Below the pieces are notes generated by a model. It made no database searches, was not told the DNA's origin, and saw only the letters and a list, made by a program, of their open reading frames with translations. A stretch of 64,000 bases of DNA from Datnioides undecimradiatus (Eukaryota > Chordata > Actinopteri > Lobotiformes > Datnioididae). Made by a program: the position numbers and the translations under genes. This document shows, one piece after another, positions 1-64,000 of this stretch. Every line of letters starts with the position of its first letter. The first letter of the stretch is position 1. The stretch is taken from NCBI GenBank assembly GCA_008933995.1, contig WARS01004319.1, positions 1,006,422-1,070,421 on the forward strand. The letters are read 5' to 3'.

Positions 1-983
1 TGTTCGACCCAGTGTCAGTCTGCGTGAATTCATGTTTCGTTGGATTTAAAACAACTTCCTTCTCTTTCTCTTTGAGAACAAACTCACAGCGAGGTGCAGA
101 CGACATCAAACATGGTAACTTCTGTGTTTCCTGTGCCTGTTTAACCTTAAACTTCATGGATTTATGACTCAAAACCTGTGTCAAAGCCTCTAAATTACTG
201 ACCACTGAACACCGACCCGCGCGGTTTGGGTTGATGGTTAGCCACGGCAGGGGGACCTGGTCGGGGTTTGGGATTTGATTTGGTCTCTGGTTAAGCTGCA
301 GTGAACCTCTCACCAAGTGTCGTATTCAAGGAAGCCAGAAACATCCTGAGACACAAACCTGGCATCAACCTTTGGTGAAGGAAGCAGAGCTCAAAAGCTC
401 ATTTGACCAACAGCCAATTAACCAGAGAAGAAGGTGGTCCACTGCTCCCAAGGCCCATTGTACCAAAAACACTCTGTGTCTCCTCTCTTCATGTTTTTGG
501 ACAAACTCAGGTGACCTTTGCTCTAAAATGGTCAGTTTGGTTCTGTTTAGGCATCCTGATTTGGTTTCATGGCTTCATGTTAATCCTGTAACTTGGGTTT
601 GTATGAAACCACAGTGTGTATTCTCTAAACACCAGGCCCTCAGAGCTGTCAGTGCTGTGGTGGAAAATTGGACTTTCGGTCCAATGGGACCAAGACTGGG
701 GATTCAGAACAACGGGCCACTGAAGCAAAGACACAACAGCCACAGAGGTTCATCAGATAAAGCCAAAAATGTCTCAAGATGAGCGCGTTGCATGGAGCAA
801 ACAGAATGCTTTAAAACCGAGCAGCGGACATAATCTGTCAAACATCCTGAGAGCCCACTGGCATCACATCACATGTGGATAATCCATCAGCGAAGCCTCC
901 AAACTCTCCTGAGAAGACGTAACATATTCAGGCTCATGTTCACCCGCTGCAGCGGTCTGTGCAGTCACAGCCTCTTCCCAATT

Positions 984-1005
984 AAAAAAAAAAAAAAAAA
1001 AAAAA
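984..1005. repeat. Poly(A) run of 22
   Basis: Homopolymer A run in the intron. It could be the tail of an old retroposed element, but no SINE body is recognisable beside it. Confidence 0.8.
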
Positions 1006-1065
1006 GCATTTCTGCTGACGGAGCATGGCAGGCCGCCTGGGCAGAAACAAAACCAACGCGCGCAC

Positions 1066-1092
1066 GCACACACACACACACACACACACACA
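1066..1092. repeat. CA microsatellite
   Basis: About 13 CA units in intron sequence. Confidence 0.9.
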
Positions 1093-1627
1093 GAGCGGGG
1101 CTTCAAACCGCACAGATGCAGAGCAAACCAGCGACTCCAAACAGAGACGGGCTCTCAGTCCAAACTGTCCAGTTACCAGCAGTAGTTTAAAACCATCAGT
1201 CACTGTGAACGAGCTCCTCGGCTCCTCCTCTCCTTCCATCGACTCTGCCTCAAGCGTGAGTTTTTTTAGTTTTTTGTCAAATTCCAGTTTGTCCACGTGT
1301 GTTTCAGGCTCCCCTGGGAGACACGGTTTGTCTGTTAAGGTGTTTCTGATGCCTTAATCTTGGCAGGAAGATTGAAGGATCAGAGTCAGGAGAGAAACGC
1401 ACTGATTACCGTGAGGCACGACACATGATGGCTGTGTTTTCTCTGCAGGCCTGCACTGCCGACTGTGACCTCTGACCTCTGCTTTAACGCTGGAGGACCT
1501 GGTTAAAGGTCTGGCTGAAGGGAGGCTCAACAGGAGTCCAGCCCATGTTAAAGCTAATGGGAGCAAAGCACTGTTCTTACTGCAGGACTGGAAGATGAAT
1601 TCTCTGCTAACAGGGACAAACCCAGAC

Positions 1628-1653
1628 TGTGTGTGTGTGTGTGTGTGTGTGTG
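1628..1653. repeat. GT microsatellite
   Basis: About 13 GT units in intron sequence. Confidence 0.9.
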
Positions 1654-2014
1654 AGACAGGCAGAAGAGGAATTAGCTCAACCTAAAAACAGATTTTGACA
1701 AATTCAACAGAAATGCTGAATTTATTCACTCGTACAGGAGAAAAAGCTTGTAAGATAATCTTATCCTTGGACTAAAACAGTGTTAGAGAGCTTTTCTCTG
1801 CGGGACAGGTCTGATTAAACGCTCTGTGATGTCATGAAGCCGCTTTCTAAACAAAGATCTTGGAAAGAGCTCGCTGCTCTGGGAAAGTGTTGATCTATAA
1901 CCAGAAGTCGTATTTTATTGCAGAAATTAAACATGTTTTCAAGGATCCCAGTTCACACCACGAGTGAAGCATGCGAGTTCAGATCGAAGTGCGCGTGGAG
2001 ACTCGAGGACGTAC

Positions 2015-2144
2015 GTGTCTTTCCGTTGTCGGACTGGCGCAGACCTTCTCCCTCTGGGTAAACTGGGACCACGGTCACGGTGTAGGGGGTGTCTGACAGC
2101 AGGTTCCTCAGCATGGTGTTGGTGGTGCCGCCTGAAACCTGCTC
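2015..2144 (-). CDS. col12a1: col12a1 exon: FN3-20 (array copy 7), part 2
   Basis: 130 nt, phase 0 to 1. Encodes [40 protein letters not shown] and GKT, with donor GTACGT. It ends in phase 1, so coding continues beyond the window start. It is the most 3' exon I can see. Confidence 0.94.
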
Positions 2145-5100
2145 CTGTGCACAAAACAAACAAAAACAGCATCACTACGCAGTTCCCATATAAGGTCGGG
2201 CATGATGGGTCCAACCTGCACACGGAGTTACTGAAACTCTGTAGCACAGGAAGTCACAGGGCGTCTCACCATGTCCTCGGCGCCTCCGGCTGCAGGGATG
2301 TAGAAGATGCGATACTGGCGGACGTTGCCCTCCGCCGGGTCCCAGCGCACCTTCAGGGAGCTGGTGGTGGGATCGGTGACCTGCAGGTTCTTCACTCCGC
2401 CCAGCGCCTCTGTCAACGCCACACATGATTACAATCAATTTCCTGTTTGACTCACAGCCACGGCGAAGTGGGACGCAGCAGCTAAATGACTCAGTTTGAC
2501 CTTGTCGGAGCAACAGATGGGCGAGTTCTGTTTTGGCGCTTCAGGGAGGTTCAGCGAGTCTGTCAGTCACAGCGAAGTGACACCTGCTGACTGCCAGGGT
2601 GCGTTTCTCTGATTATCTAAACTTCTAAACACCACATCCTCCTGTTGCTGCTCTGCTGTTGTTCCAAACACACCCGATTTGTCAGATTTAACACACACAG
2701 ACAAATCTGAGGCAAAGAATTTGTACTTTTCTGTCATTTTGTCACATTTCTAACACAAATTTGATCATTTCCATGCAATAAAACATGAATTCCACAAACT
2801 ATTTTAGACTCCTAATCTGTTTTATCTTGAAAACAAATGAAAACATGTCACACAGCTCAAAACTTCTCACATACAGATGCTGGACTGTCAGAATCCTGAT
2901 TTGAAGACAGGACTGGTGGATTAACTGCAGTCTGTGAGCTCCGGGTTCAAACAAACCATGACAAGTTCTGGCGATGCCGTTAGTGAGACAGATGTGGCTG
3001 CAGCTGCTCCGCTCTGGCCCAACTCACTTGTCTTTCCGTTCTCCGACGTGCGTTTCCCCTCAGCGTCAGAGTAAATAGGCACCAGCGTCACTTTGTACTC
3101 GGTGTCCGGCCGCAGGTCTCTCAGCACCGTGTTGGTCGACATCCCAGACACCTGAGTCTGTGACGGACACAAAAACATGTTCGTTAATGTAAATAATCCC
3201 ACAACGCACTGTTTTATTACTTTAATTTACATGTGTGTCATCTTGCTGCAGCTTTATGATTTATGGAGCTTTCAGCTGCATCACATGAGCTTCATCAGCA
3301 CATGTGGGTTTGCTCAGTTGTCACAGGAACTGCCATGTTACTCAGGACTTCTCATCTGCCTGCTAGCTCTGAATAAGATGATACGATGAGATGTGATCAA
3401 AAGCTCCGGAGCAGATACTGAATGGACCTTGAAGGCTGTTTAATCAGCTCGTTCTAATTCACTTTAGTTGGATCCCCGCTGGCTTCTGCTGCAGCAGTCA
3501 GCAGGAACTGTTTCATGTGTTTCTTAAAAAGTCAAATCAAATCCAAATGAGAAAGTTCCTTAATCATCGTTCTTATAATCTGAGCAGGAAACGCACCATG
3601 CTCTCGGCTCCTCCGGCAGCGGGGACGTAGATGATCTGGTACTGCCTGACGTCGCCTTCCGCCGGCTCCCAGCGGACCCTGAGGGAGTTGGTTGTGGGAT
3701 CGGTCACCTGCAGATTCTTGACTCCACCCAGAGGCTCTGAAAGAGACGGGACACGTCAGGTATAACCGCGCTGTCTGCGTTCTCCCGCGCCGGCTAGGCG
3801 GGGTTCACCTCATCAGGACCGTCCCTTCCTCTTCCTGTGACCGTCTAAACCCTCCGGTGCTGCATTAGGCCAAAACAGCCCCATTAACAAGACATTTCAG
3901 ACTTAAAAGCAGAAAAACTGCTGCAAATAATCTGTAGCATTTGTTTTACCCTGCAGGGCGCACCAGATGGGTGGGAGAGCCAGATGTATCAGAGGTTGCC
4001 TAAACTTTCTGGTATTCATTGTTTTCTATTGTGAGTCACAAATGTACATACACATGCCCCACATATGTATCCTCCTAAGGACCATAGCGGTGGGTTTCCT
4101 GCATGTCTGCTTCACTTTACAGGCAGGTAACATGGTTCTTAGATGAATTCCCTGTTATTATGCTATTTTTAGCATGGTGATGCTGTTTTGTGCACAAAAC
4201 ATATTCAGATTTGTGTTTTTGGGGCCTGAAATCAAGAAGAACCACGTGTCAGCTGCAGAGAAGGTTGGATTTATGTGTGTATGCCCCAGCTATGCTGTGG
4301 TACGACGGTGGCCGACACGTTCAGAGGTAAAGAGATCCCAAAGCTTTCTGTCTTGAATGAAATAAACACGCTCTCCTGTCGTGGAGGACAGAAATATTTA
4401 CGGGCACCTCTTGCAAAGGCGAAGCTACAAACATGCACAGAAGATAAATAGCACCTCGGTTGTTTTGGTTTGAAATGTTTTTCTGCTCTCTGTGAACGAA
4501 CCCTCTGCCCTGGGCCTGCGAGTTGTTTTGCACTGCAGTAAAAATAAAGTTTAAATGAAAACAAAAGAACCAATAAATAAATAAATCATGCAAACATCAA
4601 TGGCATGAGGAGAATAATGGGAGTTTTATAGTAGCAATAAAACACTAGTTCCTTGGATGTTGGATGAGTCCTCGAATGCACCAGCAGGGAGAGATTACCG
4701 AACAGTCCAAGCGAGTGACTGCACCATCACCCCTGGACGGTTGGACACTGATCTGAAAACGCTCAGTGTCAGTTTGGAAGACGTCTGGCCATCTAACGAA
4801 GGTGCTCACAGTTTGAGAGACCCCATGGAAGCTTTATCCTCCAGGACGATGAACAATAACACTATTTAAATTCCTTCAGCTGCGTTCCCGCTTCCCTCAG
4901 TTAGATCTTCTCTTTGCTTGTCAGTCTCAAGGGGGAATCGAGGAATCGTGAAACAGAGAAAAAACATCACATGGATGAAGAAAAGGTTTTTAAAGTGGCA
5001 ACTGTGCAAACGCCTGATTCAAAAGGATCAGTCAAAGCAAAAGAAACTTGTCTGCTGCCAGTTTAAGGTCAGTGTCATAAGCTGCTCTGTCGTCTCCAGG

Positions 5101-5244
5101 TAGGGGAACGTCTAGTCATCAGATGCATCAGAGTGAAGGAGAAGATGCGACTTTGCTGACTCGGCTCTATCTGCTAAACTCCCATCTGACACAAACAATC
5201 CAGACGATCGTGGTCTGATTTGATTATCTGACTCTGTCTGTAAC

Positions 5245-5283
<39 letters not shown>

Positions 5284-8200
5284 CTACAGCAATGTGAGCT
5301 CTGTCTATTGTTGTACTGGACGGGAGCTAAACGTCCCTGTGAGTCACTCACTTGTCTTGCCCTTCTCAGCCTGCCGTATGCCCTCAACGTCTGGGTAGAC
5401 GGGAACAACAGCCACGTTGTAGACGGTGTCAGGCTCCAAGTTCCTCAGGATGGTGGTGGTGGTGCCTCCTGACACCTCCTCCTGTTCGGGAACGTTAAAA
5501 ACCTCTGTCAGCACGACAACGACTTGATCTAATAATGGCGATGATGGGTCACACGAGGGACATCACAGTGAACCAACGGCAGTTCGTACCACTCGCTCTT
5601 CTCCTCCCGGCTCAGCTGAGTAGATGACCTTGTAGCTGCGGACGTTGCCCACCGCTGGATCCCAGCGGGCCGTCAGAGTGCTGATGGTCGGGTCGGTCAC
5701 CTTTAAGTTCTTCACTCCACCCAAAGGATCTGAGAAGGAGGAGCCGTTACATTAGAGGTTAAATGACTCATTAACGAGTTATCTGGCCCTGTGTCCAGTC
5801 CTGGTCCAGGTCTAGCTGACGGACCTGTTCAGATACTGTTGTCTCCAAAGTCAAAGGTTCAAAGCAGCACAACAATTACTGGAACCTTTGAGGAGTTACC
5901 TTCAACATTTCATTAAAGGATAATATAATTAACAAGTTATTATTAGTTTCATTGATCTGTAAAAGGAAATTCCCCCGCAGCTGAACGAGATAAAGTGGTT
6001 GAATCTCCTTTTAATCAACACATTAAAGCAAATAAACCTGATTCAATCAAACTACAGTGCTTTTTGTTTTAAATCTATAATTCATGTGTCTTTGTTTCTC
6101 TATTGGTGAGAGAACGACAGTTTTACTCTACTCTATGCTTTGTCCGTGTTGATGAAATGGGTTCAGGCCCAGCATTGTTCCTCTCCGAGGAGGAACAACG
6201 GTCCAGGTCACGTCCTTCAGCTACAAATCCAAACTCACTTGTTTTCCCGTTTTCAGACTGCGGCTTGCCCTCCATCTCATGGTAGACGGGCACCACGGTG
6301 ACGGTGTACTCTGTGTTCGGTTCCAGGTTCTTCAGGACGGTGGAGGTGGTGCTTCCGGACACCTGGTCCTGGTCGCAGAGCAGAGAAGCATCTTTTTAAA
6401 CCGGGTGAACTGTAGGATCTGGAGAATTCTCAGGAAAGACATTATCAAGAAAAGCGAAGCTTGGCAGCCGCGGAGAGGCTCTCAGGCTGAACGATGTCAC
6501 AGCTTATTGCGCTGTGCGCCCAGTTTTCTTGGATGCAGCTTCGGTCAGTAAATGTCTCTGTGTGGTTCAGTAACAGGAACGGTAGAAGCTCGGAGATAAA
6601 GACGGATTAAAGGAGAAAGATTCCAGTCCAAAAGCTATCCCATGACAGTCTGGGCCTTCGAGCAGAACCACCAAACTGGCAGCAGGAAGGAGCGTACGTC
6701 TTCCTCTGCATGTACTCCTGCTCCGTCCGTTTAATCTAATAGTGAGTCCTAAATTCTGCCAATGAGCTGAGATAACCTCGGTGTGTTCCAACCCAAATCA
6801 TCAAATTTCACGACATTCCTTTAAACCCAGTGACATAATCTTCAGGCTAATGACACGGACCCCCTCAAGATATTGTCACTGCTTTGTAGAAAACAGTTGA
6901 AACTGCCTTGGAAATGAGTTTAAACCATCCCGCATCACTGTCAAATGTTTTCCATTAGCTGTAAGTAAATGTAGATTTTAAAGGCAACAACATTATCCAG
7001 CGGTTTTCATCTTCTGATAACTTGATTTTGCACTTTTTCCAGTGCAAGTAAAGAAAGTCCTTGCATGAAAGTGCCTTGGAAACAAGTGCAATCATCTCAC
7101 GCCGCTGGCGTTTCTCCATCCGAGAGCTCGAATTTGAGGCCAAAAGGAAGAATAAGCTGTTTTCTCACGCAGTACAGTACCTGCTCTCACTTAAAAGTGG
7201 TATTTGTACTTTCTTTGTGACGCAGTCATGGCCTGCAAGGGAACATTTAGCACTTTAAGGCATTTAAATGAAATTAACTCCTGTACACATTCACATTACC
7301 TTTCAAATCATCAGGAGGAGGAGGACAAAGGATACGAAGGACGATTGTTGGATGTTATTAATATAAAGAGCTCAGTCTAGACATGATCTACATGAAACGT
7401 GCCCTCAGATAACTTCTGTTATGACTTGGCGCCGTGCAAATAAGACTGAATTTAATAAAGCAATAAGACAAAGGAAGAGAAGAAGAACAACAAAAGAAGA
7501 AGAACAACAACAACAAAAGAAGAAGACAAAACAATGGAACAGATTCTGAAGATGAGAGGGGGAACAAGAAGATGAAGATGAAGACGACGAAGGACGATTA
7601 AGGGAAATAAAGACAAAAGAAAAGACAGAGGTAAAGAAGATGAAGACGAAGAAGACGACAATGAAGAAGATGAAGAAGAATGGACGTGTCCAGTCGTTCC
7701 TCATGTGTTACCAGCAGCTTTTTAATGAACAGCAGCTTTAATTAATCTAATTTAACCCTTGATTAACTGCCACCAGACTCTTCTTTAACAGTTATTCCTG
7801 TAGACGTCTAGTTTCAGCCTCTCACCACTTGTCACTGGTGTATTTATCAGTTTTTAACGTCCCCCAGATGAATCACTGGAGTTGTAACTTATTGTTTTGG
7901 ACTTTCTGTATGTGTTAGTGTTTTTCTGTCCTGGCAGCAGCTTTATTTGTGCCACGTGTGCGTCCTCACGTTGGTGAACGCGTTTCTTTATTTGCTGTGC
8001 TTTTTATTCCTAACAGTGCATTAGTCACAACGAATGGGTGGCTCAAAGAAAACAGGGCCACAATAAAACACAGATGCATTGACAATAATAACAAATAACT
8101 GATAGTGGGTTACAGAGAGAGGGCTTTTGTTTCAGAGTTTCCTGTGAAATAAAGTTTCTGAATGATCGTTTTGACGTTAGAGAAGCTGAAAAGTGGTTTG

Positions 8201-11200
8201 AATTAAAACAAACATTTCATTTCACATTTCAGGCAGTCATAAAAAGCAGGATACTAATGGGGCATGGATGAAGTTCTCAGCTTCTGGTCAACATCCAACA
8301 TCTGGAGCTGGCAGATGCTGACAGTTATATAAAAGCTGGCAGAGCTCTGTCAGTTCGCCTGTCATCTAGGCTTTCAGTAAAGATCAACGTGGTGGTGCTG
8401 ACATAGTATCCAAGTAGATGTAGATGCAGTCTTACCACATCCTGGTTTCCTCCAGCGGTCGGCACCCAGATCACGATGTATTCCCGCACGCTGCCCTCAG
8501 CGGGCTCCCAGCGGACGTTCAGGGTGCTGGTGGTGGGATCGGTAACCTGCAGGTTCCTCACGAAACCCAGCGGCTCTGAGCAGAGGCAGGAAACAGGAAG
8601 CCGAATTCAATACTTGGATGCAAGCGTTGCACAGCTGCTGTCTAGTCAGAGGTTACTGGTGTCCGGGGGGCAATTTGTTCAGATGCTGGACAGCGAGAAG
8701 ATGGTTGTTTTCTGCTTTACTTTTCCTTTAGGTCTAATGATTCAGGCTCAGTTCCTCTGAGGTTCATCACACTGACGCCGTTTGTATTCTTACATTACAG
8801 CGGAGGAGCTGTTTGCTGGTTCTTCTGTGCTTTATGAGCAAAAACACATTTTCACACTTACCACTAGAGCAGTTTACAGTTGGAAAAAAACAAAAAATAC
8901 GCTGCTGTTGAACAATAACTTCACAGAGACTCCAGTTTTGTGTTCAGGGTTCGTGGAGCTGACCGACAGCCACAGGTACTCACTCGTCTTCCCGGAGTCA
9001 GACAGGCTGGGTCCGTCTCCCTCTGCGTAGACCGGGACCACGGTGACGGTGTAGCGGGTGTCCGGCAGGAGCTTCTCCAGGACGGTTTTTGTGGTGCTCT
9101 CTGACACTTGCTCCTACAAAAACACAGGTGGTGAACTCGAGACCCTGCAGAGCTGCCCTTCACCGGGAGGTCAAATTCCTGCTGGCCCCGGGAGTCGTGA
9201 CCTTCGACCTCCAGTCGGTAAAAAAAAGACAAAACTTCCCCTCGAGGATGAGCACAGTTTCACAAAGTGTTCATATCAGTTTACTGCATTTAGACTGAAA
9301 TTACTGTCAAGCTGCTGTGAATTCCTGAAGGCTGAGACTGTATTTCTGTGCTGGAGGTCAAAATACTAAGACTGAGACCAAATTAAAACACCTTTAATTA
9401 AAACTGTCTTTAAGAAAACAGCCACAAAACCATAAGAATTAAAATCTTTACAATACCTGCAGGGAGAAACATATTAAAGACAAATCACCTCGTAAATATT
9501 TAAAACATAACTATTGAACTTTCAGAAGGAATTAACATGAAAAAGGCATTTCTGAGATAAGAATCACTGTAATTAAATAATGTGGGTTGTTGCTGTTATT
9601 AAAAATGTGAAAACCTTTGATGTTGTAGTTTATTTTCTGCGCTGTCTGTGTGAACATTTTTCCATTTTGTGACGTTTCACAAATCCAGTTAATCTTGGAC
9701 ACGAGTCAAAGTATGCGAGCTACTCTGGGATGTGCAGTTTCTCCTCGACCGAGGAACCAACACATGAAGCCACACGAACAACACTCAGATTCCTCTGGCA
9801 GAGGAGTTTTAAATTCCTGCTAAATTAACTCTGACGTACTAATTGGGGGTAAAAGTCGTGTCATCTGCAGAAGCAAACAAACCATTTCTAAACAGACAAA
9901 CGCGAGCAGCCAAATCGTTTGAGCTGTTATTTCACGGATCTTAATGGTCTAAAGCTCGGCGAGCGCTGGCGGCGGGCGTCTGATTAACAGGATTTACACA
10001 CACTCGTTCGGCAGAAGTATAAACCCTCCACACACACACACACACACACACACACGCCGTGCAACGATGAGGGACGCTCTCTTGGAAAAAGACTTAGGCG
10101 CGTTTGTGTGGCAACTGCATGATGGGATTATTGCTGTCAGCGAGCATGACATCACTAAATCCCTGTTGAGGGCTTTGATCGTTTTGCTGCTTTTGATGAA
10201 CGACATTTCAAACGAAATCTGACGGCTTCTTCATTACCTCCTGCTGAAAAACCTGCAGATTTTTTTAATTTTTTGAAAATATTCTGTTGTAATTTTGTTG
10301 CCTCTGGAAACTTGACCAGATTTTCCCTTTTTTATTTTTACTGCGTGCACTGAAAGGCTTCTCCAAAGAGGAGAGAGAGAGGCGTTGTCGCGGAGCACTG
10401 GTGTGAACAACACGACGCCATGAGCCAAAAACATCTGATACTTTTTCCAGATCAGACTGCCGAGACGTCCAACAACAAACAGCAGCAGCCAATCAGATCT
10501 GAAGCAGCAGACGACGCTGGTCTGAACTCTAATCTTATCTAACTGTGCTTACTTTATAGATAAAGGAGTGTATCTCAAACCACATCCCCTCAGGACAAAG
10601 TCAACACTGACTGGCTGATTAAAAAGATAATATCATCTGGAAACATGATGACAAATGATGTAATATCATAATAAAACATGCAAAACTAACATTTCTTTAT
10701 CAGTACATTTGCTTTGTTGTTATAACCTCGTGTTTTACTTTAAATCAACCACATTTTCTCTCCAGTTGTCATCATTTCCCAACATGGATCACAAACAGCT
10801 GACTCAACCTACCCTAATCAACCTGACTTAAGCTGGTTCAAATCAAGCTAATGCGTGGTGCATTCTGGGAGATTTTAAAATCTGTATTTTAAATCGCAAG
10901 AGCAGACACATCAGATCATTAAGTCAGGACGGACGCCTGACCACAAACTTGGTGTTTATAAACAGCTTCAGAGTGGTGATACGGGGGTCTCACAGACAAT
11001 CACAAGAACGAACACACATGGAGGCAGACTGACATCACTTAGCGCCAAACACCAAAGTCATTGCTGAGAAGTTAGGATAGGACCGATGAAGATGAAAAAT
11101 GATCTTACCACAATCTCCAGCCCTCCGTCTGCAGGGACGTAGATCACCTTGTAGCCCTGAACGTTGCCGTCAGCAGGATTCCAGGTGACAGTCAAAGTGG

Positions 11201-14200
11201 TGATGGTCGGGTTGGTCACCTTCATGTTGCCCACTCCGCTCAAAGGCACTAGGAGCAGGTGGAGGATTGTTGTTGTCAAACTGTCTTAACACTGCTACAA
11301 AACCATATTTTAAAGCAATAATTACATCATTGAAATCCAGTTCACAGAGACTTACATGTCTTTCCGTTCTCTGACTGGCGTTTGCCCTCCCTGGCTGGGT
11401 ACACTGGTAACACAGACACTGTGTACGGTGTGTCGGGCATTAAGTTCCTGAGGATGATGGTGTTGGTGCCAGCAGGAACCTGCTCCTGTTTACCGAGATT
11501 AATAGTAAAAAGTCATTTAAATGATCTGTCTCCATACTGGCTGCTTCCCAGCCAGCTTCCTGATCAGGTGGAGGTAAAAGAGTCTCACCATTTCCTCCAG
11601 GCCACCAGCAGTGGGAATGAAGAAGACCTTGTACAGGCGAACAGCTCCATCAGCTGGGTCCCAGTTCACAGTCAGAGAGGTCATGGTGGGGTCCGTCACC
11701 TGTAGGTTCTTCACTCCACCCAGGGGTCCTAAACAAGAGGACATGTCAGGCTGCTGTTTTAGACCCCAAATCTCAAAAAGCTTAGTCATTTATGTCAATA
11801 TATTGAGACTGTTACAATCTGTTGTGTTTTTCTGTCATGAATGAATGTTTAAGGCCTGAAATTAAATTTAAAAATGTATATAATTTTGGAAAAGAAACCC
11901 AGTAGGGTGCAGAAATTAACTTTAATGAACTAAAAAATGTAGGAACCCTCATTTAAATGGAAACTGGTAAATGTTAAACACCTTGCGTTGTTACAGAAGG
12001 GCTGAAACTACGGAAGCTTAGAAGGACATTCAAAGGCAAATTTACCTATCAAGCTAATGATTTCAAAAATTCCATTAAACTGTTGTAATGTTTTCAAAAA
12101 CACGACATTAGGAGTGTTGTAGTTAAAAATAAAATAACCGAAAGACAGCGGGGTATTTGCACACTCCACTGCATCGGTTAATCCACTCAAAAGACAGGAA
12201 ACGAACCTGAAAGCCCGGCTCACACTGTTTCGATGAATCATGGCGCTAAAACCGGAAGGCGTAACAGCCGTTTGCAGACCGAAGGAGAACATTATATTGT
12301 TTATTTGACGTTACGTATGCAACTAAACCGCACTTAGAATCTAGCGAACGTTAGTTCAAACACTCGACACAATTTATTTTGGAAACTGAGAGTAAGAAAC
12401 TGTGGTAAACTAGCTAGACGGCTAGCCACCTGTATTTAGCTATATGTTCTCCGTTTAGAGCGACGCACTTGCGCAGTCATTTTAATCGGCACGCGCGCCA
12501 CTGCCACCACTGCAGGCAGTGAACAAGACATTTGGCTGGAGTTAAGAAATGGTATGGTCCATATAAGAGGGGTGTTAAATAGTTTTACAAGATTATTTTA
12601 GATATAAAATGGGACATATTTTGTAAAGTTTACGACCCCACGTATAAACGCTTACATATCTTTGTAGCCCACTGATCTGTTGTTCTCCCCTCTTTTAAGG
12701 CAAATTAAAATTAATTAGCGGTGCTCGAATCTCCCCCGTATTTGGATTCATGATAAAGTTGTCCACGTACTAGCTGCCAGCTACTTGAGCGGGCAGTACC
12801 AAGGCTGTTGAGTGGTGTTTGAAGAAAGATGTATATATATCCTTCTTTTTAATGTACAATGCACATTTTACAGTTAAGTTTTAGAGTTCATTATTTGGAT
12901 TTTGATAAAATGGTTTGTTTGTTGTCGACACATTTAAAGCTTAAATGTACCATAGAAAAAAAAAATAGACCACTGTGCATATTTTCAGTGAAAAGCTTTC
13001 AGTAAAGCACAGTAAATGTACCATGTGTGACTCATCTTAATGAACAACCCAATAAAGCTATGTAATGAAATGTAATTCCTTGTCAGGACTTGTCATGAGA
13101 CTACACATCTGAACTTATCCAGTTAAAAATAAATTAAATTACACTGTCATGTAGTTTTCGGTCTTACTTGTTTTTCCATTTTCAGACATTGTCTTTCCGT
13201 CTCCGCTGGCATAAACCGGCACCAGAGACACAGTGTAGAGGGTGTCTGGCTGCAGGCCTCGCAGGATGGTGTTGGTTGTGCCTGCAGACACTGTTTCCTG
13301 AATTTAACAATAAATTACACTAATTAGCTGCTTCAAAGCCCAGACAGAAGACAGATGAACAAGCATGCATCTAGAAATAAAGACGGAACATGGAAAGTAG
13401 CAAGCAGGAGCATCAGCTTTCAAAATGCATTTGAGTGCAGTCCAGGTAAGCTCCAGTTATACAATACTATCTCATTAAATCATTAGCTGTTATCAACATG
13501 CATGGACATCTGAAATGTCAGGGTGAGGTGAGGTCCTGTCAGTGCTTTCTTCACAAACATCTAAGGTGAAACGTGTTTTGAGGGACGGACATGTTCAAAC
13601 ACAAAGGTGAATAGTTTAGCTTCGGGCTCATCGTGCACGGTGCCAGCCAGCAGGAAGCGGATGGTTGTCCTACCAGTCCTACCATGCTCTCAGCTCCTCC
13701 GGCAGCAGGAGCATAAATGACTTTGTACTCCTTCACCCGCCCCTCAGCGGGCTCCCAGCGCACGTTCAGGGTGGTCATGGTGGGGTTCAACACCTGCAGG
13801 TTCCTCACTCCACCCAGAGGCTCTGAGAGAACATAAATACATGTGTTCAATCACATGTGGTACTGGCATGTTAATGGAACAAATTCCTACATTTCAGAGG
13901 GAAATGTTGGTGTTTTCACCCAGATTTCATACACAACATGACATAAGCTTGTAAATTATAATGTATCTTAATTATAGCTTTCAAAACTCATTAAAGGCAC
14001 AGTGACATTATTGACACTCTTACTGGTTTGTCCTTCTGAGGAGATGTCCCTGCTGACACCAGTGGGATACACGGCGGCCACAGAGACGGTGTACTGAGTG
14101 TCGGGGTCCAGCTTGTGCAGGATGACGCTGGTCTTCTTCCCTCCAACCTGCGTCTGTTCAGAGGAGACAGATCAGCAGTGAGTCTGTGCCCAAAAATGTG

Positions 14201-17200
14201 GGGTTGTTCAATGTCTCAAAAGCTCTAAAAATACAACTAATGATCAAACAAACAAATCTTGAAAAGTCTTTCCTCGTGAAGATTAAACTTGATTTTCATT
14301 CATTCATTTTCATTTTCAACGGGACTAGAGTGAAACCCAGTTCTCACTCAGATACATGAGAATAAGGTCATGGTTAGATAATACAGGGCTCCATTAAGTG
14401 AAAACAATCTATATAATTACAAAATGAAGCAACTGAATGTCTGTAAACCTGTAAACACTTATCCCTGCTGTCATCGCTCTGTCTTCCAAAAGCTAAACTG
14501 AAATGCTAAAATGTCCAAAAATGTGCAGCGTGTCATGTTTTGGAGACTTATCCACTGTTTCTGTGGACGATGTCGGCAAACTATTTACATTATTTATACA
14601 TGAGGAGGTTAAGTATTTCTCTGGATGGGGATCCAAGTAGGCCTTAGGGAAATCTGGAGCAAACAACTGCGCAGTATATCATGAAATGGACACAACACTG
14701 TCAACACAGTCATGGCGAGTGTAAACAGTTTGCCTAGTAGCTTAGAGATACATGACGGAGGGTATCACCTCACATTTACTTCAGTATTTTGGCTGACTCT
14801 TTATTGTGGCAAACCGGCGGCGGGTCAGCGTGTTGTTCAGTATCTCATGTGGGAGTCAAACCTGCGAAATGTCAATGGGATAATTGTTTAATTATGAAGT
14901 TAGCAAGAACTGGAACCTCGACTGATACAGATTTGAACAGTTTACTGGTCATCATCAGCTGATCAGTGTGTGTGTGAGTGAAACAGAGCTTCTCTCTGTG
15001 ACTGAGCAGCGACTCAGCAGCGATGTGACTCTGCAAAGGTCAGAAGCTGCTTTCTGAAACACATCACTGTATTAAAGAACAGCATTATATACTGTAATAT
15101 AGCTCATACTTGATGTGTGTAAGCTGATATGTACTACTTAGTTTTAATAATAAATCAAGTCATATTAATGCAAACCAATGTGATTACGTATCATAAATAT
15201 CAAAATTTGGGCCAGATTTTCAAACATTTATTGTTTTCTTGACCTACTTCTTGAATAATTTATTGTTTCAGCCTACAGACTACAGACATAGTGGGTGTCC
15301 ACTGTGAGTAACGGTAGGACCACCTCGGTCACAAGCTATCACTCTTCTCGACTGTAATATTTCGGTGTGTTTAATAATATAACATTAGCACACAAGGGGA
15401 CTTAACAAATAGCAGTTTTCTGTAGTTTTCCATAATATTTGCTCAAATCCCAAAGTGGACATTTTTCTAGTTTTCTGCTTTTTCAGAGCAGTGAGGAAAC
15501 CCTGAGCTCATCCTGCACAAACAAACATCCTGTCTGCTTTCACATGACGGATGTTAAAAACAACAAGCCTGCAGACGACAACACGACACCAGATGCTCTC
15601 AGTCCTCTGGTATACACATCTGACGTAGCGCAGGGATCAGAGATCCATTAGGCAGATCCGTACCGCTGACATCATGATTCGACCCTGACACGTTGTTTGG
15701 GGGAGCACTGTCATAACATCTCAGGGACACAATAAAATCTGCAACTCCCTGAAATTCTTTTCCTGCAGCCCAAAGTTTCCTTTCAAGTTATTTCCACGGC
15801 TAATCAGCGTTAAGTCACCGGGCAGGAATGTGAACTCTGCCGGCCAGACGTGGGACTCCTCAAACTGTACAATCAAGCTGCAGGACGCTGTCATAAACCA
15901 GACGTCAGAGTATGATGAAGCAGCTCAGGAGCGGATCCTTTACAGAGCGCTGACGGCGATTTGCTGAGCACCTTCAGGACGTTTCTGTGTACCTTAAGAG
16001 AAGACAAGTCTTTAAAACAAAATCCGACTTGTGCTGTGAGCGCAGTGTTTTTGGCATCCACTCTTTTACTAAATTGATTTTACGTTTGATTTTAAATGCT
16101 GGTCCATCATTTCATCGCCATATTTAGAAAACGTTGGATTTTGCCTTTAACTTTATGTAACTGGGCCCAGTTCCTCTCGTATGAATGCATACAGGCGCTA
16201 TCAGCAATTTTCATACCGCCCTCTCTGCAAACATCAACTGATCTATTTTATAAAAATGCATGAAGATGACGCAGCATGAGCCTTTCTATGACTCTGTGCT
16301 TTCACTTTCGTTCCCTGCAGGGTTTTATGTATTTTTTGCATCTTGGACATCCTGAACGTGGATTTCCACAGGGAGAGAAGACTTCCCATCATATTAAACT
16401 GGTCATTGTTGATCTGTTTTGATATGTACACTGGGACTCATATTACAAACTCTTCTGACAGATTTAAACCTCTCCATCATATTGAGATATTCAGCGATTT
16501 GTCATCGAGTGGCTGAAGCACGCTGGAGATGTTCCCAGTGGTCAAAAAGCAGCACAGCCGGCACTACCGCGCCCAAACACAACTTGACCAGAACCCACTG
16601 TGAGACGTTATCGGGATAATCCACCCTAAAAAGGAATCCATTCATATTGTTCCTCAAATTCTGGACAAACAGACGTTACCCTGTGTGCGTTCACGGCCAT
16701 GTGGTGACGGGAGAAAGGGATTTGTTTTCTGGTAAACCACATATTTACAAAGAAAGTCATGAACTGAGGCCAGTTTGGGTGTAAAATCTCAGATAAACAT
16801 TTTAGAAAATCTCCTCAGACACTCTATTGTTCAGTGTCAGTGGAGCAGCTCCAGCTTTCGTCTCTTGATAAAATGCAGAGCCAAGTGTGTGTATGAGTGC
16901 GTGTGTGTTTGGTTTATGTGATTTCTGCTGCCTGGTTCACATTTACAGTAGATGTGCAATGAAAATAAGCAATAAAAATGCTGAGTTTGAATCAAATATA
17001 TTCCCATGTTAAAACTATAGTTTCTAGGACCCCAGAAATTGCACCATAATTTATATTATTTTGACAATTTGTGAAACTTTATTCTATTTTATGAATTTTT
17101 TTTTCTTGTGGTCTTTTGAAGATGATTTAAAATGCTTTTATCTGCCTGTATCTTACACAAAGCAAATTTAACTGTCTTCGTGTTTGAAAGACGCTACATG

Positions 17201-20200
17201 ATATAAGCCTTGACTCATGTTACCCAAGTGTTACGCCTGCTCTAACAAATATTAATTACTTCCAAGTTTCCTCCTGTTTTTCCTCAGCACATTTTAATTT
17301 TCATTAATTAACAGGACAAATCTACAGTGTTTCTACAGGGGAGGAGAGGAGCCATTTTTGGTATTTATATATGCCGATGACACCGCTGTATTTTTAACCA
17401 AATTTTCTCAGCGTTAGTTTAAATCCTGTAAAATAAGCAGTAAACTTACTACAAGGGGCTCGCCTCCAGCCACAGGATTGTAGGTGATCTTGTAGTTCTG
17501 GACTGGGCCAGGGGCGGCATCCCACTTCACAGACAGCGAGGAGGTGGTGGCATTGAAAACCCTCAGGTTTCGAGGAGGCTCGGGAGATACTGGGAGCACA
17601 CAAACAACTCAAGTCAGATAAACAGAAAGAAACAAGAGCGTCATGTGTTTGATTAGCGATGATGATGGTGATGGTGAGGATGATGATGATGGCAGTGATG
17701 CTCCCGCAATCCGGCAGGTCACAAAAGCTGAAAGGGTCAATTTTAGGATGAAAAGCGGCAGTTGATGAGGATTAAAACAGGAAGAGCAGCGTGGTCAATG
17801 AAGCTGTTCAGAGCAGGGCTGGAGTTCATTAACTTCTATTTATCTTAATATCTTATGAGCTATTTTTCATAATTACAGTCAGTTGCTTCAGCATTTTGGG
17901 ATAAAAGTGATTGTTAAAAGAAATTTTTGCCATACGGGGATAATAAACAAATTGAGGGTGCCAATTTAACAACCTTTGGAGCTTAAAACATACACTTTAA
18001 AACACATTTTAAGACTGTTCTAGATTAAATTTAGGAATCTGCCAAAAATAGGGATTAACAAATACATATAATGGAAATGTTGGCATTATTACAAATAACA
18101 TTAGGAAACACAACAGGAGTTTTTAAATATTTACAAAGATACAGAGTCCGGGATTAAATCCTCTTGTGAATTAGAAGCTGGCTGACCTCCAACCCCAAGG
18201 AAACACTGTACAATAACACAACAACATGCAAAAACAACATTTTATGATGGCTGTTGAACACTGATGAAGAGTGACATGATGACACAATAAAATGACGTTA
18301 CAATGTGAGATGAATGAAACTGCGACAATAGAAATGTTATAATGACAACGAAGGATGGGAGGGGAGCAGGTGGGGGTGGGACAAAACAAAATGACTGACA
18401 GTTGAAATAATCATTCACATGGACGGACGTCTGTGGAGGATGACATGTTTCAGGTCAGTTTACACACTTTTTGCATTTAAAGCTCTGAATCTACGTTCAC
18501 ACCACAAACTGCGACAAATAATTACAACAAATACTATTATTTGGCTATCCAGCTACCAGCATTAGTGTTTACTAAATTTTAAGGGAGTAAGGTTAATTAC
18601 ATAATTTAGCTGAAAGCCTTATTAGCCTATTGGCTGAATGACTGTATATTAATTAGGTTCTTCTTCATTTGACTTGACAGTTATGTCTTAAGTTTGCAGT
18701 ATATGTCGTGAAATAGTCCTGCCGTGGTGTTGTAACCATCTATCATATGACATAAAAATACAAATAATGCTGCTATCGCTAGCTAGCAAATTAGTTTGCA
18801 GCACCTCCTGTATCCAAAGGCTACAAATTAATCATCACACCATCAGTTAATACCAGAAAATGCAAAATGCAGTTAAGTACTTGAATGGAAAAAAAACCCA
18901 ATAATTAATTTTAATGAAAATGTGGAGATTTAGTAACCAATGATGCACCACAAGGTGTCCTTACATGGAAAATAACATACCTGGACACCACTAAGTTCAT
19001 TATTTTGCATATCAGAACACTTGGGTGTATAAAATTTAAATATAATTCAGGTTTTTTAAATATTTCTTTTGGATGATCATATGGCATCTGTTCAGTTAAG
19101 TGGATAAACTCCTTACAATACAGCAAAGTCTCTTAGCTTTGACTTGACTGACTCGAGTTGCTTGTGGTGTGAACGCACAGTGAGGCACTGAAATGCACAA
19201 ACATGCAGTTAAATGAAAAAAGAGAAAGTGTGCTTCCATCAACACTGTCTCTTGTGGTCCACACAAACCAATGAACGTCACAATGAAAAGGAACCTGCCC
19301 TTCTCATATGACATACCGTCCGGAGCCTTTAACACTAGAAAGAGACGTTGAGAAAACAAGTGTTATTATTTCAGCGTGAGTTACGTCTGTGAGCGTAAAA
19401 CATGATGGTTGTGTTTCGGGGGCCGCTCTGTCGACGTGGGCGCCGGGGGCTTGCTTACATGTGCGCTCGCTTCCCATCAGGTCTTCGCTCTCGGACTCGT
19501 CGGGGTAGATGGCCGTGACGGTGACGGAGTATTCAGTGTCCGGGTCCAGGTTCTGCAGAACATGGGAGGTCTCGTCGCTATTCAGGATGGCCTGAGGGTG
19601 GACACAGGATGAGAAGAAGAAGAAGAAGGTCATTCGATCCAGGTAGAGGATGTGGTAAACTATATTTTAATGGCTGAAGACCTTTTGTAATCTGCCCCTT
19701 ATTGCTTTTTGGATTGGGTTTTTGTTTTATTTACCTCTGAAAATGTTTTATTTGAAGTTGTTTTAATGTGAAGCTCTTTGTAATGCAGGTTTTGAAAAGT
19801 GCTCTATGAAAAAATACTATTATTATAATCAAATCCGACTGACTGCCAACGGGTTTGAAAGGCATGTTTTCTTAAAAAAATTGCCAAAATCACAGTATTT
19901 TTCATAGCCGGAGCCTGTGAAAACAGAAATTATCGTCACTTCAATCAGGAAAACTCAGCAAACCTGAACTGAAAATATTGATCTTTCATCAGAGTCACTT
20001 TATTCTACATGTGTCAGTTAAAGTTTAGGCAAAAATAAACCGTTTGTACAAACCAGGCCCTGTAAAAAGCGGGAAGCCTTGAATGATTCAGCTTGAGAGC
20101 AGCAGTCACAGGAGGAGAGATTTTCAGCTTGTGTTTGATGATTTGATGATGATTTCTGCCACTCCATTTGTGTTAAACTGTGTTAGACGTCTTCCGGGTT

Positions 20201-23200
20201 CTCCTAACTTCTAGCCATAATTGTGCTGTTTCCGTAGAGGTGCAAGACTCAACCTGCATTCACGTGTTGTCGGAATAATCGGTCAAGTCGTTTATTAGCA
20301 ATAACCCTGGTAACAGGTCAGCCAAAACTTTATTTTAGTGGTTTTAGTGAATGCACTTTGTAATATAAATCATCAAACTGTTTCAGAAACACGAATCTTC
20401 ACTTGGATGTTCATCTCAACATTTCTGTGGCATTGGTGTTGTTTCCACAACAACTTAAAAGCTCATGAATGCACAAAAGTTCATTGCATTTTGCGTTTGC
20501 ACCTCAGTCGAGGTTCACAGACGTGTCCAGAAGGCACCAGAAGCAAGTTCCTGACTGACTGTTTTGTCCTAGTTTGTACTCCACATTCATATGAGTCATG
20601 CTTTTGTGCTGAGTGCTCATTAAATTACAGTTTAAAAAGTCACCTGTCACTCAAACATTATGGGTGAGACGTCGTTATAAAACAGAAAGCGGCAAACTTT
20701 TGGGTACAGCTCCGCAGCTTGTTCTCATAACTGGATAACTGTATTTCATTTAAAACCCGACCTCTGAGACAATCAACAGAGTCTAATAACGTGAAATTCT
20801 CAGACAAACTGAGCCTGTAATTGACAACCTGGCATGGATTTCATTCACTGATATTTGTGCTGAAGTAGATGTCGGGTGGGAGGCCAAACTGGGCCCAGGA
20901 ACAACCTTGAAGGACGAAAAATAAAACAAGAGGGAAACAATGGGAGCATTATTGTTGCTTCAGCTAAACTGGATGTTTTAACTTAAGTCTTGGCGTGCAG
21001 CGTAACTAAGTTCTGTGAGGCATGTCACTTTAAGGGATCTGTGAAACCGCAACGTCTGATTCGTCTGATTTTCTTTTTTTGCTTCAGTAATGAGAAAAAT
21101 CTTAAATGACAGTTCTGCAGCATGACTGTTTCATCTTTCGCATAAACAAAACCATCTCCGGTTTCATAACTCCAGCGACCTGCCTCAGAGAGCAGAGGCG
21201 GGGACGTTAGCGGGAAGGTGGACGGTTTGATTTGGGACCCGTTTGAAAGGTCTGAGCAGGTGTGTTTGAATGCTCCCAACCTGAACTCTAGTTTTAATCA
21301 GAGGAAAGACTGCGAGGCCACAGGCGATAAACCTTCACCTTGGGTTGGATTCTGAACTGACTTGGTGGCTCAAACCAGATGTTTAGTGCCGTTTATCCAG
21401 CTGCTGAAGATGCATTTTTCTGATAACAAATAGAAATGTAAAGTGGACAAAACAAATCCAGATACTGGTATTTTGGATAAAAGTCAACGTGCCAGATGTT
21501 GATGTGGAATTTCCAGACTCTCTTAAAACTTTTTGGAGACGGGTGTTTGTCTCACCACTGAAAGAAGATCCAACTGTGTGTGCGATGCAGTGATTTACAA
21601 CATTAAGCTAATTAGTTTAACTTCCATCCACTGATTCGTTGACTAGCTGAAGCCTTTTTGGAGCTTCCCAGAACTTATTGTATGTACCAAAAGCAAAATG
21701 TCATTGCATTGTCATACTTTGATAACACTAACAAAGGGATTACAGGTGTTGAAATGTAAAGTGTGATGGTATAAAGTGAGCTGAACCCAAGAACAAAGTG
21801 GAAAATGGGAAATGAACCTACAGAACTTATTGGGAGCTGTGTTAGTCTAATAGTAATCAAGCAACATCTGTGGTTTGTAGTAAGTGTTAAATATTATATC
21901 TTTTGTCAACGTTGTGTCGGTTTAATCAGAGATTATTATTATCTATTGTCGGCTCTGGTCTCTGGTCTGGTCCTGGTCTTTACTTGCCGTTCAAAATGCT
22001 GCATTTGAATGTAGGAGAACTCCTCCTATACTGGAACCAGGACTTACAAACTGGAAGTTGTTCTTCCCCTTCTCGGTCCAACCGATGCGGTACAGGGCGA
22101 CGTCTGGGGCTCCGTGCTCCCATGTGGCTCTGAACGAGGTGTGGGTCACCTCGGAGAACCGCAGGTTCTTGGGGGCAGGAACAACATCTGTTCACACAGA
22201 CAGAAACAGGAGGGAGGAAGGATGTGCTGGTGATTACGAGGAGGTCTGAGCGATGAGGCAACGACATGTGAAGACTATTTACTGTTGTTACGAGTGTGTA
22301 GCTGACTGCACCTTGTAGGCCAACCTGTGTGAATGTGTGTGTGCACTTATCGTATATGCAAGTGTGCTGTGTTTAGATTTGTTTGCACTAGCACAAGTCT
22401 GTTTGCATGTTGTTGATGCTGTGTGTGTGTGTGTGCAAGTGAAAGTGTATGTGTGTTCAAGGGGGTTATGTCAGGAGCTTGTCCTTAGTCAACGCATTAC
22501 CTAAAGTGTGCAAACACTGCTGTTTTTGTCAATGGAGTCTGTCGGAGTTCAGCTGTTAATGGGAGCAATTAACCTAATAAAGACATTCGTCACTTAAATG
22601 GTTGTTGTTTCTTTAATTCTACATAAAACAACCTGTACAGCTGGTCAGCTGTTCCTCTAACTAAGGTTTTATGCAGAAAGCTGTCACTAAGCAAAACACC
22701 AGATAGTTGAATCTAAGCAGATCTGAGATCTGGGCGGTCTATCAGAGATCTGGTTCATTCAGAGTCAGGAGCTGCAGAATCTACAATGTCAGTGGGGTGA
22801 AAAACAAGTTTATCCACAGTTCACAGTTCACCAGGGATTAATGATCAACAGAGCCAATGCAGTAAATGATCACACACACTCAGATTTAATGGTGCACAGA
22901 GAGTCCAGACCCTCTGGAGGCTGCAGTCTGCAGTCCAGGAGTGAAGTTGATTCAGAACTCGTCACTGTCAAAGACATTGTGCACATCTCTAAAACACATG
23001 TACTGTTCACGTACTGGAGAGTTTGATGCAATTAAAGGGTAGTTTACAGCATTTTCTCACTAATGCCAAATGATATCTAGCTATATCTATGGTACACGCT
23101 TGATGGTTTTGATATCATTTTAAACTTTTGCTACCAATCCAATAAAATGGAGGTAAATGGAGTAAAAGTACATTTAACGCCAAGTGGAGATGCTCGGTGA

Positions 23201-26200
23201 ACAGTCATGGAGGACTGTGGCCCCACTGAGCAGCTCTGATGTGTGAAATCAAAATGCAAAACTGGAGAAAAGACAGATTCAAACCTGTGATGGCGTTTCC
23301 GAGCATTGGCGTTCCAGGTCCCGAGTCATAAACTGGGGTGACGGCCACGTCGTACTCAGTCTGGGAGATGAGGCTGGACAGGTCCAGGGTGGTGATGTCA
23401 CCGTTGACTTCGACCTGTTGTTGGGAAAGTTAATTATCAGTAACTAATCATTTTGAGGTGTCCATTAATTAATTAATTATATGTTTGCTGTACTAAATCA
23501 ATGCACTACTGTTCAACTAAAGGCCTGACTAGAGAGCTTAGAACTGGGGTTATATGTGTAACCAATAAAACGTATAACTACACAAACACAAACTTTATTT
23601 TTAATATGTTTGATATTTGCATTAATCTGAATGTTTATGCATGTGATGCAGCCTGATCTGAACATCTGTCAGGATCTTAAAGCTCTTAGCTGAGTCGTCT
23701 GAGACCTGCTCCGTCCTGGACATGTAACACCTCAGTTTGCCGACAAGATATGATCAAGAACTTCAGAACAGCTACTCAAAAATACCAAAAAATGTTTTGC
23801 CAACGTTTATCTAGAAGCAAAGCAAAGCAAACATTAGGAATTCAGAGGGTTAGAGGCAACATAGCAAACTGTTTACCAGTTTTATGTGAAACTGAGATAA
23901 GCAGAGGTAAATAAAACTAAAACAAAGAACCTCACGAAAGCTTTGATGTCAAAAAATGCTGAGACATGGCTGCTCCGTTGAGTTTTTCCATTTCAGGGGA
24001 GAGTTAAGTGAAGTAAGCGCTCAGCAGGCATTAATCCAATCTTCTATAGAGACAAGAAGCCCTCAGCTGTAATCCTTAAGAGGAGATGAGCTGCTGTGTT
24101 TCATCCGTCAAAGCTTTCTGGAGAACGTCCCGCGGGTGTCCATTGACAGCACCTTCGGCTGCCGATTCATCCCAGACTGTTTGTCCTCTGCTGACATCCA
24201 AGTGAGAAATTATGAGGGCGAAGTGGCGCTGGGATGATCCAGTCAGGCTGGGGCAGACGACCTGAGCCAGCGGCTTCCTCCGCCAGCAGACTGCTTTTCT
24301 CATAAAGTTCAGCCAACAAAGAGGAGCTGCTGCTCTGCCGAGACTCCGGCCATAACCCTGGACTTCCTCACTTTCCCAGAACGAAGATATCACCTCTGAC
24401 TTCAGCCGTGTGAAGCCCTCGCCGAGACTTTAATTGTTCAAAGTCGCCTCTGAATGACCTCACAAACAATACCGACATTTTTCAAACAAGCCTTGCGGCA
24501 ACCGTGAGGGAGCAACAACCGATACCTGCCAACAGAAAAGGTCCCTGCCGTACACGCGAGACTCATTCAGGCTATTTAGGCCGGCGCTTTCAAAATCGGA
24601 GTGTTTTTCAACTGCACAACGAGGACAAAGACGGAGACTGCAAGAGATTCACCGAGTCCAAGACAAACAAATCCTAAAGATTTCCGCGCAAAGAACAGAA
24701 GAAAGAAAACAGATGCCATTCAACAGCAAATGGAGGGTTTCTGAAACCAAAATGGGGCTTGTGAAAGGTTCGTCTCTTTGATGAATGCTGTTTTTCTTTC
24801 AACCAACTGACCAATTAATCGAATAACTGGTTTATCTCTGCTCTTTTAAAGCTAAACACAGGTAGAAATGTGTCATCAACCACTGACTCATTGTCAGTCA
24901 AACAGCAGTTTTACCTCTTTCAGGTCTCCTCCCTCCGGTTTGTAGGTGATCATGTACTTGCGGACAGCTCCAGGTGCAGCGTCCCAGTTGAGCCTCATGG
25001 TGCTGTGAGTAACATCGGTGATTCTCAGGACTCCAGCAGGCGGCACGGGCACTGGGGGAGGAAAAGGGAAACGTTGAACCATCCTGACTCAAGTATAGAA
25101 GCACTTCCGAGCCTGGCATCACTGTCGATTCTGCTGTGAGAACATTAAAAGCTGCTGACGGACCCCCGTGGGGCCAAAACACCAACCGGAGAGCCGAAAA
25201 ACAGACACCAGCTTGTTTTCGAAACTGCTGCCGACTTGGATAGTTGGTTTTTCAGTGCATCTGCTTTCTATCTATAAGCTCTGAATCCAAAATATAAACC
25301 GTGGGAGACGTGATCCAGCTCTTATAAAATGACTCCTGACATGACAGTAAAACTGAAGTAAACTCTGGTAAAGTTCTTACCTTGACTCAAACCTTTACTC
25401 ATAAAAATCGTTTTAAAAGATGCAAGTTCAGGTATCGTGTGAACATAACGCAGAGAACAAAACCCAAAGAACTTCATTTTATCTTTCTTTGAGGCAAATC
25501 TCTGAAGACAGGATTAATCTAAGTGTGTGAGACACATTTGAATATGATTATGTGAGTGATAGCTGAGGGGTTTAAGTACTTGGAAACACTCACGGACTCA
25601 AGGCTAAAACTTAGGTGATGCAACGTCTGTGAAGAAACCAAGCTCTTCCAATGTCAGAATGTTTTAGAGTTGGTTTATAAAAGCTTTGTCGAGTCATATC
25701 CTTTCATTTATCAGGTTTATGTGGGAGTCAGGAGCACAAACAAACTGTCAGGAACTGGAAATACACCAAGTAATATTACAGGACGGCTTCGGCAGCAAAT
25801 GTCAGGGCCAGATCTGACTCAACCGAAAGGTCGTCTGATTGACTCTGGACTACTTTCTTTTGAGGGGCGATACGGAGCCCTCTGGTCGGCAAGAATCTGT
25901 ATTAAAGGCGTTAAACTTGTTTCTTGGTTTTGTTTCGTGCCAACCATTTAATGCCGAAGCTGCAATAATGATCTTCGAGCGCAGTTGACTTTCTCATTGA
26001 TTTAAGAGGTCTCCTCCATGCTTCTCGCCAATTTTCTGTCAGTGCTTATAATGGATGCTAGCTATGCAGGTAGACAGCATGCTGAACCTTAATCCTGCTG
26101 GAAACTGGTCATTTTAGTCGACTTTCTCTCCTAAACCAGAGACCAATATAACCAGCTTTAGTAACTATGCAATGGCTTGTAGTTTACATTTGGTCTGGGA

Positions 26201-29200
26201 CTGTTTGTCTGTTTCAGTCAAGGCTCATTAGTGCTAATTAGGAGACATATTAATGGGGGTATCCCAAGGTATCAGCCCAAGTGAAGGAATAGCTTTGGAG
26301 AAATGGTGTTTTTGAGGCTTTCAGAGATATTTTTGTTATGTAGACTGAATTATCTAGACAGTAATGTGATGATTTGAATGCAGGAGTGAGTTTACATGGG
26401 TGTTTTTATGTGTTTTCCACAGAGAAACCTTTATTTCAATCTTGTCTACTGCTGCCTAGCAAGTACAACTGTGGTTCTTTTGCCTTATTAATTGAGGTTT
26501 GATTCAATAGGAGTATTTCTGTCTCCAGTGGAGCTCTTACTCCAAGGAGGTGTCATGTAGAGTTAAGCATTACGTACAGGTGACGCCTGTCCCCTCCAGA
26601 GGGTCGCTGGCAGCCTCTCCATGCAGGGCGTACAGTGAGATGGAGTACTCAGTGTTGGGTATGAGCTGCACCAGCTGGACGCTAGTAACATCTCCTCCAA
26701 CTCGTACCTACAGAGGGATGAAAACAAGAAGAGAGAGAGAAAGAGCTGAGGGTTGGATAGAGGAATGAGGAATGCAGCTGGAGGTCGGACAGCAGAAGAG
26801 GCTGGACTTGTTGGTCCTTTAACTGAACACCTGGCGAACAGGCGTGACTCTCACCTCTGCTGACCTCTGAAAGACCACTCATACACAATGTGACACCTCA
26901 GGATTTCCTAGTGTTAGCACACAAACTGAAAATAACACAATGCAAAAGATGTGAAGTCGTACAAGCTCAGTGCTAGTGTTCCTGGACATTTTGGCCAGGA
27001 AACATCCATAAAGAAATGTTTTTCCCCCAGTCTGGTTTGGAAAAACGTGACTAGCCCCGACCTCAACCCCAATCCAAAACCTTAAAGGACGAAGTGGATC
27101 TCCGACTGAGAGCCAGACCTCGAACGCCAAACATCAGTATCGCTCATGCTCTTGTGGCTAAATAGGAACAAATCTATGCAGCAGGTTCAACATCTGGTAG
27201 AAAGCCTCAAACCAGAAGAGTGGAGCTTGTTATTGTAGCAGATTAACACCCATGGTTTTAGTGTGGAGGGAGGAGGTTAGCTGGAGGTGTCCAAATACTT
27301 TTGTCCGTGTAGTTCGTGAATGTTTTGCAGACACATTTTAAACAGGCTAAAAAAAACACCCTAAAGTCACTGTCATCAGTCTGTCACGCCAAATGATTAA
27401 TGCAATGCTCCACTTCATCTAAGGTCCTGGTTCAGGTGCATATTTTCCAGTTAAGACCAGCATTAAATCATGCCTTACATTTTCCTCTGCTGTATAATTG
27501 CACATGAAGGTTAGCACCACAGAGGCGTTCAGTCACAATCGTATAGCATCTGTTCTGTTTATATCATCCCGGTGACTTCACGCCATGAGCTAATCCTTCC
27601 CATTACCGGCGCGTCTGTGGGCTCTGCTTTTTGTAGACCTGGCCTGAGCTGCAGGGCTGCTAAAGTCCACTTCCCCGTTCTGCAAAGAACTCATCGCGTA
27701 GCCATCTGGAAAGCAGTAACGCGAAGCCCGCTCTTATAAAAACCAATGTGGAAATGCTGAGCACACAAATTAAGATGTGGGTGAGTTTGTGTGTAGCAAA
27801 CATCGTGCGGATGTGTTTTCACTCAGATACACTATGAGGACCAAGCTAACAGTCAGTCCCACACATTTAATGTCAACTCTTTTTGTTTTTAGGCTAAAGT
27901 TAGAGCATGGCTAACTAACGTAGCCTAACCAGACCTAGCACAGAGAGAGCTTTGAATGAATGTCTCAAGAAACTTTATATTATTTGATTTCCTCTCTTGT
28001 TTTTAAATGCAAGTCTTTTAACTGCAAATCGATTCCTATTTTAAATGAATTTTCTTTTTGATCTACTTCTACGCACTAGTGCCACATTAAATGGACTCAG
28101 CTTACCTCCCAATATATGAAGACTGTGGACTGGTTCTGCAATGCAAGTCCACAGCCTCTAGTTGAGCAAAGAGTTTAGAGCCTGAGCTGTTAGCTTAACG
28201 TAACGATGATGTTTCACTCTTTCTTTTCCAAACTCTTCATCATTCGGGTGCAGGAATATGTCCAGAGACAAGTGTTACATCCTCTGCTAACAGGGCGTGA
28301 GGCTAACCAAACATCTGCAGGGCTAAACAACTGGCAATCATGCATCTGCTAACAGGGCTAGCATGAATTTAGTTTAGTTTATTGTGTTAGATACTTTAGC
28401 TAAAGTAGCTAATAAGGCTAGCCACTTAGCAAAACTACCACACTGAAATGGCAAATAACCTTAGAATTAGCATCCAAGCAGATGTTTGTCAATAGGTTAA
28501 AATAAACTATTTCCCATATTTAAAACACGACCTCACAGGATGAAGGTTTACCTCCTTCTCCAGCTGAGGCTCAGTAGCGTTGGTGGCTTTGTACAGAAGC
28601 ATGTAGCCGGTGGCTCCGTCCGCCTCCTCCCATCTCACCCTCATGGTGCTGGAGGTCTCATCATAAACATTCATGTTCCTCGCTGCAGGCAGGGGCACTG
28701 AGAACGGCAAAGAAACACAGTAAAGGCTCAGTGAAGCTGCAGGAGCATTCAGTTTAATGTGTTTTAGTAGATTTGCAGGAAACTAAGAACACAGAGAGCC
28801 GAGGCTGCGCGGTCAACCAGAGAAATTCAGTGTTTTGATGCAAATTAAGCAACAATTGGAGAAAATCTCTTCTTGGAACTGAATATTTCACATTGAAAAG
28901 GGGTAATGATGCAAACAGACGGGCAACATCAAGGTCATGTTTCAGAAAATCTCAGGATATCACATGTCCCCCTAGAGGTTCTGGTTTTCATTCACATTTT
29001 GGCTATTTTGAGCGGCGCACATTGTTGTTTTGCATGCAATTATGCAACCTGTTTATTGTTTGTTTTCTCTTGTAAACTGATTTTCTTAAGACATAACTTG
29101 CAAACGAGAAACCTGTTTTCCTTCAGAGAGCTTGTGGGTTAAACGATGAGGCTGGAAACGCTCTCGCACCAACAGTGAAGTGACCCTGCTAATAGTATTA

Positions 29201-32200
29201 AATGTGAATCCAAAGCCTTTTATGTCTCTGTGCCAAAGAGCTCCACTGTTGTTCAAACAACAATGGAAATTAAATTAAATCAGTGAAATATTTTAATGAA
29301 AAAGAAATAAATAAGTTGATTTCTGCTTTATTGTGGAGTTTGAACAGAAAAACAACATCTACATCAACTTCATAATGAGTCAGCTGCAGAAGAAAAGAAT
29401 CAGGTTTCTGGTAATAATCCACTTTCTTGATTGGATAAAAGAGGCAACAGTTGAAAAGCAAGAAGGAAAAGGAGTGAATGGGACGATCGCTGGTCTGTTT
29501 GGTGAAATGCCAAACAGACTTTTATTGTGAAACAGGATGTACCGTTCTGAGCGACAATAAATATTTGTTTTAACACAGGAGAATGTGTGATTCTTGGCCT
29601 TAAAGCCTGTGGTTTACACAATACGACCTATCTCCTGCCTGTTTTAACACTAGGCCTGGGCAAAACCCACCCAGCCTGGCAGCCTCCAGCCTCCACAGCC
29701 ACACCGACAGGCTGCAGACAGCGCAACCTAACTGGGTGTTAGCCCACAGTGATCTAACCGCTGCTGGTGCCATCCAAGTGCACGGTGACGAGACAATCGG
29801 TTATTGCTTTACGACAGAGGGAAACGGCTGGTTGTGAAGAATCAGTCGCACATTTAAGGACAAATAAAGCGAACGTTAAACGGCAAACGAGCAAATAAAA
29901 GGACTCCGAGCCGCGCTCCGCACACGTCGTTACATTATTTCAGTTTATTCAAGATGCACGCAGAGACCGCGGCCGTGACAAATGACTGGCGTCTCAAAGC
30001 GATGCCCGCTTCAGCCGCCGGGGCTAGCATCGGGTCACAGCATTGCATCATGGGACGCTGTTTGTGTGAAGCAGTGTTCCGGCTCAGATCAAACGCTGAA
30101 TATACGTTGCGTAAACAGAGACGCTGGGGCAGATTTGCAGCAGGAAATGTTGGGTGGTGGGGGTCAAGTAAACAAGCCTCGTGGATGTGTGTGAAACAGG
30201 ATAACGAGCAGAGAAATCAAGTTGTTTATCTCTGGAAACATATGGAAGAAACAAAACGTTTCCCACAACAGTGACACACCGCAGAGCGATGATGCTATCC
30301 ATCCTAAAGCTCCTCTTTAATCTCATCCGTCAGCCCAGAGGCCAACCAGTGACTCCTCTCACAAGAAGGCAAAGAGGAAGTGGCGTTCAAGGTTCAGCGG
30401 CGAGGGGAAGGAAGTGGAGGACACACTTACAGGTGGTCTCGGTGTCCTTCAGAGGCTCGCTGCTCTCCTCGCCGACCACGGAGTAAACGTTGACGATGTA
30501 CTCGGTCAGAGGGTTCAGGCCTTGCAGCACCACAGTGGTCACCGAGCCGTCCACCAGCAGCTGAAACGGTAAAGCTCTGGTTATTAAACTGTGGCTGGTC
30601 ATTGTCCCACTTTGACTGGGACAAGCAGACAAAGTTCTTGGATTCAATGACAAATACGTCTACAGGTGTGAACAGAAAGAGCAATAAAACCTGAAAAACA
30701 ACCAAACTGGTTCTTTGTCGTTGTGAATGTGTGTACAATGTGGAAAACTCACTCAGGATGATTTCAGGGATTTATTTTTCACATATATTCCCAATGAAAA
30801 CCAATGACAGTGAGATCTGTGGTCACCTTTCAACACTTTGAGCTCCGCAAGTGGACTCGTGGATGGGTTTCTAGGTTCCTGCTTAAAGTTTCCCTCCAGA
30901 CACATTTTAAATACTTTTACACCATTAATAAAACAGGTTTTCAACATCAACACAAACTCTAAACTCTTTTTAACTCATGTTGGATTGTTTTACAGGCCCT
31001 ACCCACCACCTTCAAGCATCAAGGTGGCAGCGTTGGTCAGCGTTAGCCAACATTAGTCCCTCAGGTTCAGTCGGATGTGCTTCATCTCCTGGCAGCGTGC
31101 CGCGACCTCAGCGCCGACCCTTACTTGTTTCCGGCTGCTTGTAATTTATGATTTCGCCCTCTTGTTGTAAATCACCGTCTGCTCAGACCTGCGCTAAACA
31201 CCCAGCGTGTAAATATCATATATCTCATGTAGTTATGTTCAGTCCAATGTAAACAGATGAGAGAAGGGAGGCCGTACGTGGCGGCGTCTCAGCCCGCTGT
31301 GAGGTCTGTAACGTTAAACTAAGTGGATTCAGTGGAAACTCTGCTTGATTTCAGGCGAGGCCGATCGTAATCACGCAGGCTCCGTCTGACAGGGGCCAAT
31401 AAAAGCACAAAGGATGGAAAAGACGCAGGGCTCTGCTTTTAAAGATCGGACTGACGGGAGGTTAAGTGCAAACTAAGCGCAGGTTCACCAAAGCATCCAG
31501 GTTTCAGCCCCCAGGGGGAGGCGAGAGCACGAGGCTCTGGATTAAAGCCAGGCCTGGGTAGCGTGGAAACACTTTCAAGGTTCGGCTTTTAACCCGTGTT
31601 GTGAGGTTTGCAGCGAAGTGCAACACAACAGCAGAGTTTTAAACAACACCAGGTTGATTTAAGTGTCAATGAATCTGTTTCCAAGTGACCGCCAACCTGT
31701 GATTACTTAAATCCACAGGAAGTCGTGACTGGTGCGTTTCAAAGGAAGGGGTCGTTATCTGTGACAGTTTAACCCAACGGGGATGAACAAGCAAACACGA
31801 TTTGATATTCAGGATCTGCGCCCGGCGCTCACACATGGGAGACATAAAGGCGAAGGGCAGATTCCTCTGACGAAGTTCAACGATCTGAGTCTTTTATCCA
31901 TTTATACCTGGAACGAACGAGCGGCAGTGATCCCACACAGCGATGAGAGAAGCGGCTCTTTGTATCTGAACCAGGTGTCACATCTGAGGGGTAACACAAT
32001 CATCCTGTTTGTTTTTGTTGTTTTTGGGTCATTTTAACTTCCTGTAAACACTTTAAGATGAAAGAGGCGTCTGCACGAGTCTTTTAAAGAGTGAAAACAC
32101 GAAACACGATATCTATTTATAGCGTGAGTTCCATTTGTATACCTTTTTATACAGACGTAGCCTCAATGTATGATTTTATATATGCTTAATAAATGGATTA

Positions 32201-35200
32201 TGGGTAATAACCCCGCTGACATCTTCTTATATTCACCTTTTAGTGTTACTTGGATAAAACATGATGTGTTTTATATCAACATTTGCAGGAAAATCTCATT
32301 TTTTAATACAATGAGGGACCCATTTGAGCCAATCTGGGAGTAGAGTTTTTGAAATAATTCAAATTTATTGTGAAACAGCAAGTTTCAGGCTCATTAAGGT
32401 ATTAAATCTTTGTAGATAAATGTATAAAAAACGACCTAAAATGAAGTTTTGTTTGTGTATTTGCGCCAAATGTGAGAATAAATGAGAAAAATAATGAATG
32501 AATGAATGAATAATGATGAAAAATGGTGGCTGTGTTCATCAGAGGGAACAGGAAGAGCCTGGATGCTGTAAAAACCCATTACAGGCTGGTTCTGTGCTAA
32601 CAAACACAGGTGAGGAGCTTCATCTCACCTCCTGGGTCGGTTCTCCTCCCACAGCCACGTAAGTGACGCGGTACTTGTCGACAGGGCCGTCGGGCGCCGT
32701 CCAGGTGGCACGGAAAGAGCGGTGGGTCACCTCCGAGGTCACCAGGTTGGTGGGCGGCTCCGGTCCACCTCCTGAAAAAGCGAAGGAACAAGAGCTGGAA
32801 TAAGATCCAACACGTCGAGTATTTCACACCGTGAACCCTGCCGCCACAAATCTGCCCCCGTCCCGTTTGCTCCAACGGCCGCGAGGCTGTCGGCTGCATA
32901 TTTCAGCTCCTCTAACAAAAGGCGCTCTTTGAAAAATGTTTTTCTGCCGCTCCGCTGCAAATCATTCCTCTGCTTCCTCTCAGTACTGATTTACAGGCAC
33001 AGAGTTTCCATCAGATGCTTCGCAGCATCTCTTGATGGCTCAAAATGATCGAGGTCTTCAGGCAGGACTTAGGATCTGACGTTTTCTGGATCTGGTCTTC
33101 TGTTTTTCGTTTTTCATGTGCAATTACCTTTGTTACAGTCATCAATTTCATCGTCTAAACAGGGTAAAAGCAGCTGTGCAGAGGAAATGTCATTCAGCTG
33201 AGACTCATGTCTTTACTTGGACTAAAGGTTTACATGGTCCCTCATAAGAAGAGCTACTTTCACGCCCCCAAGCACCTGTACAACCAAATGAAAGCCTGCA
33301 GTAAAATTTCTAAAAATATATGGTTGTCAGCTTGAAACACCCCGGAAAAGAAGTTGCCATCTGACCTCCACCGGCAGCAACGGCTGAGAGGTGTAGCTCT
33401 GAATCAAGGAAAACGCTGCAGTTGCTGCTGCAAGAGACGTGCACGATATTAGGTTGTGTTTATGTTTCCTCCATCAGGAAACTGCAAAGTTTTGAGCATT
33501 TGGTGCAGCGCCGAAAGACTTTACGAGGGTATCAGCGAGTTTGAGTCCTGTTTGGCTTGTGCAGCTTATTTCATGATCGAAAAACTGCCTCAATTGTCTC
33601 AAGAGATGATTTTCACAAGCCTTATTTCGATTCATTTGGGCTGTCATCCATATTTAGGTCATACCAGAAGCATTGCAGTGCTTGCAAAAAACTGATTTTG
33701 ACGACAAAAAGTAGCTAAAATCTCAAGAATTGAGCCAAATAGCAGTAACGGACTAAGATGCCAAAAGGTAATCCTGGTCTATTCTAAGAGAAACCAGTGA
33801 AACCAGTTTGACGCTGCTTCGTTTTCCCACCTGAACCCTTGACGCTGTTGCACAGGTTGACGGTGAGGTCGTCCACGATGTCCAGCAGGAACTGGAAGTC
33901 GTTGACGTTGTACATGTGGATCTCGTCGGGGTCGGAGGCGATGGACCTCAACTCGTTCTCGTCGGCGTTCTTCACACCTGAGAGATGGGATGTGTCGTCA
34001 GAACCGTGACCATGACGCGTGACAACCGTCAGACCAGTGAAGAAGTAAAACTTTTTCCATGACTCAGCTAAATATACTATGATGATCAACAAACGATGGG
34101 ATAAGAACCAGCAGCAAGCTCAACATAATAGCTTCAGTCCAACCTGAGGAGACACAAGAATGCTCCTAATGCTACGCTAAGTTGGCTAACTGTCAATGTC
34201 AAAAAGCAGTTTTTTAAATACACTGATTCAGACTTTAGACTGATTACTTAATTTCCAAACAGCCACTGCTTTGAGCTCAATCCCTGCTAGCTGTTAGCTT
34301 TGGTGAAACAAACACAGATGTCAAGATGACCTTTGTTGAACTGTCCTGAAAGATCACTCACCGATCGCGTAGAGCTCGATGCCACTGTCCCTCAATTTCT
34401 GCGAGTTGAAGACGATTTCGTCCTGGGACTTTCCGTCAGTGATCAGGACGCCGATTTTGCGGGAGTCCGGGCGCAACCCAACGTTGGGTTTGAAGTTGTT
34501 CTGGAGGATGTAGTTTAGAGCCATTCCTGTCCAACGAAGAGAGGAAGTAAGTCAGTTATGGCTTTTCTGCTGGCGGACCATTCGGGATGAGTCCAACACA
34601 TGTGGGACTGAACGTGATTCACATCTATCACACTTCTGAGCAGTTTGAGCTTGCAGTGCATTGGACAAAGTGCCGTTCAATCACCTGTCATGGTGTTGCC
34701 TCCTTTGTAGGGCAGGTTGGCCACGGCATCCAGCAGGGACTCCTTGGTCGGGTGGGCGTTCAGGTGCCACTCGGTCTTTGGGTCTCCACTGTACTGAGCC
34801 AGACCTTCAGACACACACACACATGTGTAAACGTGTGTGTTTGGATGCGTCGGCCATCTTTATTTACAGTCCGTGAGCAGTGACAGCAGTGACAACATTA
34901 CCAATTTGGACTCTGTCAGGTCCGATGTCGAAGACGCTGACCATGCGACCAATGAAGTTGCGGATGGTTTTGAAGTTGATGCGGCCGATGCTCCAGGAAC
35001 CGTCGACCAGCAGCACGATGTCGGCCTTCGCTGTGGTCTTACACTGAGTTTCTGCAGAGAGACGGCGATATGTGAGGACGGTGGGAGGCAGAAGAGACGG
35101 AAGCAAAACACCTGGAACACCACGAAACACCAACCCCGGGTGTGTCTTTGAGTTTATATGGAGCGTTGTGAAGTGAAAGTGTGAGAAAGCGAGAGGACAG

Positions 35201-38200
35201 AAGTGAGGAGCACGTCACCAAGCAATCACAAGATGTTTATACAGCAGAATGTTTTACACAGCGTTATGCAACAGAAATAAGTCACACTCGTAACACATTG
35301 TGTAACAGCTGTCATTTCTGGATTGACTGCTCTCTCCTGGGCCTTTCTCCGTCTCCAGCCCAGCGTTGAATCAGCCCTGTGGTCTTTTTCTGGCCGACAC
35401 TGAGCGGCAGGAGTTTGCCTCTCTGACACCGTGATATACCACGTCTCCTGCTCCCAAAACGTTACTGCACATTCCTCCTCCAGGCACCTGTAGGGGTAAA
35501 AAAATGGCCGCTCGTCCTCTTTTTCTAGGACGACACGCCCCGCCCGGTGCCGAGCGCTCGTAACGCTCGGGTCCCTGTGTGTGCAATTGAAAACACGTTA
35601 GGAGACGATCGTTTCATGTCTTTTTTGTTCTACTTCAGCAAGCCCGCAGAAACAGATGCTTTGACGCTAAGAGCAACTGATTCGGATGCTTGGCAGTCCG
35701 TTTGAGCTCCACCACCGCCGGTAAACAACATGCTCATATGTCCCTCCGTCGTTCATTAATAAAAACAGATGTCATAAACAGAGGCAGCTTTTAAGAGGCA
35801 TCTAATGCGCTGCAGACGACGGCTGTATCCAGTGTCTCCGAGTGAGAGTCACAGCAAATATACTCAGCCCTGGTCTGACTGGGGGACATTAATCACCGGC
35901 GTCCTGCAGAAACATGCAGCACTTTGGACTTTTGGCTGCTCTCTGTGCTGCAGGCCAGCGGCTGCCTTAAGCTCTGACGTCAAATATCCATCCAAAACAC
36001 TTTTGTTTTTGTTTTTCAAGATGCGACTTCAAGATTCAAGATTGTTTTATCTGTCCCAAGAGAAATTTGACCTAAAGGCTGCTGCATAAAAACACCTGGA
36101 ATCAGGAGTTTTGAGCACACTTGAGTTTTATATAATGTTTGGCGCTTTGGTTCATTCTTGGGATTGTTTTTAAACGAACTTGCACTTTCAGAGCTTTCAG
36201 CAGTGAATATGACGAGCAGCCGCCTTGGACGAAGCTTGACGGGTGAAACCGAGCATCTGTCTCCATGACAACTGGGCAACTTCCACCTGCGGATTAAGAC
36301 TAAAAGATTCATCTGAAAGCTGGAAAACGCTACTCTGAGGTTGGACTGTTTCGCCAGAGAGTTTCTCAGTCTGTCGACCAGATTAATAATCATTTGTTTT
36401 TATGATTTAAATACAAAATAACCCCAAAAGGCTGCGCATGAATAGGAAATTTATATTATATCAATAGAAATATAAGTATTTATTGGTCTTTTTTTAATAT
36501 ATTCAATTGCCAGTATCATTCATTGCTGCTATGTTGTTCGATTTAGCAGGAACCTGTCCACTGCTGCAGGAGGAGGCTTCACTACAGCCTCTTAACGTCC
36601 AGTGAAGTAGATGTTCTGGCTGGTGAGCTAACACCATGTTGAATTTTATCATTTCCAATAGCCGACTTGTTCAAATAACTGGTTTTATGCTTAAATGTTG
36701 AATTTTCTCACTTCGCCGTCACATTTTTAGCACTTTGTTTAAAGAAGAAAGCGGGTGAAGCGTTTAATGACCTGTAAGGAAAAATTATGTTCTCGCAGCG
36801 TATGAAGGACGACTCGAAGCAGCCCTGCCAGACCATATGGACCTGTCAGAGAGTCTGGATTAGAGCCGCCACTAAGCCTGCCGGGCCATGTGAGAGCTGC
36901 AGTTTAATATACGAGAATGTCCGAGTGGAACCTCTGTGGAACATCCTGGCCGGTTCTCCGGCTCGGTGGGCAGTCGGTCACCGCGTCTGCTCCCCATTAC
37001 AGCAGGAATTTCTGCCCAGGGTCAACACGTCCTCGGGGTCTTGTGTGAAGCATAACATTTTCCTAACTGCATACACATCCCGGCGGCAGCTAAAGCCCCA
37101 AATCATAAAAAAAAAGTCTGTAATTGTGAACAGAGCCCTTTTCTGCACTTCAAAACAACATAAAAATGGGAAATATCTACTTTTGCACAACTGGGCTGCA
37201 GATAGTTCAACGGCGACTCATCTGGGAGCTAATAAAGATAAACTCTGTGTTTGTGGCGACACCATTAGAGGTCAGGACGTCGTCGGGCGGCTGCTGGCAC
37301 ACACGTAGCACATGAAGCGGTCTGGGGACGCGTCCAACCGGTCAATTTATAAATGTCAGTGTCAACACTTCAACACATGTCTGGTAAATGGCGTGTCATT
37401 TTGCTCCAGATCACACTCCAAATGAGATATGAGGGAGTTTGAGGAAACGCGGGCCAAGCAGCTCACAATAATTTGTACTAATCATAATCATCTGCGTCTG
37501 CAAATCCAAAGAGACAGTGATATTAATTCTCCCCGACAACAAATAATTCAACGTCCTGGCTCTAATCTGGGCGGCACTTCGAAGTCGGACCACTCCTGCT
37601 CTGAAATGACTTGGATCAGAGAGCGTCTGGTCTGCAGGCCTGCTAACAGAGCGCACAAAGTCGTGTGGTTGGTCTGAGTTTCGGCTTTTACCAGAGGAAT
37701 CGAAAGGAACCGGCTCGGGACCTTCAGTGAAGGTCGTCTTCTCCTCTCCTGCCAGAGGCAAACTCTGCCCTCCTTCAAACACCCCAAATACAGCGACTGA
37801 GTACTTCGTTCCTGCCCTGAGGAAAAGGAAATAACACAACGCAACATCAGCCTTTCAATATCTCAATTAGAGGACTTTAATGACAAAATGAGACATTCGC
37901 AATTTGAAAAAAGTAGTTCAGATTGGTCAAATGACTGTCTTTTACTTATAAAAGCAAAAACAGCAACAGGAAATTACTTTTCCTTGACCTTTATTCCTAA
38001 AATTAGAAATCCACAATTGGAAATAAGTTCCTACGCAGTGACTCACAGCAGACAGAATCTCCACAAGGGAAAAAGTGTCTAGTTTGTTGGTTTTATGGTA
38101 AAATTGGTCCGTATTATCCTCCTTATTTTGAAAAGAATTGGTTTAACTGTGTTAAAATGGTTCTATTGATACATATCTATATATTAATGGGTGCAAGTTA

Positions 38201-41200
38201 CTGTATTTCCTCAAATAGAGTTTATCAGGCCTTTATTTGAAGCAGGCTTGTATTAGAGACAGGCCTCTATTCCTAATTCCCTCTGTTTTATAAGGAGATA
38301 TTTTGCCTTGTTTTGAACTGCTCCTGTTTGCCAAGTTGAAGTTTTGATGCATTACGCTGTTTGTGCAAACTTACTTCCTGTGTCTGTTTCAGATTAAAAG
38401 CCCTCTGATGTTTCACTGCACATTTTATTGTGAAACATTCAATGAACGTCAATGACCCAAAAGATTCCTATAAGCCCAAGCTAAGCTAGCATTCATCAGT
38501 AACTTTGACTGAGACCTTTGCTAGTTAGCTAATAGTTAGCCAATGGTAAAATTACATTATCATAACAATGGCTGTTGCTCAAAGGTGGTGATTCCAAGCA
38601 ATAGATTGCAGATGGTTATCCCATAAATTAAGATGCAATGTTCTATCTAGTGTCTTATGTCTAGGGTGATATCACTGCTGTAGATGGTTGCTGAGGTCAC
38701 GAGAGGTTAGAGAGGTTCTTTCTTGTTTACCTCTGTGGTGAACTTTCTAATTAACACATGAAAGTCCTCTGAAATCTTAAATATCCAATAGTTTAATAGA
38801 GGTTTACCTGAGTTCCTCTAAAACGACCGTGCTGTCATAGGGGCCGACCAGGAGTTCCCCCAGGTCTATATCGTTCCCAGTGGGGTGAAAGGTGACTTTG
38901 TAGCCCCTAACGTCTCCGGGTGCTGGATCCCAGGAGACTCTGAAACTGTTCTTGGTGGGCTCTGAGGTCTGGAGGTTTCTGGGAGCCTTGTAGGGTGAAA
39001 CTGGAAATATAAAAACCCGGAGCCAGAACTTCAGGACAAACAAATACAAATAGCAATAAAAGTTTTAACACCAACTGTTGGCAAAGGTTTTGAAGATCAG
39101 CCACACCACATTCAAGCCAGTTTCTCATTAGTCCATAATACAAAACCTTGAACCCGGTGTCATTTGTTAAAAAAGCCCAGTGTCATGCTGTGTGTTAGTA
39201 ATGGTAGCGTGTGATTGAGCAGATGTTTAACTGTGATTTTAGTGTTGTTGTGAGGAGACGCTGCTTCTCTGCAGCGCAGCAGCACCTGTAGTGTGAAATA
39301 TATTCATCTTAACAAGTTGTTTAAACTCGAGTCAGCCTTAAAATCTTATTTTTGGTGGAAGCATGAGGAAAAACAATCTGCCACGCTGAGATTTAGTTGG
39401 AGAACATCAGGGGAAGTCTGGACAATGTAGGGACAGTTTGATTTCGAGGGTCAGATAAAGTCATGCCTGTCCAAATGAGCTATGAGATTAGCATTGGTCA
39501 GATCAAATACTGCATGTGTATGGCATCAAGCAGCAGCTCCTTTCAAAATCAGGCACATAAACTTCGCTTTTTACACTTTAATTAAAGGTTTACCTTCAAA
39601 AACGTGTTAGAAACATGCAGATTCATAAAATTAATAAATATTTGGAGTTAAAGGGCAATTTATAGCTGTGGTTCAGTCCAAATTTGGGACGGTTTGCAAG
39701 AAAGTTTAAAAAAATGACACTGCTACTGATTGAGAGCAAAAACAATGTTTCCTTGATTTGAGAGGAACTGCTGCTTAATCCCACTGACATCCAGTAAAAG
39801 AGCTAAAATAGACTCATTTCAACATTCAAACTAGGATCAAACTGCAAGAAGAAACTTAATCAATATCCAGGGTGGCAGGCCAATCAAAGGACACCCTGTC
39901 ACTTTGGCGATCAGATCCATAAAAAGCTGAAAACCAGCAGCAGGTTTTTAAATTTCATCCCACCAACGATAACGTTTTTAAGGACGAACTCAGGTTTAAA
40001 CGTCTTGGTTAAGATGGACGCGTTTCTGCAGTGTACTGTCTGTCGTAGGGTTGAATTATGGACCAACGTACGTGTCGTTCCTACTCCTTGCCTTGCTTTT
40101 CCTTCCCCGCGCTTGTAGATGGGGTGCACGGTGATGTTGTACGTGGTCACGGGCTGCAGGCGCTTCATGATGGTGGACGTGCTCGTCCCGGGGATCTTGA
40201 GGGCCACTTCTTTGCCTCCATCACTGGGAACGTACCTAAGCCGGTAGTGGGAAACCTTGCCCGGCGCCGGCATCCACGTCACTTTCATGGTTCGCTCGGT
40301 TTCGTCCGACACAGTCAACGATTTAGCTGCAGCAGAGGCTTGAAGACAAAAAAGAAATGAACCAATAAAGTGATATTTTCCGCTTAATCTTGTGTTTTAA
40401 TGTAAAATACTGTCCATGGTATACATAAAATAAAATGCTTTCATGCTTTTTTAAGCTTCAAGTCAATGAAAATACATGTTTTCTGTCTGCAAAAGTCACA
40501 AATTCCACAATAAATACCAAATTATTTAATGACCCGTCATATTAGAGGTGCTAAATATTAGTTTGTCACATACAGTAAAATGGAAAACTGAACACTGGCC
40601 AAACCCTGAGTACACCACGAACTGTACAGAGTTTGACTGTTGATGCAAATGTGCTTCTTCGATAAAATACGATAAATACATATATATAATTTAAAACAAG
40701 CCACTCCTCTTCTGTTGGCCACTTCACAGCCACTGAAGTCTGAAGTCTAAAAACATCATCCTGCCCTCTCTCTTTTCCAGCCCAGTGTGGTTTCCCTTTA
40801 TATTCCTTCCGTAATAGTTATGGATTCATAACTGCAGGCCTAAACGTTGAGCAACAGCATCAGATTCATGCCAGAACTAATTGGTTATGAATTAGGCATT
40901 TGCCCAGAAGTGATCAGTTTGGAGGAAATGCTAACCACATTTTCCCTTTTCCCCCCCGAAACATGCGAAGCCCTATAAAATGAAATTAACTTATTCCGAT
41001 GATTCTGCAAGTGATTAAATTTTTAAAAAAAACTTTGCAAGGGAATAATGTGTATATTTAATGATCCCAGGGAAAGTTTTGCAGACTACTTGATTTCACT
41101 CTGGAGGGTTTTTTATTGGTGGAAAAGAAATTGCATCCAGCTTTTCAACGTGTTGATAGATATGAACAAATCTGCGAAGCTGGAGATGCAATAGTTCTAC

Positions 41201-44200
41201 TGGAGCGAGGTGTCGAGGGTCACCGCGGACCGAAACGTGTTCGGTGATCTGCACGCCGCTTCGTGTTTTGGGGTGGCCTGTTTGCGTGGATTTGATTTCC
41301 CATGTGTGCGCGCAGGGTGAGGGGTGTGTTGACACGTTTAGAGCGCGCCGTGTCTCTGATGCAACGTGTCGACGTGCAGTTCACGGTGCGTCATTCACTG
41401 GACACACACGTTGGACACAGTCACAGCACAGCACAGCAAAACTGTCGCCACGCCAGCCTCTCGCGCTGAGCTGCAGTTTGAAACGAATCGGAATGAACAC
41501 CTTCGTTTAAAACTGGATGATTTCCACCCACCAGAACGCAGAAATCTCGTGGACGATGCCAACTGTACCATTACACAGCCTCTGAAGCCTATTTAGTTTT
41601 TTTCTTGATAAAAGGAAGTGTTTAATGTACTTTGACTCGCATTCATGTGGCGCGCTGCCTTGTAATCAAAGCACAGCATCTTCCTGCCAATTGTCAACAC
41701 TGAGAATATTGTAAAAAGCTTCCTAAACATCCCTCAGAGCGTTAAAGAAATGGGTTTGTGACCTGAACGCTGGCTTTTAAACACCTGGACCGACCCCTCT
41801 GAGGTCTCTCAGGTGACCCTCGAGCAACTTGAACCGCCAAGTGATTTAGCAGAGCTGCATGTTTGATCTGAATCACAGAGAAACGTTAGCTTGTTGCTAA
41901 ATATTAGCTGTTTCCGCTTTGGTTTATGTACTTATTTCTATCCTTTTTTACCTTTAACGCTCTCATTTTCTTCTTTTTGCAACACATCACTCTGTAAACT
42001 AGGTTTTGAAAAGTATCATTCATGATTGGCGAACCAATCAGAGTGTGTGTGCATCTTACCATCGGTGGTTTCCTGTCCAACGAGCGCGTCGCTGTCTCTG
42101 TGATCGTAGTTGGCGACCACGGACACTTGGTACAGCGTCTCCGGGCTCAGACTTTGCAGCACGGTGCTGGTCACGTCTCCGGGCACCGTTTTCTCTCCGG
42201 CCTCCTCAGAGAACTGCGACTTCCACTGAATCTGATACGTCCTCACGTTGCCGGGCGCCGCCGTCCAGGACACAGCGAAGCTGCTGTCCGTCACGTCGCT
42301 GGTGACCAGGTCTTTAGGCGGGCCCACCTCTGAAAACAATGAATGGACGGTTTATTAAAGGTTCAACACACAGGAATCAGGAACCCATGTTTTAATGCTT
42401 GAATTTGAACCAAAATGTATATTTCTTGAACTACACTCCCTGATTTTGTGCACAACACCCTCACATTTCCTCCCAGATGTTTTGAAACTCAAGTTTTATA
42501 TCGTATAAAGTCATCCTGGCTGGGCGGCTCAAATGTTCTTTCCAGTATTTAACAGTTTCTTTTTCTCTTTCTTTTCTTAAAACCGTCGTCCCTGTAAAAC
42601 AAAGGAACCATTTGGACGAGCTGGCAGATCAGATTATTTTCTAAAATGGAAACTATTAAAAGGCCCTCGAGTGGACGAGAAGAGCTGAGCAACAACTCAC
42701 CACGGCTACGAGGGCAGAGACGTGTGGAGACGACGTGTGATTTGGGTGTTTCTGAGGATATTTTGAGACTTTCCTGCAGCATTAGCGAGCGCAGAGCATC
42801 GTGAAACATGTCAGGATCCGGCTGAACCCCGAGTGTCCACGAAGCCAGGCGGATAACAAGGGAGGGAATCTCTACATTGTCGTTTCTCGGACATCTTTAT
42901 TCCATCAACTCTGTGCTTCCCTCTGTTCGCATCTCGGCTGATATTCAGCGTTTGGCAGACGCAGCGTTCAACTGAAGCTGCTTTCTTGTGGGTTTTCAGC
43001 TTCATAACGACCCTCTGACGGTTCAGTTTATAACTCAAGTCTTATTTCTGAAGGTTTGACTCCCTTTTCCAGTTGAACCCAGTATTTAACTGTATTTGAT
43101 GTTAAAAATGGACATTTTGTGCAACATTTAAACAGAGTTTTAACAGAGTTTTCTCCTCCAGAAACAAACAGCGTCGTTGTCTAAATTAGGGAATAGCAAC
43201 AAATGTACCTGTCTTAATATGTTAGTATCTAATGTTTGCTCATAGTAATTGCATTGTTGGTTGTGACGGTGATGCTTAATAGTTACAGCCCGGCTTAACA
43301 TGTGACCTACTGTGTATGTTCATGGTCCCCAGAGGATGCCTTGATGTTTCCCATCAGGCCCAAACTTCTAAATGTTCATAACAAATATAAAATCTATTGG
43401 ACGCATTAAAAGTGAGTGATTGCATATCGAATGTTGTGATATCCGCCAGTGATGGAAATACCAGTATCTGCGTAAATGTTCCAAATATGCACTTTACATG
43501 CAAACTGTTTTTCCTGGTGTATAATGCAGAAAAGAAAATGAATTATATAAGGTGATGTGTTTCAGAAAGCAGCTTCTGACACATCGCTGCTGAGTCGCTG
43601 CACAGTCACAGAGACAAGCTCTGTTTTCAGTCAAACGCCACTGAATCAGCTGCCATGTTGGTATTTTCCCATATCAGTCGTGGTTCTAGTTGTTTGTTCC
43701 ATCTGATTAAGTAATGAACGTTACAGTCTGATGGACCTGCTCGCGGGGCTTTAGACCCTGATCTACTCCCCAACCCAGAAAATGAGGGTAAAACAAAAAC
43801 AGGTTAACGCTGCAACTTGTTCAGATCATCCAGTCAGACGACATCAGTCGGGTCCTTTTGTTTGTGCATTTCCCGGAGAGATAACTCCTCTTTGCAGAGA
43901 TTAAATGTTGCTTCTGCCAAACAATGACGAGGAAGGTCTGCGTCCACTAATTCAACTTAAACTCCAACCTAAAAACAAATCAAACGCTGAATTCAACCTT
44001 GGTTCAAAGTGACGGAGAGGCTGAATGACATCAGCTCGGGAAAATGTGCCCTGCTCTGAAACTCCTGCGCAGACGGTAAATCAGCAACATACACACAAAC
44101 GTACACATACGCACAGGATTAAAGTGTTTCTTTAGAGGTTTTCGTGACCTCAACTCAACTTTCAGCGTACAGAAGCCAAAGTCCTTATAGATCTGTTTAA

Positions 44201-47200
44201 CCAACTGAGACCAGACCTAATTCCCACCACCGGAGGCTCATGTTGCAACAACAAGACATATGTTCGCTTTCCTATACAGGCGGAGCAGCAGGCTGGAAAT
44301 ATTTAGGACTGATGGAGGAGGAGGAGGAGGAGAAAGGAGGTACGACATCAAATTATAATCCATCTTCAGTTTGGAGTAGGTGACACTGTGAAGCCTCAAA
44401 GGCCAAGTTTCCACCATGTGACGGTTATCACACAACACATCTGATCCGGTGATATAATCAAGAGCGTGAGCGCAGAAATAAATCACAGCCCAGCTCCTGC
44501 CAGCTGATGCAGATCTTAAGAAAAAGGGGCTCTCAGACTGTTTATGGCTGGAAAAAATAGTTTCTGGTCCGGTTTCAGAGCGAGACAAGTCACGGTACTT
44601 CGTCCTCTGCTCACACTGACGGCACAGAGGCGGTGAAAATGTGCGTGTGCTGCGCTGAAAAGGGACATTTCACAAAGGAAATGACTGAACAGATGCACGT
44701 TTGAAGGTGGTTCAGGCCGGATCCAGGAAGTGTCAAGTTGATCTTTTTAAACTGTGCTAAACATGTGGAGGGACGAGCAGTTTGTTTTTAAAAATACGTT
44801 GTGACAGAATCTGAAGTTCAGAAGATCAGCCTCCTCAGCTTGTTGCTAAGACTCTGACCGGGCTTTTAATCTGACAGGCTGCATCTGATTCAAAGTATCT
44901 CTGGCAACACAAAAACACTTCAAACTCAATGCTGCTCCCAGTCCTGGACGGGTCGCACTTCGCCTCATTCCCGTCGATAAATTAGTTTATTCTGGTGCTG
45001 TTATTTCACATGTGCTGCTCAGTCGCCGCTCACTCCCCACCGCGCAGACGCCACTGCAGCCACCATTAGCTGTAACGGGGGGGCGGGGAGCTCTCCACGG
45101 CTGCCGCTGCCATTTTTTATCTGCTTCATGGAGCGCTGTCTCTCAAAGCTGGAAGCCGAGTCGGGAGGTTTTTCTAAAATAACAGCCACAGACAGCCGTC
45201 AGATGGAGTGTGGAATATCTGGCGCTCTGCAGCAGACGCCACCTCAGATGCACCCAGACCTGTTTTTCCACAAGTCATCATGAGGCAAATTTGAACAAAA
45301 CCGCAAGAAGATTTAATGCACTTTGAAGACATTTCCATCTATCTATCAAATATCTATCTATATGTAATAAAGTTTGAAGTTCTAGTTTTCATCATGTTTC
45401 TCTGTTTCACAGTAACGTTTCATTAAGATTAACTTGGATCTTGGTTCAAAATGCTTTATATTGTTTTCAGTGAGTTGTTGCCATACGAGGTACAATCCAA
45501 GAGGTCCAAACTGTTCCTGAACGCAGCATGGCCCGGTAACGAGCATGCTGCAGGTGTGAGTAATAAAAACACCACAGCTAAACAAAGGGCAAACATTAAA
45601 TTCTGTGTAAACCCAAACTTCATGTGGAGCAGCATCGAGATGACGTGGTCAAAGTGTGCAGCTATAACCCTGAGCAGCCACACTCTCCAAGATGGAAGAT
45701 GATGGATCTTGGCTGCTCTAACCAAGAGCATTGCTGGTTGTTTGCAGGGTTGTGCAGCGTGACTTCATCCCCCAGGGTCAGACTGTCAGTGGAGAGCTCT
45801 GCTGCACCGCTCTGAGGCGTCTGAGGGAGGAGACTCAGCACCAACCACCTGAACTGGGACAGGTGGAGCTCTGGTGTCTCCACAGTGACGGTGCAGCTGA
45901 AGGGTCTCTGCTCTGACACAGTGGAGGAGGTCCAGAGGACGTCACAGATGGAGCTGCACAAGGTCACAGAGCAGGACTTCCAGGGAGAGATCAGAGCGTG
46001 GCAGGAGCTCTGGGAGCAGAGCATCACCGCACAAGGTCACTACTCTGCACAAGGTCACTACTCTGAAGAAGATGGCGGCCATGTTTAAATCAGTTTTTGC
46101 TTGGGGTTGGAGCACCTGAAGGGCACACGATTAAAGCACAGGTTGTATTGCTTTCTTTAAGATTTCCTATGTTGGTCTCTGATGCACACAAGTGGGCTGA
46201 CTCTCATTGGTTGGTGTCTGCACATTATTCCCTCACTGTTGCTTTCAGATGCCAGGATTTCAAGTTGATGATATCTGTGGTTGAAGCAGATAAGTCTCCC
46301 CGTGCCCTCGGACACTATGCAGGATGAGAGAGACTCGGTCTGGGACTACCTGCTGCTGAAGCTGCACAGTCGCACTGGAAAGTCTCTTGGCTTATTACTT
46401 TGTGTAAACTTGGCCCCTCGACATGTTCCATCTACCATCGGGGCATTTAAAGCACCTTGAAGTGCGGAGAGTGACTTCAGCTTTTCGTACGGGTGGCCCA
46501 GACAGAGGGGAAAGAAAACTCGCTCAGCTGCTGTTGTTGGTGCCACTCCACATCGGAGGGGAAACGCTGTTCAATGAGCGGAGGAGTAGAGCTGCTGGAG
46601 TTGTTGGCTCGGCAGGGGTCCTGACACAAAGGTCATGTTGCAGAAAGCTGGCGCACTGCAATAAACTTTGTTGAGTTTAACATCTTGTGTCATATGTTTA
46701 TAAGCCACCTTGTGTCTTTTGACACTTCTGAATCTCACTGATCTACTGAACAACTACTTCACACCAAGGTAGCCCCTGCCCTGAAACAAGAACACCAACA
46801 ACTGACCAATGATCTGAGGGTTTGAAGGTGAGGAACTAGATAAAGTTTGAACTCATTTCACTAGATCTCAAATTACTTCTTTCATCCCGATTCGTAGGAG
46901 TCATCATGTGAAACGACACCAAACTGAGCGAGATGCTGCCAGGAAGAGGCTTTTCCAATGATGCATCGTACAAAAGAGGGTTTTTTAGGCTTCCTGGCTG
47001 ACTTTCTGGTTATACCTGGGTATCAAGAAACATTTCTGAACTGTAGCAGTGTTTAATATTTATTTTTATTTGACTCTTGAAGAAACATGCTAAAATTAAA
47101 GTAATGGGAAAGGCTCAAAGCTGGTTTGGCTTCACGAGGGGGACCTACACGATATCAGACAGGCTTTTATTTTAAATAAACTAATTTTAAGCTGTTTTCT

Positions 47201-50200
47201 GGGTCTGCTGAGCCGCCTTCATGACAAAGAACCACAGAGTTTCCAGTTCCAGATACATTAACTTGGAATTAGCGATGATAAGACCCTAAAACCGGAAGAA
47301 GATGAGTGGCAAAGCAAAATGTTCAATTCAAGATTACGAATTTTTGTTTTCTTTATTAACGAACTTTCACCATTTTAAAGAAAAACTGTACTTTGCGACT
47401 TTACAGGGTTAATCTCCCATGATGGCAGCCATTGGTAAAGATAAACATCACCAGTTCTACTTCTTGAATAAATGTGTAGCAGAACAACTAAAACATCTTC
47501 CATCGTAGATGTTGATGGAAATACATCTGAAGTCTTTCACACGTTACTAATCCAAAGAACCGTGGGGAAATGTGTGTTCACAGCCAGTTTGTGTGTGTGA
47601 AGCACCATACAACAGTCAGCAACAAGTCGGGAGATGTCAAATTTATGTTCGCTCTTTCATCACGAGTGCAAACTGGGAGCTAGACTGAGTGCTGTCGGCC
47701 AGAGTTGCCACAGGAATACACAGTGACTTTCGGGTTTTAGCCAAAACCGGCAGCTTTCTGGCCAAGACATTGCCATATGTTGGGAATAATTAAGTCTCGG
47801 TTTAACTCCGACCTCGACCTCACCTGCACTCCTTAAAGCAGGCGCGCAATGAAAACTGCAATCAAGGCAAAAGGTTTCCAATCAAATTGTTTAAATTGTT
47901 TTGGGAGTTTAATGGACACTTAGATGTATACAGGACGTCAAACATTAAAAACAGGACACAGAAACGTCCCCAGCGACGCCTCGTCATCCCGATTTCTTTA
48001 ACTTTCTGGCTTCAGAACTATAATTGCAAAGACGCACTGTCATCACTCTGACTATAGGTTTTCTTTTTTCTTTCTCTCTGCAAGTTTTCCATCCCACAGC
48101 AGCATCCAGCTTCCTCCTGCACCACCGGACCTCCAATCAGGAAGTCCTGGTTCATGTCAAGCTTTGGGGGTCTTTCCAAAACGACTGTTAAAAGCGACAG
48201 AGCTGGTGAATGAAGCCAAAAGCAGCTGCAGCGCCTTTATATATCAGCTGTGGACAGGTTTACACCAAACAACTGGGGCAGAGGGAGCGCATTTACACAA
48301 ACGTCACCCGACTTTATCCCGGGATCGACTGTTGCCATTGTTTAATTAGGAAAGACTGAAAACAAGGTCTCCCCGTAGCGTTTATACGGTAGTTTTTGAT
48401 TTGATATATGACAGAAAACATCGTAACCTGCTGATTTTGGCATGAGGCAGAGTTTTCCATTTTAGCTCCCATTCGGTTGTAAACAGAGATCTCCTGCGCA
48501 CAAGCGAACGAGGCCCCCGTGAAGCTTAACGCTCAGCTCTTACTGTACAATGAGGGGTTTTTACAGTAAGGAAGAGTGAGCTCACTGGGTTTAATGCGGG
48601 TACAGTATCAGAGAGGCTCAGTTTTCCACTGCTTGTGAGGGAAAACAAAGGTAATGAGGAACCTCCTGCCAGCTGCTCTCTGGAGATGTCTGGGGCGCCT
48701 TATCAGCACACCTCAAATGTCCTCACACTGAAGCAGAGCAGCGAATGCAACACAGTGAAACAAATGCAGTGAGCTGTGCCGGGACAGGCCCGACCGGCTG
48801 ACGGTTTAATATCAGCTGCATTGGCAGCACTGTGACCAAGGAGGCATCTGGAGGCCATGCAGGCCAAAATGCAGAGACCGTGGACAACGCTATTAAATTC
48901 CAGACAAGCCCTCACAAGGTGGAGGGAGAGAACAAAAGCATCTGAGAGACAGAGAGAGACAAGGGAGGGAAGGGCAGATATAAAGAAAACAGAGCTAAAG
49001 TGAAATGGGAGGAGAGGTGGGAAGGACAAAGGCAGGAGGTGAGAAGGAGAGACAGCATGAAAGGCAGACACATGGAGACGGAGACATAAACAGAGAGGAA
49101 GACAGAGGCAGAGGCAGGAATGAGTCAGTCCTCCCTGCTCCTCCTAACCTTGCAGCCCTGCTCTCAGCTGGGTTACATTCCTGTCCGGTCTTGCTGTTTC
49201 TCATCTTTACCTCTCAGGCTGCGCCGCTGCCGTGTCCACCGTTACCACACGGGCCTCGCCAGAGCTGCAGCTTCAGGGTCGCAGCTGCAGCCAATGAGCA
49301 AACACTGCTGAGCTACATCCTTTAAACCAAGTTCAGGACCTCCATGATGGCGTCAGCACCTATTTAAGCTCACCTATTTGGTGTAAAAACTCCTTTTTCA
49401 ACATTTATTTTGTTGGACATTAAGCACAAAGTCCCCAAACGTTACCGAAGTGAGGCTGCACCACCAGGAAGCTGCGGTGTTGCTCATTTTCGCTCCTTTA
49501 TGCATCAATAGCCAACCATCTGCATGCAGCCCGACATGTTTTTGCTACCGTCTCAACGCGCCTGGTGGACAGACGTGCATGAACACATCGCCCTGTGCTG
49601 ACTCTCAGTAGATCATAAGCATAGCCACACACACGTCCACTGACCCCGACCTCTGGACCCATTTTAAAGGAATAATAAAAGTTGATATCCACAGCAACAA
49701 GATACACACATGGACATTCAGCAATGACGCACATGTGCAACATTATTTCATTCATACGCATAATAGTTGATAACGCTGCCCGCTAACGACCTGCAGCCAT
49801 CAGGTTAAGCTAACATCAATAAACTAAAGACAAGAAACACATTGAAATCATCAGCTAACCCACTAATGACTGTCTCATTGGTTTTGTTTAATTGATCATT
49901 GATACTTTACTACTTTTCACCTTTCAAATCCATTTTCAGGACAAACCTCTCAGTTATGACGGCGTGCTGAGTCCTTCACGAAACTTTAATCTGAAGCAGC
50001 CTTTTTTTTACTATGTGCTGATATTCTGCAGACCAAAGGATTGATCCAGTGAATATTAGCAGATTATGCACAATACCAGTTGAACCAGGAAGTTGTACCA
50101 GCCTGTGTGGACATGTGATCATCATGCTCTGTGATGTTTGTTGCGTCAGCGTTTCCTAAAATCACCTCACAGCTTAATTAAAGCTACAGGACGATCTGAG

Positions 50201-53200
50201 CTTCAAACAGACCTCAGGGGGCGGGCCCTCGATCCCGTTTATTGACTTGATGAGTGAACTGAAGCTCTGAAGATCACCAACAGCCAACCTCTATGAAACC
50301 TTCTTCTTCTTCTCCTCTCCCTCTCAGCACCTCTCTGCTCTTGTTCTGTACTGTTTGTTATTGCTCTCCTGTAACAATAAGCCCGACCTTTGAAGCCCCT
50401 CTGGTTACTGACAGTAGGATCACCTCCAACACTTTGCTCCGGAGCAAAATAAAGCCACGATCAAACACGGACCGACATTGAACGTTTCCCCTCCGATGAC
50501 TTGGCCGTCTTCCAGGGTTTAGTCACGGCAATTACAGTGAAACCTCAAACGTTAGCTGTGGTTGTGGAGCCTCGCAGTCATAATAAAAATGAAGTAATCT
50601 CTTAATCTGGGAGGATCGGCGGGTCACAGCTCTGCGCGGCAAAACGACAAGCTTCAAGTTAATGGGTTGTTTATTTTGCGTCTCCACATCAGATGTGAAG
50701 ACAGACACGGTGTGTTTATCCGCCGTAACCTTTGTAGAAAATACATTTAAAAAGGTTAATTTTAGGTCTGAAAATACAGATGAAGTCAGCAAAAGTGGTG
50801 CCAGCTGCGTTTTATATCCTCACACTTCACCCGGAGCTTTACTTTAAACAAGATAGACACAAGATTTTAAATGTTTTAAATGTGTCTGGGGTAGTGACTT
50901 ATTAATGGATTATGTTAATTGTTCATGCTGAGTGATGAATTCATGTTGTTTTATAAAGATTTAGCCTTTTTACTTTGTGCAAACGCAGCTTTAGCTACAA
51001 CAAAACAGCTGATTATATGCATCTGTCTTACCTACTTGCAACCAAATATGAACAATTCAACAAAAAGGAACTGCGTTACCTTCGAGCGTGGTGCCGCGTC
51101 CCTCCAGAGCGTCACCAAGGCCGGACGGGTATCGCGCGGTGACGGAGATGTCGTACTCGGTTCCTGGCTGCAGGTTCTTCAGGAGAGCCGCCGTGTTGTC
51201 GCCCTTCACTGATATTTCCTTCTTCGGGCCGCCGGTGGTCGGTCTGTAGGACAAACGGTACTGGAGTACGTTCCCCGGTGCAGGCTCCCAGGAGACCTTC
51301 ATGGAGGACACGGTCTCGTCGAAAACCCTCATGTCACGAGGGGAACCCCTGACTGAGAAGGTGGGAAACAGGGTTCAGGTGAAATTGTGTTAATTAGATC
51401 CTAAAGGGAGCATGGAGAAATCTTTTGCTTCCGAGTAAAGTGACTGTCTTTTGTTTTTTGTTTTTAATTCTGGCTTTAAAAGTTACCAAAAACATTGAAT
51501 TGACACTTTCAGACAAACTCAACTGTATGAACGCCTTAAAAAGATGTTAACAAATTAAAAAAAAAAATTTTCAAAAATGATGCTAACAGGTGGACTACGG
51601 CAGGATGTGATTGGTCGGTTCAAGCTGATGCCAGATTTAGTTTTTCGTGAAGAAAACAATTAGAATTTGATTTGAGAATAAAAAGAAACTGGTTTCTGGG
51701 AGGTTTTTTGGAACACATTGGTGGCAATAAGTGCACATTATGACTGGCGATGTGATCTGAAAGGGTTAAAAAAGCACATTTTACTTCATCTCAGACCACA
51801 CATTGAGAAACAGGGGATAAGTGGCCTAATGTGGCCTTGACTGGGAAGAAAGTGGCTGAGAAACACTGAACACTAAACTCCCAGTGGCTCCAGTTAAGCT
51901 GCACAGTAGAAAACTGTGTTTGTACTGGGCAGCTACCAGAATGTGACTTACTGTAATTACAGCGTGTTCACACAATTCCCCTTTGACAAAAATAATTGTT
52001 ATAATAAAGGTGGTGACTCATGTGGCCTGCTCGGCTGTCTGGTGTTAACGCCTACTGCTGAGCTTTACTGTGAAATGTTTGATTGTTGCTTCTGCCTGAC
52101 GATGGTTTTCCCTACTGAGGGATGAAAATGTCATGGATTTTAAATGAAATACGCAAATGGTAGTCAGAGAAGCTGGAATGAAAAAGAGTAAAGTATTTCC
52201 CAGTATTATTGTCCCAAGTTGGTGGAAAAGACTGCGAGCTAAAGGGGCATAAAAGCCCTCGAGGCGCCGCGTCAAGTCATAGTTTTGAGATAAAGTCATG
52301 GCACAGTAAACATTGTAATGGGAACAATATTGTAAGCCATACAGAGGGAAGAAAAACATAAATCCATCTGAAAAGCAGCTGGATGTTTCATGTCAAAGAG
52401 GTGCAAGCTGGGATTAATCCTGCCTCTCTTCTTCTTCTTCTTCTTCTTCTTCTGTTTTTTTGTTTTTAACCCATCAGAAGAATTCACCTCAGACGACGTG
52501 CAGCTGCCTCGTCCGAAGGGGCTGCAAGCACCAGGAGGGGGAACGCTGCACTCAAACATGGTAAGAAATGCTGTTGCCATGGCGATAGCGTTGTTTATTT
52601 CCAGCTGTGTCTCCGACCTCCTGGCTCGAGGGGCAATAGTTTACGGAAGATGTGTACTTCCTGCCTGAAAAGTGCTAAAGCGAGCAAACCCCCCCAACAC
52701 TGGAAGTTTCTCCATGAGATAATGTCCCGTCAAGAATCTACGAAACGTCACCAAAGTCTGGACGGTTGGTAACTTTCCCTTCTCCATTGTTTATCACCTC
52801 TGAGTACATCCCGACCCACTTCTATTTCCCAGTTTCCTGCGCTTCCGTCTGTTTTTCATTCCTTTCTCTGTAAGGCTGGGCAGATCTGACGAGGAGCTCG
52901 ATGGGTGGCAGGTTGTACTAACACTACAGAGTTCACTTTCCACCAGGGGGAGGGGAGTTGGGGTCAAAAATGTGTGGACTCCTGGCACTCCCAGGCAATT
53001 TTTGGGATGAAAGCAAACGTCAAGCGGCATGATGATGAGTTCAGAAAACACGTGGACAAACAGAGACGATGTCAGAGTGAAGTTTAAAACTTATTTCCAT
53101 TGTGGTCTACAAATGACGCAAATAGACGGAAAGATGGATTGGACCCAGAAGGTCTCCCTCATCCCAACATCTTTGCGATTTAAAGGTACAATTAGGTTTT

Positions 53201-56200
53201 TATAGTTTTTTTACTGTCCCACAGCACAAACAAAATGATCATAAGACATCTGCAGGCACCTGTTGTGGATCAGAACCAGTGAGTCAACGATTACTTAACC
53301 AGTCACTCTGATTTCTGGACTTCTGAGCTCAACTTCTGGCCTAAAAATCTGTCTTGGATCAAAAAAACACCACCTTCTGGAGCTTCACACACTCTGTCCA
53401 CTAAACCTTTGAACCTCTGGCTGCTTTTTCACAAGCTTACGTCATTCCAAGTCTTTGCAATTTCAAGAAGAATTTGACTATTAAACTATGATATTTGATT
53501 TAAAACTGTTCTGAATGTCTACAGTTTCCATCACACAGCAAACAACTGTGAGTCCACAGATGAAGATGTGTTTCATTTAGTATAAATATAGTGTTACTGC
53601 ATTTCCCATCATGCTCTGGTTGATAGGAAGATTGGTGACTAGATTAGTTGATGTTTATGCTTGATGGACTTTGGAGAAACTCCTGTTACGACAAACAACA
53701 GCTTCTAGCCATTCCTTCAACATATTCAGGTAAAGGTTGAATGACTTCTGTGTCGTCTGGTTAAGACTTTGGAGGCAAAGTGCGGTTGTGAGCACTGAAC
53801 AAAAACATTTCCACCACCAAATAGTGCTTTTGGCTCATTTTCAACAGTATAACTTGAAGCTACACTCACCTTCTTTGGTGGTGCCCTCGGTTTGCAGTGG
53901 TATTCCAGACCCGGACTGGTATTCAGGGTTGACAGTGACACGGTAGGTGGTTTGAGGCTGAAGCTGCTGCAGCACGATCGTTGTCTCGGTGCCGACTGTG
54001 GTCGTCTCCAGTACAGACCTCTCGTCGTTGACGGGTGCGTATGTCACCCGGTACTGGGTGACGGCTCCTGGAGCTGGCTGCCATGATACCCTGAAGCTGT
54101 CTGTGGTCTCCTCGGATACTCTTAAGTCCTGGATGAAGCCTTGCTCTGCAACAAATGTGAATGAGTTAGCATCGTACTACCTCCTTTAACCAGTTGAAAC
54201 CCTTGAAGGTAAATGTCTGAAATACCTTCTAAAGTGGTCTCATAGCCGGTCACAGGCAAACTGTCCCCTTTATCATACTGAGCGTAAACTTTGACTTCAT
54301 AGCGAGTGAGTGGGTTGAGGTGGGGGAGGAGGGTGGTGAGAGTGTGCCCGGGCACAGACATGGACACGTAATGCCCGTCGGCATCATCTGCTGGCTTGAA
54401 CTGAACCAAGTAGGACTGGACGTCGGTGGAGTCAATCTCCCATGAGGTGATGAAGCTTCTGGGGCTGACATCTGAGAAGGACAGGGCCTTTGGCTGGACC
54501 AGTTCTGCGGAAAGGGCACGAGCAGATTCACTGTCAGGCCTCTGAAAACTTCTTAGTGGACCTTAGTTGAGCTTAGCTGCCAGGAAAACTCTTAATTTGT
54601 AGATATACTACAACTTTGTCAATGAGGTTGGAGGTCAAAAGGCTGAAACTGACATCACATAAGGACAAAAATTCAGCATCTTGATACCCTTTAACTAAAA
54701 TACCGCCAACATAGTTAGATTTTATTCTGCATAAACTGTACAAAACCTAGGTTTTGACTTATATATATGAATTTCAATATGCCTAGTTAATGTGTTAATT
54801 GTAAAGCTGCTAATTCCTGCAGATATGTTATGTATGGGTGTCCTCGCTCTTTGTAAAAAGGTCCCGTTAGGAGTTGTGTTGTCTTCCCACATGATTATTT
54901 CAGGTTAGGTGCAACTTATCTTTTGGCTATTTATTTATTTTTACCACAATGCAGTGAACAAATTACTTGAACAGTCTGACACTATGTCCTGAAATGTGCT
55001 GCTATGAATGCTCATTATGATAAATGATTAAGCAGCCATCTGGGTACCTTTGGATTGTAATTTCTCTGCATAATCCACAAAGAACAGGTCTCTTGGCCGT
55101 CAAATCGGTGCATATTAGTGACTTTTCCAGCTAAAATCAGTCTGAAAAATCCCTTATTTGTCAAGCTTAAGCAGAAAAGTTCAGAAAAACCAAGAATGGT
55201 GCCAACTGAGCCTTTATCTTGGATAAAAATGGGTTTGCATTGTAAAAAAATTTGCAGTAGCAGGAGCAAATGAGGGGATCCGGAGGGTAGACGAGCCTGA
55301 AAGACCTGCGCGTTATTTAATAAAGATGTACGATCTGCAACGAATTTGACAGCTCCATCATTCAAACAAACACCAGGAGGGTGGCTGCTGTGAAGCTCCC
55401 CACTGAGGGAGCACGTTGAGCCAACAAGCTGAATGGAAGCTGTGACTGTGCTGCTCACTCGGGCTCCTGAACACTTCTCTTTGTTGACATAAGGTCATTA
55501 TTATATAAGAATTATATAATCAGCAATCAAAGCTGGTGTGAGTCAACACTCTGCACTGGCAGACCGGGAAGCTGCTTTTGGCAAAGCAACAGAATGATTA
55601 ATATTTGGCTGCAGTGGGTGAAGCAGCGTTGGCGAAGCGAGTAACTCCTCTTTGCTTGTTTAAACTTGACTACCAGATGTTCTGGGATGGCTAATGATTT
55701 CATTACAAAGAATGCATTTCAAAGTCAAGTTCTGTTTGTGGATACGTGACGGACAACACACCTGACAGCCTGGATTGTCTCGGGGTGGTAATAACTGAGT
55801 CATCTGGTGCTTCGAATGGGTTTAAAACAAATGGTAAGCAATCAGTGCAACCACTACTTGACCCAGTTCTAATATTTCCACATGCAGGAACTCTCTCTGC
55901 CCTTGAAAGATCAAAAGGTGGACATGTGTTTAACACATTGAGGCAAAGAGGAGGGTTCGGCTGAAATAGACACGCTTGGAAAAGTGACATGAAAGTAATT
56001 GTGTGCATATGGACGACGGTTGGTTCCTCTCTGTATCCTCCACCCACAGCACAGATCAGTGGAGTTGCATCTGACTGACGCAGTAATAAATTGGTTTAAT
56101 CGGCCACTCGATCAATCCTGAATCATTATAGCTGATTGATACATCTCATTAAATATAATTACATTTTAAAAAATGAGTTTGCTGAGCCTGCGCTGCAATG

Positions 56201-59200
56201 TAAAAGTGTCAATCACAGTACATTTAAAAAGTATGTGTCATTAAACTGTAGCTCGGATTAGCAGCATTTTCCAAAAAAAGTCAAATACTGAACATCAGTG
56301 AAAATACAGAAAATAGTTTTCCTCTTTAAACCCTTGGCAGAGTTCTCCTGGCAGACATTTTTAGTTTTTTAAAAACAAATTAACTGATTAATCACTAAAA
56401 CAATGACTTTACTGACAGTTTGGTGTTCAACATTTGGAATGTTCTTAGTCATGCTAAGCTAGCTTGCGCCACAGATTGCACAAAGTTAACATTAGGTTAA
56501 GTATTAGCCTGTAACCCAGCAACCTATTCCCAACACTGAGCAATGGATAAACCAGTGAAACGATATGGAATAAACTGTATCACTATGCAAAATTAAATGG
56601 AAAGAAGGAAAATCATCTAATACGAAGCCTTTCCTGTAGCAATGGGTACAAGTCTAGTGCATCAGTCGCTCTTTGCTTTGCAGATCCACTCACTGTCTTT
56701 ACAGTCGTTAAATACAGTTTGTTACATCCTAGTTAAAGGTTTACTGACATCTGAACAACCAGCGACCAGCAACCTAGTAATAACTGCCACCTCTACAACC
56801 AAAGACAGAAATAAACTTATGTTAAAACCAGCCACGTGCATGGAAACAAAAAGAATATTCATATTGTTAATGATCTTCTCACCTAAATCACAAAAGACCT
56901 TGTTGAACGTGACAGGTAACTACTTTTGCTCTGACTTTTAACAGAATAACATCAACAAGACTCAACCCAAAACCAGAAGCAGTTGAATAAAGCACACTAT
57001 CATCGGCATAGAGGATTACAGCAATGTTACTTACGTCTCTGCTGGATTTTGCGCAGTTCCTGCTCAATCCTCAGGCAGATGGACTGTGTGAGCTCTTTGG
57101 AAATTCTCTGAAAGGCATCGAAGTCCTCCACGGTGTACACGTGGGTCTCTGCAGGGGTGTTGGCGATGGCCTCCAGCTCAGATCGTACAGCATCCTTAAC
57201 GCCCACTGCAAAGATCTCCACATCTGAATTCCTCAGCTTGGTGGCGGGCTCCTGGAAGGCGTCGGACGACTTCCCGTCAGTGATAAGGATGGTGACGCGG
57301 GGAACGTTGGGGCGCGCCCCTCTGGTGGCCTGGAAGATCTTCTCCCTCACATAGGTCATGGCCCTGCCAGTGTTTGTGGAGCCACCACGGTACGGGAATG
57401 TCCTCACGGCCTTGACCACGGCATTCAGGTTGTGGTGAGTGTTCAGGTAGAACTCGGTGTGGGGGTCCCTGCTGTACTGGACCAGGCTGATCTGGACCTT
57501 ATCTGGCCCGATGTCAAAGGAGTTCACCAGCACCTCCAGGAAGGCTCTTACTTTAGCAAAGTTAGCCAGACCAATGCTGTAGGAACCGTCAACCAGGAGC
57601 ACAACGTCGGCTTGAACATCCACACCAAGAGAACACTCTACACAGGAAAAACAAAACTTTAATAACAGGTAATTATACTCATATTTTCAGAGGTTTTACT
57701 GTTGGTATGTCTTTGTTAGTTTGATTGGACTCATTATATATATAGAGCTACAGCTGGACAGCAATTAGCCTAGCTTAGCATGATGACCGGAAGCAGGGGA
57801 AATAGATGAAAATATGCTGTTAACACCCTGTTTATGCCCCTGTTTGATTAATCTGTGAACAAACAGAGATGTAAAAACATAAATTTGTGGTTTTAGAGGG
57901 AGCGCTGTAAGCTAAGCTGATGGACTCCTGGCTCATGCTCCATACTTAATGCAAATATATGAGACAGGTATTGATCTGATCATCTAAAGAACCTCCACTG
58001 CACCAAAATATGTCCTTAAGAGTTGGATATTGGGTAATTCTACCATCAGTATGTTGTTCTTACCCAGCGATACTTTAACTGGCTGCGTCTTCTGCATGAG
58101 CATGACGGGCTCGCTGGGCGTCAGGCCCTTCAGGGCGTACAGGCTGATCTGGTACTCTGTGTCCGGAGAAAGGTCTTTGACAACCACAGAGGTCTGGCCC
58201 GGGCCCACGTAAAGCTCCTGACGCTTGCCGCCAGCCATCATGGGAACCATCTGCACCTTGTACCCTGACACCTGTCCGATTGAGGCATCCCAGGTCACCC
58301 GAATGGACTTGGAGGCCACCTCAAGGACTTGGAGGTTAGAGGCCGGCTCGACGACTGCAAAGACAGCAGACTGTCAGCTTAGCTTAGCATTCAGGACAAC
58401 AAATCAAACGAGTAAAGGTCTTGTTTTACCACATCTCACCTTCTTCTCCACTGACGAGTGAGTTGAGTTGATCGTCGACGCCGGCGCACACCTGAGAAAT
58501 GAGCTCCTTCTGCACGTTCTTGATGGCGTTGAAGTTGGCAACGTTATAGATGTGAGTTCTGTGAGGAGTGGAGGCCATTAGCTTCATCTCGTCTTCATCA
58601 GCCTGGTGGACGCCTACGTTGAACAAAAGAGAAATATCATTAGCGCGATTTTCAGTTTGGAGACATTTACTGAGCTAAGAGGAAACACCAGTGAGTTCCT
58701 GTTAAAGGCCCCGGCATCATGAGAGGATCACTGTGTCAGAGGTGAGCTGTGGATTAGCTCCAGATCTTTAAATACCAGCTGAAATTAGCAGCTTATAAAG
58801 ACTCGAAGTGAAACATATTAAAATATTAAAAGATCTCCAGATGGATTCACCACCAATCATCAACAAGCTTCAACATTTTCACTCTCCTCCAGTCGGAAAC
58901 TGTGACAGCATGGGCAGTAAGTATGAGACGGACTCCATTTTAAGACCCTTTACAAAACACTTTGACGCTGTTGGTAAAGCTGCAAGCCTTTAGAGGACGC
59001 AGTTGATTCAAAGTTTGACTCTTTCTGATCGACAGAAAGGGGAAAGTAATAGAGTACTTTTACTCCAATACTGTACATCAGTGCAGTTCCAGTTTTGCAG
59101 TCTATCATTACTTACTTACCTGACACATATAGTTTATAGCTAAACTAACCTCCACTCTAGTTTATTACCTGTGCATGAGTCTAACAGCAGTAGTTTTACT

Positions 59201-61538
59201 TGGAGCTGACGTTTTGCACACTTTGAGTATCGTTTTGTTTATTGCCGTTTTAAATCGTCCTTCACGCGCCGGATTGTTTCTAATACATCTTAATGTCAGA
59301 CAAGTTGTTTGTGGACTGCATAGCAACCAGGAAACAACAACCAGACAAATACGTCCAGAACCTTTAACCTCAGCTGAAATGAAGCTGAGCTCTTCAGAGC
59401 TTTTAGAAAACCACAGAATAGAGCTTCTCCTCTGAGAACTGAGAGCATATTTCAAGTTTGACGAAGCAGTTTCTGAATCAGTGACCTGTTTCCAGAGATG
59501 AGCTGTTATCATTATCATTATTATTATTATTACTTAAGCACCAGAACTCTTTAACACCATAGCAACAGCCCACTTCTGTTTCTCCATCCTGAGATTGTGG
59601 AAAGTCTGACGGAGAAGCCCGAGCCTAAACATACATAAAACTTGCTATCACTCGCTTGTAACGTTAATGATGCAGGAATCTCGCCTTCTGTCTTTACGTC
59701 ATCACTGGCCGCTTTTCCTACGACCGACGGTTACAAGCATTAAATGGAAAAATGTAAGACGTGGAATGTAATAAACTTGTTCTGGCTACGCACCGAGGAC
59801 AAAGATCTCCACCCCCTTGCTCCTGAGCTGCTTGGCGTAGCTCTCCACTGGATCCTCTGATTTGCCATCTGTGATGATGACCAACACTTTGGGAAAATCC
59901 TTCCTGGCGCCGGCCGCCTCGGTGAAAGCGTTTTGCAGGACGTAGTCGAGGGCATCGCCTGGGGCAGAGGGACGAAGAGGAGTTTTAAAGTGATGCTCGG
60001 ACAGAAAGTGACAGTTTAACAGTTCCTCTTCACCACTGACTGCTGGTGTGCTTCAGTTTTAAAGAGGCGGGTGAATCAGGTTTATATTGTGTACTGAGTT
60101 TTAAAATACAGGTGAAAAGAAAAAATTTAACTAAATATTGTTACATTTTTAAATTAAGGTGCATCTCAGACATGAAAACAACTTAAAACCTGTTAATTTT
60201 TTAAAAATATTTCAACTTTTCTACATGTTCCTCTGCGTTTTTAGGTTTCTGGAACTGTAAATGTTTGATTTGGGTAAATATTTATTGTCCTAATTGATGT
60301 TTTTGAGTATTAAGTATTTCTGTGTTGATTTGAAATGACAAATGTGTCCACAAAGTAAAAATGCCTATAAGAGTTAATAAATACAGTTTCATCTCAGATT
60401 TCATTATTGAAGCATTCTGAAAAAGTCACGATTTACACTTAGAGGTGTAAAACTGAATAACTTGTGACATGTTTTATTGTAATAACAGTAAAATGAACAG
60501 AAACTACAGCATCAAAGGACGTTAACGTACCTGTCATGGTGTTTCCTCCTTTGTAGGGCAGCGAGCCGATGGCCCGCAGCAGCGCCGGGCGCGTCAGGTG
60601 TTGGTTCAGGTTGAACTCAGTACGGGTGTCGCTGCTGTACTGAATCACGCCCACCCGGGTCTTGTCCTGTCCGATCTGAAAGGCGCCGGCCGTCGCTGAG
60701 ATGAAGTTGCGGATGTACTTGAAGTTCGGCCTGCCCACACTCGAGGAGCCGTCCACCAGGAAGACCACGTCGGCGATGGCGCTGAACGAGCATTCTGGCA
60801 GGAAAACGTGAAGAAGAAGAAGAAAAGGTGAAATAAACACAAACACTTCTGAACTACACAGCTGTACTGGAAAATACTGAGCAGCGGTGGAAAGTAACTT
60901 AGTAAATTTACTCAAATACAGTATGTATAATGCAGTACTTTGCAGCATAATATACATATTTATATAATGTGTTGTAATAATATTGATTGAATTAAGCCAC
61001 ACTGTTCTGTAATACTGCTACTAACATTTAATGGCAGTGCTTTTTTTAATAGTAAGGAGATTTTTGGACTCTTTAGACTATTTTTAGACTTTCTACTCTG
61101 ACTTCGTTGGACTTCTTCCACCACTGCTTAACAATAACGTGACCGCCACACCAAAGTTAATGAAAGGGGTTTTTCTGCAGGATCGCGGCTGTTTCCTGGT
61201 CGAATGAGCACCTGGAAAAGTGCCGTACGAGCTAAATGTTGATATGACTTTGATTCCGTTTTAATGACGTAATATGGTTTATTTAATAAAAGCTCTGCAA
61301 TTGAAGGTTTGGCTGGTTTTCTGAAATGAACTCGGCGTGCTTTGGGCTTATTATTCATTATTTTCTGGTTATTTAAGAACCCTTAGACAGCTGTTCAGTC
61401 ACACTGGATGTAGAATTAGTTAGAGGTGCAGGACTTTGTGCTTTGCTTTGCTTTCTGGGAGTTTCCTTCTGACTTTCCTCTCGTGAAAAGAAGGAAAAAA
61501 CCAGCACAAGCTCGTCATCATCCCCAGAACTGGGCCAG

Positions 61539-61571
<33 letters not shown>

Positions 61572-62030
61572 GCTCTTGTAAATCAGCATCTGTAATGGTT
61601 TCCACTTCTCTCAGCACTTCAGGGCTGGGCTCCTCTCAGCTCGCTCACTCCCCCAGCTCTGCCCCACCTACGACCCCCGCACTGAGCATGTGCAACTCCC
61701 TTCACACTGGCATAATTGGCCGGCAGGGGACCAAACCAATGACCAAATACTTTGGAGATTTACAGGGGCCTAATTTTGATTATGGCTATACAATGGGGGC
61801 GTTGTGCTGTAGGAGCCTCCCATCGGTGCTGAGCTCACCCCGAAGGACGCCACCCAGCAATGAGTGTGTGAAGAAAGCTCGAGTGCAGGTCCAGCGAAGC
61901 TTGTGACTGGTTGTCTTAGCAGTGAGTGAAAGCCTTCGTCAAATTAACACAAATGAAGGAGGGGACTTACTGACTGAATCTGAAGGATCTGGTTTCCTGG
62001 GGGACCCTCTTGTGCCACCGCTCGACTCAA
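2015..62030 (-). CDS. col12a1: Collagen alpha-1(XII) chain, central NC3 region (partial gene, 42 exons)
   Basis: This is the central part of a fibril-associated (FACIT) collagen. Collagen XII is secreted, coats collagen I fibrils, binds matrix partners such as tenascin-X and decorin, and matters in tendon, fascia, muscle and fin. Joining 42 minus-strand exons at GT/AG sites gives one open frame of about 2363 codons with 3 vWA and 19 FN3 domains. The order vWA1, FN3-2, vWA2, six FN3, vWA3, FN3 array is that of COL12A1; COL14A1 has only two vWA domains. Junction peptides such as SGEEVVEP, VECS-like, CNSVKG and YPDESES match human COL12A1 as I remember it. All vWA metal-binding (MIDAS) motifs look intact and I saw no disabling change. 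The 5' end (signal peptide, FN3-1) and the 3' end (vWA4, TSPN, triple helix) are outside the window. Whether it is paralogue a or b is not resolved. Confidence 0.95.
2270..2409 (-). CDS. col12a1: col12a1 exon: FN3-20 (array copy 7), part 1
   Basis: 140 nt, phase 1 to 0. Encodes [47 protein letters not shown]. Confidence 0.95.
3028..3157 (-). CDS. col12a1: col12a1 exon: FN3-19 (array copy 6), part 2
   Basis: 130 nt, phase 0 to 1. Encodes [40 protein letters not shown] and GKT. Confidence 0.94.
3597..3736 (-). CDS. col12a1: col12a1 exon: FN3-19 (array copy 6), part 1
   Basis: 140 nt, phase 1 to 0. Encodes [47 protein letters not shown]. By eye it differs from FN3-20 part 1 at about 9 of 47 positions, the closest pair I compared. 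Confidence 0.95.
5246..5281. repeat. CA microsatellite
   Basis: About 18 CA units, 70 nt downstream of the FN3-18 part 2 donor. On the transcript it reads as GU repeats close to the 5' splice site. Confidence 0.9.
5352..5481 (-). CDS. col12a1: col12a1 exon: FN3-18 (array copy 5), part 2
   Basis: 130 nt, phase 0 to 1. Encodes [40 protein letters not shown] and GKT. A CA microsatellite begins 70 nt past the donor. Confidence 0.94.
5590..5729 (-). CDS. col12a1: col12a1 exon: FN3-18 (array copy 5), part 1
   Basis: 140 nt, phase 1 to 0. Encodes [46 protein letters not shown]. Confidence 0.94.
6239..6368 (-). CDS. col12a1: col12a1 exon: FN3-17 (array copy 4), part 2
   Basis: 130 nt, phase 0 to 1. 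Encodes [40 protein letters not shown] and GKT. About 2.1 kb of intron lies between its two halves. Confidence 0.94.
7462..7690 (+). repeat. Polypurine GAA/GAT-rich low-complexity tract
   Basis: About 230 nt of almost pure purine on the + strand, built from AAG, GAA, GAT and GAC units. It is in the 2 kb intron that splits FN3-17. Acidic or Ser/Phe-rich frames across it are products of the repeat and not genes. Confidence 0.85.
8436..8575 (-). CDS. col12a1: col12a1 exon: FN3-17 (array copy 4), part 1
   Basis: 140 nt, phase 1 to 0. Encodes [46 protein letters not shown]. Confidence 0.94.
8984..9113 (-). CDS. col12a1: col12a1 exon: FN3-16 (array copy 3), part 2
   Basis: 130 nt, phase 0 to 1. 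Encodes [40 protein letters not shown] and GKT. Separated from its first half by about 2 kb of intron. Confidence 0.93.
10029..10055. repeat. CA microsatellite
   Basis: About 13 CA units in the intron that splits FN3-16. Confidence 0.9.
11109..11248 (-). CDS. col12a1: col12a1 exon: FN3-16 (array copy 3), part 1
   Basis: 140 nt, phase 1 to 0. Encodes [47 protein letters not shown]. The most divergent first half in the array. Confidence 0.93.
11356..11485 (-). CDS. col12a1: col12a1 exon: FN3-15 (array copy 2), part 2
   Basis: 130 nt, phase 0 to 1. Encodes [40 protein letters not shown] and GKT. The introns on both sides are only about 105 nt, so copies 2 and 3 are tightly packed. Confidence 0.93.
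11589..11728 (-). CDS. col12a1: col12a1 exon: FN3-15 (array copy 2), part 1
   Basis: 140 nt, phase 1 to 0. Encodes [46 protein letters not shown]. It resembles FN3-14 rather than human FN3-15 (ARNVQVYNPTPNSLDV). Confidence 0.94.
11729..13167 (-). other. Intron between FN3-14 and FN3-15
   Basis: 1.44 kb intron. It holds a CpG-rich block (about 12140-12525) described separately. The remainder is AT-rich without recognised features. Confidence 0.6.
12140..12525. promoter_or_regulatory. CpG-rich intronic block with promoter-like motifs (tentative)
   Basis: CpG is clearly denser than in surrounding introns. An ETS-like ACCGGAAGGC lies at 12251-12260, a YY1-like ATGGCGC just before it, and an NRF1-like TTGCGCAG near 12470. 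TATA-less promoters often combine such motifs. No convincing exon starts here in either direction, so it could equally be an old insertion or chance. Confidence 0.2.
13168..13297 (-). CDS. col12a1: col12a1 exon: FN3-14 (array copy 1), part 2
   Basis: 130 nt, phase 0 to 1. Encodes [40 protein letters not shown] and GKT. Human FN3-14 has the equivalent [19 protein letters not shown]. Confidence 0.94.
13683..13822 (-). CDS. col12a1: col12a1 exon: FN3-14 (array copy 1), part 1
   Basis: 140 nt, phase 1 to 0. Encodes [47 protein letters not shown]. First of seven related domains and the closest in order to human FN3-14 ([28 protein letters not shown]). Confidence 0.95.
14024..14153 (-). CDS. col12a1: col12a1 exon: FN3-13, part 2
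   Basis: 130 nt, phase 0 to 1. Encodes [20 protein letters not shown] and [20 protein letters not shown]. Joins the next exon as GQTKPLGG, like human GKTKPLNT, which places FN3-14 directly after it. Confidence 0.92.
14154..17449 (-). other. Intron splitting FN3-13
   Basis: 3.3 kb intron containing one copy of the dispersed repeat family on the minus strand (14976-15076). The rest is unrecognised AT-rich sequence. Confidence 0.6.
14976..15076 (-). repeat. Dispersed repeat family A, copy 1
   Basis: Reverse complement reads CTTTAATACAGTGATGTGTT, then TTCAGAAAGCAGCTTCTGAC, GAGTCACATCGCTGCTGAGT and TCAGTCACAGAGAGAAGCTC. It matches the copies near 43552 and 62910 over about 100 nt with few differences. 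Likely part of an interspersed non-autonomous element; the family was not identified. Confidence 0.8.
17450..17589 (-). CDS. col12a1: col12a1 exon: FN3-13, part 1
   Basis: 140 nt, phase 1 to 0. Encodes [47 protein letters not shown]. The NAT sequon and VKWD match human FN3-13 (YNATSNSLTVKWDPA). Confidence 0.94.
17590..19316 (-). other. Intron between the microexon and FN3-13
   Basis: 1.7 kb with a small GAT-rich patch near 17655-17700 and no other recognised feature. Confidence 0.55.
19317..19334 (-). CDS. col12a1: col12a1 candidate microexon between FN3-12 and FN3-13
   Basis: An 18 nt exon bounded by acceptor tctctttctag and donor GTATGT, phase 1 to 1. It adds about six residues (LLKAPD) to the hinge, giving SERTLLKAPDVSPEPP. 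Human COL12A1 has a short hinge at the same place (PILTTQAPK). The frame is kept whether it is included or skipped, so it may be a cassette exon. Very short exons can arise by chance, hence moderate confidence. Confidence 0.6.
19459..19591 (-). CDS. col12a1: col12a1 exon: FN3-12, part 2
   Basis: 133 nt, phase 0 to 1. Encodes [20 protein letters not shown] and [20 protein letters not shown], ending SERT. The IYPDESES stretch is nearly the same as human FN3-12, fixing domain numbering here. Confidence 0.95.
22048..22187 (-). CDS. col12a1: col12a1 exon: FN3-12, part 1
   Basis: 140 nt, phase 1 to 0. Encodes [40 protein letters not shown]. Matches human FN3-12 (VPAPTNLKITEVTSEGFRGT, WDHGASDVSLYRI). 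Confidence 0.93.
23285..23414 (-). CDS. col12a1: col12a1 exon: FN3-11, part 2
   Basis: 130 nt, phase 0 to 1. Encodes [20 protein letters not shown] and [20 protein letters not shown]. Aligns with human FN3-11 (VEVDRSETST, FSQTLYTVSV). Identified from splice sites and domain pattern. Confidence 0.9.
24915..25051 (-). CDS. col12a1: col12a1 exon: FN3-11, part 1
   Basis: 137 nt, phase 1 to 0. Encodes [53 protein letters not shown] and VRKY are shared with human FN3-11. Confidence 0.93.
26578..26707 (-). CDS. col12a1: col12a1 exon: FN3-10, part 2
   Basis: 130 nt, phase 0 to 1. Encodes [20 protein letters not shown] and [19 protein letters not shown]. Human FN3-10 has the matching LVPNTEYAVTVQAVLHD. 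No long open frame surrounds it, but splice sites, phase and domain position all fit. Confidence 0.9.
26708..28551 (-). other. Intron splitting FN3-10
   Basis: 1.8 kb intron with a Tc1-like transposon relic (listed separately) and GCTAGC/GCTAAC-rich sequence around 28290-28440 that resembles fish interspersed repeats but could not be assigned. Confidence 0.55.
26985..27312 (+). mobile_element. Tc1-like DNA transposon relic (3' end)
   Basis: The + strand resembles the 3' part of fish Tc1-like transposases. It has CCATAAAGAAATG, then GACCTCAACCCCAATCCAAA (ancestral DLNPIEN catalytic region), then GAGAGCCAGACCTCGAACGC (RLRARP) and AGAAGAGTGGAGCTTGTTAT (RRVE). It ends at the terminal inverted repeat GTGTCCAAATACTTTTGTCC. 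Substitutions, small indels and stops have broken the frame, and no 5' end is visible, so it is an old truncated copy. It lies opposite to col12a1 within an intron. Confidence 0.8.
28552..28697 (-). CDS. col12a1: col12a1 exon: FN3-10, part 1
   Basis: 146 nt, phase 1 to 0. Encodes [20 protein letters not shown], core Trp in [17 protein letters not shown], then [15 protein letters not shown] and TEP are shared with human FN3-10. Contains a sequon (NAT) that is not at the same place in the human protein. Confidence 0.92.
30431..30560 (-). CDS. col12a1: col12a1 exon: FN3-9, part 2
   Basis: 130 nt, phase 0 to 1. Encodes [20 protein letters not shown] and [20 protein letters not shown]. Human FN3-9 has the same YVVNVYSVV and SEPLKGT segments. 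Confidence 0.93.
32629..32771 (-). CDS. col12a1: col12a1 exon: FN3-9, part 1
   Basis: 143 nt, phase 1 to 0. Encodes [20 protein letters not shown], core Trp in TWTAPDG, and [17 protein letters not shown]. Shares THRSFR with human FN3-9. From here on every FN3 domain is split by a phase 0 intron after the C' strand. Confidence 0.93.
33831..33977 (-). CDS. col12a1: col12a1 exon: vWA3, part 4
   Basis: 147 nt, phase 1 to 1. Encodes [40 protein letters not shown] and the closing cysteine [10 protein letters not shown]. Matches the human vWA3 end ([10 protein letters not shown]). Confidence 0.95.
34362..34526 (-). CDS. col12a1: col12a1 exon: vWA3, part 3
   Basis: 165 nt, phase 1 to 1. Encodes [20 protein letters not shown], then [13 protein letters not shown] with the MIDAS aspartate, ending at IELYAIG. 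Same length and borders as vWA1 part 2. Confidence 0.94.
34685..34804 (-). CDS. col12a1: col12a1 exon: vWA3, part 2
   Basis: 120 nt, phase 1 to 1. Encodes [20 protein letters not shown] and ends at [12 protein letters not shown] with the MIDAS threonine. The acceptor lies directly after a GT/TG dinucleotide tract. The intron before it (34805-34901) has no counterpart in vWA1. Confidence 0.94.
34902..35051 (-). CDS. col12a1: col12a1 exon: vWA3, part 1
   Basis: 150 nt, phase 1 to 1. Encodes [20 protein letters not shown] with MIDAS DGSWS, then [19 protein letters not shown]. In human COL12A1 the short isoform (XIIB) begins its domains here, so this acceptor is a likely alternative splice target. 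Confidence 0.95.
35052..37691 (-). other. Intron between FN3-8 and vWA3
   Basis: 2.6 kb. The long isoform splices across it, while in human the short isoform enters vWA3 directly from the 5' exons. It contains a possible interspersed repeat near 36020 and an unassigned 173-codon open frame on the + strand that I consider chance. Confidence 0.55.
36021..36090 (+). repeat. Possible fish interspersed repeat fragment
   Basis: TTCAAGATTCAAGATTG followed by TTTATCTGTCCCAAGAGAAA and TTTGACC resembles a motif widespread in fish genomes (TTTATTGTCCC...GAAATTTGTC). Only a short fragment is present. Confidence 0.35.
37692..37816 (-). CDS. col12a1: col12a1 exon: FN3-8, part 2, and linker to vWA3
   Basis: 125 nt, phase 2 to 1. 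Encodes [29 protein letters not shown] and a linker ending PFDSSG. The donor is taken as GTAAAA after TCCTCTG, which joins vWA3 as DSSGETQCK (human SSGMECLT). A GT further upstream would shorten the linker, so the 3' border is slightly less sure. Confidence 0.88.
38195..38295. repeat. Probable fish interspersed repeat (CCTTTATTTG motif)
   Basis: Contains TTTCCTCAAATAGAG, GGCCTTTATTTGAAGCAGGC and TTAGAGACAGGCCTCTATTC, a pattern I associate with a common fish repeat made of CCTTTATT units. Ends are not defined. Confidence 0.4.
38808..39000 (-). CDS. col12a1: col12a1 exon: FN3-8, part 1
   Basis: 193 nt, phase 1 to 2. Encodes [33 protein letters not shown], and [17 protein letters not shown], almost the same as human FN3-8. 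This is the first FN3 domain of the gene to be split, and its intron falls later in the domain than in FN3-9 and beyond. Confidence 0.95.
40072..40338 (-). CDS. col12a1: col12a1 exon: FN3-7, whole domain
   Basis: 267 nt, phase 1 to 1. A complete FN3 domain: [70 protein letters not shown]. Close to human FN3-7. Contains an N-glycosylation sequon (NIT). Donor GTACGT; the alternative GT four bases further would break the frame. Confidence 0.94.
42060..42329 (-). CDS. col12a1: col12a1 exon: FN3-6, whole domain
   Basis: 270 nt, phase 1 to 1. A complete FN3 domain: [20 protein letters not shown], core Trp in SWTAAPG, then [20 protein letters not shown] and GQETTD. It follows an 8.75 kb intron, the longest complete one in the window. 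Confidence 0.93.
43552..43690 (+). repeat. Dispersed repeat family A, copy 2
   Basis: GTGATGTGTTTCAGAAAGCA, then GCTTCTGACACATCGCTGCT and GAGTCGCTGCACAGTCACAG. It matches copies 1 and 3 apart from a short deletion after CTTCTGAC. Similarity seems to run on, weakly, through TATCAGTCGTGGTTC, as in copy 1. Confidence 0.8.
45655..46085 (+). mobile_element. Mariner-like transposase relic
   Basis: Conceptual + strand pieces resemble mariner transposases. [12 protein letters not shown] recalls [20 protein letters not shown] and [16 protein letters not shown] recall the FVPPGQTVN and VLRRLRE..RRKRPEL block; [20 protein letters not shown] plus [14 protein letters not shown] recall the C-terminal end. 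The reading frame changes near 45890, stops interrupt it, and the catalytic aspartate block (HHDNAPAH) is not intact. No inverted repeats were found. An old, dead copy in a col12a1 intron. Confidence 0.7.
48922..49120 (+). repeat. Purine-rich GA tract
   Basis: About 200 nt rich in GAGA, GGAGG and GACAGA on the + strand. Frames across it are low complexity and unlikely to code. Confidence 0.6.
51080..51352 (-). CDS. col12a1: col12a1 exon: FN3-5, whole domain
   Basis: 273 nt, phase 1 to 1. A complete FN3 domain: [38 protein letters not shown], then [20 protein letters not shown] and GRGTTLE. EVRGSPRD matches the human FN3-4/FN3-5 junction EVRGNPRD. Confidence 0.94.
52427..52453. repeat. CTT microsatellite
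   Basis: About nine CTT units in intron sequence. Confidence 0.85.
53870..54145 (-). CDS. col12a1: col12a1 exon: FN3-4, whole domain
   Basis: 276 nt, phase 1 to 1. A complete FN3 domain: [29 protein letters not shown], then [20 protein letters not shown] and EGTTKE. ETTDSF is shared with human FN3-4. The intron before it is only 80 nt (54146-54225). Confidence 0.93.
54226..54504 (-). CDS. col12a1: col12a1 exon: FN3-3, whole domain
   Basis: 279 nt, phase 1 to 1. A complete FN3 domain: [20 protein letters not shown], core Trp in [15 protein letters not shown], then [20 protein letters not shown] and YETTLE. The PKALSF start matches human PKDLSF. Confidence 0.93.
57035..57637 (-). CDS. col12a1: col12a1 exon: vWA2, whole domain
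   Basis: 603 nt, phase 1 to 1. A full vWA domain in one uninterrupted exon: [20 protein letters not shown] with [55 protein letters not shown], and the closing cysteine [11 protein letters not shown]. Very close to human vWA2. It is exactly as long as the three vWA1 exons added together, but carries no intron. Confidence 0.96.
57747..57925 (+). repeat. Percomorph interspersed repeat fragment
   Basis: GCCTAGCTTAGCATGATGAC, CCGGAAGCAGGGGAAATAGA, GATGTAAAAACATAAATTTG and GTGGTTTTAGAGGG follow the order of a repeat I know as very common in spiny-rayed fish (TTAGCTTAGCATAAAGACTGG...CAGGGGGAAAC...AAACAACAAGTTGTGGTTTTA). The copy is diverged and internally shortened. It lies in the intron between vWA2 and FN3-2. 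Confidence 0.6.
58064..58354 (-). CDS. col12a1: col12a1 exon: FN3-2, whole domain
   Basis: 291 nt, phase 1 to 1. A complete fibronectin type III domain in one exon: [10 protein letters not shown], core Trp in [15 protein letters not shown], then the conserved [16 protein letters not shown] and the tail [10 protein letters not shown] that leads into vWA2. Sits between vWA1 and vWA2 as in COL12A1. Confidence 0.95.
58440..58613 (-). CDS. col12a1: col12a1 exon: vWA1, part 3
   Basis: 174 nt, phase 1 to 1. It encodes the C-terminal end of vWA1 ([31 protein letters not shown]) and the closing cysteine ([12 protein letters not shown]). It ends in SGEE, which joins FN3-2 as SGEEVVEP, as in human. Confidence 0.94.
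58614..60530 (-). other. Introns within vWA1
   Basis: Introns at 58614-59793 and 59959-60530. A short GTACTTTTACTCCAATACTG stretch near 59055 may be a fragment of the element at 60882. An ATT-rich patch lies near 59510-59533. Otherwise nothing recognised. Confidence 0.55.
59794..59958 (-). CDS. col12a1: col12a1 exon: vWA1, part 2
   Basis: 165 nt, phase 1 to 1. It encodes [20 protein letters not shown] and then the strand with the third MIDAS element ([11 protein letters not shown]), ending at VEIFVLG. Its borders match those of the third exon of vWA3, so the intron positions are shared. Confidence 0.93.
60531..60794 (-). CDS. col12a1: col12a1 exon: vWA1, part 1
   Basis: 264 nt, phase 1 to 1. 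It starts at the first vWA1 cysteine ([15 protein letters not shown]), carries the MIDAS DxSxS motif as DGSSS, and continues with [20 protein letters not shown]. It ends at GGNTMTG, which holds the MIDAS threonine. Very close to human vWA1. Confidence 0.95.
60882..61126. mobile_element. Short non-autonomous DNA element (MITE-like)
   Basis: A 245 nt element opening with CAGCGGTGGAAAGTAACTTA and closing with GGACTTCTTCCACCACTG, so the ends are imperfect inverted repeats (CAGYGGTGGAA). The start, with TTTACTCAAATACAGTA, matches an abundant fish repeat of the type CAGTGGTGGAAAGTAACTAA. A clear target-site duplication was not seen. It has no coding capacity. Confidence 0.7.
61541..61570. repeat. 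CAG trinucleotide repeat
   Basis: Ten CAG units on the + strand (CTG on the transcribed strand of col12a1). It is intronic, so it does not encode glutamine. Confidence 0.9.
61971..62030 (-). CDS. col12a1: col12a1 exon: linker between FN3-1 and vWA1
   Basis: This 60 nt exon has acceptor tgtctttcag and donor GTAAGT, phase 1 to 1. It encodes a Gly/Ser/Pro/Lys-rich linker ([18 protein letters not shown]) like the human stretch joining FN3-1 to vWA1. Spliced on, it makes the K before the vWA1 cysteine (K-CSF), matching human KCSVSA. It is the most 5' exon I can see; no FN3-1 exon is recognisable between it and 64000. Confidence 0.75.
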
Positions 62031-62748
62031 CTGAAAGACAATAACAAAATCATAACAGTCAGAGACAGATCAGGTAATCAGTTCGGTTGTCAGTATCCTT
62101 AAAAAACCCAGAGCTTCACTTGACTGTCAGCGTTTCCTGTCAGTAACAGCGTTTTCCATCCAACTGGATTGAACCTCGCCTTTTTGTTTCCATACGTGAG
62201 ATTGATTCACTCATCTGAGCGTTTCTTGTGCAACGTTGTTTCCTACTCCGTACGTGCAGCGAACGTGCAAAACGAGATCCCAAATGGCGAAACTGATGAG
62301 TTGATGTCATCGACAGATTTCCAGGGAATCTCCAGGGCTTCAGCGCTTGCGGCGGTGCCAAGCAGGCGTCCCCACCAAACTGCTGCCATGATATTAGCAA
62401 AGACCTCACTCACCGCTGGAAATCTGGGTCTCATTTACTGATCCATATGTAACGTCAAATAAGACTTTTGTGTCTTTTAACCTGGTGCAACTGCTCTTCT
62501 CGTCTCATCCACAGTTGAAGACTGAATGCATTTCCTGTTTGTGTTTCTAAATCAGTGAGTTCCAACCATTTTTCTTTGTTTGTGACCATTTTAATGTCTA
62601 CATATAAGCCCTCATTACAAACCAAATAATTACAAACCATCCAATAAAGAATGATTCTTCTTAATTTGAAGGACTTTTTAAGTTGTTCACAAGATTAAAG
62701 CAATAACTAAACACCACTGTGAACATCTCCCACTGAAATCTGCTTTTG

Positions 62749-62930
62749 GTGATGTGTTGCTGTGACTCCAGAGTCTCTGCAGAGCATTGAAGCTGAGTCT
62801 CTGCTTTAATACAGTGATGTGCTGCTGTGACTCCAGGGTCTCTGCTTTAATACAGTGATGTGTTGCTGTGACTCCAGAGTCTCTGCAGAGCATTGAAGCT
62901 GAGTCTCTGCTTTAACACAGTGATGTGTTT
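62749..62930 (+). repeat. Local tandem repeat of a 65 nt unit
   Basis: Units begin GTGATGTGTTGCTGTGACTC at about 62749, 62814 and 62857, and a partial one at 62921. Unit lengths are about 65, 43 and 64 nt; the middle one lacks an internal 22 nt segment. The array runs straight into repeat family A copy 3. Confidence 0.85.
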
Positions 62931-63045
62931 CAGAAAGCAGCTTCTGACCTTTGCAGAGTCACATCGCTGCTGAGTCGCTGCTCAGTCACAGACAGAAGCT
63001 CTGTTTTCATATAAACGTTCGCTGATTTGGCTGCTGTATTGGTAC
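62910..63045 (+). repeat. Dispersed repeat family A, copy 3
   Basis: TTTAACACAGTGATGTGTTT, then CAGAAAGCAGCTTCTGACCT, TTGCAGAGTCACATCGCTGC and GCTCAGTCACAGACAGAAGC. Best match to copy 1, including the CTTTGCAGAGT segment missing from copy 2. Confidence 0.8.
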
Positions 63046-63950
63046 TGTGTGAATTTTATCCATATGGGATAGGGAAAAACACTAAGGTAATTAGTAAACT
63101 CAGTCCCTTTTACATTTTATAAACATGTTTATCCCTAAAAAACACTTTAAAGTTGTCTTTCTTCTGTAGGTTTTCACTGTTTTTTGGAATTTATTATTTA
63201 AATCATACAGCCAAAGACTTATTTTAAACTTGAAACTTGAAAATAAAGTTCATAATTTACTGAAGATCTAACTAATTATCTTATTTAATCTAAAAATCAC
63301 GAGGCGCTTCGGTGTAAAAACAAATCCAAAGATTGCGGTTCAGAGTTCAGAGTCGATCTTGGAAACAGCCGTTGTGGTTTTGCACGAGTTTGCCCATTTG
63401 TCACCGAAACTGAAGCTATTCAAATTGCCTGCGTTGACTCATTTTGGCAAACGTGTGATAACAGATGCTTGATGGTGGTTTTCTAACTATTTAAATATAA
63501 ATTAATGATGATGATTCTTCATCCCCACACAGTTTCACACAGGAAATACATTGCAGTTGGACTCGGTCCTGATTGGCTCCCTGAGCTGCAGAGTAACTGA
63601 AATCTGTCCCAATAGGCTTTCAAACTCCTGCAAAGCTGAAAACTGTCTGTGTTCATTATGAAGTATTACGAGCTTGTCTGTCATTTCAGCCAAGACTGTC
63701 ATTTTTTTGATATATTAATAAAAATAAAAAATGCTGTAAAAGGGCAGACAGTACAGTAGAAACAACCTCTGGTAGCCTATATAATACAATCCCAGGTTCC
63801 CATTATTTTGACCACCCATTATATCGGTGCTCTTTGTTATTCTACCAGCCTGTTTGGTTTTTAAACTTAAGCAGCGACTTCCTGCCAAAATTAGACCAGC
63901 TGCAGACAAACTTTATTAGCATTTGGTTGGATGTCTGGTGCTAATTTACA

Positions 63951-63990
63951 CAAACACACACACACACACTCACTCACACACACACACACT
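63951..63990. repeat. CA-rich microsatellite, interrupted
   Basis: CA repeats interrupted by CTCACT at the window end. Confidence 0.85.
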
Positions 63991-64000
63991 CGGAGACGTG

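What the first reader, a model, noticed from the sequence alone, without database searches (positions are those of the whole stretch)
2015..13822. Seven-copy tandem expansion of one FN3 module in the collagen XII array
FN3-14 to FN3-20 all share [16 protein letters not shown] starts, a PAEG/PADG core, an AGG segment, and a Y(T)VxVVPVY...ENGKT end. They resemble human FN3-14 far more than human FN3-15 to 18. As I remember it, human COL12A1 has ten FN3 domains between vWA3 and vWA4. Here twelve are already present and no counterpart of human FN3-15 has appeared. This would make the fish NC3 arm longer and more repetitive, with possible effects on reach between fibrils or on ligand sites.
Basis: partly seen in the sequence, partly recalled or inferred. 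Interest (0 to 1): 0.75.

Follow-up and report, generated by a model that had tools for sequence, protein, structure and literature searches.

The report
Fish collagen XII with sevenfold repeat
One of the two collagen XII genes of this fish carries seven copies of a protein module that the other gene has once, which should make the arm of this matrix protein about six modules longer; the array looks old and functional, but what the extra length does is not known.

Summary
Seven two-exon FN3 modules (window 2015-13822, minus strand) are 53-71% identical to each other and 20-48% to the eight other FN3 compared with them. Followed past the window edge in its own genome, the gene has 16 FN3 domains between vWA3 and vWA4. 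The same genome has a second col12a1 gene (contig C492) with 10 there and 18 in all, the number published for collagen XII. In a tree of 40 domains, 16 of 16 other domains pair one to one between the two genes; the seven copies join the second gene's single FN3-14 (support 99/97). Pairing copy 15 or 20 with the next domain is rejected (AU p about 0.006). So FN3-14 stands sevenfold in one gene only. A 99.8% identical contig (probable other haplotype) carries the same seven copies. The copies have intact splice sites, no shared introns, dN below dS (21 of 21 pairs), and synonymous divergence about 0.8 of that between the two genes: an old array. Function (longer, regular arm) is inferred. Other fishes could not be examined.

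The parts
13683..13822 (-). FN3 copy 14, exon A
   Evidence: acceptor TCTCAG, donor GTAGGA
13168..13297 (-). FN3 copy 14, exon B
11589..11728 (-). FN3 copy 15, exon A
11356..11485 (-). FN3 copy 15, exon B
11109..11248 (-). FN3 copy 16, exon A
8984..9113 (-). FN3 copy 16, exon B
8436..8575 (-). FN3 copy 17, exon A
6239..6368 (-). FN3 copy 17, exon B
5590..5729 (-). FN3 copy 18, exon A
5352..5481 (-). FN3 copy 18, exon B
3597..3736 (-). FN3 copy 19, exon A
3028..3157 (-). FN3 copy 19, exon B
2270..2409 (-). FN3 copy 20, exon A
2015..2144 (-). FN3 copy 20, exon B (donor GTACGT)
14025..32766 (-). FN3-9 to FN3-13, five unexpanded domains between vWA3 and the array, each paired one to one with the second gene
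34900..35043 (-). start of vWA3 (matched stretch)
   Evidence: 87.5% identical to the second gene
37735..60795 (-). vWA1, FN3-2, vWA2, FN3-3 to FN3-8
   Evidence: FN3-1 was not found in the window, a 79% match lies near the end of contig C142

Best explanation
The window gene is one of two col12a1 (collagen XII alpha-1) genes of a fish. In it the 14th FN3 domain, a two-exon unit bounded by phase-1 introns that can be repeated or skipped without shifting the frame, stands in seven copies instead of one, giving 16 FN3 domains between vWA3 and vWA4 instead of 10, and probably 24 in all instead of 18 (23 seen on this contig; FN3-1 seems to be on another contig). The other gene kept 18. The likely route is unequal crossing over between neighbouring modules (inferred). 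The array is old and kept under selection on the protein. Its likely effect is to lengthen the large N-terminal NC3 arm by six uniform modules, changing how far the molecule reaches from the fibril it sits on (inferred). Shown: architecture, copy number, one-to-one mapping, intact exons, age class. Inferred: direction of change (gain), crossing over, arm length, tissue effect.
For: Order vWA1-FN3-vWA2-FN3-vWA3-FN3-vWA4-TSPN-COL in the window gene. Second gene on C492 with 8 FN3 before vWA3 and 10 after; FN3-14 occurs once there. Tree of 40 domains: 16 of 16 other domains pair a with b (15 of 16 starred, FN3-21 at 85/57), seven copies + b14 at 99/97. AU test rejects a15+b21 (p 0.0057) and a20+b21 (p 0.0060), the two such pairs tested. 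Introns: phase 1 between modules, phase 0 inside, 7 of 7. dN 0.20-0.39 against dS 0.71-1.43 over 21 pairs. The same seven copies, exon proteins letter for letter, on a 99.8% identical contig C205. Published 18 FN3 for collagen XII.
Against: The seven copies apart from b14 form a clade only weakly (94/75 in protein; 28% of 200 bootstrap trees in DNA), and b14 joined with a20 or a14 is not rejected (p 0.39, 0.23), so expansion before the two genes split, with loss in the other, is not excluded by the tree. No transcript was seen. No arm length was measured. No outgroup gene (gar, tetrapod) was at hand.
Confidence: 0.88

Rival explanations
1. The ancestor of both genes already had several FN3-14 copies and the second gene lost them; the window gene shows the older state.
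For: Copies differ from each other at synonymous sites almost as much as the two genes do: corrected distance ratio 0.79, bootstrap 0.55-1.15. b14 with a20 or a14 is not rejected.
Against: Published collagen XII has 18 FN3, the second gene's number, so this needs a gain and then a loss. The best protein tree puts b14 outside the copies (94/75).
Confidence: 0.1
2. Assembly artefact or recent copy-number blow-up.
For: Tandem arrays are prone to mis-assembly (general knowledge).
Against: Copies are only 62-75% identical in coding DNA, and BLAST of the 12.4-kb array against itself (E up to 0.001) found similarity only at exons and up to about 25 flanking bases. The same seven copies on a second contig.
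Confidence: 0.01
3. Copies 14-18 are one to one with tetrapod FN3-14 to 18, made alike by gene conversion, with only two real extra domains.
For: Exon A and exon B identities do not correlate over the 21 pairs (Mantel r 0.06, p 0.44), as exchange between copies could give.
Against: The counterparts of the four domains that follow FN3-14 in the second gene lie after copy 20 (a21-a24) and pair with them. AU rejects the alternative for a15 and a20; a16 to a19 were not tested that way.
Confidence: 0.02
4. The extra modules are real but mainly multiply a ligand site rather than add length.
For: 26 of 89 positions are invariant in all eight domains, some of them probably outside the FN3 core (the placing is by eye). 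The NC3 domain binds tenascin-X (reviews).
Against: No RGD, KGD, LDV or N-glycosylation motif in any of the 8 domains; net charge varies from 0 to -5. Module length never varies over the 7 copies.
Confidence: 0.25

Closest known systems
Collagen XII alpha-1 (COL12A1/col12a1), 18 FN3 and 4 vWA (PMC10017729, PMC11007232, passages seen)
   Same: Four vWA, FN3 domains, TSPN and collagenous parts.
   Different: Seven FN3-14 domains instead of one; 16 FN3 between vWA3 and vWA4 instead of 10 (the 10 in human is recalled; in the second gene it is counted).
Second col12a1 gene of the same genome, contig C492:514000-545000 minus
   Same: 16 of 16 compared other FN3 domains pair one to one (identity 56-83%).
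   Different: One FN3-14 only; 18 FN3.
piccolo b of teleosts (PMC3484663; abstract, opening and sections 23 and 26 read)
   Same: One of two teleost duplicates amplified one exon module many times (8-16) while the other kept the ancestral form; unequal crossing over of single modules proposed.
   Different: Zinc finger on one exon in a synaptic protein; here an FN3 domain on two exons in a matrix protein, seven copies.
esyt1b of teleosts (named in PMC3484663 section 26)
   Same: Domain gain in one of two zebrafish duplicates.
   Different: C2 domains from five to nine by one internal duplication; not a run grown from a single domain.

Membership tests
Collagen XII (FACIT) | Four vWA domains interspersed with FN3 domains | tested here: met
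   vWA1 60795, vWA2 57614, vWA3 35043, vWA4 -14024 (beyond the window) found by tblastn; FN3 between them
Collagen XII (FACIT) | TSPN domain then short collagenous stretches at the C-terminal side | tested here: met
   TSPN-like exon at -19628 (73% to the second gene; the name TSPN for that exon is my reading) and Gly-X-Y exon at -33879
Collagen XII (FACIT) | 18 FN3 domains | tested here: not met
   23 FN3 seen plus a probable FN3-1 on another contig; the difference is the FN3-14 expansion alone. The rest pairs domain by domain with the second gene, so it is filed as a variant, not as a standard member
Collagen XII (FACIT) | Homotrimer on collagen I fibrils | not testable with these tools
   needs protein
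Fibronectin type III domain (Pfam PF00041) | Score above the Pfam cut-off | tested here: met
   7 of 7 copies, 39.8-57.5 bits, cut-off 25
Teleost-duplicate pair (ohnologs) | Both genes arose at the teleost genome duplication | tested here: inconclusive
   two genes on separate contigs, 56-83% domain identity; age and synteny not tested against other fishes
Ohnolog-specific domain amplification (piccolo b kind) | One duplicate expanded, the other at ancestral count | tested here: inconclusive
   7 against 1 is shown; that 1 is ancestral rests on the published 18 FN3, not on an outgroup sequence

The most novel reading that the evidence does not exclude
Early in teleost history, after the genome duplication, one col12a1 gene turned FN3-14 into a regular seven-module spacer, and many fishes since have carried two collagen XII arms of different length, a long-reach and a standard form, possibly mixed in trimers. 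It would be a second clear case, after piccolo b, of a domain run amplified in one of two ohnologs. (Odds lowered from 0.45 to 0.40 on re-reading: two zebrafish statements, speak against zebrafish sharing it.)
Probability: 0.4. Interest if true: 0.6.

Novelty: new variant of a known kind. Interest (0 to 1): 0.5.

Why it matters
[quoted passage not shown] A natural pair of genes in one animal, one with a standard arm and one with six extra modules, lets arm length be tested directly. It also adds a candidate to a class that the author of the piccolo study found very rare: of 1598 zebrafish pairs surveyed, four genes had gained three or more domains in one member; all four are named, two as misannotations, and col12a1 is not among them (PMC3484663, section 26). 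If the difference between the two genes holds in laboratory fishes, experiments on one cannot stand for the other.

Tried and rejected
PDB sequence search with copy 19 found tenascin, fibronectin and collagen XX among 22 sequences but no collagen XII, so it gave no ortholog reference. Six paper searches showed 6 of 6, 15 of 115, 12 of 18, 12 of 72, 12 of 264 and 10 of 13 papers; none of those listed says in its title or the shown start of its abstract that col12a1 FN3 domains are expanded. Six papers were opened, in part: passages of PMC5526933, PMC10017729, PMC5081208, PMC11007232 and PMC11401434; abstract, opening and sections 23 and 26 of PMC3484663. That the expansion is not in print therefore rests only on those searches in an open-licence library. 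The chicken primary-structure paper is not held; the zebrafish collagen XII paper (Bader 2009) was seen only as a reference. The figure behind the zebrafish statement was not seen.

Duplication order: identity does not follow nearness (Mantel r -0.22, p 0.81) and exons A and B do not agree (r 0.06, p 0.44), so no order is claimed. The DNA tree of 14 rows was unresolved inside the array. FN3-3 was left out of the synonymous comparison because its coding DNA was not recovered by the script, leaving 15 of 16 pairs. FN3-1 was left out of the tree for both genes.

Structure prediction and fold search were not run: the tool takes proteins read straight from the DNA, and these domains are spliced.
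Full report
What was checked. The window lies at G000:C207:1006422-1070421 of a 581-Mb genome held in 497 contigs. The gene runs on the minus strand, so its 3' part lies at lower contig positions. I fetched 80 kb beyond the window's first base and read splice sites and frames. Negative numbers below are positions beyond the window's first base.

The seven modules. Each of FN3-14 to FN3-20 is two exons. Exon A begins after a phase-1 intron and ends in phase 0; exon B begins in phase 0 and ends in phase 1. All seven have exactly 46 + 43 whole codons; the other eight FN3 domains listed in the same call have 88 to 91 residues. Mutual protein identity is 53-71% over 21 pairs; between these seven and the other eight domains it is 20-48%. 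7 of 7 score as Pfam fn3.

The rest of the interval. After copy 20 come four more FN3 domains: FN3-21 (-1163 to -4892), FN3-22 (-5999 to -7570), FN3-23 (-8807 to -9228) and FN3-24 (exons inside open frames starting at -9259 and -11970; its exact splice sites were not set), then vWA4 at -14024, a TSPN-like exon at -19628 and a collagenous exon at -33879. With FN3-9 to 13 this makes 16 FN3 domains between vWA3 and vWA4. FN3-2 to FN3-8 lie upstream in the window. FN3-1 was not found on this contig, which ends at the window's last base; a 79% match to the second gene's FN3-1 exon lies 2 kb from the end of the 82-kb contig C142, so the full gene probably has 24.

A reference inside the same genome. 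A search with copies 19, 20 and FN3-21, 22 gave its best matches on three contigs: the window's C207, C205 and C492; other contigs matched only at E 2.3e-7 or weaker. C205 aligns to the window gene over 44.7 kb at 99.8% identity excluding gaps, and carries copies 14-20 letter for letter (7 of 7), so it is probably the other haplotype, and the copy number is seen twice. C492 holds a second, diverged col12a1 gene with 8 FN3 before vWA3 and 10 between vWA3 and vWA4, 18 in all. Two reviews give 18 FN3 and four vWA for collagen XII (PMC10017729 and PMC11007232, passages read).

Tree. 40 domains (23 of the window gene, 17 of the second gene; FN3-1 left out of both) were aligned and a tree built. 16 of 16 other domains pair one to one between the genes, 15 of them with starred support and FN3-21 with 85/57. 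The seven copies and the second gene's FN3-14 form a clade at 99/97. Holding a15 or a20 with b21 costs 35 log-likelihood units (AU p 0.0057 and 0.0060); the other copies were not tested that way. So the copies are not counterparts of the domain that follows. Whether b14 lies outside the seven is less sure: 94/75 in protein, 28% of 200 bootstrap trees in DNA, and b14 with a20 or a14 is not rejected (p 0.39 and 0.23).

Age and upkeep. BLAST of the array against itself (E up to 0.001, low-complexity filter on) finds matches only at exons and up to about 25 flanking bases. NG86 dS is 0.71-1.43 and dN 0.20-0.39 over 21 pairs. At four-fold sites the copies agree at 380 of 764 (chance 0.28) and 15 single-copy pairs between the two genes at 227 of 540 (chance 0.26). 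The corrected distances stand as 1.20 to 1.52, ratio 0.79, bootstrap 0.55-1.15. The array is thus old, not far from the age of the two genes; gene conversion, if any, would make it look younger.

Against an expansion shared by all teleosts stand two statements on zebrafish. Marro and others say that zebrafish col12a1a has a structural organization similar to col12a1b (PMC5081208, passage; the figure behind it was not seen). A survey of 1598 zebrafish duplicate pairs found only four genes with a gain of three or more domains in one member, none of them col12a1 (PMC3484663 section 26); its author warns of poor annotation, by which his own case was missed too. So an origin after the line to zebrafish split off is possible, or the zebrafish models are incomplete.

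How it most likely works. Modules bounded by introns of the same phase can be added without frame shift; unequal crossing over between alike neighbours is the route proposed for piccolo b. This is inference here, since introns keep no trace. In the protein, six extra modules of constant length should lengthen the arm by about 20 nm (FN3 spacing recalled, not measured). One review says the short splice form is cut between the seventh and eighth FN3, so the array should be in long and short forms alike if the fish splices the same way (inferred). None of the cell-binding or glycosylation motifs looked for is present, which fits a spacer better than a set of binding sites, though it does not exclude the latter.

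Verdict. Observation confirmed and interpretation supported, with limits: one genome only, no outgroup gene, and no protein or transcript data. It is a new variant of collagen XII and probably a further case of domain amplification in one of two fish duplicates.

Noticed in passing
G000:C205:992396-1037000 against window -12999 to 31674: A second contig 99.8% identical to the window contig (96 mismatches, 127 gap bases over 44.7 kb) and of nearly the same length: probably an unmerged haplotype.
   Followed up: yes
window 61000-64000 and G000:C142:80275-80388: The contig ends inside the 5' part of col12a1; the FN3-1 exon seems to lie near the end of an 82-kb contig, so the gene is split over contigs.
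   Followed up: partly
L023, C492:556000-557000: Open frames upstream of the second col12a1 gene look like TMEM30A (name recalled), which I recall as a neighbour of human COL12A1; not searched against a library. No match to it was found within the 144 kb of the window gene's contig searched.
   Followed up: partly
-12626 to -12769 (beyond the window), between FN3-24 and vWA4: Open frame with a proline- and threonine-rich stretch (VVKPTPVPTLPPTPTPPPTIPPA), possibly a hinge exon; not compared with the second gene.
   Followed up: no
window 11357-11726, 5353-5727, 2016-2407: Three of the seven modules have inner introns of only 103, 108 and 125 bases while the other four have 385-2067.
   Followed up: partly
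window 13741-13830, 8488-8584, 2322-2412: The first halves of exon A of copies 14 and 17, and of 17 and 20, are 83.5% and 84.6% identical in DNA, more than the whole modules, as short conversion tracts might give.
   Followed up: partly
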